A stretch of DNA of 64,000 nt, from positions 1,389,001 through 1,453,000 of the forward strand of contig BSYQ01000006.1 in NCBI GenBank assembly GCA_030272585.1, written 5' to 3'. Below are positions 1 through 64,000 of the stretch, one piece after another; position 1 is the first letter of the stretch; every line of letters begins with the position of its first letter. Below the pieces are notes generated by a model that worked only from the letters and a program-made list of their open reading frames with translations, did no database searches and was not told the DNA's origin. The translations under genes were made by a program, and so were the position numbers. This DNA comes from Bryopsis sp. KO-2023. Lineage: Eukaryota > Chlorophyta > Ulvophyceae > Bryopsidales > Bryopsidaceae.

Positions 1-64
1 AAAAAACAAAAGAAAAAACAGTGATGGTGATTGATATGCTTCTTGCCATTTTCGCCGTTTCGAA

Positions 65-613
65 ATGACTTTTTTCTTGTCGACCCTTAACGATAAGACG
101 CAATCTGCTACCAACAGTCGTGCCTGTTCCAACCCCTCCATCGCCGCCACCACCACGTCATCCCGTTGCGTCTCCGTCACGTGAGTATTTGCAGGCAAAC
201 CTTTTATGATCACGTTGTGTTGTTGCGCCATTCACTGAAGGAAAAAGGTTGTGCTGCTTGGTAGCTTCTGTTCCAGCACTGCCAACACAAGGGGCAGGAA
301 AACGATAGGGAAGGGAGCTCCGCTGACGAAGGAAAACGTCGCCAAGCTGTCCGGTAAGGGGTTCAATTTGAATTGTTCCGAACTCGATTATGTTCGTTTC
401 ACTGCAGATCTGTGTTGGGAAACGTGAAACCACGTGCGCGTTACAGTTGAGCGTTTGTTTTTCACAGGGGAAGCTGGTGGTTCGTCGAGGTTGGACTATC
501 AGGACACCCGAACAGCTTCCCTGGACAGCCAGATGACTTCTAATCCCCAAAAAGTCAAAGACGAGCGAGCCCGTCGGCAAGCACGGAATGCGGCGAATGG
601 TGGGAGGGCGTGA
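65..613 (+). CDS. Small unrecognised protein, 3 exons (may continue from left of window)
   Basis: Proposed exons 65-180, 277-353 and 468-613. The donors are GTGAGT and GTAAGG, and the acceptors follow TTCCAG and TTCACAG. The phases agree (2, 1, stop TGA), giving about 112 residues. The product is Thr/Ser/Ala-rich at the start and basic later, ending in an Arg/Ala/Asn-rich tail (ERARRQARNAANGGRA). There is no signal peptide, membrane segment or known domain. The ATG at 65 is the first in frame, but the frame is open back to base 35, so upstream exons outside the window are possible. A minus-strand ORF of 140 codons over the same bases has no splice signals or family resemblance and is judged a shadow. 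Function unknown. Confidence 0.4.
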
Positions 614-1396
614 AACCCGATCTGGGAAGCAACCGAGGGTGTGAGGGTGTGGTTACTTTTTTTTCCCCTCCAAAGCACACTTTGTGAAACTTTTCTTTTT
701 TAATTTTTTCTTTATACAAAGGCAAGAGATCGTTCCGGATTTTCACCACTCTGGATCCCCAAAGCCCCTGTTCTGAAAATTTGAATTAAATTTTCGAATA
801 AGTGTGAAATAAATGAGGGTCTCTGAAAGAAGTCAGGAAAGCTGGCAAAAAACAGCAGGGAAAAACTAAAAGCCACAGAATTGGCCCAAGCAGAGTGCTC
901 TGAAAGAAAAAGCAAAAAAATGTTGATACTGACTCCTTCTCAATTTCTGGGAAAAAAATAACTGAGATTTGCACTAATATGTTGAGCCTGCTGATCACTG
1001 TGGTTTATTTTACTGTTTCTTCCACAAATCACACTAAGTTGATGGGAAAGTAGGTCCCCTATAAACCTCACTCATTGGCATCCAGGGTATATTCAGTGTA
1101 TCAGATGCGCTTGCTACTTTCCCCAACCAGCCAACACATGCAAGAATTTATCTTGCAGCTGAGTTTGTTGCTGTCGAGTACTTTCCGAAAAGATCTCCCA
1201 CCCATCCCATCATTTCTGGGACACGATAACCAGAAATCTGAATAGTCATGAGTAACCGCAGCTATTTCAGGCTCTTGTTCGCTTTACATGAACCCCTGTA
1301 ACAGGCTTTACTTGATTCTCAAGTAAAGCTTTCATTTTCGCTTGCCACATATCCGTAACGCTTCGCGGAGCAGCCTTTCGAGTCGCTCCAGCTCGA
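614..1396. other. Intergenic region upstream of the left Pmp-like gene
   Basis: No supported coding exon. It contains the 3' flank of the small gene and the presumed promoter of the Pmp-like gene. Homology to the right-hand inverted copy begins only at about 1345, so most of this upstream DNA is not shared between the two copies. Confidence 0.5.
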
Positions 1397-4300
1397 ATGT
1401 GGAGCGAATTTCTGTTGCTTGTGCTGCTGGCCGCCGCTGGGGCCAAAGAAGATAAGGGTGACCAAAATACTTGCTTGTTTGCATCCGAAAACGCAAACGT
1501 GGCTTACATGCGTTGAGTTTGTACCGCACCAGTGTTGACGCCTGAAACAGCAGCCCCTGCTTTTTTTTCCAGACGAGGCGGCTACGCGATGCGAGGACGT
1601 GCGAACGCTTCCAGGATCTGCTGATTCGATACTTGTGGATGCTGATGCACTGGCGACCATCGGTGGAGGCGTTCAGCACGTTTTGGACTGTGTGCCTGAA
1701 CGCGCAGCCGTCCGATTCACCCTTCCAGAATTGAAGGTCAACGATACGCTCGAAATCAAGCGATCGGTTTCCATCGAAGGATCGCAAACCTCCATCCGCT
1801 GTCTGAACGACACCACGCAGCCAATTATTAACATAACAAGGTGAGGGATGGTACGATTTTTGTTTGCATTATAATTCCTAATTAGGAAACTGCATAATCA
1901 TGCATTGCTTCCACAGATCCTGTAGACGACAGGTTTACCTTGATTTTGAAATTGAATGTGACTGAATCTGATGGAGGGGGGATTTCTTTTCAACATGAAG
2001 AAATCAGGGTGACAGGTGAGGAAAGTAAGCAATATTTCTCCATGTGTCTACTATCATATCCATATGATTGAAGTTGGAAGCCAACTGTTGACCATCATGT
2101 TTTTTCTTCCAGGTCCAATGATGTGCTGCTTGCTGGGTTCTCCTTTGTTGGGTGCAACCTGGACAGTGCATCAGGGTTGCTGCAAGTAAAAGGGTCTCAA
2201 AATGTGACTTTGAGGGACATAGTATTTGAAAACAATTCAAACACTATTGGATCTTCATGTGTTTCAGCATTGAATTCCACTATCCGGATGGAAAACACCA
2301 TGGCAATGAACAACACAGCGGTGCATGGTGGTGCAATGTCCTTTGAAGATGCATCTATGGTTGCCATTGTTGATTCTTCGTTCAAAGACAACCATGCGTC
2401 TCAACAAGGCGGAGCAATTTATATCCACAACTCGAATCTGACCTTGTCAAATTCTCACTTCACTGGAAACCTGGCCTTTGATCGCGGAGGAGCAATCTTT
2501 GCTGCGGTATGTATGGAAACACAAGGTCTTCAAAAGTTGTATTTGAGCCTTTTTTCTCGTGTTCTCAAGGGAAATTCACTAATACAACTGCATGCGATCC
2601 AATGTTAGGGTGAGGAGGAGTCTGAAGTGAACATAAAGGTTGTCACGTTCAGTGGTAATTTGGTTTATGGCGAGTATAAAAATGACTCCAATGGGAGATC
2701 AGGAGGAGGGATAGCTTTCCTTGGACCGAAAATGGATGTGGATATTTTTGGGGCAACCTTTGTGAATAATTCAGCTGTCAATTTGGGAGGTGCTATTCAC
2801 GCAATGAATGGAACCGATGCTACGCTAAGAAATTGTAGTTTCCTGGGAAACGAAGCTGGATTTTCTGGAGGGGCTGTGTGTGTGGTTCGATCACAAAAAT
2901 TGAATATCTTGACGGCCAACTTTTTGAACAACCGTGTGGGTCACTTCACTGGGTTGAGAACAAGGAAGGTGAGGGCTGCTGGGAAGTATTGTTCAGAATC
3001 TGAAAAGTGTCTGAATGGTGAATGTTGTCCTTTGGTGATGCTTTAAAAAAAAAAACAGGTAGGTTTTTGGTACTATGCTCCTATGTCACACATCACATCA
3101 TCACTCTACTCTTGTGGTTGCCGTGCAGTGGTTTTTCTTTTGTTGAATCTTGAAGGCCATGTGGTTGTTTTGCAGGGTTATTCCTTGGGGTCCAATACTA
3201 CAAGAGGGACTCCTTCTGGAGGGGGCGTGCTTCTGTTAAAGGTGGATGACGTCTCAATTGTGGATTCTAACTTCTCCCAAAATCGTGCGCAGCTCGGGGG
3301 AGGGCTTCATGTGGATATAAGGGTGAGGGTCACAAATCAACTTTCATCAAGACTTTTTTTTTTAAGAATAATATATCCGAATTCTCAGTTGACTTTTTGA
3401 GGAAAGAAGAACAATTAGTAGAAACTAATGCAAGAAGAGTTTGGCTTGCGTGTGATTACACAATCATTTGATTCAATAATGTATGCCAATGGTCGTATGA
3501 AAATAAATAAGAAGTGGGTATTATGGGGTGAAGAATGCTGGTAAGGTTTTCCAGTAAAGAAGTCAATTCTCGAGTTAAAAATAGAAGGCGGCGAAATCAG
3601 GGATTTCAACAGCGTTTCTGCAGTGGCTTTTGTGCCTTGTTTGAATTTGTCCTAGCACCTTATCCTAAACGGCATCCAAGAATTCAAAGAGCTAAAGTAT
3701 CAATGATATCACTTGCAACAATATTGCATTAATGCTCTGGCACATGTTGGATTTCATCTCTGGGTCAACATCTGCAGGAAAAGTTGCAGTAGAGTATTGA
3801 GATATGCATGCTGACACTATGTGTTTTCATTTTGATGGAAGGGTGGCGAGCTGGATAAAGCAAGCTTGGACATCAGTGGGTCGACATTTGAAGGAAACAG
3901 TGCTAAAGGCAACCTGACTTTCTCCTGTGGAGGGGCACTCGCATTGTTTGGAGAAAAACTGAAATGTTCCATCGAAAAATCAATTTTCCATGAGAACAAG
4001 GCTGATGCCTATGGAGGTGGAGTTTGTGGTGCGAGGATTGGTTATTTAAAACTCACAAGTTCTTTTTTCTGGAGAAATATTTGTGAGGTTACTCTGTCTC
4101 ATCGCCAACCGGGGCTAAGAGGGCACTCTGAGGTGAGATTTCTGATGTCGGATTTGTTCACAAGTCTGCTATGAAATCTTTGAAGGGTCGTCGAGGCCTA
4201 AATCCCTGAGGAGAAAATCCCTGTTTCCCTCCACAACTGCATCAAGATTATAAAAAAACATGAAATAAACTCCCATGTGAAAATTCCTGCCACCCTCCAA

Positions 4301-7300
4301 GCGAATCATGTTCCAAAACAAAATCCGCAGGCTAATAGAAAATCCTGATCAAAAGAACAGTGGAGCTGGCCTTCTCGAGAATGCTTGTTCTAAATACCCT
4401 TTGAATGAAAGCAATGTGTGGTGAAAATAAGGGATGCACCTCAGGGATGCTTGTTGAGGCTCATCTGAGAGCGGCGGAAGGCCAACTTAGTTTTTGAAGT
4501 ATATTGGGCATACTTTTTTTGGCCTGAGTCTTTTCTCAAGGGTTTGGCCTGAATGGTGTGGATGGTTTCGAATCCTAAATTACAAATGTCATGCATCCAA
4601 AAATAGATATTCTTACTATTCTTATGTATTGTTTTTCGCAGAAAAAAAGAAAAGGTAAACTATATTTATATTTTTTTGTTTTAGAGTGTGGAACTAGGGG
4701 CAACACTAGAGTCTTGATTGAATCTCAAGTTATGACACAATCAATTTTTTTTTAATTGCAGAGTTCTCCTGTGGTATCAGGAGAATCAGATTTCTATTCA
4801 AGTGGAGGGGGATTGTATGTTTTAATGGTCGCTCAAGTTTCTTTTTTTGAGGTCAGACTCATTGAAAATCTTGCCGACAGAGGTGGTGGGCTACTTCTGG
4901 ATGTGAGCAGATCATTTTTTCATGTTTGATGCATCAAATTCATAAAAGTTTTAGCAACACAGTCCACTAAAAAATATTTGCCATGATTTTGAATTCTGAA
5001 AATAAATTGTTGCGGTAAAATTTTGTGAGAAGCAGTTTTGATGGATTTTCAACACATTGAGTGCCAAACTTCTTTTCAAACAGTATTTTTCACTCGTCTA
5101 ACCTAACTTTTGGCATTTAATAGCCCCTCTTTGCTATATTTTCACGAATGAATCAGCTTTGTGAAACTTTGTGTAACTTTCAGGAATCTAAGTGTTAAAT
5201 TGACTTGCATATGATGGATTCACCAATACAAAGCTGACAATATTTCAATGAATTATTACTAATTAGTAATAATAATCAATAATCAATTGATCAATAATAA
5301 TCAATTAAATTGATTATAATCAATTTCTTTGGCTGTAAGAGCGGCGATCTTGAGAAAGCAACGCTGAAGATCACTGCATCATCATTTGAAGGAAACACTG
5401 CTATTGGAAACTTAACCCGGTCAGTTGGAGGAGGACTGGCTCTGTTTGGAGAAAATTTGAAGTGTTCCATTGAGAAATCCATTTTCAAAGAAAACCAGGC
5501 TGGTTCGGATGGGGGTGCTGTTTTCAGTTTGGGGATTTCTTCATTGACGCTTTCTGGTTCTTCTTTTCTGAAAAACATTTGCGGTCCGGATATATCCAAT
5601 GGTTCTACGAATCTACCCACTAAGGTAAGCCAGATCACAACCAAGAATCTAAGCCAGATTTAAACTCTCATATAAGCATAGGGAGCCAAGGTTGGAGTTT
5701 TGGGATTTGTGAGCTCTCTCGTGGATGGTAATTCTTTGAAGATTGCAGACAAACCAGACTAGAAAAGTGCTTTCCTAGGGTTAATCTCGATTTTTATTTA
5801 TTTTTTTCTCTTTTAGGGGAGAGGAGGAAGTTGGGAGATGTGGATGTGAATCTTAGGTTATATGGCGTAACGCATCTTTTAGTTTCCATTGCAGGGCTCT
5901 GCTGCGAAAACAAAAGATCTAGATACTTGTGATGATTGTAACCGTGAAAGAGGAGGGGGAGTGTATCTTACCAACGTTCCTCAAGTCCATATTTTTGAAG
6001 TCAAATTTTTCAAAAACGTTGCTAACAGAGGCGGTGGGCTACTTCTGGATGTGAGCAGACCATGGATCTTGTCTTTGATGCACCAGATGCATTAAAGTTT
6101 TCACAGGAATGTAATTGATAATTCATTTTTTTGTTGCCATGGTTTTAAACGTTAGAATAAGTTGTGGCTATCAAAAAGATATGAGAATGCGTTTTTGGTG
6201 AATTTCCAACGTTACTGAGCTTCAAACGTAAATTCAAATCCGATTTTTCACTGGACTACCCAGTGATCTTTGCCTAAGCTCCAGAAATTCAAGCATTAAT
6301 CATTTGACTTGCATCTGATGGATTCGTCATCACGAAGCTGACAATGTTGTGTTTATCGTCTCATTTTTTTTGGCTTGAAGAGTGGCGACTTGGATGAAGC
6401 AACCCTGAACATCACTGCATCATCATTTGAAGGAAACGCTGCTATTGGAAACTTAAATTATTCGGATGGAGGGGCATTGGCTCTTTTTGGAGAAAACTTG
6501 GAGTGTTACATTGAGAAATCGATTTTCAAAGAGAACCAGGCTACTGTACGTGGAGGTGCTGTGTATGGTTGGAAAATTGCTTCATTGAAGCTTTCTGGCT
6601 CTTCTTTTCTGAAAAACTATTTGCCTGTTGTGGCAAATATTCATCTGAATATGCCCACTGAGGTAAGCTTGGCCACACGCCACCAATCAACCCATTAGGC
6701 CCAGGTCTTTTGAAAGGCAAACTAACATTTGCTTGCTTATAGTTTTTGGAAGCTTTCTAAAGGAACTTTGCATTTCTAAGATGCCAGTTTCTTGGAATTT
6801 ATTACTCTTGTGCATTAGATCTAGAAAATTGGCAAATAGTTTAAGAAAAAAAAAAGCAAAATGAGTCATATATGCTATATGAAAACCTTGCAGGGATATG
6901 CTTTGGAGATGGGAAACAAATCAATTTCAACAAGAGGAGGTGGAGTGTATTTGTTTCGGGTGGCTGATGCCTCAGTTTTGGAGTCAAGTTTCATCAAAAA
7001 TCGAGCCAAAAGAGGCGGGGCGTTGTACCTTGCAGTAAGAAGTGGCTACAATTTTTTCATTTGAACTCCATGGAAGACAAAGTATAATATTTTTTTTCTC
7101 CACTGAGGATTTTGTCTTCCAATTCAGGCCCCAATTGAATACATGCTTTGGGGAGTGACACTCTATCTTTTTATTATCCTTTTCATAGTTCACGTTCATT
7201 TCCAAGGCTGATAATTCGGCCTTGTTTTTGATGAAACATACGTGGCAGAGGGATTGAATGAGTCATTTCATTTTTTTTTTGGCTTGAAGAGTGATGAGTT

Positions 7301-10300
7301 GGAGGAAGCAACCCTGAACATCACTGCATCATTATTTGAAGGAAACGCTGCTATTGGAAACTTAACCCATTCAGATGGAGGGGCATTGGCCCTGTTTGGA
7401 GAAAAATTAAAGTGTTTCATTGATGATTCGATTTTTAAAACCAACCATGCTATTGTGGATGGGGGTGCTGTTTTCAGTGGGAGGATTTCTTCATTGACGC
7501 TTTCTGGCTCTTCTTTTCTGGAAAATTTCAGTGGGGAAAATTATACCCTGAGTTTTCTCAGTGAGGTAAGCATGATTGCAATCAAAAATCCAAGCCAGAT
7601 TTGAATGCCTATATGTCCACAGGGAGCCAAGGCTGGATTTGTGGATCCTCTAGTGGATCGCAGTTTCTTGAAGATTGCAAACAATCAATCCATAATAGTG
7701 CTTTCTTTAGGGTATTCTCGATTTTTGTTTTTTTTTAATCCTTTAGGGGAGGAAATAGGTGGGAAACGTGAATCTTAGGTCATTTGATTTAATGTATCTG
7801 ATAGTTACTATTGCAGGGTTCTGCTGCGAAAACAAAAGATCTAGATACCTGTGATGATTGCAACCGCGAAAGAGGAGGGGGAGTGTATGTTTTCAAGGTC
7901 CCTTAAGTCCGTATTTTTGAAGTCAAGTTTATCAAAAACGTTGCCAACAGAGGCGGAGGGCTACTTGTGAATGTGAGCAGGTCTCGTCTTGTTTTTGATG
8001 CATTAGATTCATGAAAAATTCTCTAGCTAGAATGTAATTAGTCATTCAATTTTTATTTTTTTTACCACGGTTCGAGTGCTGGAAGAGGTTGTGGCTATCA
8101 AAAAGGTGTGAGAAAGGGGTTTTGCTGAGCATGAAACTTAAATTTAAATCCAATTTTTCACTGGACTGCCCCAATTTTTGGCATTTACTGCTACCAGCCT
8201 TGGTTTCATTTTCTCGACCATGTTTGTCTAAGTTCCATAAATTCGAGCAATAATTTGAATTCTATGATGGAGTGGGCATCACAAATATGAATTATATAGA
8301 ATCATATTTTTAATATATTTTAAATAATGTCACAAGTGCACGAATTTTTACTAATCCTTTCTGTGGCTTGAAGAGTGATGAGTTGGAGGAAGCAAATCTG
8401 GAAATTTCTGCATCATCATTTGAAGGAAACACTGCTATTGGAAACTTAGGCTTTCCTAATGGAGGCGCATTGGCTCTGTATGGAAAAAATTTGAAGTGTT
8501 CCATTGAGAAATCGATTTTCAAAGGGAACCAGGCTGCGCTACACGGAGGTGCTGTGTTTGGTTGGAAGATTTCTTCATTGAAGCTTCCTGGCTCTCCTTC
8601 TCTGGAAACTTTTTGCGACGCAGATGGATCCAATTGCGATCTGAACGTATCCACTGAGGTAACCAAAACGCAAAGAGCAACCCAAGTCTGACATGGATAT
8701 GGTCGCTTGTAGTTTCTTGATTTTTGATTTGCCAGTTTCTTTGGCACATTTGTTTCTGGAAGGTCAATCAGACCTAACAAACTGGCAAGTAGCTTCCACC
8801 CCAAAGCAGATGAGCCATTTCTACTTCATTTCTTGTGACAAAAATGTGAGCCATTTGCAGAGTTCTACCTCGGAGATGGGAAATGGATATCCATTTGATC
8901 GATCAAGCCTGACAAAAGGAGATGGAGCATATTTGCTTGAGGTGGTTGATGCCTCAATTGTGGGAACCAGCTTCACCAAAAACCGAGCCAAAAGAGGCGG
9001 AGCACTGTATCTCACAGTAAGATCAAGTTACGTTTTTTTTCTTTCCACGCTCAGTGGCAAGCAAAGCTTGAACGTATAAAGGACTTTTCTCATGGAGGAG
9101 CTTGCTTGAAAGTCCGGCTTCAATTAAGCACGGTCTTTCCCAAAAGAATGAGCATCTATTGTAATTCACAGAGAATGTCTTGATTGTGAAAGCTGTGCTT
9201 TTTCGCTTGGATTTAAATCCACAGGAATTTTCAGGTAGTTGTTTACACAAAAAGTTTCGATGAATCCCCAAACAAAAAAAAAATCATGTTATGTTCAATG
9301 GATGTGAAGGAATCCACTTTGAACGCCACTCATGCAAATTTTACCACCAACACGGCCTATGGAAGGGAGGCTCCCTTAGATTTGGGCGGAGGAAAGCTAG
9401 CTCAAGAATCTGCTGGCGGAGGGGCAATATCGTTGATCAGTTCAGAGGCTTTCATTGTCAACTCGAGATTCACAAACAACACCGCATTCTTTGGTGGTGC
9501 AATCACTTTCAGCGCTATTGCAGTTGATGCAGCTATGGCATTTATTGATGAACTCATGGCCGAATCAATTTATGAAGCATTTGAAGCATTGTCACCAAAC
9601 TCCACATTTCCCGCCCGAAAGCCTACAATGTCTATCGAGAAATCTGTTTTCCGAGGGAACAGAGCTTGGAAAAGTGGAGGCGCCGTTGCCCTGGTGTGTA
9701 GCTGATTCTTGGGAAAGGCTTTGAACTGGTTTTCAGGTGCATGTGTTCTGTTCCTGCTCCAGCACTTAAGATCTGTGAATAAGTGAAATTTGACCATGTA
9801 TTTTTCAAGGTGGTTAGAAGTTTTTATTATGGTGGTTAAAAGAGTGTTATTTGAGGCTTTTCGGCAGGACAAGGAAGTTGTAGTGAGACTTGTGGATACC
9901 GATTTTGAAGTCAACATTGCCAATGCCAGTGGAGGAGCTGTGTCCAGTTCTGGTGCGGAAGTTGAGATAGACATGGGCAGCTGCATTCAAAATCATGCCC
10001 GAGACTACGGTGGGGCGATTTGGATAGGGGTAAGGAAAAAAAAATTCAGACCTTTCTGTTCCCCACCAAAGGTGGTTTTGGCTTTGTTTTTGTGTGATTC
10101 GAATGAGAATTTTTTTTATGAAATTGGGTTGCTGCGTTGGGGCTCAGGACAATCGCCGTCCATCCAGTTCTGAGAAAGATGGTGGATTGAATTTGTGTTT
10201 CACCAACATCAGGGACCCCAACCAAAGGCTCAAATCACGAATCTGACCTTTGTCTCCAACAATTCTACTCTTGGGGGTGCCATTTTCGTGGAAGGCGGTG

Positions 10301-13300
10301 CAAATTCAACCCTGTCTGGATGCACATTCTTTACAAACCAAGCCCATCTTGGAGGGGGGGCAGTATGTGCTCAGGTATTCGAATGATTTTTCTCACAAAA
10401 TGAGATGAAAATCACAAGTCAAAGCTTTACAACTAAATGCGTCTGACAAGTTATCAGTCTGAGTTTTTGGAGCTTTTCTGCTATGTCTGTCTTTTGTGTG
10501 CAGGATGGGGATTTGGGATCGACTGGACGAAACTCAGAAGGGGGGCTGTACATTGCCATGAAAGATATAAAATTTTCGGGAAATAGAGTGGGAAGCGTTG
10601 AAGAGGGCGCTCTCGTGTTGAGTGTTGAGGGAGAAGGTGGGGCTGTCAGACTGAAAGGCCAAGGAGTCATTGCAGACATCCATGGGTGCAGTTTCTCTAG
10701 AAACGTTGCCGGATCTGGAGGAGCATTGCATTTGGTAGATGTGCATAAAGCAGAAATTCGAGACTCGATTGTGACCCTGAATGCCGCCCTAAGGGGGGGA
10801 GGGCTAGCAGTCATTGACACAGAATCTCTTATCAAGCTAGCGCAAGTTGCTTTTCTGAATAATTCAGCAAGCTGGGGTGGTGGAGTGTCAGCTACAGCAA
10901 CCATGATCAAACGAACAGTGATAACAGAATTCTCTGATGTTCAGTTTCTGGGAAACACTGCTGCCAAAGGTGGAGCAGGTTTGGAGGTCAAAGGAGTGAA
11001 ACTGCATTGCAGGGGTTGTGGATTTCGTCAAAACGTTGTTGAAAATGTTAAAAGGGGTGAGCTCGGGGACGGTGGTGGCATCCTGGCTGCCTCAGGGGCA
11101 CTTCTCACCCTTCATGACTGCGCAGTAAAAGAATGCTTTGCGGCAGGGTCAGGGGGAGGGATATATGCACAGGACGCGGTGTTGAAAGGGGCCAATCTGA
11201 CGGTTTCAGGAAATGAGGCTGGCGAAAATGGAGGAGGGATGGCTGCTCATTTCAGCTCTTTGTTCACACCCAGAGGGGATGCCGCTCCTCTGTGGGAGTG
11301 CACTCTTTGTTCCATTGACAATAACAAGGGCAAAGTCGGAGGTGAGTTTCAAGTGTCTCTGCTGATGGGGTAGCTTGTGTGAAAATGCATTGCATATGTG
11401 TGCTGATATGTTTTTCACATGTAGGTGGTTTTCACCTTCTCACTGTTGCTGGATCAATTCAAGATTGCAAAGCTCTGGCCATTCTCGGAGAGGGATCGTT
11501 CCGCAATGGCTCCTCTCCCAAAGAGGAGCAGAACTTCTTCCAGCTTCTGGAAGAGTGCAGCTCGACACCCACCTTCTCAGACTTGCTGGCGAGCCGCCAT
11601 GTTCTCTCTAATGACGCCACCTTCAAGGGGAATTTTGCAGAGATTTTTGCCTCGGATGTATTCTCAAACGACATTTCTGTGCTGAGGATGTGCTGTGGAG
11701 AAGAATGCTTTGACGGACTAAATTTGAAAAATGCACCCCAGAGTTGCCACGCCAATGGTGAAGAGGGAGGTCAGGTAGAGTCCATATCTGTTGGCTCTTC
11801 GCCAGACAGCGTAATCATTTCGCCTGCGCAAATTCTCAGCCACTCCAGTGCCGAAGTGCTTCCCCCTATCGAAGTAAAAGTGTTGGATGCCTTTGGACGA
11901 ACTGCCCCCGAAAACGTTACTCTGAAAATGCAATCAACAGCAGCAGGAGTGGAGCTGTATGGAAACCCTGTCACCAGCAATGGGGTCTTGATGAGTGGCT
12001 CTTTCGTTGCGAGCGGGGTTATTCTCAGGGCCTTGCCTGGCTCGTACAATGTCACCTTTGAGTTCACTCCAAAGGAGCGTGCCAGTACCTCTTTGGTGGA
12101 GCACATGATGGTGGTGATTCGAGAGTGTGTAGCTGGGGAGGTGTCTAAACAGAATGGAAAGCGCTGTGACATTTGTGGGGAAGATTTCTTCAGTTTTGAT
12201 CCCACGGATGCTGAGTGCCGTCTTTGTCCTCTTGAAAGAGCAAAATGTTCAGGGGCGATTCTGGTGCCGCTTGAGGGGCTATGGCATGCACACGCCCGGG
12301 CAACTGAGGTCCATGCTTGCCTGGCCAAGGAAGGTTGCACCTACACAAACAGAACCGTTGCTTTGGAGGAGGCCAGCAAGAAATTGACGAAAGGGCAGAC
12401 TCTCCGCTACATAGATTTCTACCCCCAATGCGAAGAGGTACCCAGGGTTGATGTTTCTAACACGCGAGTAGGTCAGGCCTTGCATGTGTAGAACCTATGT
12501 TTCAGCTGCGTGTATTTTCTATGTCGCACAATTCAGGGCTACATGGGAGTGCTGTGCGGGAGCTGCCAGCTTTCACACGGGAAACTTCGATCGCATGAAT
12601 GTGTGCAATGTCGAGGACAAACAGCAGCAATTCTTTTCTTCAGCCTGGTGGCGCTGGCCTTGATGATTCTGTCATTCATTTTCATGAAGAGTGCAGGAAG
12701 CTACTCAAGAGAACTCAACAATCAAGCAGGTGGTGTGCCTACTGTTGTGGTTTCCCCACCAACACAATCACAGTCTCAAGATGGCTTTAATCTGGAAGCA
12801 TTCCTGTCTGGACAAGCACCAGTTCGAGAAAATGTGCTGGAGAAGTCGATGCCCGGAACCGTTGGCCAAAGAGAGAGGCGGGCATCTGATGTATTCAAGG
12901 TGAGCACGAAAACAGCTTTTGACGAATGTGGAGGGTTTTTGATGCGTTGGAATTAATTAGAGTGGCCCTGGTGCAGATCCTGGTCAATTTCCTCCAAGTT
13001 ACAGGATCGGCGGCTGCGATAAACACTGACTGGACAAAGGGGATGCTGGCGTTGCTCACCAGTCTGGGTGAGACGAGTCTGTGTTTGGTGTTTCAATTGA
13101 ACGAAATCAAGGTTCGCAACCGTACAAACAGGTGTTGGGATGATTCGGCAAGAGGAGACACTCCACGAAAAATGAATGAGTATTGAATTGTGTAGGTCTG
13201 ATGTCGGGTGTGGCGGACAACAATGCCTTTTTCGCGTCAGAGTGTGCGTTTTCGACGGATGCGCCGCCGCGATCCGTCAAGGCCACGATCCTGTTCGTTT

Positions 13301-14312
13301 TCTTTCCTGGTGTTGTGTGGGCTGCATTTTCAACATTGTATTGCATCTCCTCTTTGAAAAAAGAGAATCCATTTGAGTACATCAAGCTGCGTTCGTTTGC
13401 GGCGCTGTTGGCTGTCCTCCACGCATCCTATTTGAGGTAAGCCCAAGGCGGGTTGGTTGCAGAATACCATTTCGAGTGTGAACTAGAATGAATTACATTT
13501 TTGTGCTTGGGGGCAGTGTTACGAGAGTGCTGGTGCGCATTTTTTATTGCGTCCGAGCTGAGCCATTGGATGGGTTGTTCTGGGCGGAGGACACCAGTGT
13601 GGTGTGTTATCACGGATCGCACGCCTTCCTGACCTGGTTGGTTGGCTTTCCATTTTTGGTGTTGATTGCCTTCGGATTCCCTGGGTGGCTCCTCTTTGTT
13701 TTGACGCGGAACAAGCAAAATCTCAGCAATCAGGACATCGCCGAGCGTTACGGTTTCTTCTACCGATCCTACAAGGAGGAGGCGGTTGTTTGGGAAGTGG
13801 TCACCCTGGCGAGAAAAGCCCTGCTTTCCACCATCGTCGTGTTCGCACGACCTCTTGGAGAGGATTTGCAAGGCGACATGGCACTGTTCGTCATGTTCGT
13901 GTCGATAATCCTGCAAGTTCGTTTCCAGCCATTTCAAGATGCGAAACTGAACGATATGGAGTTGGCTTCCCTCATCTTATCCAGTCTCGCCTTCATGATC
14001 GGAAACATGGCGAACACAGCAGCAGTGACGGACAGCGCGAACGTCGGGATGTCTGTCGTTTTCATTGGAGCGGTACTGGTCTACTTTTTGTACATGTTCA
14101 AACAGTTTTTGGATGCTGGGATGAAAGGGCTCGACAGATGGGTGCGGAAAGTGCACCCTTCGACCCCGCAGAAAACGAGCACGTGGGAAACGGTGAAAAT
14201 TGCGAAAACCATTATCGTGAACCTCTCGAAGAAAGGAATGGAAGGGTTTGCTGGTAGACTTTCTGATTCTCGTGCGTGGCTCATCAGCAAGGTCGGTGGA
14301 AAACGAGCGTGA
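1397..14312 (+). CDS. Giant Pmp-repeat membrane protein, left copy (24 exons, one with an in-frame stop)
   Basis: Exons: 1397-1457, 1573-1840, 2113-2506, 2609-2968, 3176-3322, 3842-4132, 4762-4902, 5340-5624, 5895-6050, 6381-6662, 6894-7034, 7290-7565, 7817-7972, 8374-8658, 8861-9016, 9310-9693, 9868-10029, 10213-10374, 10504-11341, 11425-12437, 12537-12899, 12977-13067, 13196-13436, 13517-14312; 2482 codons plus stop. The protein starts with a signal peptide (MWSEFLLLVLLAAAGA). Then come many chlamydial-Pmp-type units (Asn-rich F..N plus GGA[IV]), expected to form a right-handed beta-helix stalk. A Cys-rich part (CDICGE; GYMGVLCGSC) follows, and then a C-terminal domain of several membrane helices. 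Exons 5-15 are symmetric (phase 0-0) cassettes of two alternating types. Exon 13 carries TAA at codon 964, so full-length product needs exon 13 to be skipped. The family is known from algae and protists as large surface or receptor-like proteins. Ligand and function are unknown. Confidence 0.8.
7817..7972 (+). pseudogene. Nonsense-bearing cassette exon 13 of the left Pmp-like gene
   Basis: This is a B-type cassette exon, nearly identical to exon 9 (5895-6050), with intact splice sites (TTGCAG before, GTGAGC after). Codon 30 is TAA at 7904-7906, where exon 9 and the right-copy counterparts have CAA. The exon is 156 nt and phase 0-0, so skipping it leaves the downstream frame open. Confidence 0.8.
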
Positions 14313-14525
14313 AATGATCCATATTAATCAGAATGAAATTTTTGCCATCAGTTCAAATCAACAGGAGCTGTTTCCATCCCGCTTTTTTTTTCCTTTGCTT
14401 AGCCTCAAGGTTTTTTTTGTTCCGAAATGGAAGCTGCTAGAAGGTGATCGTTTTCAGTACAAACCGTTTTTCGTGAGTTTTAAGCAGATTTGTATAGTAT
14501 ACTGGGTTCTGATAGATTTTTTATA

Positions 14526-14531
14526 AATAAA
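14526..14531 (+). terminator. Polyadenylation signal of the left Pmp-like gene
   Basis: AATAAA lies about 215 bases after the stop codon. The matching position in the inverted copy (31081-31086, minus strand) is also AATAAA, so the signal is conserved between the copies. Confidence 0.55.
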
Positions 14532-14932
14532 GAATTTGTTTGGTATGTCAATCAATCAATACCATTACTCCTTGTACGGAAAAGAGGGGATACATTTGTT
14601 CATTACGTTCAGTAGGTCTAGTAGGGGCTATTTGGGCCCTACCAGTGAGGGTCTCGATATTTAGTTTTTTTTAAATGTTTTTTTGACTTGTTTTGTATCA
14701 ACAGTATTCAATCAAACGAATGGACAACTATTATTGTGTGTAAAAATAAGCGCACTTTTTGAATGTTCTGGGTGGGGAGTTTTTGTAGATGAACACTTAA
14801 AAATGTCTTGCGCAGTCGATTGATTACTTGCAACCTTTTCAATGCTTCAGTGTTTTCAAATCAGGCTTTAAAAAAATAACAATTCATAAATATAAACCAC
14901 AAAGGATGTGTTTCAACAGTGGAGCATGAATA

Positions 14933-16787
14933 AGGATGATAACACACTGGGACGAAGTTTTCCTGCTTTGATGAAAAATTTGGCAGATGTCCACAAGTTG
15001 ATTTTTCTGGCACAGACTGCTCAACAGTTCAATCAATCAATCAATCAATATTACATGCTCAACAGTTGAAGAAAGTATTCGCCAGAAAAAAAAGTGTGTA
15101 AACCAACCTTTTCCAGTCCTAGACCCTTGTGTTCTTCGTTTTCCCAGAATTTCTAGGATCCCAGTTCAGCGCAGGCCGACGTTGCTTTTTGGCTTCTGCA
15201 CCCAACAGTATAATATATATATATGTTTCCCTCGTCATTGAGAAACAGCGTCTAAACAAAGAAACCGTTTGAAGCTGTGAAAACGTCGATCTTATGTCGA
15301 CCATGACAATGTTGTCACACTGGCTCCACAGTTTTACAGCAAAAAAGACAAGCAAAAGCCGACGACCCACCTTTACCTTCCTTTCTCCCTTTATTGTCCA
15401 GCTGCATAACCTCATTAGAGGATCATCCTCCATTTTCAATCACATCGTGTTCGAGTATGTTTTTCCTTCCAAATCTGCCCTCTCGTATACCCCACCACTA
15501 ACTCACTGGACGTGCTCTTGGTGTGGAAATATCGAAAACGGAAACTGCTGTTCACCTTTTACTCTGCTGTGGTTGAGACGCTCTTCAATTTAGTTGTTGC
15601 ACGCGACGTGAAAAGAGAATTGTCTTTTCACGTCGCGTGAAAATACTTCGGTCTCTTGCAAGAGAGCGAAGTCTTGCAGACTGTGTTCTTCGGCAGCGGA
15701 TGTAACAAGCAGCAACTCTGGCTGGATCAGGTCTTGAAAACATCTTGGAAGTTTCATCGAGCTTTTGAGTGTGACCATGGGGAATGTCATATCTTGGGTC
15801 CGTTTGTGGGTCGGTTGGCTTGTGCAACGAGGGTGCGTCGAGGCGCCAAAAATCCCTTTTGAGAGGGATCCGCCGCCGTTGGAATGCATTTTGAGTATTT
15901 TTGGTAGGTTCAGCATTTTCGAATTGAAGTCATCGAAGCAAAAGAGCTTCCTTTCACTCTTTTAAGTGCAGTGGTGGGAAGAAAAGGTGCGCGCACGTTT
16001 TTCGCTGTGGAAGGGACTTGGCCCCGAAACACCAGTCTGAACGCCAATAGTCCTGGAAGGAACGTCTCGCTCGGCTCCTCTGAAGAGCAGACAGGGTGGA
16101 TATATCGACAAAAAAGTGAACCTTCGCCCTGAACAGGTTTTGCGACCTGTGACATTCGCTAAGCCTACTCACGCAACTTTTCTTTCGCTCTGTGCAACCT
16201 TTCTTGCCACTGTTGTATTCGTTTTGGCGTGTTCGGCAAGAGTCTCTCCGTTACACCAATTGCAATTCAAAGTTAATGACGTCGATGCCCAATTTACGCT
16301 GAAACACTCGTCCTCCAGTCAGCATACTATTAATGCTTAGTAAAGTTTCGAGAATCTGGCACTCCAGCCAGCATTTAACCACCACTCAGCGCGCGCGCGC
16401 CAACATAGCCTGACGATTTTGAAGCGAGGATTGTGTTTTAGTGAGGAGACCACCCTTTCGAAATGCTCGATTCAAACGGTACAGGAAGCTCTGATAGGCA
16501 AAGCAGCGTAACACCCCTGGGGCACCTGCATGCTTTTGTTGTCCTGAAGCTTTTGTTTATTTTGTTTCCGGCCTGGGCGCTGGGATTTCGAGTCCTTTTC
16601 GAAAACTCAATCGTGATGGTTTCGAAGAGGACCTGTTTGTAGCTTGTATTCTGGGTTTTGGTGCTTCTCTTTCCTCTACAGCAAATTTGTCGTCAAGCTG
16701 AGTCTGTTTCGTTTCCTCCAAACGACCGCCTATGTGCGCTTTTATTAGCCAGTTCAACACTTTCACCCCGATTCGTGGATTCCAGCT
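14933..16787. other. Intergenic region; possible short exon of a myristoylated protein
   Basis: No gene is firmly supported. It contains a TCAA/AATC microsatellite near 15030-15045, a perfect hairpin at 15600-15639 and an alternating CG run near 16390. One exon-like stretch on the plus strand, starting ATG at 15774 in good context (CC-ATGGGG) and reading MGNVISWVRLWVGWLV, ends at a possible donor near 15905. The MGN start would suit N-myristoylation. I found no convincing downstream exon, so it is not called as a gene. Confidence 0.3.
15600..15639. repeat. Perfect 17-bp hairpin with 6-base loop
   Basis: Arm CACGCGACGTGAAAAGA (15600-15616) is the exact reverse complement of 15623-15639, with loop GAATTG. 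It lies in intergenic DNA about 1.1 kb upstream of the RCC1 gene. It could be a cruciform, a bidirectional transcription-factor site (two CACGTGA/TCACGTC-like cores) or the remnant of a small inverted-repeat element. Confidence 0.8.
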
Positions 16788-19700
16788 ATGGAAACCGACG
16801 ACTTCTGGGATTCACTCTTTTTGGTTGGTGGACCAGAATCGACGCCGAGACTTCTGCGTACGGCAAATGAATCGCTGCTCTCCATGATGAGGAGCGGTTT
16901 TCAGTGGGGCCAAGAGGGATCGAGGCGTTTACTGCCGGAAGAAACCATGCTGCGTTCGAAGCACGACAAGAGCGACGTTTCATCAAGGGACAAGGACGTC
17001 GAAATGATGGACTGCGATTCAGAAACCTCGAAAAGGAGAGTCGACGCTTTTGCGGGGCCCCCCACCTTAACGGGCCACATGGCGAGAGTACCAGTCGAGG
17101 TGAGGCACCTCGCTGGAGTGGACGTCTGAGAAAACCAAACGATGCAAATATCAAATTTAGGCGCATGATTTTCCATGCAACAAATCTTATTTTTTCTATG
17201 GAGAAAAAATGGTTGAAAAAAACCCATTTCTATCATGAGTGTTCGATGTGGCCGAAGATTGGTGAGTGTTTTTGAACAGATGTGGGGTTGCATTTGTTCG
17301 ATCAAGCATGGAATTTCAGTATTGATTTTTTTTTTGTGTTTGTGTAGATTCTAGAGGATATATTAACACGGTGCAAGGCACAGGAGCTGGCCTGCTTGGA
17401 AGCCACTTGCTCCTACTTTCTAACTTCGGGGATAACTGAAAAAATGGCGAAGGCGCGCTTGCAAGAAATCCCAAGGGCGAAAGGTCTCCAGCCACGGAAA
17501 GAGTAAGCAAAAATATGCCCCCTGCTAATATTTGGAAAAACACCAATTTCTTTTTATTTAATTATGTATTTATTGTTGCTTGGACAGTTGCGGGTTTTTT
17601 TTCAACCTTGTAATCTTCAGTTGAGAAAGGGGCGGTCCTGATATTTTCACTTTTTCAAGAATGAGGTCATCCATCAATTTGGGATGAAAAGCAATTGATA
17701 ATTGATGAACTGTGAAATCTCCAATGCTCTTCCACCGAAGTTCTAAGAAAATACTCCTCCGAAAAAAAAAAACCCTGAAAAACATACCCTTCTGGGTTTT
17801 GTTTTCCACGTCAATGATGGGGCGTTTTTTGTACGCATTGTTCTTTTGGTGAGAAAATTCAACGCTCAATGTTAAAGGATTATTTTTGGGTTTCTGCTGG
17901 GCAGGAAAAACGAGAGGTGGCTTCATTTGTATTATTTCGTGACAAGCCAATCGTCTGCTGCCGCTCAGGTATTGACCCCACCCCTACTCCAGTTCGCAAT
18001 TTTTTTTAAATTGTAATTGAACAGTGAACATTGCACTCGGCTGGCAGCAGTGCATTTCACATATTTTCAACTGGCGTAGCTTATCTCAGGTGCAAACACC
18101 GTTCAGTTAATGCACGAAGAGATGGAAGAATCGAAAGCTGGATTGCAATGTGTGTTCTCAGTGGATGTACAATTATGTATAAGATAATTTATATAAAACA
18201 AAAAAAATGGCATGGTTTTTGTCATTAAACAGAGTACAGCAATATCATCGGGAGCATTGCACACATCTGCCCTACTGGTTCCGGATCCATCCAGAGAGGG
18301 CGAAGAGAATCGACATTACATTTTCACTTTCGGCAGAGGTGTGTTCGGTCGATCAATCAATTCTCTGCTGGAACGAATGCCAGCCTGCCCGTCCCATTTC
18401 AAAACTCAACGATTTGTAAAGCGGACATGCCTAGAAGCAGCAATGAACACATTACATATAATGTGATATCTCTTATTTATTATTATTAATAATAATAATT
18501 TCTGCTCCATGTGTCTCTATCATGCCGCTGCAAGTGTGTATTGGAGTCGCTGGTCATTTTGGTGTGCGGGAGGGGGGAGGGGAGGGGGGTCCGAGTAGCA
18601 TTAAATTTCTTTTCTCTCTTTTTTTGTCCCCGCAGTAGAACCCCCCGCAGTGACACGAAATCGAGGCGCTATCCCTTACCCAAATTGGTTTCAAAGTGAG
18701 TAGCAAACGAAAAATTAAGAAGTAAATGCTAGAGAAACAAGAAAGCCCAAGAAATATTGTAGGAAAGAGAAGACGCCCCGTCCGCCGAATCAGTTTCAAG
18801 AAAACGCTTTGAAATAGTCCTAGCGGCTCTTCGTCAATGTTGGGTTTCCATTGTCGATGTACATATGGGTGAATTGGACCTGGTGGGAAAATGAATGTGT
18901 TGGACCTTTTTTAATAAAAAGGTGTTTCTACTCAAAAAAACTAGTTTTTGAATAAGAAAGTTGAAATGGTGGATTTTTTTAGGGTTTAATGGACAATTGG
19001 GGTTCAAGAGCGATGAAGATGGTGAAGCCAGAAACGAGCTCGCGCCGAAGGAGGTGTCATTGGGTTTTTCGAAACTATCGGTAAGAATTCAAGTGGATTG
19101 AAAAATCCTTGATACATATTTTTTCCATATCGATAATCGTGCAATTCCACAAGACGTGGAAAATCGCCACTCATTTTCAGTATGAGACAACAAGAAAACT
19201 TTGATTTTTGAAAGCCAGGCATTCTGATACCTAATTAAACTATCTTTCTTGATAAATTGTTGGAAATGTTTTCAGGATGACTCGAATAGAGAAGAAGAAA
19301 TTATGCCGGCTGTCGTATCGTGTGGAGCCTCTCACACGATTTCCATATCGCGGAAAGGGACGTTGTATGGCTGGGGTTTGACCACGAGTGGAGAATTGGG
19401 CTTAGGAACGACAGCACATATGGAAATATTCATCCCAAAAAGGGTGGGTTCTCTTTGTTCCGAACAGAGGGCAATAATTCAATGACCACAAACGTAGTAA
19501 ACTGTGGGCATCAAAATTTTCAATTTTTTTTCATTTTTTCATTTTTTTTCTATAGGCTTGATCGAAAAAATGTCCAGCAAACAGTCTGCTGTCCATTTAT
19601 CGATTCTTTTTCGATGCCAGATTTTTTTCCCAAAACTACGTCGGGAAAAAGCTAACAAAACTTATTACATTTTTTTTGTCTACTTCGAGAATGGTCGCCA

Positions 19701-21579
19701 TGCGATCCCTCCTCAAATCTCTATTTTTCCTCTTAGTAAACAGCACATGTGCATGTAGATTCCACTGTCAAATCGCCGTGTGGTCTCTGTGGCGGCTGGC
19801 AGCAACCACACCTTAGTCATCACTGAGACAGGGGAACTATGGACTTGTGGTCGTGGCCGGAGAGGCCAGCTTGGCCATGGAAATTTCATCGATTCCTTCA
19901 GATTGTCAAGAGTGGATGCACTGAAGTGGGTGCCCCTAATTGCACAGCCGTATTACTCATCTGACGAAAAAAACTTCTTTCGGTTTTCCAGCTCCTTTTC
20001 AGCTCTCTCTCACTTTTTAAATATGGGTGTGTCCGTGTGCCTGCGTGTTCAGGGGTGGATTGCGCATTGTATCAGCAGCGGCTGGCACCAGTCATTCGTT
20101 AGCCCTTGCTGCAGATGGATCTCTTTATTCATGGGGTGGTGGTGAATACGGGCAACTGGGCCACCCTTCCCTGGAGCACGATAATTTTTTGATGGACCCC
20201 CTGTCCCTCTCCAGCCCGAGACACGTCGAAGACTTGAATCCGAGAAAATTAGCTCCGCAAGACAGGTTTGACCCATATACTTTCAACCACAGTAGGACCT
20301 TAGTAATGGCTTACCATGATTTTGTATTCAAAATCAACATTGCATGAACAATTGACCTTGTGGAATGAAGGAAACCTTTGAGGAGGATGTATGGTTTCAT
20401 TTACTGATGTTGTGTTTCGTTCAGGGTCACTTCGATTTCTGCTGGTGGGAACCACACCATTGCTCTGACAGTCAGTGGCAATTTATTAGCCTTTGGACGA
20501 AACCAGCATGGTCAGTTGGGGCTGGGGGATAGGAAGCCGAGATGGAAAGCCACCCAGGTCGACGTGGCGTCAGAAATTCCCTCCGAGAACACCATAAGGG
20601 TGGTTCAGGTCGTGTGCGGTGGGCGACATACCATTGTTTTGGCACTCAATTGGACAGAAATGCTGGTGCTGGGAACAGGTGAGACTGATGGTGTCAGTTA
20701 ATCCTGAGTCCGATTCCTTTTCCTGGACTACGAGCATTGTTCCAACCCCAAGTATGTGTTTTTATCATTTATCTAGATTGCCAAATTGGGAACTGTCAGG
20801 CCATGTGATTGAGAGCTGTCAGGATGTTTGAAATTGATTTGCTGGGGCTGTTCAGCTGGTGAAACCACTTTTTGCCATTGTTTGCATCAAGGATATAACT
20901 ACTGGGGGCAAATGGGGTCCGGAGATACCCATGACAGACTGACTTTGAAGCCCATTCAATCGTTGGCAAGTCATTCGATTGTATCAGTGCAATCTGGGTT
21001 GGACCACTGCTGCGGAGTTTCGAAGTGGGGGAATGTTTTCTTTTGGGGAAGAGGGGATTGCGGGCAGTTGGGTAACGGAAAGGACAGAAGCCGGAAAACT
21101 GCTGTTCAATTGGAGGGATACAGACTGGTTCATCCTGACCGGACGCTGAGAAGAGCAAACCGGTAAGAATTCCCTTTCATGCACCTTTTTTGAAAACACT
21201 GAAACGATGCAAATCACAAAAAATTGGGGTTTATTCGATTTTTTAGTCTTTATTTTCTTAGGGGGGGAGGTGGTGGAGTAACTGTCGATAGTTTCTCTTT
21301 CTTAAAAACCAAATGTCTGTTTACCCCTCCCCAGATTTTTATTTATTTATTTTTAATGCCTCTTTGTTTTTTTTCTTAACACACTGTGAGGTATTATGGT
21401 CATTTTTTTTTCTTTCAATTTTATGGAGTCAATCTCTTTTTTTTCTGACTTTTCACAGGTGTAAGCCAAGGATCCGGCCGATTATTCAGAAAAAAGTTGT
21501 CGTTCCGAAAATCCCACACTGCTTTCGGTCCAACTCTCAAAATTCTAATGCTGCGAAGGAGGCACTCGTTCAAAATTAA
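16788..21579 (+). CDS. F-box / RCC1-repeat protein, 11 exons
   Basis: Exons: 16788-17099, 17348-17502, 17905-17968, 18233-18338, 18983-19080, 19276-19443, 19759-19925, 20053-20265, 20425-20678, 20892-21162, 21459-21579; 642 residues. Residues about 1-100 are acidic and low-complexity. Exon 2 reads as an F-box helix pair (VEILEDILTRCKAQELACLE). From exon 4 on there is a run of RCC1 repeats, each with G-x-x-H-[TS] and W/F-G-x-x-x-x-G-Q-L-G motifs (SGALHTSALL; GQLGFKSD; CGASHTISIS; GSNHTLVITETG; GRGRRGQLGHG; GGNHTIALT; YNYWGQMGSG; GDCGQLGNG), enough for a beta-propeller. Such proteins are usually substrate adaptors of SCF ubiquitin ligases; the substrate here is unknown. The short Lys-rich C-terminal tail could be a nuclear signal. 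Exon joins are phase-consistent throughout. Confidence 0.85.
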
Positions 21580-22624
21580 GTTTTTTTTTTCCATTCGGTT
21601 CATTCAAATTAAATCATCTTCCAAAAAAAAATCCTCAGCAGAAAAGAATATTAAAAAAATTCGAAAACCAACAGAACACGATGTCGTGCAATTCATTTTT
21701 TTTTTTAGGGTTGGGATTTCATGAGGGTTTGCGTTTCAGTTTCTTCCGTGGTTTTTTTTTTCTTTTTTTTTTTCTTTTTTCCTTTAGATAAAAATGGATG
21801 CAAGAGAAAGTAGTTCGATATAATACTGGGTGGGAAATTTGTTGATGCCCCAACATCATTTGTAAAAGTATAGAGGGAAAAAAAATACGATCGATCGTGG
21901 ATCATATTTTGTATTATGAAGATGGTTGGCTGCTTTTTCCTGGACTCATTTTTTTTTTCCCGCATTGAATCTATTTGTTTCTGGGTTTTTTTTTTCCATC
22001 CTTGTTTTTTCTTTGTAAAGAACTGTTTTCCTGTTTTGCTTAAGCATGAATTCCATCTGCCATCGTTAAGATGAAGTTCATGTAGAAATAAAAAAAATCG
22101 AATAGACAGCCCAGGACCAAATCGAAGCGTCAAGAAAAAAAACACACCCATTTATCTGTCAAAGAACAAAATCAATCCACCAGGTGAAATACCCTTCTCA
22201 GTCTTTTTAGTTCGTCAGTTTTGTCTCACAATCGTTCTAGTTTTCTTAGCCTGCGTCCAGAGTCGCTTGTAAGCTGCCACTGATCATTCCCATGGTTCTA
22301 TTTGGGTTTCTTTCAAAAGCAAGATTTCCAGAAAAACTGTACGTACATTTTCGTAGAAGAGAGACGCAAGCTTTATTGGCAAAACAATTTTGGAATGGGA
22401 AAAGCCAGAAGGAGAGTTTTGCTGACCTCTTTGGTGAGTATGTATAGACTGCTAGCAGCCTAGCAAAGCTTTCATGTGGGTCACAACCCTGCATCTATTG
22501 AGAAAAGAGCAGGAGTTTTTACCCCTCCGGCAGGTCTTGGACACACCACAAGCGTCCACCAATTGCAATAATCTCCATTTCGATATATATGTTTAAACAC
22601 AACGAGACCAAAACGCAGCACCAG
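21580..22624. other. Convergent intergenic region, homopolymer-rich
   Basis: It lies between the plus-strand RCC1 gene and the minus-strand small gene, so it holds both 3' flanks. There are long T and A runs (21750-21790, 21955-22010) and no supported exon. Confidence 0.5.
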
Positions 22625-23102
22625 TCAAACACGCACCACTCGTTCGTTCAGCACTGGGTCGATTCTTCCTGAATCGTTGGCAGCTTTGCTCCTCGAAAGG
22701 GCAACGTTGTGAAAGTTGGTGCCATACTCGGTTGACCAATCGCTCGGCGTTCCTCTGGAGACATAAATAGAGTCGAGTGTTAGCATGAAATTGATAGCAT
22801 GTGTGTGTGTGTGTTGCAACACAATTACCCCAATTGGGGGTCAGAAACGTCAGCAACTCACGTGGTGGCCACGCGATAAACCTCCTGGGCAGCTGGATGT
22901 TGTTGAGGTCTCGGTTCACCACTTGGGTTATGACAAACCGGGCCAACCTCTTGACCCCTGACACAGCCAGAAGCGTAGCTCCCGTGATGAGTAGGGAACG
23001 GAGCATGTTGTTGGCACTCTTGGGAAGAGAAACAACAAAAAGCGACGTGTTAGCTTGTGCTCTGAACACTTGCGACCCCACGTCAAACACTTGCTGGCAC
23101 AT
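22625..23102 (-). CDS. Small one-TM protein, unrecognised (2 exons)
   Basis: Exon 1 is 23102-22862 (donor GTGAGT) and exon 2 is 22752-22625 (acceptor after CAGAG), 122 residues with the frame kept across the join. A hydrophobic stretch at about residues 34-60 (LLITGATLLAVSGV) is followed by basic residues, and the soluble C-terminus carries the segment SDWSTEYGTNFHNVALSRSK. This topology suits a small organellar or ER membrane protein. I do not recognise the family. The ATG at 23102 is the first in frame in this exon; upstream exons are not excluded. The gene lies convergent to the RCC1 gene and ends about 1 kb from it. Confidence 0.5.
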
Positions 23103-23651
23103 CTCGCTGATAAGTGGGGGCCCAGTTTCTGTCAGTCGGACACAGGACTGACAGAAGCTGGGGCCGACAGAAACAACGCCGGTTGGAGGGCGTATTCATA
23201 TATATATTCATATATTCATATTGATTTCATCGCAAAGCAATCGTGTGAAAGTGTGTGTGTGTGTGTGTGTGTAATTCCGATTAAAATATAAAGTACCCCA
23301 ATCACATTCATAAGGTAGAAATCCCGTGTCCACAACTAGGTGATGTCAGAAAATCCCCTCTTTCGAATGATATATCCGGACTAGCAAAATGAAAACGTAA
23401 ATCCCGACCTCGCCTATATGCTCCCTCGCATGGCAAATTCAACAAAAAATAAAACGGAATGAAGATAATATACTGAGACCCAAATTCAAATCCATGTACT
23501 GTCCAAGAAGACAGTGAAAAATCCAACCTCGTCCAGTCGAACCCTCCCACGATAACGAAAAAGAAAAAGACATGAAAATATATAGAAAAGAAAATTGAAA
23601 AGAAAAATAACCCAAGCCCCAGAAAAAGCTACTGTTCCAACACAGTAAAAA
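23103..23651. other. Intergenic; microsatellites and 3' flank of the retrotransposon
   Basis: It holds TATATTCA-type AT repeats (about 23190-23225) and a (GT)n tract (about 23248-23272). Read on the minus strand, this is downstream of the retrotransposon stop codon. It therefore probably includes that element's 3' UTR and its end, which may be the simple repeat itself. No gene seen. Confidence 0.45.
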
Positions 23652-25366
23652 TTAATTTCCCCCAACTGCCAAAGCTAAAAAAGAGCCCAGTAGTTCCCGT
23701 CCCCGCAGTGAATTTGTTAAGAAATCCCAATCCCAGTGTTCCGACTCCTTAAGTCTTTCTGAAAGTGAAATCCGATGTGCCCTAAAAGCCGGGCACTCCA
23801 TAAGTAAATGCCATCTAGATCCAATCACTCCCTCCTCACAATGTTCACACATCGCATTATCATTTATCCCTATTCTGTGAAGATATTCGTTAGTTGGGAA
23901 ATGACCACTAAGAAATCGAAGAGCACAAACAGTAGCCCAATGTGAAAGAGCCCTTGCCCACTGTAGATTAAACAAGAAAGAGGGAGTTTCCCCATTCACC
24001 AAGAGAAGCCCTGGATCTACTTGGGCAGACTGAGTGTCCCGGTCTCTGTAGTGTTTCCAGACCAGTCCCTTAATCAATGCAAGATTTGCTGGAAAATCCC
24101 ATTTAGCCAACAGTTCGCTTCCTTGTGCGGGAAACCAAACAGAGGCTGCCTTTGCTGCCTCATCCGCAGCGTCGTTTTCCTCCACTTCGCAGTGACTTGG
24201 TGTCCACACAAAAGTCACATTAGTGGTTGCACTCACCTCTCTTACCATGTGACGAACTTGCGTCACTGACTTGAGAACCCCTTTCGATCCTTTCAACGCC
24301 CGAAGTGCGCCTTGAGAATCGGAGACAATATTCAACTGTGCACAGGTCATTCCTTCCGCTTGAAACACAAATAACGCCAACTTAATCGCGGCAATCTCAG
24401 CGTCTGTGCTGCTCCCCAGTCCGTTGAGATTGGCCTGGAAAACTCGACCTGAGCTTTCGTTTCCTCGGAATAATATCGCGCTAGCGCCTGCCACTTGTTT
24501 CGTCACAGATCCATCTGTAAAAAACCAAAGGGTGTTCTCTGCCGAATCCCTCCTGAGATGACGTGCCCTCTCCATATTTTCCGCGCTCCGACCCAACTCC
24601 GCAATTGAAATTCGCGCTGGCAAGTCCATTGCCCACGGTGGTGAGTCAAACTGGGTCACACGATCGATATTATCCCACAAATGCCGCTCTACTGAAGCTC
24701 GCGAGAGTGCACGAACTTCTCTCTGTATCATATCTGAGAATCCACCATCACTCAGCCCACTTGGTGCCAAGTTTTTCCCGTGTTTCAGCGAATTACAACG
24801 ATGAAGAACCACCTGTCGACGGATTTCCAGATCACCCGGCAGCCAACCCACTGATCTAATTGCTTTACTTGTGCTCGTTGTTCGAAAAAGCCGACCAATT
24901 ACCATCGCACCCATGCGCAAAATTCTGTCAAGTTGCCGTAAAATGCCTCCATTTGCAGTCACCCCACACCATGCGACGACGCCATAAAAGAGTTTTTGGA
25001 CGACACACGCGTGGACAATCTTTGACAATTGTTCGGGATGGACCCCCCACCTTGCTCCACGGAGCTTCCGCAGTATCATCAAGCGGGTCATACACTCCTT
25101 CGAGGTTTTGTTAACATGATCTTTCCAAGACAGGCGTTCATCAAACCATACTCCCAAATACCTGAGTGTCGAGACTTTTGGAATTAGTTGGCCCTCCAAA
25201 TGCAAGTCGGCGGGAGAATCACATTGATTCCTCCTTGTAATCAACATCCAACAGCTCTTCTCCGGGGAAAATTCCAGCCCCCAATGTTTGCTCCAGCTCC
25301 CCACTGTGTGCAAGGCCTCATGTATGCACCTCCAACTAGTCTCATCATCAATCTCCACCCAAATGA

Positions 25367-25396
25367 CACTATGGGAAAACCCGCTCTGTGCGGGGT
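25367..25396 (+). repeat. Left terminal inverted repeat of the CACTA element
   Basis: It begins CACTATGGGAAAAC and ends CTCTGTGCGGGGT. It differs from the right terminal repeat at positions 7, 13 and 15 only. Target duplication TGA immediately precedes it. Confidence 0.9.
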
Positions 25397-25711
25397 TGGT
25401 CGAATCTCCGCCAAATATCGAAGAACGTCGAACTGACGAACTAAGACCCGAAACAGAACAGAAACGTATTAGGAACGGTCGGATGTACTTGGGTTCGACT
25501 CCCAGGCGTTCCAATCCCCTTAAAACCGGGGTCGCGAAAAAGTCGTCAGCGACTGGAATTCGCGACCCCGCACAGATGACTGTGCGGGGCTATAAATACC
25601 GCACAGGAGATCAACGCCGCACAGAGCCCTGTCAGTGACAGGCTGTCACATCCTTCGACGTCGTCAGACATGCGCATTACGACACGTGACTAAGGTTTTC
25701 AAACTCTTTCT

Positions 25712-25880
25712 GTTCGCCGTAATCGGGTAAGCGAAGGCTTCTGGAAGAACGCTCGCGTTCGACCGTGTTGGCTTCGGCGGGAAGGGAACTTCTTGTGTTC
25801 GCTATAATCGGGTAAGCGAACGCTTCTGGAAGAATCGCATTCGACCATCTTGACGAGCGTACGAGCGGTCGGCGGAAAGG
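25712..25880 (+). repeat. Two-unit tandem repeat (period about 85) in the CACTA left subterminal region
   Basis: The unit begins GTTCGC..TAATCGGGTAAGC and contains GCTTCTGGAAGAA and TTCGACC. The second copy starts at about 25797 with scattered substitutions. Confidence 0.75.
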
Positions 25881-26632
25881 ATTGACGTGACAGATGGTTT
25901 TATGGTGCTTCCAGGGGAGGTCACAGTCGGAAGGGAATCACTCGTCGAGAGTTTTATGGTGAGTAAAAGAGTTCAGAGCCTGTGGCAGTAGAAAAGGCCT
26001 CACTGCTGCTGTTAAAGGAGAATGTGAAGACATATGAAATTTGCAACTGGTTCCCCCAGATTGATCACCTTCAAACCTCCACAGGCTGTAAGCCACTCGA
26101 AATAAAAGATATATATAAATAGACCTGGTCAGCTTTGCCTCCATGTGTCTATGTTGCAACAGTTGAACTTGAAGGTTCAGTCTGTTCTATTTGCATTACA
26201 GACACCAAAAAACAAAGAGAGGAGAGAGAAGTCCACCCCTGGAGGTTCCACCCCCCCCTGCTGAAACTGATGCCGGTGATTCGATGATCTCCGGAATGTA
26301 TGAAGACTCTGTTTTGAATTGGCATTTCGTTTTCACATTTCGTTTTGCATCACATTTTAGGAAATCGAGACCATCCGACATTTTTAAGGTGGGAAATTCG
26401 AGTAACACAAATTCCGACTTTTTTGTATTTATTTTTAAAGAGCTCTTCTGAATTTGGACCACCAACTATACAACAAAAATGAAACAAGAAAAAATGAAAA
26501 AATTTCGTTGAACTGCTTTATCTTTTATTTTCGAACAGGTTCAACCTTTTTTTTTTCCTGTACAGTTTGAAATGTGTATGTGTGTTTCTATCTTTCTCGT
26601 TTTCTGTATTTTTTATTTTTTTCTTTTTTCAG

Positions 26633-26845
26633 CTATGCAATTTTCGAAGCAAGCGAAGATTGGGGGCAAAAAATTGTCGCAGCTTTTAAAGGAAATGGGA
26701 ATGTCTTCCTGCGCGGACCTCGAGGCAAATATGGTTAATATATTCCCAGTTGTTGGCTCAAGACAGGTCAACTTGATTTTCAGAGATTTCCAAGACATGT
26801 TTTCCTCCAGTCGATCGCCATTAGCTCAGGATCTCGCAAAGCCAA
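26633..26845 (+). CDS. Exon-like captured fragment inside the CACTA element
   Basis: An open stretch bounded by acceptor TTTTTTCAG and donor GTAAGC reads from MQFSKQAKIGGKKLSQLLKE to LAQDLAKPS, about 70 residues. The segment KIGGKKLSQLLKEMGMSSCADL loosely resembles the helix-hairpin-helix-like thumb of Y-family DNA polymerases (eta/kappa type). That is a guess from a short stretch; no catalytic motif is present. A further exon-like piece with Pro-rich coding lies at 26202-26388. These may be gene pieces picked up by the transposon, or exons of a decayed element gene. Confidence 0.35.
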
Positions 26846-27532
26846 GTAAGCAAAAAAAAAATATATATATACATATTGAACACATGCAAAACGTACAACC
26901 CCGTTTATCAAACTGGGTTCCGAAAAATTGAAAAATGGGAGGGGGAAAGAAAAGAAAAGGAAAAATAACATGAAAAAATCTTACAAAGTAAGTTTCTGGC
27001 CGGTTTCGGTTATTCAGAAAGGATTATTACAGGTATGTGTCAAATCCCCCCCAAAAAAAAAGTTTTTTTTTTCTGAAAAAGTTGCTGATTGGCTTGGTGG
27101 CTGTGGTGTGGATTTTCCTTTTTTTCCTCAATGTTTTTTTTCTTTTTCTCAATTTGGCAGTTGCGATATTGAAGCAAGGAAATCCAGGGTCCACAGAGTT
27201 GGCAGGGGTTGGTATTTAAAGATATTTAAACCCGACAGGGCTGGTCGCCACCGAATATTTCAGGTGGAGGAAATGAAAAACAACTCATCTATAGTTATAT
27301 GAACTATATGTAGTTCTTAAAGAGAGCTTGTTGATACGTTTCATTCTGTTGTTCATTCACTTAAAACTTTTCCATTTTTTCCACAGATGCTGATAAATCA
27401 GTCTGACATGCAAGCGCTGATTCTTGGATCAAAAGATGGCCAGAGCATTGTTGTTAAAAATGTTCAATGAAAAACAACAAAATAAAACACCACAGAAACA
27501 TTTGAGAATTTTTGTACGGTGTTGTTCTTCAG

Positions 27533-27607
27533 ATGCTTGTGAATTTTTTTCAGGTGACTGGATCTGCTGCAGCCATCAATGTGAACTGGACTCGAAGCAT
27601 GCTGATG
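27533..27607 (+). pseudogene. Captured exon fragment of a Pmp-like gene inside the CACTA element
   Basis: After acceptor TTCTTCAG come 25 codons reading MLVNFFQVTGSAAAINVNWT and on, followed by TAG. They match 18 of 25 residues of Pmp-like exon 22 (12977 onward; 32653 downward), including the run VTGSAAAIN. The match starts exactly at the splice acceptor. A second piece near 27893-27946 (IREWIKKTNPRRKRKME) weakly resembles the Pmp-like C-terminal segment DRWVRKVHPSTPQK. The divergence from both copies in this window says the source was another family member. Confidence 0.7.
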
Positions 27608-28379
27608 TAGTTCACCTTCTGGGGTGGGTTTTCAGTCAGCAGTGGATGTTTTTATTGCTTTGATAATGTTTCCCCTGTATAAAAACGGAAAAACCTTCTT
27701 TTGCAGTAATGGAAATAGGCAGAAGAGAAAAAATGTTCAGGTAGCTTTTATTGAAACAATTGATTTATTCCAACCCTTGGACAGCTGGTTTTGTCTGTCA
27801 GGCAGTGAGGGATTCGATGGCCGGGCCAATCAGATCATGGGTCCATGGGAGGGGGGATGTATTCTTTTCTCCGTAAAGATGAGGTGTAGTGAAGATCATT
27901 CGAGAATGGATCAAAAAGACCAATCCCCGCAGGAAAAGGAAGATGGAGGTGTGTTAGAATGGGCAGCCTGCCAACCCCATGAAAAAAAGGTAACAACAAT
28001 TGCAAAGGGAAGCTGGATAGGGTGATTTCCGCCCCCCCTTTTTTCCACTATGGTGCAACATGCTTGTTTTGTTTCAGGTATCATACGTGCGCATTGGCTG
28101 AAAAAACAATTAAAAAATGGTTAGAAGTGGGTCAGATGGGTATTTATATGTTCAACGAGCTCTGTATTATTGAAATACAAGCGCAGGGTTGGAATGGCAG
28201 GATCAGAGTTCATGGTTTTGGGCTATTTTTTTTGTTTCTATTTCTGTTTTGGAATAAGTGGGAATGGACAAGTGTTCAATCATAAAATGGGGTGTACATT
28301 TCAAAAGGGGTTTTGTCATTTTTGTTTTATTGTAACAACCATTTTGTCACCATGAATCTGCACATATGTGTTTCTACAA

Positions 28380-28987
28380 TCACCCAGCATATACAGTGGA
28401 ACCCCGCACATCAACGAAAAACGCCGCACAGTCACCCCGTACACACAAAAGGAGCCCGCACAGGGCTGTTGCAAACACCCCGCACACACACACAAGAAAC
28501 CCGCACAGCCACCCCGCACACACATAAGAGCAGCCGGCATAGTCACCCCGCACAGTGACCCCGCACAGTTGTGCGGGGGCCTGGACCTCGTATGCGTGGT
28601 GGTCCATGATTCGCACAGACGACTGAAACCCGTGCACAAAGGAAACATCACCCCGCACAGCTCTGTGCCTGGGTTTGGCCGGTCTGTGTGCGGGGTCCCA
28701 ATTTCACCCCGCACACAGAACCTGACGTCTTCCATATCCACCCCGCACGGCACCCCCGTACGGAGGATAGGGTACCCCGCACACTGTACGGGGCTATGTT
28801 TCATCTGTGCGGGGTCCCACAACGGGAAAGACGTCAAGTTCTGTGTGCGGGGTTCCAGTCTGTGCGGGGTGAAATTGGGACCCCGCACACAGACCGGCCA
28901 AACCCAGGCACAGAGCCGTGCGGGGCTATTGTGGCTCTGTGCGTGGCTAAACACGGGTTTTAGGCTTCTGTGCGGGGTCAGTAAAAC
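28380..28987. repeat. CACTA right subterminal array with a 55-bp perfect inverted repeat
   Basis: Dozens of CCGCACA[CG] and TGTGCGG units occur in both orientations. Within it, 28661-28715 and 28861-28915 are perfect 55-bp inverted copies around a 145-base spacer. The GC content is much higher than in the surrounding DNA. ORFs over this array (including a 250-codon minus-strand one) follow the repeat and are not genes. Confidence 0.85.
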
Positions 28988-29017
28988 ACCCCGCACAGAG
29001 CGCGATTTCCTATAGTG
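28988..29017 (-). repeat. Right terminal inverted repeat of the CACTA element
   Basis: Read on the minus strand it begins CACTATAGGAAATC and ends CTCTGTGCGGGGT. Target duplication TGA immediately follows it at 29018-29020. Confidence 0.9.
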
Positions 29018-29516
29018 TGAGGATATCATCCGCAAAGGCTGCAACTGAAACCGACTTGGTGAGGTCAACCAAGAGGGAATCTAAAAATATCCGAAATAGG
29101 AGAGGAGATAAGGGGGATCCTTGTGGTAACCCATGGGATAGATCCACTATTTCTTTACACCCTTCGACTTGAAGTGTGGCTTTCCTTTGTGTGAGGAAAG
29201 CTGTTACCCAAGCTATCAAGTGGGCAGGGAGCCCAATATGTTTCATACGCCAGAGGAGCGAAGAAATATCAATGTTGTCGTATGCACCCACAATATCTAA
29301 CGACACGACCGCTAGACCTTTTCGTTTCTTTAGAGCTGCCCCAGCAGCGGAAGCAAAGTGTTGAAGAGCATCAGATGTGGATTTCCCATACGAGAAACCA
29401 TATTGTGCCTTGCACCCATCACCCATAACATACACAATCCTATCCCGTACAATGTGTGAAAGTGTGAAAGTGTTTTAGAGAGAGGGTCTGGTTTTCTCGT
29501 TGACAAGAATTCTTAT

Positions 29517-30672
29517 TGTGTAGGTTCCACAATATCCACACCGAGGGCATGGTATTGCTGTTTAATGATTTGCCTCGATCGAGTTTGTGGATTTCTGGTA
29601 GCAACATTTCAGAGAAATCATGTTGCCATAAGTCCAGTTCCAACACAAACCTGCGCCAGTTTTGTGCTATGTTGTCAGACATGAGGCTGGTTGGCGCGAA
29701 GTTCCAGCAATTTGAACTGTGAGGCTCAAAAAAGAATTCCAACCCGCTCAACAGCACCACCCTCAGTTGACAGAAAAACATCAAAGCTTCCCCTCCTAAG
29801 TCCTCCCCACTCTTAACCATAAAACATATGATCCACATCTTCCCATTCCCAAAACGAGATCCACACTCGTTCGAGTGATCGTCTCGTTATCCCTTTTTTC
29901 CACCCCATTGACATTTGGGTGCATGGTGCTTCCAGGAATGCAACCTCTCTGGGCTGTGATCTTCATCAAAGAAAAAGTTGTGTCACAGCATGTTTTCCAC
30001 ATAGTGGCGGCGTGGAGTTTCTGGGAAGTGGATGTTTTTCAGAGGCGCTGGTGCGTGTAACTCGAGACTGTGTCGATCGCCCGCACTTAGCCTAGCATCT
30101 AGAATAACTTGCACCAACGGGTCAGGTGGGCACTGGATTTTTGGTGGTGGTTTTGTGACACGCATTTGCGTGGTTTGTCTTGGTTCTTAAGAAAACAAGG
30201 CTGGAAATTGTCCCAAACCCAGGTGTCGGCGCGCTTTGTTTCAACACAAACACAAAAACGACGACTGAAGCATCCGAAGCGGACAAAAAACCAAACGAAA
30301 ACAACTCGAGACACGCCCACCCTCTGCCTCGCCTCCCCCCACGCGTGGGCCGGTGACCACTGTCGACACCCTTGTACACTCTCAGCAATCGTGAGACACC
30401 TCCAGAGGGGGCCCTTTTTGTGCTCACGAGTGCGTCATCAAGTGTACACTCTTAAAGGGGGTATTGAACCAAGTCGTGTGGATGGCTTGGGCCAAAATGT
30501 CGACAGAGACGACAAAAACTTTTGTCACTTCTTACTTTGCTTGCGTGGCGCGTTCTGTGGCTGCAAATCGCCCACATCGATGCGACCCTTTGAGCTCCGA
30601 GGTTGAGCGCGATCACTTTCAAGAGCCAAGAACCTCGAATCCGACTGAACTAGTGACCATGTCTGACACGGT
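29517..30672 (+). repeat. Direct repeat A, copy 1
   Basis: It aligns in the same orientation with 43254-44528. Both start TGTGTAGGTTCCACAATATC and both end with GACACGGT. It abuts the inner end of the right inverted-duplication arm after only about 14 bases. Minus-strand coding-like stretches (NWRRFVLELDLWQHDFSE near 29630) faintly recall the N-terminus of an LTR-retroelement gag. A plus-strand stretch near 30500 (FVTSYFACVARSVAANRP) is conserved in both copies. Neither is called as a gene. Confidence 0.8.
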
Positions 30673-31080
30673 GTGTCCCCCCTTTTTTTCATGCTCCCCT
30701 GTTGAAATACATCTTTTGTGGTTCATATTTATGAATTGTTTGTTTTTAAGCCTGATTTGAAAACACTTAAGCATTGAAAAGGTTGCAAGTAATCAATTGA
30801 CTGCACAAGACATTTTCAAGTGTTCATCTACAAAAACTCCCCACCCAGAACATTCAAAAAGTGCGCTTATTTTTACACACAATAATAGTTGTCCATTCGT
30901 TTGATTGAATACTGTTGATACAAAACATGTCAAAAAAAACATTAGAAAACAACAAATATCGAGACCCTCACTGGTAGGGCCCAAATAGCCCCTACTAAAC
31001 CTACTAAACGTAATGAACAAACATAATCCCTCATTTCCCTACAAGGAGTAATGGTATTGATTGACATACCAAACAAATCC

Positions 31081-31086
31081 TTTATT
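31081..31086 (-). terminator. Polyadenylation signal of the right Pmp-like gene
   Basis: AATAAA on the minus strand, about 200 bases after the stop codon at 31284. It is conserved with 14526-14531 in the other copy. Confidence 0.55.
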
Positions 31087-31283
31087 TATGAAAAGTCTAT
31101 CAGAACTCAGTATAGTATACAAATCTGCTTAACACACACACGAAAAACGGCTGTACTGAAAACAATCACCTTCTAGCAGGTTCCATTTCGGAACAAAAAA
31201 AAAACCTTGAGGCTAAGAAAGAAAAAAAAAGGGACGGAAACAGCTCCTGTTGATTTGAACTGATGGCAAAAATTTCTTTCTGA

Positions 31284-34200
31284 TTAATATGGATCATTTG
31301 ACGCTCGTTTCCCGCCGACCTTGCTGATCAGCCACGCACGAGCATCAGAAAGTCTACCAGCGAACCCCTCCATTCCTTTCTTCAAGAAGTTCACGATAAC
31401 ATTTTTCGCAATTTTCACCGTTTCCCACGTGGTCGATCTCTGCGGGGTCGAAGGGTGAACTTTCCGCACCCATCTGTCGAGCCCTTTCATCCCAGCATCA
31501 AAAAATTGTTTCGACATGTACAAAAAGTAGACCACCACGGCTCCAATGAAAACGACAGACATCCCGACGTTCGCGCTGTTGGTTACTGCGGCTCTGTTTG
31601 CCACGTTCCCGATCATGAAGGCCAGACTGGATAAAATCAGGGAAACGGACTCCATCTTGTTCAGTTTCTCGTCTTCGAAAGGTTGGAAGTTTAGCTGGAG
31701 GATAATCGACACAAACATAACGAAGAGTGCCATGTCGCCTTGCAAATCCTCTCCGAGAGGACGTGCGAACACAACGATGGTGGAAAGCAGGGCTTTTCTT
31801 GCAAGGATGACCACTTCCCAAACAACCGCCTCCTCCTTGTAGGATCGGTAGAAGAAACCGTAACGCTCGGCGATGTCCTGATTGCTGAGATTCTTCTTGT
31901 TCCGCGTCAAAACAAAGAGGAGCCACCCAGGGAATCCGAAGGCAATCAACACCAAGAATGGAAAGCCAACCAACCAGGTCAGGAAGGCGTGCGATCCGTG
32001 ATAGCACACCACACTCGTGTCCTCCGCCCAGAACAACCCATCCAATGGCCCAGCTCGGACACAATAGAAAATGCGCACCAGCACTCTTGTCACGCTGCCC
32101 CCAAGCACACAGGCACAATTCATTCTGGTCCACACTCGAAACGGTATTCTGCAACCAAGCCGCCTTCATCGACGTTAGTTGGCTTACCTCAAATAGGATG
32201 CGTGGAGGACAGCCAACAGCGCAGCAAAGGAGCGGAGCTTGATGTACTCAAATGGATTCTCTTTTTTCAACGAGGAGATGCAATACAATGCTGAAAATGC
32301 AGCCCACACAACACCAGGGAAAAAAACGAACAGGATTGTGGCCTTGACGGATCGCGGCGGCGCATTCGTCGAAAACGCACACTCGGACGCGAAAAAGCCA
32401 TTGTTGTCCGCCACACCCGACATCAGACCTACACAATTCAATAGTCATTAACATTTTTTGTAGTGCCTCCTCTTACTCTTGCCGAATCATTCCAACACCA
32501 TTTTGTACGGTTGCGAACCTTCATTTGGTTGAATTGAAACAGCAAACACAGACTCGTCTCACCCAGACTGGTGAGCAACGCCAGCATTCCCTTGGTCCAG
32601 TCAGTGTTGATCGCAGCCGCCGATCCTGTAACTTGGAGGAAATTGACCAGGATCTGCACCAGGGCCACTCTAATTAAATCCAACCCATCAAAAACCATGC
32701 ACTCAATGCAAATGCCATTTTCGTGCTCACCTTGAATACATCAGATGCCCGCCTCTCCCTTTGGCCAACGGTTCCGGGCATCGACTTCTCCAGCACATTT
32801 TCTCGAACTGGTGCTTGTCCAGACAGGAATGCTTCCAAATTAAAGCCATCTTGAGACTGTGATTGTGTTGGTGGGGAAACCACAACAGTAGGCACACCAC
32901 CTGCTTGATTGTTGAGTTCTCTTGAATAGCTCCCTGCACTCTTCATGAAAACGAATGACAGAATCATCAGGGCCAGTGCCACCAGGCTGAAGAAAAGAAT
33001 TGCTGCTGTTTGTCCTCGACATTGCACACATTCATGCGATCGAAGTTTCCCGTGTGAAAGCTGGCAGCTCCCGCACAGCACTCCCATGTAGCCCTGAATT
33101 GTGTGACATAGAAAATATATGCATATGAAACATAGGGTCTGTGCAAGCACATGCAAGCTTGCATGTTAGAAATATCAACCCTGGGTACCTCTTCGCATTG
33201 GGGGTAGGAATCCGTGAAGGGGAGAGTCCTTCCCGCTTTCGTCAGTTTCTTGATGGCCTGTTTCAAAGCAGTAGTCCTGTTTGTGTAGGTGCAACCTTCC
33301 TTGGCCAGGCACGCATGGACCTCAGTTGCTCGAGTGTTTGCATGCCAAAACCCCTGAAGTGGCACCAAAGTCGAGGCCGAGCATCTGGCTCTTTCAAGAG
33401 GGCAAATATGGCACTCATCATCAGTGGGGTCGAAACTGAAAAAGCCTTCCCCACAAATGTCACATCGCTTTCCATCCTGTCTGGACACCTCCCCAGCCAC
33501 GCACCCTCGAATCACCACCATCATGTGCTCCACCAAAGCGTTACTGGCACTCTCCTTTGGAGTGAACTCAAAGCTGACATTGTACGAGCCAGGCAAGGCC
33601 CTGAGAATAACCCCGCTCGCAACGAAAGAGCCACTCATCACGACCCCATTGCTGGTGACAGGGTTTCCATACAGCTCCACTCCTGGTGCTGTTGATTGCA
33701 TTTTTAGAGTAACGTTTTCGGGGGCAGTTCGTCCAAAGGCATCCAACACTTTGACTTCGATGGGGGGAAGCGCTTCGGCACTGGAGTGGCTGAGAATTTG
33801 CGCAGGCGAAATGATTACGCTGTCTGGCGAAGAGCCAACAGATATGGACTCTACCTGACCTCCCTCTTCACCATTGGCGTGGCAACTCTGTGGTGCATTT
33901 TTCAGATTCAGTCTGTCAAAGCATCGTTCTCCACAGCACATCCTCAGCACAGAAATGTCGTTGGAGAATACATCTGAGGCAAAAATCTCTGCAAAATTTC
34001 CCTTGAAGGTGGTGTCATTAGAGAGAACATGGCGGCTCGCCAGCAAGTCTGAGAATGTGGGTGTCGAGCTGCACTCTTCCAGAAGCTGGAAGAAGTTCTG
34101 CTCCTCTTTGGGAGAGGAGCCATTGCGGAACGATCCCTCTCCGAGAATGGCCAGAGCTTTGCAATCTTGAATTGATCCAGCAACAGTGAGAAGATGCAAA

Positions 34201-37200
34201 CCACCTACATGTGAAAAACACATCAGCACACATATGCAATGCATTTTCACAAAAGCTACCCCATCAGCACTAACACTTGAAAACTCACCTCCAACTTTGC
34301 CCTCGTTGTTTTCAATGGAACAAAGGGTGCACTCCCACAGAGGAGCGGCATCCCCTCTGGGTGTGAACAGAGAGCTGAAATGAGCAGCCATCCCTCCTCC
34401 ATTTTCACCAGCCACATTTTCTGAAACCGTCAGGTTGGACCCTTTCAACACCGCGTCCTGTGCATATATTCCTCCCCCTGACCCTCCCGCAAAGCATCCT
34501 GTCACTGTGCAGTCATGAAGGGTGAGTAGTGCCCCTGAGGTAGCCAGGATGCCACCACCGCCCCCGAGCTCACCCCTTTCAACATTTTCAACAACGTTCT
34601 TACGAAATCCACAACCCCTGCAATGCAGTTTCACTCCTTTGACCTCCAAACCTGCTCCACCTTTGGCAGCAGTGTTTCCCAGAAACTGAACATCAGAGAA
34701 TTCCGTTATCACTGTTCGTTTGAGCTTGGTTGCTGTAGCTGACACTCCACCACCCCAGCTTGCTGAATTATTCAAAAACACAACTCGCGCTAGCTTGATA
34801 AGAGATTCTGTGTCAATGACTGCGAACCCTCCCCCTCTTAAGGCGGCATTCAGGGTGACAATCGAGTCTCGAATTTCTGCTTTATGCACATCTGTCAAAT
34901 GCAATGCTCCTCCAGATCCGGCAACGTTTCCAGAAAAACTGCACCCATGGATGTCTGCAATGACTCCTTGGCCTTTCAGTCTGACAGCCCCACCTTCTCC
35001 CTCAACACTCAACACGAGAGCGCCCTCTCCAACGCTTCCCACTCTATTTCCCGAAAATTTCAAATCTTTCATGGCAATGTGCAGCCCCCCTTCTGAGTTT
35101 CGTCCAGTCGATCCCAAATCCCCATCCTGCACACAAAAGACAGACATAGCAGAGAAGCTCCAAAAACTCAAACTGATGACTTGTCAGACGCATGTAGTAG
35201 TTGTATTGCTGAGATTTGTTATTTTCAACTAAAGTTATGAGAGATACCATTCGAATACCTGAGCACATACTGCCCCCCCTCCAAGATGGGCTTGGTTTGT
35301 GAAGAATGTGCATCCAGCCAGGGTTGAATTGGCATCGCCTTCCACGAAAATGGCACCCCCAAGAGTGGAATTGTTGGAGACAAAGGTCAGATTTGTGATT
35401 TGAGCCTTTGGTTGGGGTCCCTGATGTTGGTGAAACACAAATTCAAAAAACCATCTCTCTCATAATTGGATGGACTTATCTTTAAAAAAGAAATCTCATT
35501 CGAATCGCACAAAAACAAAGGCAAAACCACCTTTGGTGGGTGGAGAACAGAAAGGTCTGAAATTTTTCTTCTTACCCCTATCCAAATCGCCCCACCATAG
35601 TCTCGGGCATGATTTTGAATGCAGTTTCCCCTGTCCATCTCAACTTCTGCACCAGAACTGGACACAGCTCCTCCACTGGCATTGGCAATGTTGACTTCAA
35701 AATCGGTATCCACAAGTCTCACTACAACTTCCTTGTCCTGCCAATAAAACTCAAATATCACTCTTTTAACTACCATAATAAAAACTTTTAACCCCTTGAA
35801 AAATACATGGTCAAATTTTGCTTTTTCACATATTTTAAGTGCTGGAGCAGGAACAGAACACATGCACTGAAAACCAATTCGAAGCCTTCCCAAAGAATCA
35901 GCTACACACCAGGGCAACGGCGCCTCCACTTTTCCAAGCTCTGTTCCCACGGAAAACAGATTTCTCAACAAACATTGTTGGCTTTTGGGTGGGCAATGTG
36001 GAATTTTGTGACAATGTTTCATAGATTGGTTCGGCCATAACTTCATCGATAAATGCCATAACTGCATCAACTGCAACAGCGCTGAAAGTGATTGCACCAC
36101 CAAAGAAAGCGGTGTTTTCTGTGAATCTCGAGTTGACAATGAAAGCCTCTGAACTGATCAACGCTATTGCCCCTCCGCCAGCAGATTCATGAATTAGCTT
36201 TCCTCCGTCCAAATCTAAGGGAGCCTCCCTTCCATAGGCCGTGTTGGTGGTAAAATTTGCATGAGTGGCGTTCAAAGTGGATTCCTTCACATCCATTGAA
36301 AACAAGTTTTTGTTCTTGGGTTTGGGGGTTCATCGAAACTTTTTGTGTAAACAACTACCTGAAAATTCCTGTGGATTTGAATCCAAGCGAAAAAGTACAG
36401 CTTTCACAATCAAGACATTCTCTGTGAATTACAATAGATGCTCATTCTTTTGGGAAAAAACGTGCTTAATTGGATCCGGACTTGCAAGCAAGCTCCTCCA
36501 TGAGAAAGTTATTTATACGTTCAAGCTTAGCTTGCCACCGAGCGTGGAAAGAAAAATGTAACTTAATCTTACTGCGAGATACAGTGCTCCGCCTCTCTTG
36601 GCTCGGTTTTTGATAAACTTGACTTCAAAAATACGGACTTGAGGGACGTTGAAAACATACACTCCCCCTCCTCTTTCGCGGTTACAATCATCACAGGTAT
36701 ATAGATCTTTTGTTTTCGCAGCAGAATCCTGCAATGGAATTTTTTTGTTCGCAACAGAACCCTGCAATGGAAACTATCAGATGCATTATATCATTAAAAA
36801 AAACCTAAGATTCACATTTCCCACCTACTTCCTCCTCTCCCCTAAAAGAAAAAAAGAAAAAAAAATGAATCGAGAATACCCGTAAGACAGCACTTTTCCG
36901 GCTTGCTTGTTTGCAATCTTCAAGGAACTACGATCCACGAGAGCACTCACAAAAACTCTGTCTCCCTCTGGACATATAGGCATTAAAATCTGGCTTGTAT
37001 TTTTGCAATCATGCTTACCTCACTGAGTAAACTCAGGGTATAATTTTCCCCACTGAAATTTTCCAGAAAAGCAGAGCCAGAGAGCGTCAATGAAGCAATC
37101 TCCCAACCATAGACAGCGCCTCCACGTACAGCAGCCTGGTTGATTCTGAAACTTGATTCATCAATGGAACACTTCAAATTTTCTCCAAACAGAGCCAATG

Positions 37201-40200
37201 CCCCCCCATCCGAATTGGTTAAGTTGCCAATAGCAGTGTTTCCTTCAAATGATGATGCCGTGATGTTCAGGGTTGCTTCCTCCAAGTCATCACTCTTCAA
37301 GCCAAAAAATGAAATGAATCATTTTCAGTGATCAATCCGTCTGCCACATGTGTTCCATCAAACACAAGCCCGAATTGCTAGCCTTGGAAATGAAAGTGAA
37401 CTTTCCAGAGAACTGAAAATAAATGAAAAAACAAAAAAACACCCCGAACTATGTATCCAATGGGACCTGACATGGAAAAAGGTTCCTCCATGAGGAAAAC
37501 AATATTTTACATGTTCCAAATTTGTCTTCCATGGATTTAAATTAAAAAATTGTAGACACTTCTTACTGCAAGGTACAGCGCCCCGCCTCGTTTGGCTCGA
37601 TTTTTGATAAAGCTGGATTCCACAATTGACGTATCAGCCACCCGAAACAAATAAACTCCGCCTCCTTTTGTCGCGGTTGATTTGTTTCCCATCTCCGAAG
37701 CATATTCCTGCAAGGCGTTCATATAGCTGATATGACTCATTTGGCTTTCTTTTTTTTTTAACTATTTGCCATTTTTCTGAATCTAATGCACAAGAGTAAT
37801 CAATTCCAAGAAACTGGCATCTTGGAAATGCAAAGTTCCTTTAGAAAGCTTCCAAAAACTATAAGCAAGCAAATATTAGTTTGCCTTTCAAAAGACCTGG
37901 GCCTAATGGTTTGATTGGTTGCGTGCGGCCAGGCTTACCTCAGTGGGTATATTCAGATCAATATTTGCCACAATAGGCAAATAGTTTTTCAGAAAAGAAG
38001 AGCCAGAAAGCTTCAATGAAGCAATCTCCCAACCATAAACAGCACCTCCAGCCACACCAGCATGGTTGGTTTTAAAAATCGATTCATCAATGGAACACTT
38101 CAAATTTTCTCCAAACAGAGCCAATGCCCCTCCATCCGAATGGGTTGAGTTTCCAATAGCAGTGTTTCCTTCAAATGATGATGCAGTGATGTTCAGGGTT
38201 GCTTCATCCAAGTCATCACTCTTCATCAAAATAAAAGAAATCAATCATTGCCAATCTAATGGATTGGCTTTGTAACGACCAATCCATCAGATGCAAGTAA
38301 AATAATTAATGCTTGAATTTCTGGAGCTCAGGCAAGGATGGTGTGGAAAATAGAGCAGGGGGCAACTAGTAAACGCCAAAACTTGGGTAGTCCAATGAAA
38401 AAGTGGAATTGAATTTAGGTTTGGAGCTGATAACATTGGAAATTCACCAAAAACCATTCTCACCCCTTTCTCACCCCGCTACAACTTATTCCAGCATTTA
38501 AAATCATGGCAAAAAAATTATTTGAATGAATAACTTTTTTGAGAAATTTTCATAAATCTAACGCATCAAAGACAAGATCCATGGTCTGCTTACATTCAGA
38601 AGTAGGCCACCGCCTCTTTTGGCAACGTTTTCGATAAACTTGACCTCAGAAATGATGACTTGACGGACCATTTCAGCATACACTCCCCCTCCTCTTTCAC
38701 GGTTACATGTACAGGTATATGGATCTTTTGTTTTCGCAGCAGAACCCTGCAATGGAAACTATCAGATGCATTATATCATTAAAAAAACCTAAGATTCACA
38801 TTCACGTCCCCCCACCTACTTCATCGTCTCCCCTAAAAAGAGAAAATAAAAATTGATAGTATTGTTAAGAAAGCCTTTTTCTGGCCTGATTTGTTTGCAA
38901 TTTTCAATAAACCACGATCCACGAGAGGATCCAAAAATCCCAAAAATCCAACCTTGGCTCCCTGTGGATATACAGGCATTCAAACCTGCCTTGGATTATT
39001 GATTGTGATTTGTCTTACCTCAGCAGGTAAATTCAGAGTACCATTGGATACACCCGGACCACAAATGTTTTGCAGAAAAGAAGAGCCAGAAAGCGTCAAT
39101 GAAGAAATCCCCCGACTGAAAACAGCACCCCCATCCACACCAGCATGATTGGTTTTAAAAATCGATTCATCAATGGAACACTTCAAATTTTCTCCAAACA
39201 GAGCCAGTCCTCCTCCATCTGAAAGGGTTGAGTTTCCAATAGCAGTGTTTCCTTCAAATGATGATGCCGTGATGTTCAGGGTTGCTTTCTCCAAGTCATC
39301 ACTCTTGCAGGCAAAGGAAGAAAGAAATGAATCATTGTCAGTGATCAATCCGTCTGCCACAAATGTTTCATAAAAAAACAAGGCCCGAATTGTTTGCCTC
39401 AGAAATGAAAGTGAACTGTAAACAAATTACACACACATAAAATATCACCCCCCACAAGCAAGTGGTGGCAAGTGGGGGGTCATTATATCTTCTTTACTTA
39501 GAAGATATAATCCTCCATGAGGAAAAACAATCTTTAACATGGTCAAACTTTGTCTTCCACAGAGTTTAAATGCAAAAAATTGTAGCGATCCTACTGTCAG
39601 AAACAGCGCCCCGCCTCTTTTGGCTCGGTTTTTGACAAAGCTGGATTCCACAACTGAGGTGTCAGCCACTCGAAACAAATAAACTCCACCTCCTTTTGTC
39701 AGACTAGAGTTGTTTCCCATCTCCGAAGTTGAACTCTGCAAGGGGTTCACATAGCATATATGACTCATTTGCTTTTGGGTTGAAACTGGATGCCATTTTT
39801 CCAGATATAATTGACGAGGACAACCATTCCCAGGAAACTGGCAACCCAGAATCCAACTTGTCATTGGAAAGGTACAAAAGAAATGCGAAAGATTTGATGG
39901 ATTCTTGACTGCAATCAGGCTTACCTCACTGGGTATACCCAGGGTATCATTTTCCCCACAAATGTTTTCCGGAAAAGAAGAGCCAAAGAGAGTCAATGAA
40001 GAAATCTCCAAGCCATAAACAGCACCTCCAGCCACACCAGCATGGTTGGTTTTAAAAATGGATTCATCAATGGAACACTTCAAATTTTCTCCAAACAGAG
40101 CCAATGCCCCTCCATCCGAATGGGTTGAGTTTCCAATAGCAGTGTTTCCTTCAAATGATGATGCAGTGATGTTCAGGGTTGCTTCAAGTAAAAGTATGAG

Positions 40201-42754
40201 TTAGATTTCTGGAACTTGGGCAAACATGGCTTCTAAATGAACTTTTTTTTTGGAAAAAAAAAGACAAGAGGGGTTAGGAAATGCCAAAACTTGGGCAAGC
40301 CGAGTGAAAATACAATTTAAATTGAAGTTTAGAGCACGAACTTATTCCAGCATTCAAAATAAATCAAAAAATATCCAAAAAATCCAAAAATATTTGATGA
40401 ATTAAACAAATTCCAACAAATTCCTATTAGAAATTTTCATAAATCTAATGCATCAAAAACAAGATCCATGGTCTACTTACATCCATAAGTAGCCCACCGC
40501 CTCTGTTGGCAAAGTTTTCGATAAATTTGACCTCAAAAATATGGACTTGAGGGACCTTGAAAACATACACTCCCCCTCCTCGTGTAAGGTCTTTTGTGTT
40601 TTTGGATTCCGCAGTCTGACCCTGAAGATCACATGGCTTTAATGTTGCAACATTCCTCAGAACGAAAACCGCATATACATCTGCGATAAAACAAAGACTA
40701 TCAGAGGGGCACCAGGGTGCTTGTTAAAAACACCAAGAAACCATGTTCATCAATCAACCACTTCCTCAAATTGTGAACAATATTTCTAGCAACCCTCACC
40801 TTCCTTTTTTTCTGGTCATTGAAGTGACCCACACGGTTTCCAAGAAATCTTGAGGTCACGATGTTCATTTCTTTTGATCCATTGACTAATATAGCCCCTC
40901 CAAGCACTCCAGCTTGGTTTTCAACAAAATTGCAGTCGTTCACTGTGGTCTCTGTTCCACGAACATACATAGCCCCTCCAATCACTCCAGCTTGGTTTTC
41001 AACAAAATTGCAGTCGTTCATTGTGGTCTCTGTTCCGTTAGAAACAATAGCGAGTGCACCCCCCAGTGGTAGAGAACCTCCAAGACTACCGTCTGCATGA
41101 TTCCTCATAAAATTACATCCAATCAATTCCAGGCCGGCCATGTTGGGGAGAAAGCTCTGAAAACAAGACACACCACAAGGAGCATTGCAAATTTAGATGT
41201 TCACACTCATAGGAACAAAGCAAATCCAAACTGTTTCCTCAAAGACTACTACATTTATTTAAAAAAATTACCTCGAAATAGATGGCGCCACCCTGGAAAG
41301 CAAAATTTCTTGTGAAATTATTACTTTGACTAGACAGTTCAGTTCCATTGATCGCATTGATGGCACCTCCATCGTTGACTGCTGAATTGTTGAGAAAGGT
41401 TGATCCAAAGATATCCACATTCAATTTCGGTCCAAGGAAAGCTATCCCTCCTCCTGTTCTCCAATTGCGGTCATTCTTATACTCGCCATAAACTCGATTT
41501 CCACTGAACGTGACAGCCTTTATGTTGACTTCAGACTCCTTCTCACCCTAACATCGAATCACATGCACTTGTATTAGTGTATTACCTTTGCAAAAAAAAA
41601 AGGCAACCGATAATTTTGAAGTGCTTGTGTTTGCTTACACACCGCAGCAAAGATTGCCCCTCCGTCATCAAAGGCCAGGTTTCCAATGAAGTCAGAATTT
41701 GACAAGGTCAGATTCGAGTTGTGCACGTAAATTGCTCCGCCTTGTTCAGAGGCATGGTTGTTTTCGAATAAAGAGTCCGCAACATCCACCACAGATGCAT
41801 CTTCTAAAGACATTGCACCACCATAAACCGCTGTGCTGTTCATTACCCTGGTATTCTCCATCCGGATGGTGGAATTAAATGCTGAAATGCATGCAGATCC
41901 AATAGTGTTTGAATTGTTTTCGAACAGTATGTCCCCCAAAGTCACATTTTGAGATTCTTTTACTCTTAGCAACCCTGATGCACTGTCCAGGTTGCACCCA
42001 ACAAAGGAGAACCCAGCAAGCAGCACATCATGGGACCTGGAAGAAAGAACATGATGGTCAACAGTTGGCTTCCAACTTCAATCAGATGGATATGATAATA
42101 GACACATGGAAAAATATTGCTTACTTTCCTCACCTGTCACCCTGATTTCTTCATGTTAAAAAGAAATCCCCCCCCATCAGATTCAGCCACATTCAATTCC
42201 AAAATCAAGGTAAACCTGTCGTCTACAGCATCTGTGGAAGCAATGCATGATTATGCAGTTTCCTAATGCAAACAAAAATCGTACCATCCCTCACTTTGTT
42301 ATGTCAATGATTGGCTGCGTGGTGTCGTTCAGACAGCGGATGGAGGTCCGCGATCCTTCGATTGAAACAGATCGGTTGATTTCAAGGGTGTCGTCGAGCC
42401 TCAATTCTGGAGAGGTGAATCGGACGGATGCGCGTTCAGGCACACAGTCCAAAACGTGCTGAACGCCTCCACCGATGGTCGCCAGTGCATCAGCATCCAC
42501 AAGTATCGAATCAGCAGATCGTGGAAGCGTTCGCACGTCCTCGCATCGCGCAGCCGTCTCGTCTGGAAAAAAAAGCAGGGGCTGCTGTTTCAGGCATCAA
42601 CACTGGTGCGGTACAAACTCAACGCATGTAAGCCGCATTTGCGATTGCGGAAACCTTATGGGACCCTTGTAAACAAGCAAGTGATTTGGTCACCCTGATC
42701 TTCTTTGGCCCCAGCGGCGGCCAGCAGCACAAGCAACAGAAATTCGCTCCACAT
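31284..42754 (-). CDS. Giant Pmp-repeat membrane protein, right copy (22 usable exons)
   Basis: Exons in transcript order: 42754-42694, 42562-42295, 42036-41643, 41547-41272, 41156-40800, 40621-40481, 39735-39595, 39303-39019, 38746-38594, 38220-37939, 37707-37567, 37294-37019, 36761-36573, 36284-35910, 35737-35576, 35420-35259, 35126-34289, 34204-33189, 33093-32731, 32653-32563, 32428-32188, 32094-31284; 2340 residues with no internal stop. Organisation is as in the left copy: signal peptide, Pmp repeats, Cys-rich part, multi-pass C-terminus. The last domain has several helices (LTWLVGFPFLVLIAFGFPGW; MALFVMFVSIIL) and ends in a basic tail. Differences: an extra exon with tandem 25-residue units (exon 5), one cassette exon with a lost 5' end (39925-40191, skipped here), and a doubled 3' splice site at exon 13 of this list. 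It appears to be the intact copy. Confidence 0.85.
39925..40191 (-). pseudogene. 5'-truncated A-type cassette exon in the right Pmp-like gene
   Basis: The exon body and donor (GAG then GTAAGC) match the other A-type exons. The first codons and the usual acceptor (TTGAAG before AGTGATGA) are gone, and an unrelated sequence runs directly into GAAGCAACCCTG. The nearest AG would put the exon in a frame that meets TGA at once. The upstream and downstream exons are phase 0, so leaving this one out preserves the frame. Confidence 0.65.
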
Positions 42755-42805
42755 TCAAGCTGGAGCGACTGGAAAGGCTGCTCCGCGAAGCGTTACGGAT
42801 ATTGG

Positions 42806-44687
42806 CTGTTCAGAGTCGGCGAATTCCGTTCCTGGAGAAGACGAGGGCGGTCGGGAAGTGGGACATTTCCCAACGGGGGGGCGAAGAGTTGAGAGAGAGC
42901 TCGCTTTTTTTGCGGTTCGTTCCCGAGGCATCGCCCAGAGTGAAGCTGACACTGGCGTCTCAGATCCAATGTTGGACCCTTGTCGAGTGCCTGCTGCGCA
43001 AGATAGAGTCCCGATGTAAGCGCAGAAAAATGTTTAATTGCTTTTCCTTCCACAAAAATTCTACTGCGGCAGCAGTGTTGAAACTTTGAGGAGAAATTGT
43101 CAACCAGCCATTTCCTGGCCCCAGTGTCCCCACTGGGGGTTTGTGTGGGGTGGGGTCTGAGCTGTTTAAAATTGTGGAACCTGTTTGGAGAGGGGTGGTG
43201 GAAGTGGAGGGAAGTTCCCCATTGAACCTGAGCAGTTCGCCCAGTTGAGATTCTGTGTAGGTTCCACAATATCCACACCGCAGGCATGCTATTCCTGTTC
43301 AACGATTTGCCTCGATCGAGTTTGTGGATTTCTGGTAGCAAGATTTCAGAGAAATCATGTTGCCATAAGTCCAGTCCCGACACATACCTGCGCCAGTTTT
43401 GTGATATATTTATCAGACATGAGGGTGGTCGGCGCACAGTTCAGCAATTGAGACTGGTAGGCTTCCCTCAAGAACTCCAGCCCACTCAACAACACCGCCC
43501 TCAGTTGACAGCAAAACATCAAAACTTCCCCTCCCAATTCCTCCCCACCCTTAATCAGCAAACATACGATTCACATCTTCCCATTCCCAAAACGAGATCC
43601 ACGCTCGTTCGAGTCATCGTCTCGTTATCCGTTTTGTTACACACCATCAATTGACACCGTTTGGGTGCATGGGGCAAAGAGGTGCTTGCAACTCTCTGGG
43701 CTGTAACCTTCAGCAAAGAGAAGTTCCAGGCAGGAATAAAAAGACGCAAAGAGAAAGTTGTGTCACAGCATTGTCTCCACACTGGTGCGGCCTGCAGATT
43801 GTGGGAAGTGGATGTTTTTCGGAGGCGCGGGTGTGTGTGCACAGCAAACTGTGTCGATCGATCTCCCGCACTTGGAAGAGCATCTGGACAAACTTGGAGC
43901 GGCGGTTCGGGGTACAAATACTCGTTTCGTTGCTGTGGCTGCTGGAGAACATCATTTTTGGTGGTGGTGGTGGTGGTTGCGAAAATCATCCTTTCGCCAG
44001 CCGGTTGCGTTTTGGTTTATCGATTATCTCTTCTCTTTGGCGATGAGAGAATGCTAGGAAACGTCCCAAAGCCAGGTGGCGGCGAGCTTTATTTCAATAC
44101 ACACGCAAAAAACGAGCACAGAAGCATCGGAATCGGACAAAAAGCCAAACGAAAACAAAAACTCGAGACACGCCCACCCTCTGCCTCGCATCCCCCCACG
44201 TGTGGGCCGGTGCCCACTGTCGACACCCTAGTACACTCTCAGCAGTCGTGAGACACCTCCAGGGAGGGCCCTTTTTGTGCTCACGAGTGCTTCATCAAGT
44301 GTACACTATTAAAGGGGTATTGGACCAAGTCGTGTAAATGGGTTGGGCCAAAAAGTCGACAGAGGCGACACAAGCGTTTGTCACTTCTTACTTCGCTTGC
44401 GTGGCGCGTTCTGTGGCTGCAAATCGCCCCACGTGTTGCGACCCCTTGAGCTCCAACGTTGAGCGCGATCACTTCCAAGAGCCTAGAACCTCGAATCTGA
44501 CTGATCTAGTGACCATGTCCGACACGGTTTGTCGAGTGCCTTTGGCCTCGTTCTTGCAGCCTTTGAAAGGAATGCCAGTTTGATGTGGATCCCAATGCAC
44601 TGATGAAGTTTCGAAAACGCCCGTTTAGAAACGGAAAGCAGAAACAAACGAACATCGAAAACACAAAAAACACAGGCAACATCAAAC
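42806..44687. other. 5' flank of the right Pmp-like gene, containing direct repeat A copy 2
   Basis: 42806-43253 is unique to this side and should contain the right gene's promoter. 43254-44528 is the second copy of direct repeat A, with a GGT microsatellite (about 43960-43978). No supported exon. Confidence 0.5.
43254..44528 (+). repeat. Direct repeat A, copy 2
   Basis: Same orientation as 29517-30672 and sharing both boundaries, with several small indels making it about 120 bases longer. Together the copies bracket the right Pmp-like gene. They have the size of LTRs and start with TG, but no reverse transcriptase, integrase or primer-binding site lies just inside them. A segmental-duplication origin is at least as likely. 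Confidence 0.8.
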
Positions 44688-44981
44688 ATGAGTATCATGA
44701 GCCATCCTCTGCCAAATGGTGTGACTGACTGGTTTCTTGTGTGGTGGGAAGAAGCTTTGGTAAATCGAGAGAAAGGGGTGGAAATCGAACCTGGAATGGA
44801 TTTTGATGTTAAAATTCACACAAAGAAGAGCCGGGTGTGCTTTCTTTTGTTCATGGTCTGGGGATCGCTTGCTTTTAGCACAGGTTTCCTGTGGTACCTC
44901 GGCCAATTAGCCCCCCCCTCCATCAGAATTTCATCGCCTCTTTTTTCCAAGGTAATTTTCCATCACCAAAAAACACGATGA
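44688..44981 (+). CDS. Putative small single-TM protein or first exon of a type II membrane protein
   Basis: Open frame of 97 codons from ATG at 44688. The soluble N-terminal part (WFLVWWEEALVNREKGVEIE) leads to KIHTKKSR, then one hydrophobic helix (VCFLLFMVWGSLAFSTGFLW). A basic cluster just before the helix suggests a signal anchor. A donor-like AAGGTAATT near 44951 would end it as an exon, but I see no partner exon before the convergent lectin gene at 45389. Family not recognised. Its upstream side is the direct repeat. Confidence 0.3.
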   Translation: MSIMSHPLPNGVTDWFLVWWEEALVNREKGVEIEPGMDFDVKIHTKKSRVCFLLFMVWGSLAFSTGFLWYLGQLAPPSIRISSPLFSKVIFHHQKTR

Positions 44982-45388
44982 CTAATGAAAGCGACTCAAA
45001 TACATGTTTTTCTTGATGAAAAACAAAATATTTCATCAAGTCCGAACGAACAACATTTTCTTACATCGAAGAAATTGGTTCAATTAATTTCCAAAATAAA
45101 GATAAAATTTAGAGTATCAAAATAAAATTACACGCAAAAATGAAGTCGAAATCAAATATTCTCCATTCGGAGTTGGAAGGCAAGACGGGGCTGACGCTTG
45201 CCTCAGTATTTCCACCTCCTAACACCTGCAAAACGAAAAACACCAAACAGAACAAACTCTCAATCAGAAGTTACTCCCACGTGACTTCCACATCAAAAAT
45301 TCCCCATTTCCTATTCAACCCTTTCAACCCAACGTTGGAAACGATGACGCAGTGGTTGACGGCTGCTGCTTACGAAGACCACCTACTT

Positions 45389-46334
45389 TCAGAGGAGCAT
45401 TCTGTAGGTCTGGGCGGAGGCAGCGACCATGGCGTAGACCTGGACCTCGCAGAGAGTCAAGTACTCGGTATCGAAGATCTTGATGTTCACGTAACGACCA
45501 ACCATAGGGCACGAGTAACTTCTGGTCTCACCCGGACCCATCTTCTGTCCTGTGGCGCACCACTCATTCGGGTTGGAGCCCTGCTCGCTACCGACCTTGA
45601 TCTCGAAGTTGTGGAGGCGTTCCGAGCAGCAGTCGCCACGGTTGGTGATGACGACTTTCGTGATCTGGTAGGTGGCGCCCAGGTCAACTTGCCACCACGG
45701 GTTCTTCGTCTTCTTCGTGTGAGTGCAGGATTCCGAGGAGTAGCTCGTATCCGTATTGCCATCCACTGCCCGCTCTGGCTTACCCGAGAAGTCGATCGAA
45801 GACTGCTTGACCGGCTTGCCCTGGCTCACCAACTTCTCGACTGCTGTGGAAGCGGAGCACGCGCCGCCGTTCTGGAGAGCATACTCTTCGCCACCACAGC
45901 AACCCACCACATTCTTGTGATACCCGCTGTAGGCTGCGTTACCGTTGTATCCAGCCGCGCGGTTCTTCTTCAAACAGCCACTGAAACCGGATCCATTTGG
46001 ACCGAAAGAGAACCCATCGCAACCCTTGTTTGCCAGACACTCTGCCTTTGCTTGGTCCAAGCTTCCCCACTGGGTGCACTTGATATTGCCAGCCTTTCCA
46101 TTGGAGGCCTCAAGGTAGCCCTTTGGGATCTTGAAGAAGTCGCACGTTGGCAGGTCAGCCGCACCTGGAAGGCATACACACGAAACTATGGGTTCCAAAA
46201 AACGACGCTCGCATATCGAACGGACGGTCTAACCACTCTTATCGAAAAACAATCCTGCCGCAGCCCCAGTATCCATTGCTCTCACCAGTACAGATGGCGA
46301 GCGCAGCCAAAATGCAGATGACGGTAGGAGTCAT
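45389..46334 (-). CDS. Secreted PAN/apple-like plus F5/8C (discoidin/fucolectin) protein
   Basis: Exon 1 is 46334-46286 and exon 2 is 46164-45389, 274 residues. Exon 1 encodes a signal peptide (MTPTVICILAALAICTG). Residues about 28-105 form a PAN/WSC-like Cys module (QAKAECLANKGCDGFSFGPN). Residues about 120-262 form an F5/8 type C domain with the usual landmarks: AVDGNTDTSYSS, WWQVDLGATYQITKVVI, NRGDCC, GRYVNIKI and the closing LTLCEVQVYA. The NRGDCC/ERLHNFEI pattern is that of fucolectin (FTP-type) lectins, so an extracellular sugar-binding role, perhaps in wall, matrix or prey/symbiont recognition, is likely. The gene is clearly GC-richer than its flanks. A 393-codon ORF on the opposite strand is its shadow. 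Confidence 0.85.
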
Positions 46335-47260
46335 TGTGGAAATCGACGTGGATGGAATTGTTACGTCTCCGTATCAAACCCAACAGGAATGCTCAGTACA
46401 GAAGGTGCAGGGATGGATGGTTAGTTGTGCACGGAGCGTCTTATTTGTACCTACAAAGTGCAGTCAGAATCTTGAATCTCTTTGCGCAAGTGTCCGACAT
46501 AACACCACTTTTTAACATCTCGCCTTTGTCACCAGCCCTGCTGGATTCTATTCGTGAGCGTTACTATTTTGGTTTTCAATGTTCATTGGATGGGAGTGTG
46601 CAATGGTGTTTTCTTTTCCTTTCTCCACAGAATGAAATGTAGATGCCAGTCGGCGTTTCATTCTTTGGCAGAACATGCTTAATCTCAAGAGCTTTTCCCA
46701 CAACACAATATGGTCAGACAAAAAAAGATTCATGTGAAACTTTTTCCACATGCATTCTTAAAGTTGCACATTCCAGGCTATGATTCATCAGCATCCATTG
46801 AAAACACAAGATCAGTCAATTGCTAACTAGTGCCTTCTGGCACACACTTTAACTGCACAAATAATATCGAGAACTTGTTTTGACAGGGGAAAAAATAGTG
46901 CTGAGGGGAAAAAATAGTGCTGGCACACGTGAGCTTCTGGAGAGTTCCACAACTTGGTCGATTCATGGACATCTTGGACCTTACATATTTCAAAATTATC
47001 TTGATGTGACAATGCCTTAGACAGCCCCTTCAACCCTCCGTACTGAACAGTCCTCTAATCTATTTTTATAGCTACAGTTCGAAATAATCTGCCGAGAAGT
47101 CAAAAGAGTATACCACAGAATCCTGCAAAGGGACCCCCCACACTGCCAAAGGGTTCATTCGTTTGTGAAGTCTTGCTTCAGATTCATTCGTGATTCGATT
47201 AGCTATCCATATCCCAACACAAAGAATGACGATCGCTTCTTCCAGCCAAAAAACACTCAA
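46335..47260. other. Intergenic region
   Basis: Promoter side of the lectin gene and 3' flank of the prohead-protease-like gene. A minus-strand open stretch near 46827-47033 has no splice support or family resemblance. Short tandem GGGGAAAAAATAGTGCT copies lie at about 46887-46921. Nothing else seen. Confidence 0.45.
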
Positions 47261-49782
47261 TTATCCTGACCAGACCTCTCGTTTTTTCCAAAACTTGCAG
47301 AACGAGAAGCAAGAAGGGGTTTGTACATCGGGAATCTTGAGCTCCTCCTGCTCGCTGGTGGATGAGGTCCAACGGTTTCTCTGGGACAGCGTTGCCAGGC
47401 GATTGGCTGTTTTTCGGTCCAATTTGGCATTGTTTTCTGCTAGCACCCTCAATGCAAACCCCTTCCAATGCTCCGAGAAGAGCCTCAAGCCAGGGACGGT
47501 CTTTTGCAACCAATGGGATGTGCCATCATAAGTCCCGATGTAGGACCCGAACGACAAGGTGCAGTTGCCGACATGCCACACGTCTGACATTCTCTTCCTT
47601 CCCTTCAAGAACACAACAAACGGTCCAGATCCACAGAATCCATTTCTCTAGTTATTAATTCATTCCTTTCCACTGAAACTTTCTGTCATGTATGAAGGGC
47701 TGTGTTTGAGGGAGGAGAGGCTTCGACCTTAGGCCAACATGATGCAACAATTCACTCTACGGAACAAGAAACCAGCCCCGAATCATAACCCTTCTACATT
47801 CTGACATTTTTTGGTTGAAATATTGTCCCAGATTTGGTTCAAATCTTAACAAGGAAGCACCCATTCTTGGTCAACTTGTAGAAGAAAAAGAAAAAACACT
47901 CGGTCCATATCAGGACAATGCACAGATCCTAGAATGGAAGATGCCCTATCACATAACGAACGTGCACAGGGAATATATCCTCACCTCAGTGTCGGAGTTG
48001 AACTCGATTCGACGATCCTTGACCCACTCCATTAACAGCTTCAAGTCGATAGCGTTCGCCAGACCTCGAAGGGATGTCGCCCCATACCCTAGACATGTCA
48101 GTCTGAGTAAGCTGGATGGCATTTCCAGGTTCCCCTTGTAAGCGGTGGCGAGGGGAAGGACATAACCCTCGGATATAGCTGGAGCAGGCACCAGATCAAA
48201 CCTGACCATAAATAACAATTACTTTCAAAACACCGTTGCAATCCGAATTGGGGAAGGGGAGGGGGTATATGTGAAACACCGCCTTCACGGAACCAATCAA
48301 CTTAATTCTCAGGTTCTCGTTATATTTTATTTTTTTGCAATTAAATAGTTTGCAATCGTTGGGGGTTTATCAACAAGATTCCCAATTGTCATAATTTGCC
48401 TTTGGCAAATTATTTTTTTTCCTACTCTTCTCTACATCATTTTATGTCCATCCATCAAACCATATTCCCCCCCCCCCCACCCCATGAAACCGTTTTTTTC
48501 CACTCACGTCACCAATTGAAAATCTGATTGAACGATAGAGCAATCGGTCGTATCGTCGGCCACCACCGAGGACCACCCCCTGAGGGAAGCTCCTATTCTT
48601 AATCCTTGCGAACAGAGTTCCCACACCAATTTTCCACTGGGCGATGGCAGAATCTTGAGGGTGCCTACCAAGAGAGATCCATCCCAGTGGACCTCCAGAA
48701 CGCTATGACTGACATTCGCGAAGCTTATCTGCTTGAAGTAAGGGGATGAGTAATTGGGGTGGTCCAGTTCTCCCACCGCCGTTCCACGTCGAATGTAGGA
48801 TTGATATTTCTTAACCTCTCTCTTCAGCAGCGCCTGAGCATCAAGAACAACCAGTATTAGTAAGCAAATTTGGAACTGAAAATATCCCGGGGAACATATA
48901 TTTACGGAGGGTTTCCCATTCAGATTTTCTTACTTTGAGAAAAAAAGAAAGTTATCGAAAAGAAAAAACCCAGCCCCTGCGCCCAAAAAACAAAAAGGAC
49001 TATTTCTTCACATGGGGTGCCTACGACTTCCACTGCACAAAAACTTAATTCTTTCTCGAAAAATAAGAAAACTCCAGTGAATTGTATGCATATTTTTTCC
49101 CTCTCTTTTTTTTAAGTCATTGATGGTGGTCAATCCACCTTTGGATATTTCCTCTTATTGGTCGTCACTGAATCTGCCTTTGCCAGAATTCCTTGCAAGA
49201 TTCGATGGCCACCATTACATTCAATCGAATCAGCATACAGGCGCTTCAACTGCAACAAAATAAACAACAGGCAAATTCTCACTCAGTCACCCCTTCCTCC
49301 CCAAAAAAGATAACTTGTTTTAAATTTCGATTAGTCAATCGATTTCCACCCCCTTTTTTTTTTAGGATGGAAGGGGAGGAGGGGAGGGTAATGGACCATT
49401 TTCAAAAAGCATGACTTTCCCTGCTGAAAGTTTTACATGAAACCTTTGGGTTCTGCGAATATATTCTATTGCATGGAATCGTTTCAAAATTCGCAGCGGA
49501 CATACGAATAGACCTAGAACGACGCCCGTCAGACGCAGCGACCATCCCGAGGTTCGCTCCGCGACGGAAAGGAACGTTCGATTAATGACGGAGCAAAACT
49601 TCAAAAGCTTCGAACGCCGTTGAAACGCGTCGAGGCTGCGACGTCGCGGCTCCAAATTCCCCCCGAACGAACGATGGGCGTTTGACCCGACACGAAATGC
49701 AACTCACTTGTTCTCGGGAGTAAAACGGACGCGCAGAGGAGCCCTGGCTGCTGGAGCCACCCTCCGTCACACACTCCACCAT
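47261..49782 (-). CDS. Phage prohead maturation protease-like protein (Peptidase S77/S80 type), 5 exons
   Basis: Exons: 49782-49708, 49249-49169, 48833-48508, 48201-47985, 47602-47261; 346 residues. The core matches tailed-phage prohead core proteases (T4 gp21-like): VLEREVKKY-type helix (LLKREVKKYQSYI, about 54-66), GELDHP (73-78), VSHSVLEVHWDG (93-104), LVGTLKILPSPSGK (107-120), GLRIGASLRGWSS (129-141) and DFQLVTFDLVPAPA (156-169). His77, Ser135 and Asp163 are the likely catalytic positions. The intron splitting DFQLV/TFDL is in phase 2 and restores the motif exactly, so the gene is truly spliced. The first 52 residues and the last exon (Trp/Lys-rich, about 113 residues) are outside the family core; the last exon is the least certain. 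An in-frame TAG directly precedes the chosen ATG. In phages the enzyme cleaves scaffold and capsid proteins. The host target is unknown. Confidence 0.8.
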
Positions 49783-50219
49783 CTAGAATCTCTTCGATTA
49801 TATTTCCCGACAGCTCTGCCACTGACTTGGCCAACCATGGTTCAACTGCTGCATAGTGGTCGTGACGAGACAGTCACTGTGCTGGGTGTTCGATCATTTA
49901 AAAGTCCACCTTCTGGTTTCGGACGTCGATGCCGTCAAGGCAATCACATCGTCCTTTTTTTGCTAGGCAAGGAAATTGCTCAAAGTGGTGGCGGTTTTGT
50001 GACACATATCGACATATCGACCTTCGGTTTCAGTTTTCCCCCACTTCAATTTGCCTGTCATTAGCTCAATCAATCAGTGGTGTCCAACGTGCCCGCTTCG
50101 TTACTTTTGCACCAGCGATCGGCATTTGGTTGGTTTGATCGATTGCAAGGGAGGTGCCCCAGAAGAGAGCACTCCTGTATATTTTCGACAGGAGCGACAC
50201 AGCGTGCCGATATTTAGAA
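49783..50219. promoter_or_regulatory. Divergent intergenic region between the protease-like and TBL2-like genes
   Basis: It is 437 bases between two start codons pointing apart, so it probably holds both promoters. Only short repeats of TCGA/CATATCGA type (about 50007-50024) stand out. No TATA box is assigned. Confidence 0.4.
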
Positions 50220-53200
50220 ATGAACGAGTCCACCTCGTTTTCCGATCTCTCTAGCACCACACGGAATATCCTCTACGCTTTTGGTAAATTATTCATCATT
50301 CTTTTCAAGTTTTTGGGGGAATTGACAACAAATATGCAATTGTTTAGGAAATACCAGCATATTCTTGTAGGTTTTTGCTTCATTGGTTGTGCGGGTGGTA
50401 TGTTAAACTTGGAATCCTGGGTAGATTTCTGTTGCATCCTTTTTGTTTTTCATGTTTTGGGAGGTGGAATACCTGTGCCTGTTGCATCTTTTCCAACTGT
50501 TTTGGTGTGATCAATTGTTTTTTGAAAAAAGGAAAAAGAGAAGAAAGAAAGAGTGAGTAGATCATTCTTCTCGTTGGTGTGTGCCTGTTCATTGATTAGC
50601 TCCCATGCACCGTCTGCTGTTCTGTCTATTGATATGGGCATCACACTTTTTGATCACTCTTTTTTTTTGCGCCATTCAGGTACTTGCTGCATAGGTGCTT
50701 TACTCATTTTTGCAGGGGTGATAATACAATGGATAGTTACAAGATTGATGTCACTCTTTGCAAGACCACCCGCACGAAAAAAGTGAGAGACACGAATGTC
50801 CAATCAAAACATGCATTCTCTGTGGGATGCTTCACATCCCCCCCTTTTTTCTTTTTTTCTTTGTTTTTCCCCGCTAATTTTTCTTTCCAAATTGAGGTGC
50901 TTGTGTGTGTAGCATCATTATTGAGTTGTTCTTTTTTTCTTTCACATTTTCTGGCGGAACGAAAAACCAAAAGACGTATCAGACAGAAAAAGGGAGTATC
51001 AACGGAAGAGGTGGAGCCCTCACCCAGTCGTACTCGTAAACCCAAGTCAGGCGGCACTCACAAAACCATCAAAGAACTGATGAGAGAATCTGAGGCGGCC
51101 CAGCACAAAAAATTGTAAGGTGGCGTGTTTCTCGATTTTTCACACCTCATGGTGTTTACTCAACTTTCACAATCTATTAGGTAAATAAAGACACCCTTTT
51201 TCATGTCCTGAAATCAACCTCATGGTGGTTGCTGGGGGTTATGGATTTGAAAAAAAATGCATTTACTACCGGAGTGGTTTACTTCTGATTCAGACTAAAA
51301 CACATTTCCGTGAATTGGCTGCATTCGGCCTTTTGGCCTTGTGTGAAGTGATTTCCTTTTCAATTGGACATCAGAAAGGATGAAATGCAGTTAAAGAATA
51401 CCAGAAATTAGGAGCATAGACAATTTCTACCTGACTCGTGCTGTTTTGTTTGATGGTTGAGCAGGTCTGGAGCCGATAAACACCAAAGGCATCCATTGTT
51501 CCTAAATAGCTTCAAGGTGACATTCACGCCATTGCATATTTAGAACCTATGTGAACGAACAGAAGTTTAGTAAGAAACAGAATCACAAGAAGGAATTCAT
51601 TTTTCCAAAATTCAAGTATATGTTTTTTTTGCAAATACAGGATCACAAGAATAAGGTGACTGGTGTTGGGTGGCTGCCGGATTGCTCCGCCTTGTGCACA
51701 GCTTGCGAGGATGAAGTGATAAGAATATTCAATTTCTCTGGCGGAGTCGACAAAAACGTGAAAATGAAACAATTCAACATCCTTGGAGTGCCGGTCGGAG
51801 TGGGGTTTGTCGGGGAGGCCACCAAAATCGCTGTTCTTATGGAAGGTAGCAGATGCAAACAAGGCAAAATACATTCAGCACTCCAAATATAGAAACAAGG
51901 CAAAATATGCTTTGATGAAAACTTGAAAATGGTTTTCCTCCGTGCTGTGGTTTTCTGTTTTGATTGAGAAAAAGGAGGAATGCTCTTTGGTAACGATGGT
52001 GTGCATGAATGAGCCTCTGTATTTTCATGCAGGGAAAGTGCATCCTGCATCCTTGTGCATGTGCTCCTTGGAGGCCTCTGATTCTGGTCCCAAATGGATC
52101 ACTACAGTTGTGAGTTTCTGACTAAATCTCTTGCAACATTGGCTGACATTTCTTTGTTTTTTCCTCGTTGAAGTCCAGCGATGTTGAATTACATGGCCGA
52201 TTGTTGCAGTTATTTTCTGTCTGGCTTTTTCATTTTTTTTTCCTACACTCCCATATGCTATCACTTTCCTGGACCCCCCCCCCCCAAAAAAAAAAAAAAG
52301 AAAAGAAAAGAAAAAGTCTGAACATGGTGGATGCAATACACATCCCCTGACTGTACTGGAATTTACTTCGCTCTTCTTTATGTGTTTTTTCAGACAAATG
52401 GGATTTTTGGCAAAGATGGTCCAATGAGAATGGAGTGCACGATTTCTGAAGCCGGACAATGCCCGGTCATCGTTTGCTGCTCCGAAACCAAGGCTGCCGT
52501 CGTTTTCGACAGAAACGTAATGGAGAGACACAGATGCATGCATAATTCCCTGATTTTGCACTTTTCATGTCGACCATATCTGTGCACATGACAGCGTTTG
52601 AAAAAATTATGTGCCCGCCTGTCCACAATGTGGGCCTCGCATACGTTTTGTCCAAACTTCAAGGGAATCCATATTTGTATTTCCTCACGAAAATGCTACC
52701 TTTTTGCATCACCATCTGTCCTATTTTTCTGACTGCTCCCCAGCAACCAACTACGCCCCACCCCCCACCCCTCAACAATTTTTCTTTTATGATTTGTGCT
52801 TCCAGGGTGTCGCCTTGTCTTCATTTGAGCCCAATTCTTTCACAAACCACGATTTGGGGGTGTCGCACGATGGCAAATTCGTTTCGGTGGGGACTTTCAC
52901 AGCGGATGCGAAAGTCTGGGAGCTTCAGTACAAAAACGGCACATTCAAGGGCTCTCCGAAAGTTATGGACTTGAAGGGGCACACAGGCCAGATCATGAGT
53001 GTTGCTTTCACAATGGTAAGGCTAGATCTGTTGTTATGCTTTGCTTGTTTTCTGTATGTTTGTGTAGGAATTTTGTGTGGGGATGAGGGTGGTGGTGAGT
53101 GGGAATACCTTTCTCAGTTATTTGAGCTCACTTGACCCATTGACAATTTTCTTCCTTTTGATGGCTCGTTTTTTTGCATCCTCCGGCAGGATTCGAAAAA

Positions 53201-53806
53201 GGCTGTGACTGTATCACTGGATGGCACCATGAAAGTGTGGAATCTCGATGTTTGGTACAGAAAACAGGAAGACCCCAAATGTCTCCGGACGGTGAGTAAC
53301 CGTTTCGCTGACCTTCATCTCGTTCAGCCATTTGGTTGGCAAGCAAACCAAGACTGATGTTCATTTAACCTGGAATTTTTTTTTTCGACTGTTCCTGATT
53401 CTATTATAATAAAACCTATTTCCAGGTTAAACATTACTCCAAAGAAATAATTCCAGGGTGCAAGCCTCTGCAAATGACTCACACGCGTTGACCGCTTTGA
53501 GCATCCATTTTGATATTTGATCTGTAATTGCAGATTCCTCTGAATCTCCCAAAGGGTAAATGCTACCATCGATTGAGTTTCGGGCCGGAAAACATCTTGG
53601 CGGCAGCGTTCGAATCTGACATCTACTTTATCGACATTTATTATGGAACAGTGATCCATTCCATCGAAAAGGCTCATGATGGAAAGATCTCGACCTTGTG
53701 TTGGGCCCCAAAAAAAGTCAACACGAAAGCTAAGGGATATTGCTCTGCTTTAGCCTCTGCTGGGACTGATTTCAGAGTCAGACTGTGGGCAGATCCACGC
53801 GCATAA
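50220..53806 (+). CDS. TBL2: TBL2-like ER-anchored WD40 protein, 10 exons
   Basis: Exons: 50220-50283, 50680-50782, 50974-51114, 51465-51516, 51641-51845, 52033-52109, 52394-52516, 52806-53015, 53190-53291, 53534-53806; 449 residues, close to the animal TBL2 length. An N-terminal helix (CCIGALLIFAGVIIQWIV) followed by Arg/Lys-rich residues anchors it, and a basic linker (RTRKPKSGGTHKTIKELM) leads to the propeller. WD repeats include KDHKNKVTGVGWLPD, GVSHDGKFVSVGTFTADAKVW, LKGHTGQIMSVAF and SKKAVTVSLDGTMKVWNLD, followed by RKQEDPKCLRT, a TBL2 hallmark region. Animal TBL2 is an ER membrane protein linked to PERK signalling and translation under stress. Conservation of that partner here is not shown. 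The third exon's acceptor (after CCAAAAG) is the weakest join. Confidence 0.85.
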
Positions 53807-54481
53807 GTTTCTGTCATTGTTCTACTTTTTTTGTCCTCTGGTGGTTGAGTTTGGGGAGGGGGGGGGGAGGGGAGGCTCCAGTTTGTCAGTTTTGTGTGGG
53901 TGGGATGAAGCTGGAATACAGCACCCAGGTTTTTTTATTGGGTTTGAGCTGAGGGGACTCGTTCTTCACTGAGAGATTGTGATTGTGTTTTTTGATTTGG
54001 GTGATTGTTGGAAATTGGGCTTTGGGCCAAGACATAGTGTGCAAACAGTTGAAAGGACAAGAATTAAAAAACACTTTGTAGCTGAAAAAAAGGGTTGTCT
54101 GGATGATTTTCTGAAATGGCTTCCGTGATCACATGCATGACGGAAAAATAATTGCTCAGAAATTATTATGGTTGACACCCAACCATCACCCCATTTGTAC
54201 CAGTTGCTTGCACGATTGTATGGATACACATGCAAAGAACAGGGGAGTTGGCGGATGTCTATGTGTAATGATCCCGTGGCTTCCTTGATTGTTTGGCTTT
54301 CCCACTCACTCAAGCAAAACAGTTAACAGAACGCATGATCGAGAAGGATACAAAAAGGAGTGGATGACTGGTTTTTTTGCCATCGCTACATGCGTTTTGA
54401 GTTGCTCACCTACAATCACCCCTGGAAACCTCATTTCTCGAAACCCAAAACAAGCCAGCATGAGTGTGGGGTTTTCTGATC
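53807..54481. other. Convergent 3' flanks of the TBL2-like and stomatin-like genes
   Basis: A G-run follows the TBL2-like stop (about 53857-53872), and AATTAAA-type sequence is present near 54062. No coding exon seen. Confidence 0.45.
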
Positions 54482-57351
54482 TCACTTTTTCGACCTCAAA
54501 CTGAACCCTTCACCACTGTCCCCCTCTCGAACCCCGCTGATATCAGCTGCCGATGGCAACTCTTGACTGACACTAGCTGAGGGCTCCACTGGCCTCGATG
54601 TTTCCTCGGAGCCAGGTTTCAAGTTGGTGGCAGCTGGGTCTGAAGGCTGGGGCCTGTCGTTGAAAGTGGACTGGGACGATTTCTTGAAAATCGAAACAGC
54701 TTGCGCTATCATGCTGGCTGGATTGCTGGCATCCGCAGGCAACAGCATAGTCGTCCCTGACTTGGCGATCGCTCGGAAGGACTGTTGTTTTCAAAAAAGA
54801 ACCCGAGTTTGTTTCAATCCAGCGAAGAATCACACTCAAAGAGAAATCAAATCGACAGAAGGGCTAGGGAACAGTCCCCCAAAACAAATCCACTTCAAGG
54901 TTGCGAACCCCAAATTAGTCAGCTAGATGTTTTCCCAGAGCTTTGGCTGTGATTGGAATGCTGCTTCCACAATGGAGGCAACTCATCTGTGCACACTGAG
55001 GGATTTTGATCGATGTCAGACATACCTCGATGTATTGTTCAGCGACCTTCAGAGCAGCAGCATCCATTCCACCGTTCCCCTTCAAAGCTGCCGATATTTG
55101 ATTGATGCTTTTGGCACTGGCCTCTGCTCTATGGAGAATACCAGCAGCATCACCTACGTACAGTCACAATACTCTCAATTGAAAGGGAAGGCATTTCTGC
55201 TGGGGGTCATCAACCATGGTAAACTCGGTCGGATGTTTTGGGGGAAATTGTTAGGGGTTTTCCTCATTTATTCCTCACCTTGTGCCCTGTTGATCAAATC
55301 CTCTTTTGCAGCTTCGGATGCAAGAATGACTTCAGCTTTATCAGCTTCGGCAATGTTAATCTTGGATTGCTGCTTTCCCTCCGAATCCAAAACCTGGGCT
55401 CGCTTCCTCCTCTCAGCTTCAGCCTGAACTAACCAGACAAAAAGACATTGGATGCAGCCACCATGGAGACGCAACCTCCAAAAAAGAACAGTTAATCAAA
55501 TAAAGTTAATGGAAATGGGAACTCCAAAATCGTACACAAATATGGAAAAAGAAATCCTAAAGCTCACCTGAAGCTCCATAGCTCGAGCCACTCCTTCAGG
55601 GGGCATGATATCTCGAATTTCATATCTCAAGCATTGCAAACCCCACGCCTCGGCAGCAGCATTGATCACCCTGTGGCCAACATCCAAAATTCAGACACCC
55701 ACACCCCTACAGCTTTCCAGGGTTGTTTTCAGTTTCATTTCCACTATCGCTTGCATCATGACGAAAATGATCTCAGCAACCAACAAATAATCAATGTCAT
55801 TGAATCTTAGCTAGACAGTTGGGCTAAAATCCGGAGGGTAGATTGTTGTGGAGTGATGCCCTTTGTAAGTCTTATTTTTTGTAAGTTTTATTTTTTTGGG
55901 GGGGGGAGGGAACTGCTCACTGGACGATGTTGGCATTGAGGGCATCTCGCTCTTCAAAGGTTCTATCCAGAGTGATTTTTCCCAGTTCGCTTCTCATCGT
56001 TGTTTGGGCCAGTTGTGTGATTGCATACACAGGTTGGTCCACCCCATAGGAAGCTTTCATTGGATCCACCACCTCCAAAAACATTTACAACCACAAGAGT
56101 GAAAAAAAAATCGCACAAAAAGTGTGACAAGAGTGAGGGAGGAAGCAAGTATGAACGGTGAAAAACAGAGGGTGTTTTTTTAATCCTGAAAGTAACAAAT
56201 AGAAAATTCTGTTCAATGCTGGCTTGTTTGTGTCCGTTGAATTGGAGGGTGACTAAAGATGCATTTGGACCGCTTACCTTGACATACAACACACCATCTA
56301 TCGTGATTGTTACATTATCCTTCGTAATCGCATTCTGATGACTAATGGGGATTGCCATTTCCTTCAGGGTGTGCACATATGCAATTTTGTCCACCTGTGA
56401 ACAGCCATCACATTTGAATAAATCTTCCCTTTGATAAAAAAAACTGTGCCGAGGGGATACCCAGCATTGCCCCAACAAACAAAAAAACAATTTATAACTT
56501 ATTTCAAGGTGTCTCAACACAAGGGCACTATTGCTGAGGTTGGAAAGGCGAAAAAAATAAGCCACCTGACTTGACAATGATCACTGCAAGCAGCAGAAAA
56601 AATAGATGCAAAAAGTGTGAGTTGAGAAAGTGTGTTCACCAGAGGTATCAGCAGATGCAGTCCTGAATGCAAGGTTTTCAGGTATTTTCCAAATCGCTCG
56701 ATGACAATGGCATTTTTCTCAGGGACGATTCTATCAATTGGGAAATGCAGACAGACACACACACACAAACACTCAATTACTCTCCATCACACCCAAACCA
56801 GCCAACCAACCAGCCCATCCCAACTTAAGCATCTACACTTGGTAAGAAATTTCAGAAATCAATGCTGCTGGGTGAAACTCGCCACGATGGGCGATAAAAG
56901 ATTTTGTAGACATACTCGACCACCTAAATTTTGATGCTAATCAGGGTCAAGTTTTCTTTTCAGTTCGATTGATAGATTTGACGATTTAGCCTGTGAATGC
57001 CTCATCTGGATAAATTAAATTTCCCCAACCACATTCCATGATCCTGTCATTTCTTCCCATCCATGTCTGTGATTGGAAAATCAACCAATGCTTCCCACAT
57101 CAAAAGAAAACTGGGTTTCCCTATGGATATACACGATCAAAACACAAACCTCACCGGATACCCCAATTAACGGGCGGCTTGTCTATTCTGTAGTAATCCG
57201 GAGGTCCGGTGTACGGCCGCGTTTGGCCAATCGCTCCAACCACCCCAAAGTCGACGGCACCGGGGTAGGCTTTTTCGAGCAGTCCTTTGCTCAATGCCTG
57301 TCCCTCAGCCGACAGCAGCCTCGTCGCGTTTCTCAATAGAGCTCGATGCAT
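54482..57351 (-). CDS. STOML2: Stomatin-like protein 2 (mitochondrial SPFH/prohibitin family), 8 exons
   Basis: Exons: 57351-57155, 56730-56640, 56394-56278, 56072-55921, 55670-55568, 55423-55279, 55153-55026, 54781-54482; 410 residues. The first about 65 residues are a presumed mitochondrial presequence ([13 protein letters not shown]). The SPFH domain follows: [112 protein letters not shown]. Then comes the long Ala/Glu coiled coil ([17 protein letters not shown]) and the family-typical [16 protein letters not shown]2 organises cardiolipin-rich inner-membrane domains and respiratory complexes. The Ser/Pro/Glu-rich C-terminal tail (about 70 residues after IFKKSS) makes it longer than the animal protein. 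It lies head-to-head with OST3/6, with 330 bases between starts. Confidence 0.92.
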
Positions 57352-57681
57352 GTCGCTCAAAAAAAATCGCGCGTTGAATCGTCAAGGGTGAGGATGTGTT
57401 GGAGAAACGATAGAGGAGTGTTTGCAAGGGTGGATTTCCATTTTGCGGTTTTTTAATGGGTGCATTTGGAGGCGTTAAAACACCTTTTTTGGTGAGTTCA
57501 TATTTTCGACACAAACATATAAAAGAGGGGCTTTGGTCAAAATTAGTTGGGCTGAGAAATTGTTTCCTGACCTTTTGTCTCTGGGGTTGATGCCTCCTCT
57601 CATTTGCAACATCAATCGAAATTTGGTTTGCTGAACTGCTGATTTAGCTTTCTCACTGTTTGGAAGTCCCCCACCCCAGTT
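57352..57681. promoter_or_regulatory. Divergent promoter region between the stomatin-like 2 and OST3/6 genes
   Basis: 330 bases separate two start codons pointing apart, so this compact region should serve both genes. No specific element is assigned. Confidence 0.5.
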
Positions 57682-59998
57682 ATGATGACGTTTTCTGTTT
57701 CCCAATGGATCGTCACAGTGGTGCTCCTCGCTAGGGCAGCGCTCGAAACACAATGTGCACCCGAGAAGGTAAGTCGCTGCTCCTAGTGGGGCTCGTGAAA
57801 ACGGGACGAGGAGGGATTCTGCTGGTTGGTTCGTTGGATCGCTAGGGTGGGAAGGTGGTGGTGGTGGTGGTTTGAACCCCACGACATAAACACCAAGAAA
57901 AAGCTCGCGTTTCTGACTAGAGGTCGAAAACCAATAGAATGGAGTTATGCTCCTATCGTGTGAACACTGTTAATTCACGTTCTGAGTTTAAGGCCCAACG
58001 TTCTCCTCTTGTAATGCTGATCTGGGGGACCTGCAGTTCTTCTTTTTATTGAGGATCTGATCTGAGGTTTTTGTTGTTTTTGTTGATGCTTGTGGATACA
58101 CTAGAACAAGAATATGTTTTTCAGAAAACAGAGACCTTGTTGTTTATTTAGTCTGTTTTCTTGCAGAGGAATGTTTTGTTCGGGGCTCAGCAAGCCAGTC
58201 CAGATGGGCTGATCTCCTTCACATCGACAATGTTCGACGAATATGCCTCCGGGAAACCTCGGTCATATTCCGTGATTTTCATGCTGAAGGCGGAGCACTT
58301 AATGGACAAAGGAAACCTCAAACTGAACAAAGTGCTGGAAGAATTTAGATTGGCATCTCAAGCCTACAAGGAAAAATACTCCAAAGGTTCACGAGCCGGG
58401 CAGGTGAAAACCCTTTATTCGAAATCGTCCGGAAGTGAAACAGCGGATCAATGGTGAATTGACATTTTCAACATTTTCACACTCTTTTTTGAAAGTAAGA
58501 AAACATGCATTGTTTGTTTTGCCTACTCTCGTGATTTGGGCGCATTATAAAGGTGGGGGAGGGGGGGGGGGGTGAACATCTTCTTTTTTTTTCTATTTCT
58601 GGACAAGCGTCCAGTTCCCCAAACCAACCTTCAATTGCTTTTTTGGATCACGAATCTATTTTCGGATTGGGTAGCAGGAAAGCGGCTGGGTCAATGCGTT
58701 GGAGTAGATGAATTATCTTCTTGTGGTGTATGTGTTTTCTTTGAAAACCTTCTCGCGTTCTGGATTTGGTGGTTTTTTGTGTGTTTCTTTTCCGGAACTA
58801 GAAAATAAGTCTTGTATCTTTTTTTTTTCCATTTTGCAGGTTTTCTTTGCAACCCTGGAGTACAAAGACAGTGGTCATATTTTCGAGAGGTTGGGGGTAG
58901 TTACGTTGCCTATGATTTTCCGAATGCCTGGCAAAACCCACGTCAGGAGAACGGGATCGATCGACGTTGCAAAGGAAGACACCATGGTCCCAAAAACTCA
59001 CCCCAACTATCCATGGTCGGCGGAAACGATCGCAGAATTCGTCAAATCCAGAACAGGTGGGTCGAAGTAAGTCACTCGCACAAACCCTCATAAACAAAGG
59101 GAAGGGGGGGGGGGGGTTAATGACAACCCCTTGCATTTCAACAAGCTGGTCAGTTCTTGAGGCAAGGAATTTGCTGTTTTTGCAGGTTTGGCTGTGGAGG
59201 AGATTCCTAGATACTCCATCACTCGGTCCCCTTACTTCGTGCTGATCGTGTTGGCTGGATTGGGGGTGGCTGGGATGACGGCCTACAATCTGTACTATTC
59301 TGCGTTCATGCAAAACAAGTGGATATATATTGTGGGCACTGTGGGAGTTTGTTGGTTTGCAACTTCTGGAGGGATGTTCAACATCATCAGGGGCGTTCCG
59401 TTTGCAATTCCTGCCAGAGATGGGTCGTTGCAGGTGATCGGATAAACCCCTGAACATCCTATCAGTGTGTACAGTGTGTCTGACTGTGTAGAGAAAGAAC
59501 TCTGCAGCTTTTCCCTTCTTTCTTTCTAATGTCGGATTCAGTATAGCTCCAAAAAATTGCTTTTTCCAGTTGTTGATTTTTCTGTGGAATGAGATACACC
59601 CCTGGGTGGCTTCTGTGTTTCGGAAAGATGCCGATACAACACATGTGCAAATGTCCATGATATTTCGTGCGTTCCTAATTCTTCGGAGTGTCGTGTTTTT
59701 TTGTGTTTTTTTTCTCGGTAATTTTGTTGGATAATTATTTTTTTTTGGTGCATTGCAGCTCTTTTACCCTTCTGCTGGGCAACAGCTGGGTGCTGAAGGT
59801 TTCATGGTCGGCACCGGATATTTGATTTTTTCTGGGATGGTTTTGGTGATGAAGAATGTGGTCCCCAAGACACGCTCCAAATCCATGCGCCGAATGATGT
59901 TCTATCTCAGTCTGACTGTTGCCCTCATCATTTTTCGCCAGATCGCATGGGCTTATGTCACAAAAACGGGCTACCAAATGAGGCATTATTTGTTCTGA
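57682..59998 (+). CDS. OST3: Oligosaccharyltransferase subunit OST3/OST6 (TUSC3/MAGT1 family), 5 exons
   Basis: Exons: 57682-57768, 58167-58403, 58840-59056, 59186-59433, 59759-59998; 342 residues. Signal peptide MMTFSVSQWIVTVVLLARAA, then a lumenal thioredoxin-like domain (about 30-180: YSVIFMLKAEH, VFFATLEYKDSGHIFERLGV, TLPMIFRMPG with the cis-Pro loop). Four membrane helices follow (FVLIVLAGLGVAGMTAYNLY; WIYIVGTVGVCWFATSGGMF; TGYLIFSGMVLVM; MMFYLSLTVALIIF), in the arrangement of this family. These subunits help the N-glycosylation complex act on Cys-containing acceptor sites through a CxxC disulfide exchange. Here the loop after FMLKAEH reads LMDKGN with no CxxC, so redox activity is probably lost. 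In-frame length and topology otherwise match the family well. Confidence 0.9.
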
Positions 59999-60180
59999 TG
60001 CATGCAGGTGAAAGAAAGAATTTGGGGAGCGCAAGGGTTGGATATGGGTTCTTTAATCGCGGTCTTTTTCTTTCTTCTATTTTTTTTGTTTGTAGAATCT
60101 GATGCTGTTTGTGGAACCTATTCCGGAAAAAGTCAACGCTGTTTTCTGTTCTCTCTCTCCTCCAATAGAAACACAGGATA

Positions 60181-60186
60181 AATAAA
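60181..60186 (+). terminator. Polyadenylation signal of the OST3/6 gene
   Basis: AATAAA about 180 bases after the stop codon. Confidence 0.6.
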
Positions 60187-61623
60187 GGCCATATGAGCGT
60201 GCGATATTTACAACATTGGGCAGCGTTCTACTGTCAGGAACCAGTTTACACTTGAGTAGGCCGCTATGGCTTTACACCTGGGGCCTGTATCAAATCTCAA
60301 TCAATGAGCCATTCATGCGGACCATTATCCTCCTCTCACTTTCCGCACCACCCACTACTGTCCAATCAACCACCCGCAGATTCAAACTACTACTACTGTC
60401 GATTGCTTTTGAAAGGGATTCTTGATCTTCACAATGTAGGAAAATATTTTACAAAAAAGGCGGAAAATACATGCATCCTTTCACTCGAATCCACCTGTCC
60501 AAAAACAGACCACCACATCCCCATCTCCCACAATTTCCTGAGTAATGTACGTGCTATTTATGGGATTTCAACAACATCGATTAGGCAGAAGACAATTTGA
60601 GACTCATGTTTCAGTTGTTAGCAACCACTACTCAATTTGAAACTCATTTTTCAGTTATTGGGAACCATTACTCAAATGGCAGGCCTTGATTCACCAATCT
60701 GACCTGAAAAGTCCATCTCCCCAGTTGACACCCCTAAAATCCATCAGTTTCTCTCTAGTTTCTGTATAACAGTTCCATTCCATTATTCAATGACTTTAAA
60801 GTCATTGAATACTGGATAAATTTATCCATCCAAGGCACAAATTTTGAACACCACAGTTTGACACTCTGGAGAACAAATGCAGCCTCCAACCAACGCCTTG
60901 TTTCCTTGCTTTGGAAAAGAAAACTTGACTACGAATGATTTTGAACTGTCTTGGAGTGAAAAAAGGTTGAAGAGCAACCTGTGTTGATGTGTAAATCCGG
61001 GGACCTGCCTTGACACAGGCCTGCATGTTTGCAAATCTATTGGGAAAACTATGCAGAATTTAGAGAAGGAATGTATTTGGCAGGGTGCTCACCAAGAAAT
61101 CAATCGAGTGGATGCTTTCCAAAAAATATAGAAAACCATGGATAAAGCAAACTTCAATAAATGTGTCTCCTTCAGGACCTGCTGTTTGAGGGGTTTTTCA
61201 AATCATTCCCTCTGGCGTTGTAGAAAGAACAATTGTCCAGAATTCATACCGCGTCTGAGAGGAAAAAACCTTTTTCCAAAGATCGCCGACCAGTCTTCCA
61301 ACTGGTCCTTTGTCTGTCACAAGCTTTCTGACTGTAAAACTCGATTTATTCTTTATTGAAGAGGATTGCCCTTGATGCAAGTTTTCTTTTAATTCTTCAA
61401 TTTTAAATATTTTTTGGGTACATTTTTGTTTTCTTAAACTAAAAAAATGTAAATTGTTTAAATAAGTACTAGCTCGCGGGAAAGCACGCGTGAGGCCCGG
61501 TTTTCAGCAAAACGAATGTGCAATAGGTTTGTACAAAAGAAGAAAACAGAATGTGCAATAGATACTAAACAATTGGACCTCATTTTTAAGGATGCTTGTG
61601 AATCAATGATAAAATTCATTCGT

Positions 61624-61660
<37 letters not shown>

Positions 61661-64000
61661 GTCGATTTTTTTTAAAAACATCATCGACACGTGATCTCCA
61701 AGATCTCGGCGAAGTACTGCTGTTCAGAATACCCCCCCCCCCCAAAGTCAGACAACAATCGTACTTCAAACCGTACTGCAACCAAACTCCCAGATGATAC
61801 TCCAAACTGCCGAAAACCGTACAATTAAGGCCGAACCGAAATCGTACCCATATCGTACTTCAAACCCCCTGCGAAACTGCAAACACGAGAGACCCTTCAA
61901 TCTCACACTTGACTAATCCCTTGTCGTACTGAAAACCCTTTCTCGCTACCGACTGCAAGTGCGAAAAACAAGTAACCCAGCGGAAAGGAAAAACCCCAGC
62001 CGAAACCGCGAACCGAGCACCCCGTGCATATCAAAAAGAAACCCCCGAAGTTCCAGGCGACGCCCTCGACGACGCGAATGGGCCACTGCAGTTCGAATCT
62101 GCAGCGCGTCGAAAAAGTCCAGGAGATGGATTCGTTCGTGGATTGCTGATCCCTGCGGAGTTGCGGATTAACTGTTTTTTGAATTCGCTGGAGGGACCAG
62201 CTGCTATCTGGCCATTGAATGTGGATACCAGGATTGCGAATAGAGGCCGCACACCTTTCCTCTTGGGAACTCCCAGTTGAGTCAGAAAGGAAAGCGAACA
62301 TCTCATTACACTTATGCACTTGTTCATGGGAGAGCAAAGGAAGTGCACTCTACGCTGCTGATATAAAAGAAATTATAGTTCTTACCAGTTTGTGGGGAAA
62401 CGTAGCCTTTTGACGATTGAATATTCCTCGAATAAAACTGAAATCAGCACGATTCCGTTGTTTGAGTTGCCTGGCAAAAATCAATTGATGTCTAGAGAAA
62501 GACTGTGCAAAATTTCAACTCGAAAATGGAAAATTATTCACCACTGAATATTGGCTGGGTAAAACAACACAGAACCATTTTTGAAAATCAACTGATGTCG
62601 AAAATAAAACCAGGTGTGGGAAACAGTGAAAACAGAAACATAAGATTGTTTTCCCGGGCGTAGAAAAAGTATTTTTGGATGCATGAATGCTGGTGGGAAG
62701 AAATCAAGTGGCTCTGGTTTTTTGAGAGGAAGCCTCATGGAGGTGTTGCATTCACAGACTCTGTTGGGCAAATATGCAGCAATCATTTTTAGTGAATAAC
62801 AATGATACATTCTTCCAGCCACATAGAGATATCAGTGGATGAAGATTTGGTGGTCCTGCAACCACCAGGCCACAGATATTGTGAAGCAAGGGCTGCAATT
62901 CTGGTTCCAACGGAAAGAGCTTCTTTTCATGAAAAGTCGCACATCCAAGACAACAGTTGAATTTCAGCAGGATAAAGCTATTTCGACGTGAAGAAAATTC
63001 ATAACAAGATGAATGGATTGCTGGCCATCGAATGGAGTTTGAAATGAAATGACAGCTGCAACAAAACATAGGGCCAACCCTCTCCTGGGTGCAGTCAGGA
63101 GGCATTGAAGGCAAATGCAGCAAAAACCGATTGTTAACGCTATTTTTAGTCGAGCACTCTTGCATTCTTTGCTTTTCCAGAGTTCCAAGGATCCTAGACC
63201 AGCCTAAAAAATCTGTAGTCTTGCGGCTTCCCTTTAAAAATTTTGGATTTCCTTTACTGATGGATTTTTCCATTGGGTTCGTTTATAACTTTTGGTATTT
63301 CCTTTACAGGTGGATTTTTCCACTGGGTTGGTCTACAACTCACGGGCGGGTTCTTGCAAACAACGTATGCGCATGTGTGGCAAAGAGAAATGAATGAATA
63401 AAAATATATGTTGAAGACTACAAAAATTCGGTGTTAAAGGAAACCAAGAAATTTGGATGAGGAAAAAAACCTTGAACTGAAAAAGAAAACTGCTTGAAGG
63501 GGAGCAGTGTTGCCACCGCTCCCCATATAACAAAAGTTCAATAGGCTATTATTGCTCGTCATTCTCAGAGATGGCTTATGGAATATTTGTGGCGATTCCA
63601 TTGGGACTTGGTGGAAGACATGGTACTTGTCAGCTGATGCATGGCTCAGGTCGAATTTGCAGTGTTCTTGATTTATTCCTCTTCTTAAAACAATGATTGC
63701 GCTGGAGCCAGTCCAGTGGACATTGTCTTAAGAGGCAGAAATTCTGGCCATAACGGTGCATTACATGACTAGGATTCAAACGTTATTGGGGGGTTGTTGC
63801 AGTATTCAACATTTGAAACATCCCACACTTTTTGAAAAGGGATCATTTCCACTCACTGAGCAAGGCGATTCTGGACACCCTCGCCGAGCTCTGAAGGAAC
63901 CAGGAACAGTGAGTTGAGATTCAAACAAAAACAAAACCATGAATCAAATGTGGATCCAGAGCGCTTATCTTTGACTACAAAATGGTGCAGCATTGCTGTT
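60187..64000. other. Gene-poor right end; no supported gene
   Basis: Long minus-strand ORFs at 61903-62337 and 62752-63273 lack family resemblance and clear splice structure. A GC-richer block at about 61990-62300 could be an exon. At the right edge, about 63862-63895 on the minus strand looks like a short exon (acceptor CTTCAG, donor GTGAGT) of a gene running in from outside the window. A T run of about 30 bases lies at 61627-61657. Confidence 0.4.
63245..63341 (+). repeat. Two-copy tandem repeat, period 50
   Basis: TTTCCTTTAC-x-G-TGGATTTTTCCA-[TC]-TGGGTT occurs at about 63249-63289 and again at 63299-63339, with minor changes. Confidence 0.75.

Follow-up and report, generated by a model that had tools for sequence, protein, structure and literature searches.

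A spliced relative of T4-type prohead proteases on an algal chromosome, probably an old phage gene kept by its host

We found that a chromosome of the green alga Bryopsis sp. KO-2023 carries an intron-bearing relative of the T4-type head protease, a finding that points to the takeover of a bacteriophage assembly gene by a eukaryote. The gene lies in the window (the whole stretch of 64,000 nucleotides analyzed here, C6:1389001-1453000) of a genome of 91,088,769 bases in 28 contigs, and contig C6 extends to at least 6.5 Mb. A prohead protease normally acts inside the capsid, and to our knowledge one would not expect to meet bacteriophage virion-assembly genes intact in the nucleus of a eukaryote; phage-type RNA polymerase and helicase are known from organelles. 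Among the matches listed in a search of the open-licence literature, no title or start of an abstract reported a prohead protease or gp21-like gene from the nuclear genome of a eukaryote. We consider it probable that the gene derives from a T4-type phage protease gene that was transferred long ago into the algal nuclear genome, and that it is now kept as a host gene. If true, this would extend the phage-type parts list from organelles to a virion-module enzyme in the nucleus and, if the protease has been kept without a capsid, would provide a direct test case for the release of a compartment-locked viral enzyme for a new job.

The gene is predicted from the sequence to comprise five exons on the minus strand, running from 49782 to 47261, exactly the interval proposed in the initial annotation, with GT-AG borders at all introns and a joined product of 371 residues. 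Exon 1 (49708..49782, residues 1-25), the least certain of the five, was started at an ATG because a TAG stands just before it, and ends at a GTGAGT donor; it is followed by intron 1 (49250..49707, 458 nt). The protease core begins in exon 2 (49139..49249, residues 26-62), which carries an N-x-R-x-YP motif, and continues beyond intron 2 (48834..49138, 305 nt) into exon 3 (48508..48833), the core of the S77 domain with the motifs GELDHP and GASLRG. The junction of these two exons rebuilds a phage-like motif (YPK/ALLKREVKKYQ, compared with YPKxILxREVKKYQ in phages). Intron 3 (48202..48507, 306 nt) divides FQLVT/FDLV, so that the last motif is indeed restored across an intron, as had been claimed. 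Exon 4 (47985..48201) holds the end of the S77 domain, which reaches roughly to residue 189, and novel sequence after it, and intron 4 (47648..47984, 337 nt) leads to exon 5 (47261..47647), which encodes the C-terminal extension and closes with the stop codon. A rival acceptor 45 nt downstream, inside exon 5 and behind a better pyrimidine tract, would give a product of 356 residues. In the 371-residue product GELDHP starts at residue 83, GAS-x-R at 143 and FQLVTFDLV at 167. The initial annotation had a product of 346 residues with His77, Ser135 and Asp163; its candidate residues are His87, Ser145 and Asp173 here, its numbers having been ten lower and its product 25 residues shorter.

We trained a codon model on six further stretches of the algal genome; it scored exons 2-5 highest in the predicted frame (6.0, 20.4, 10.9 and 26.1 bits, respectively) and did not discriminate exon 1 (3.8 compared with 6.1 in another frame). 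All four introns, of 305-458 nt, contain stops in all three frames and had negative scores in every frame. The G+C content was 0.43-0.61 in the exons, 0.37-0.47 in the introns and 0.39-0.49 in 4-kb pieces of the window. One possibility is contamination or a chimeric assembly, in which phage DNA would have been joined into an algal contig. Nothing was seen in its favor, and we regard it as very improbable: four predicted spliceosomal introns interrupt the coding sequence, an F5/8-type-C ORF and retrotransposon ORFs lie in the flanks, and every one of the phage records that matched the protein at E<=1e-5 in tblastn (1095 of 50,697) was below 60% identity.

Residues 38-189 of the algal protein are homologous to T4-type prohead proteases. 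The spliced protein matched Pfam Peptidase_S77 (PF03420) with 53.8 bits, above the curated cut-off of 27 (E=2.3e-14), over residues 43-187 and thus most of the domain (profile positions 46-190 of 198), and PHROG 207, the head maturation protease, with E=2.5e-35 over residues 38-189. In the PDB, T4 gp21 (5jbl, 4.3e-6) was the sole sequence match at E<=10; it was also the top fold match for a model of exon 3. The likeness to gp21-type proteases named in the initial annotation is supported as sequence homology. Exon 3 by itself reached 24 bits (3e-5) with Pfam S77, under the 27-bit cut-off. We also built a phage HMM from 93 viral rows, mostly IMG/VR loci picked by their likeness to the algal protein; because of this selection, independent evidence comes from the Pfam and PHROG matches. 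Among 2084 ORFs of 20 aa or more in the window, this HMM listed only those of exon 3 (92.4 bits) and exon 2 (17.7 bits) at E<=10. Its score rose from 91.3 bits for exon 3 to 122.9 for exons 2+3, 108.1 for exons 3+4 and 140.1 for exons 2+3+4, and was 138.2 for the whole protein. Since the motifs were first spotted by eye, chance likeness in an unrelated gene was considered as well; it is refuted by the Pfam and PHROG E-values together with a shuffle test, in which the phage HMM listed 0 of 1000 shuffled versions of the spliced protein, and we give it a negligible probability.

The best-ranked phage record was that of Microcystis phage Mel-JY01, with 41.6% identity over residues 42-189 (2e-28) and 48% within exon 3. 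Relatives are encoded by at least 598 IMG/VR stretches (598 of 600 candidates among the matches listed), with identities of up to 44%; we kept 80 of the matches listed, plus five from another search. Over residues ~21-189, the algal protein aligns at 41-43% identity with the proteases of Mel-JY01 and of IMG/VR loci L016, L018 and L020, and shares with them the candidate catalytic residues and the GELDHP, GxS-x-RG and DF-x-L...D-x-V motifs. The phage proteases compared are single ORFs, mostly of 200-246 residues (L005, L007 and L106 are longer), and in annotated phage records the gene lies among head genes, in Mel-JY01 between the terminase and a T4-like capsid gene. In contrast, the algal gene is spliced, lies on an algal chromosome and encodes about 180 further residues. 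Of ten proteins near the protease in six IMG/VR loci, one (in L016) matched portal families, one had a weak match of unassigned function and eight had no PHROG match. Two further features of these viral loci were observed. In L007 (uncultured phage LR756508.1) some 330 in-frame residues, intein-like by eye, break up the T4-type protease frame after GELDHP and before the nucleophile motif. The head-gene cluster of Mel-JY01 (L006/L107) includes an annotated ribosomal protein S21 gene two genes past the protease, and a similar S21-like ORF seems, by eye, to lie near the protease of L042.

T4 gp21 belongs to the same family (PF03420, 5jbl) and is about 25-29% identical to the algal protein. His87 (codon 48759..48761, minus strand), Ser145 (48585..48587) and Asp173 (48195..48197), the candidate catalytic His, nucleophile and third catalytic residue, align with gp21 His85, Ser140 and Asp168, of which we take His85 and Ser140, by name, to be catalytic. 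Relative to wild-type gp21, the 5jbl construct has Ala at His85 and Ser140 and Leu for Met at one other site; Ala at exactly these two positions fits a catalytic role. The candidate His, Ser and Asp are each invariant in 93/93 viral rows and kept in the algal protein. The claim that all candidate catalytic residues remain therefore holds for His, Ser and Asp; it does not hold for the second Ser of GxSSRG, which gp21 has and the algal protein has lost to Leu146. This residue (91 Ser and 2 Thr in the 93 viral rows) is strongly conserved, yet it is no curated defining residue of Peptidase_S77. Because it is Leu here, protease activity can only be presumed, and from the sequence we lean slightly towards an active enzyme.

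Could the gene be a decaying relic or a pseudoenzyme of phage origin, without protease function? Besides the lost Ser, the protein shows eight other departures in the 41 columns that are at least 90% conserved in the 93 viral rows (32 are kept; the nine departures include Leu146 for Ser, Ser150 for Gly and Ala179 for Ser), and its end branch in the tree described below is very long. However, T4 gp21 shows 11 departures in these 41 columns (30 kept) and a Campylobacter phage row keeps 27, the median row keeping 41. By this measure, wear in the algal protein does not exceed that of some accepted members; the site beside the nucleophile, however, is altered. Furthermore, the five exons are open in frame between GT-AG introns, exons 2-5 have host-like codon scores, and the spliced product keeps His, Ser and Asp. 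A relic thus appears rather unlikely, and this explanation overlaps with our preferred one if the host has kept an inactive protein.

We placed the algal protein in a maximum-likelihood tree of 94 rows, 93 viral and the algal query; long or interrupted proteases (L005, L007, L106), cut-off pieces (L062, L076) and sequences identical to other rows (L002, L045, L089) were left out. The algal protein falls among the phage rows, in a branch of 82 rows (support 100/98) that consists mostly of uncultured viruses, plus Mel-JY01 and a Flavobacterium phage, and stands apart from T4 and the marine cyanophages. Its neighbors are IMG/VR L037 and L042, with weak support (81/73), and its own end branch has 4.84 changes per column. 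A grouping with four marine cyanophages was not rejected (p-AU 0.224). Given this placement and the cyanophage result, the likeliest donor is some T4-type phage, and an origin of the gene from T4-type phages is very probable. Five open exons on so long a branch would fit a gene kept for a changed role.

Searches of the algal genome addressed copy number and other virion genes. With the algal product as query, only its own five exons were found at E<=1, with no second copy. The Mel-JY01 protease found exon 3 at 4.2e-20 and one other match at E=0.999, so a search of this kind is able to pick up relatives as distant as this one. In contrast, neither the capsid nor the large terminase protein of that phage found anything in the genome at E<=1. 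The initial annotation had proposed looking for capsid-like genes elsewhere in the assembly, and none came to light with the Mel-JY01 capsid protein. Pfam searches of the genome for gp23, portal gp20 and Terminase_6N also found nothing; since the same route missed the protease gene itself, these Pfam-based negatives carry little weight.

The strongest rival to the transfer of a phage gene is that the locus is a fragment of an endogenous virus of eukaryotes, such as a mirusvirus, captured together with its introns. The mirusvirus capsid maturation protease is a Duplodnaviria capsid protease from viruses of eukaryotes whose virion genes bear introns, according to excerpts of two reports (PMC12768974, PMC10132985); in the former, virion genes make up 2.7% of mirusvirus genes and hold 29% of the introns, and integrated mirusvirus genes are described from many eukaryotes. 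In addition, elements of putative mirusvirus origin have been described in a green alga (excerpt of PMC10675990), although the heliorhodopsin genes of these elements and their neighbors are said there to be without introns. Mirusvirus virion proteins are described as too diverged from those of Caudoviricetes for a meaningful phylogeny (excerpt of PMC10132985). The algal protein, however, reaches 41.6% identity with a phage protease and 44% with IMG/VR ones, and it branches among them. Moreover, none of ten neighboring ORFs matched a PHROG family, and the capsid and terminase queries, which were from a phage and not from a mirusvirus, matched nothing in the genome. We therefore judge a mirusvirus fragment to be quite unlikely, and less likely than the transfer of a phage gene. 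The initial annotation had left domestication and the fossil of an integrated virus side by side, with the ordinary neighbors favoring the former. That the neighbors look ordinary agrees with our results, in that the ORFs compared (ten with Pfam, ten with PHROG) do not look viral; as an argument for domestication it does not suffice, because ordinary neighbors and introns alone do not exclude a virus, mirusvirus virion genes being intron-rich (excerpt of PMC12768974). Domestication is still the better option, on the grounds of no second copy, five intact exons and no match to Mel-JY01 capsid or terminase.

Transfer from a phage followed by retention is thus the reading that we infer, and it covers the horizontal origin and its age as well as the function in the host, the protease activity, the ring and the self-activation. 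In the distant past, the prohead protease gene of a T4-type phage would have entered the algal nuclear genome; it would since have acquired four spliceosomal introns and a new C-terminal half (about 180 residues) and been kept by the host, with no second copy detected. We think it likely that the gene is retained as a host gene. By analogy with gp21, for which a pentamer, an N-terminal block and self-cleavage are described (excerpt of PMC9958956), the product would probably be a serine protease that starts out inactive, forms a ring and becomes active by removing its own N-terminal region, with Ser145, His87 and Asp173 forming the active site. Since the algal protein has retained the core with about 40 residues ahead of it, gp21-like self-activation is plausible; in the searches described above, no prohead genes were found alongside the algal gene, a further difference from T4. 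The C-terminal extension would place the protease or choose a new cellular substrate. More tentatively, the protein could be a ring protease that is active, activates itself and carries a new targeting domain at its C-terminus, conserved in an algal lineage. It could work on cellular substrates, or it could cut too early the scaffolds of HK97-fold viruses that invade the cell, mirusviruses for example; a protein with such an action on virus scaffolds would represent a new type of antiviral protein.

Determinants of targeting or substrate choice would be sought first in residues 190-371, which have a net charge of +10. These residues found no relative in the family search (best E 0.091 against viral relatives). 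For exon 5, none of seven pattern matches in IMG/VR was confirmed, and the best values in Pfam (0.15, below cut-off) and in the PDB (E 0.52) yielded no relative; the whole protein compared with NCBIfam gave none for the exon 5 part. Two single-protein scans of GTDB genomes, each with six short exact peptide patterns and without a positive control, gave 0/37 and 0/25 confirmed matches. A single-sequence structure model of exon 5 was meaningless (pLDDT 31.7). In a hydropathy scan of the protein, all 19-residue windows stayed at or below 1.05, and the net charge of residues 1-25 is -1, so there is no obvious membrane span or organelle leader.

An F5/8 type C (galactose-binding) lectin-like ORF lies just downstream of the protease gene (45389-46228, minus strand). 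Four of ten neighboring ORFs scanned against Pfam were without any family, and a Band_7 match at 56 kb of the window was under its cut-off. The window also contains a large imperfect inverted duplication (1484-14876 and 30740-42651), whose listed arms are 77-95% complementary, in pieces, with about 16 kb between the innermost arms. The arms hold duplicated genes with Chlamydia-PMP-type/beta-helix repeats, a Cys-rich part and, by eye, membrane spans. Between them lie LINE-type pieces (23652-25589 and 29010-29474, both on the minus strand), one a retrotransposon ORF with an RNase H domain and a zf-RVT match just under cut-off, the other a separate ORF that resembles reverse transcriptase by eye.

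Elsewhere in the genome, the chlorophyll a/b-binding family gave 107 exon-level matches. For one of these genes, the sequence read from the ATG starts MASTIAASTFAGAALKSAK, by eye without a signal peptide; a chlorophyll a/b-binding protein without a signal peptide suggests a primary green plastid, as in a green alga. The polyubiquitins read in the genome have no residue between monomers, which makes a chlorarachniophyte seem improbable as the host. Ten diverged ubiquitin-like matches, with 36-66% identity to ubiquitin, lie within about 63 kb of another contig (C17:134903-198226).
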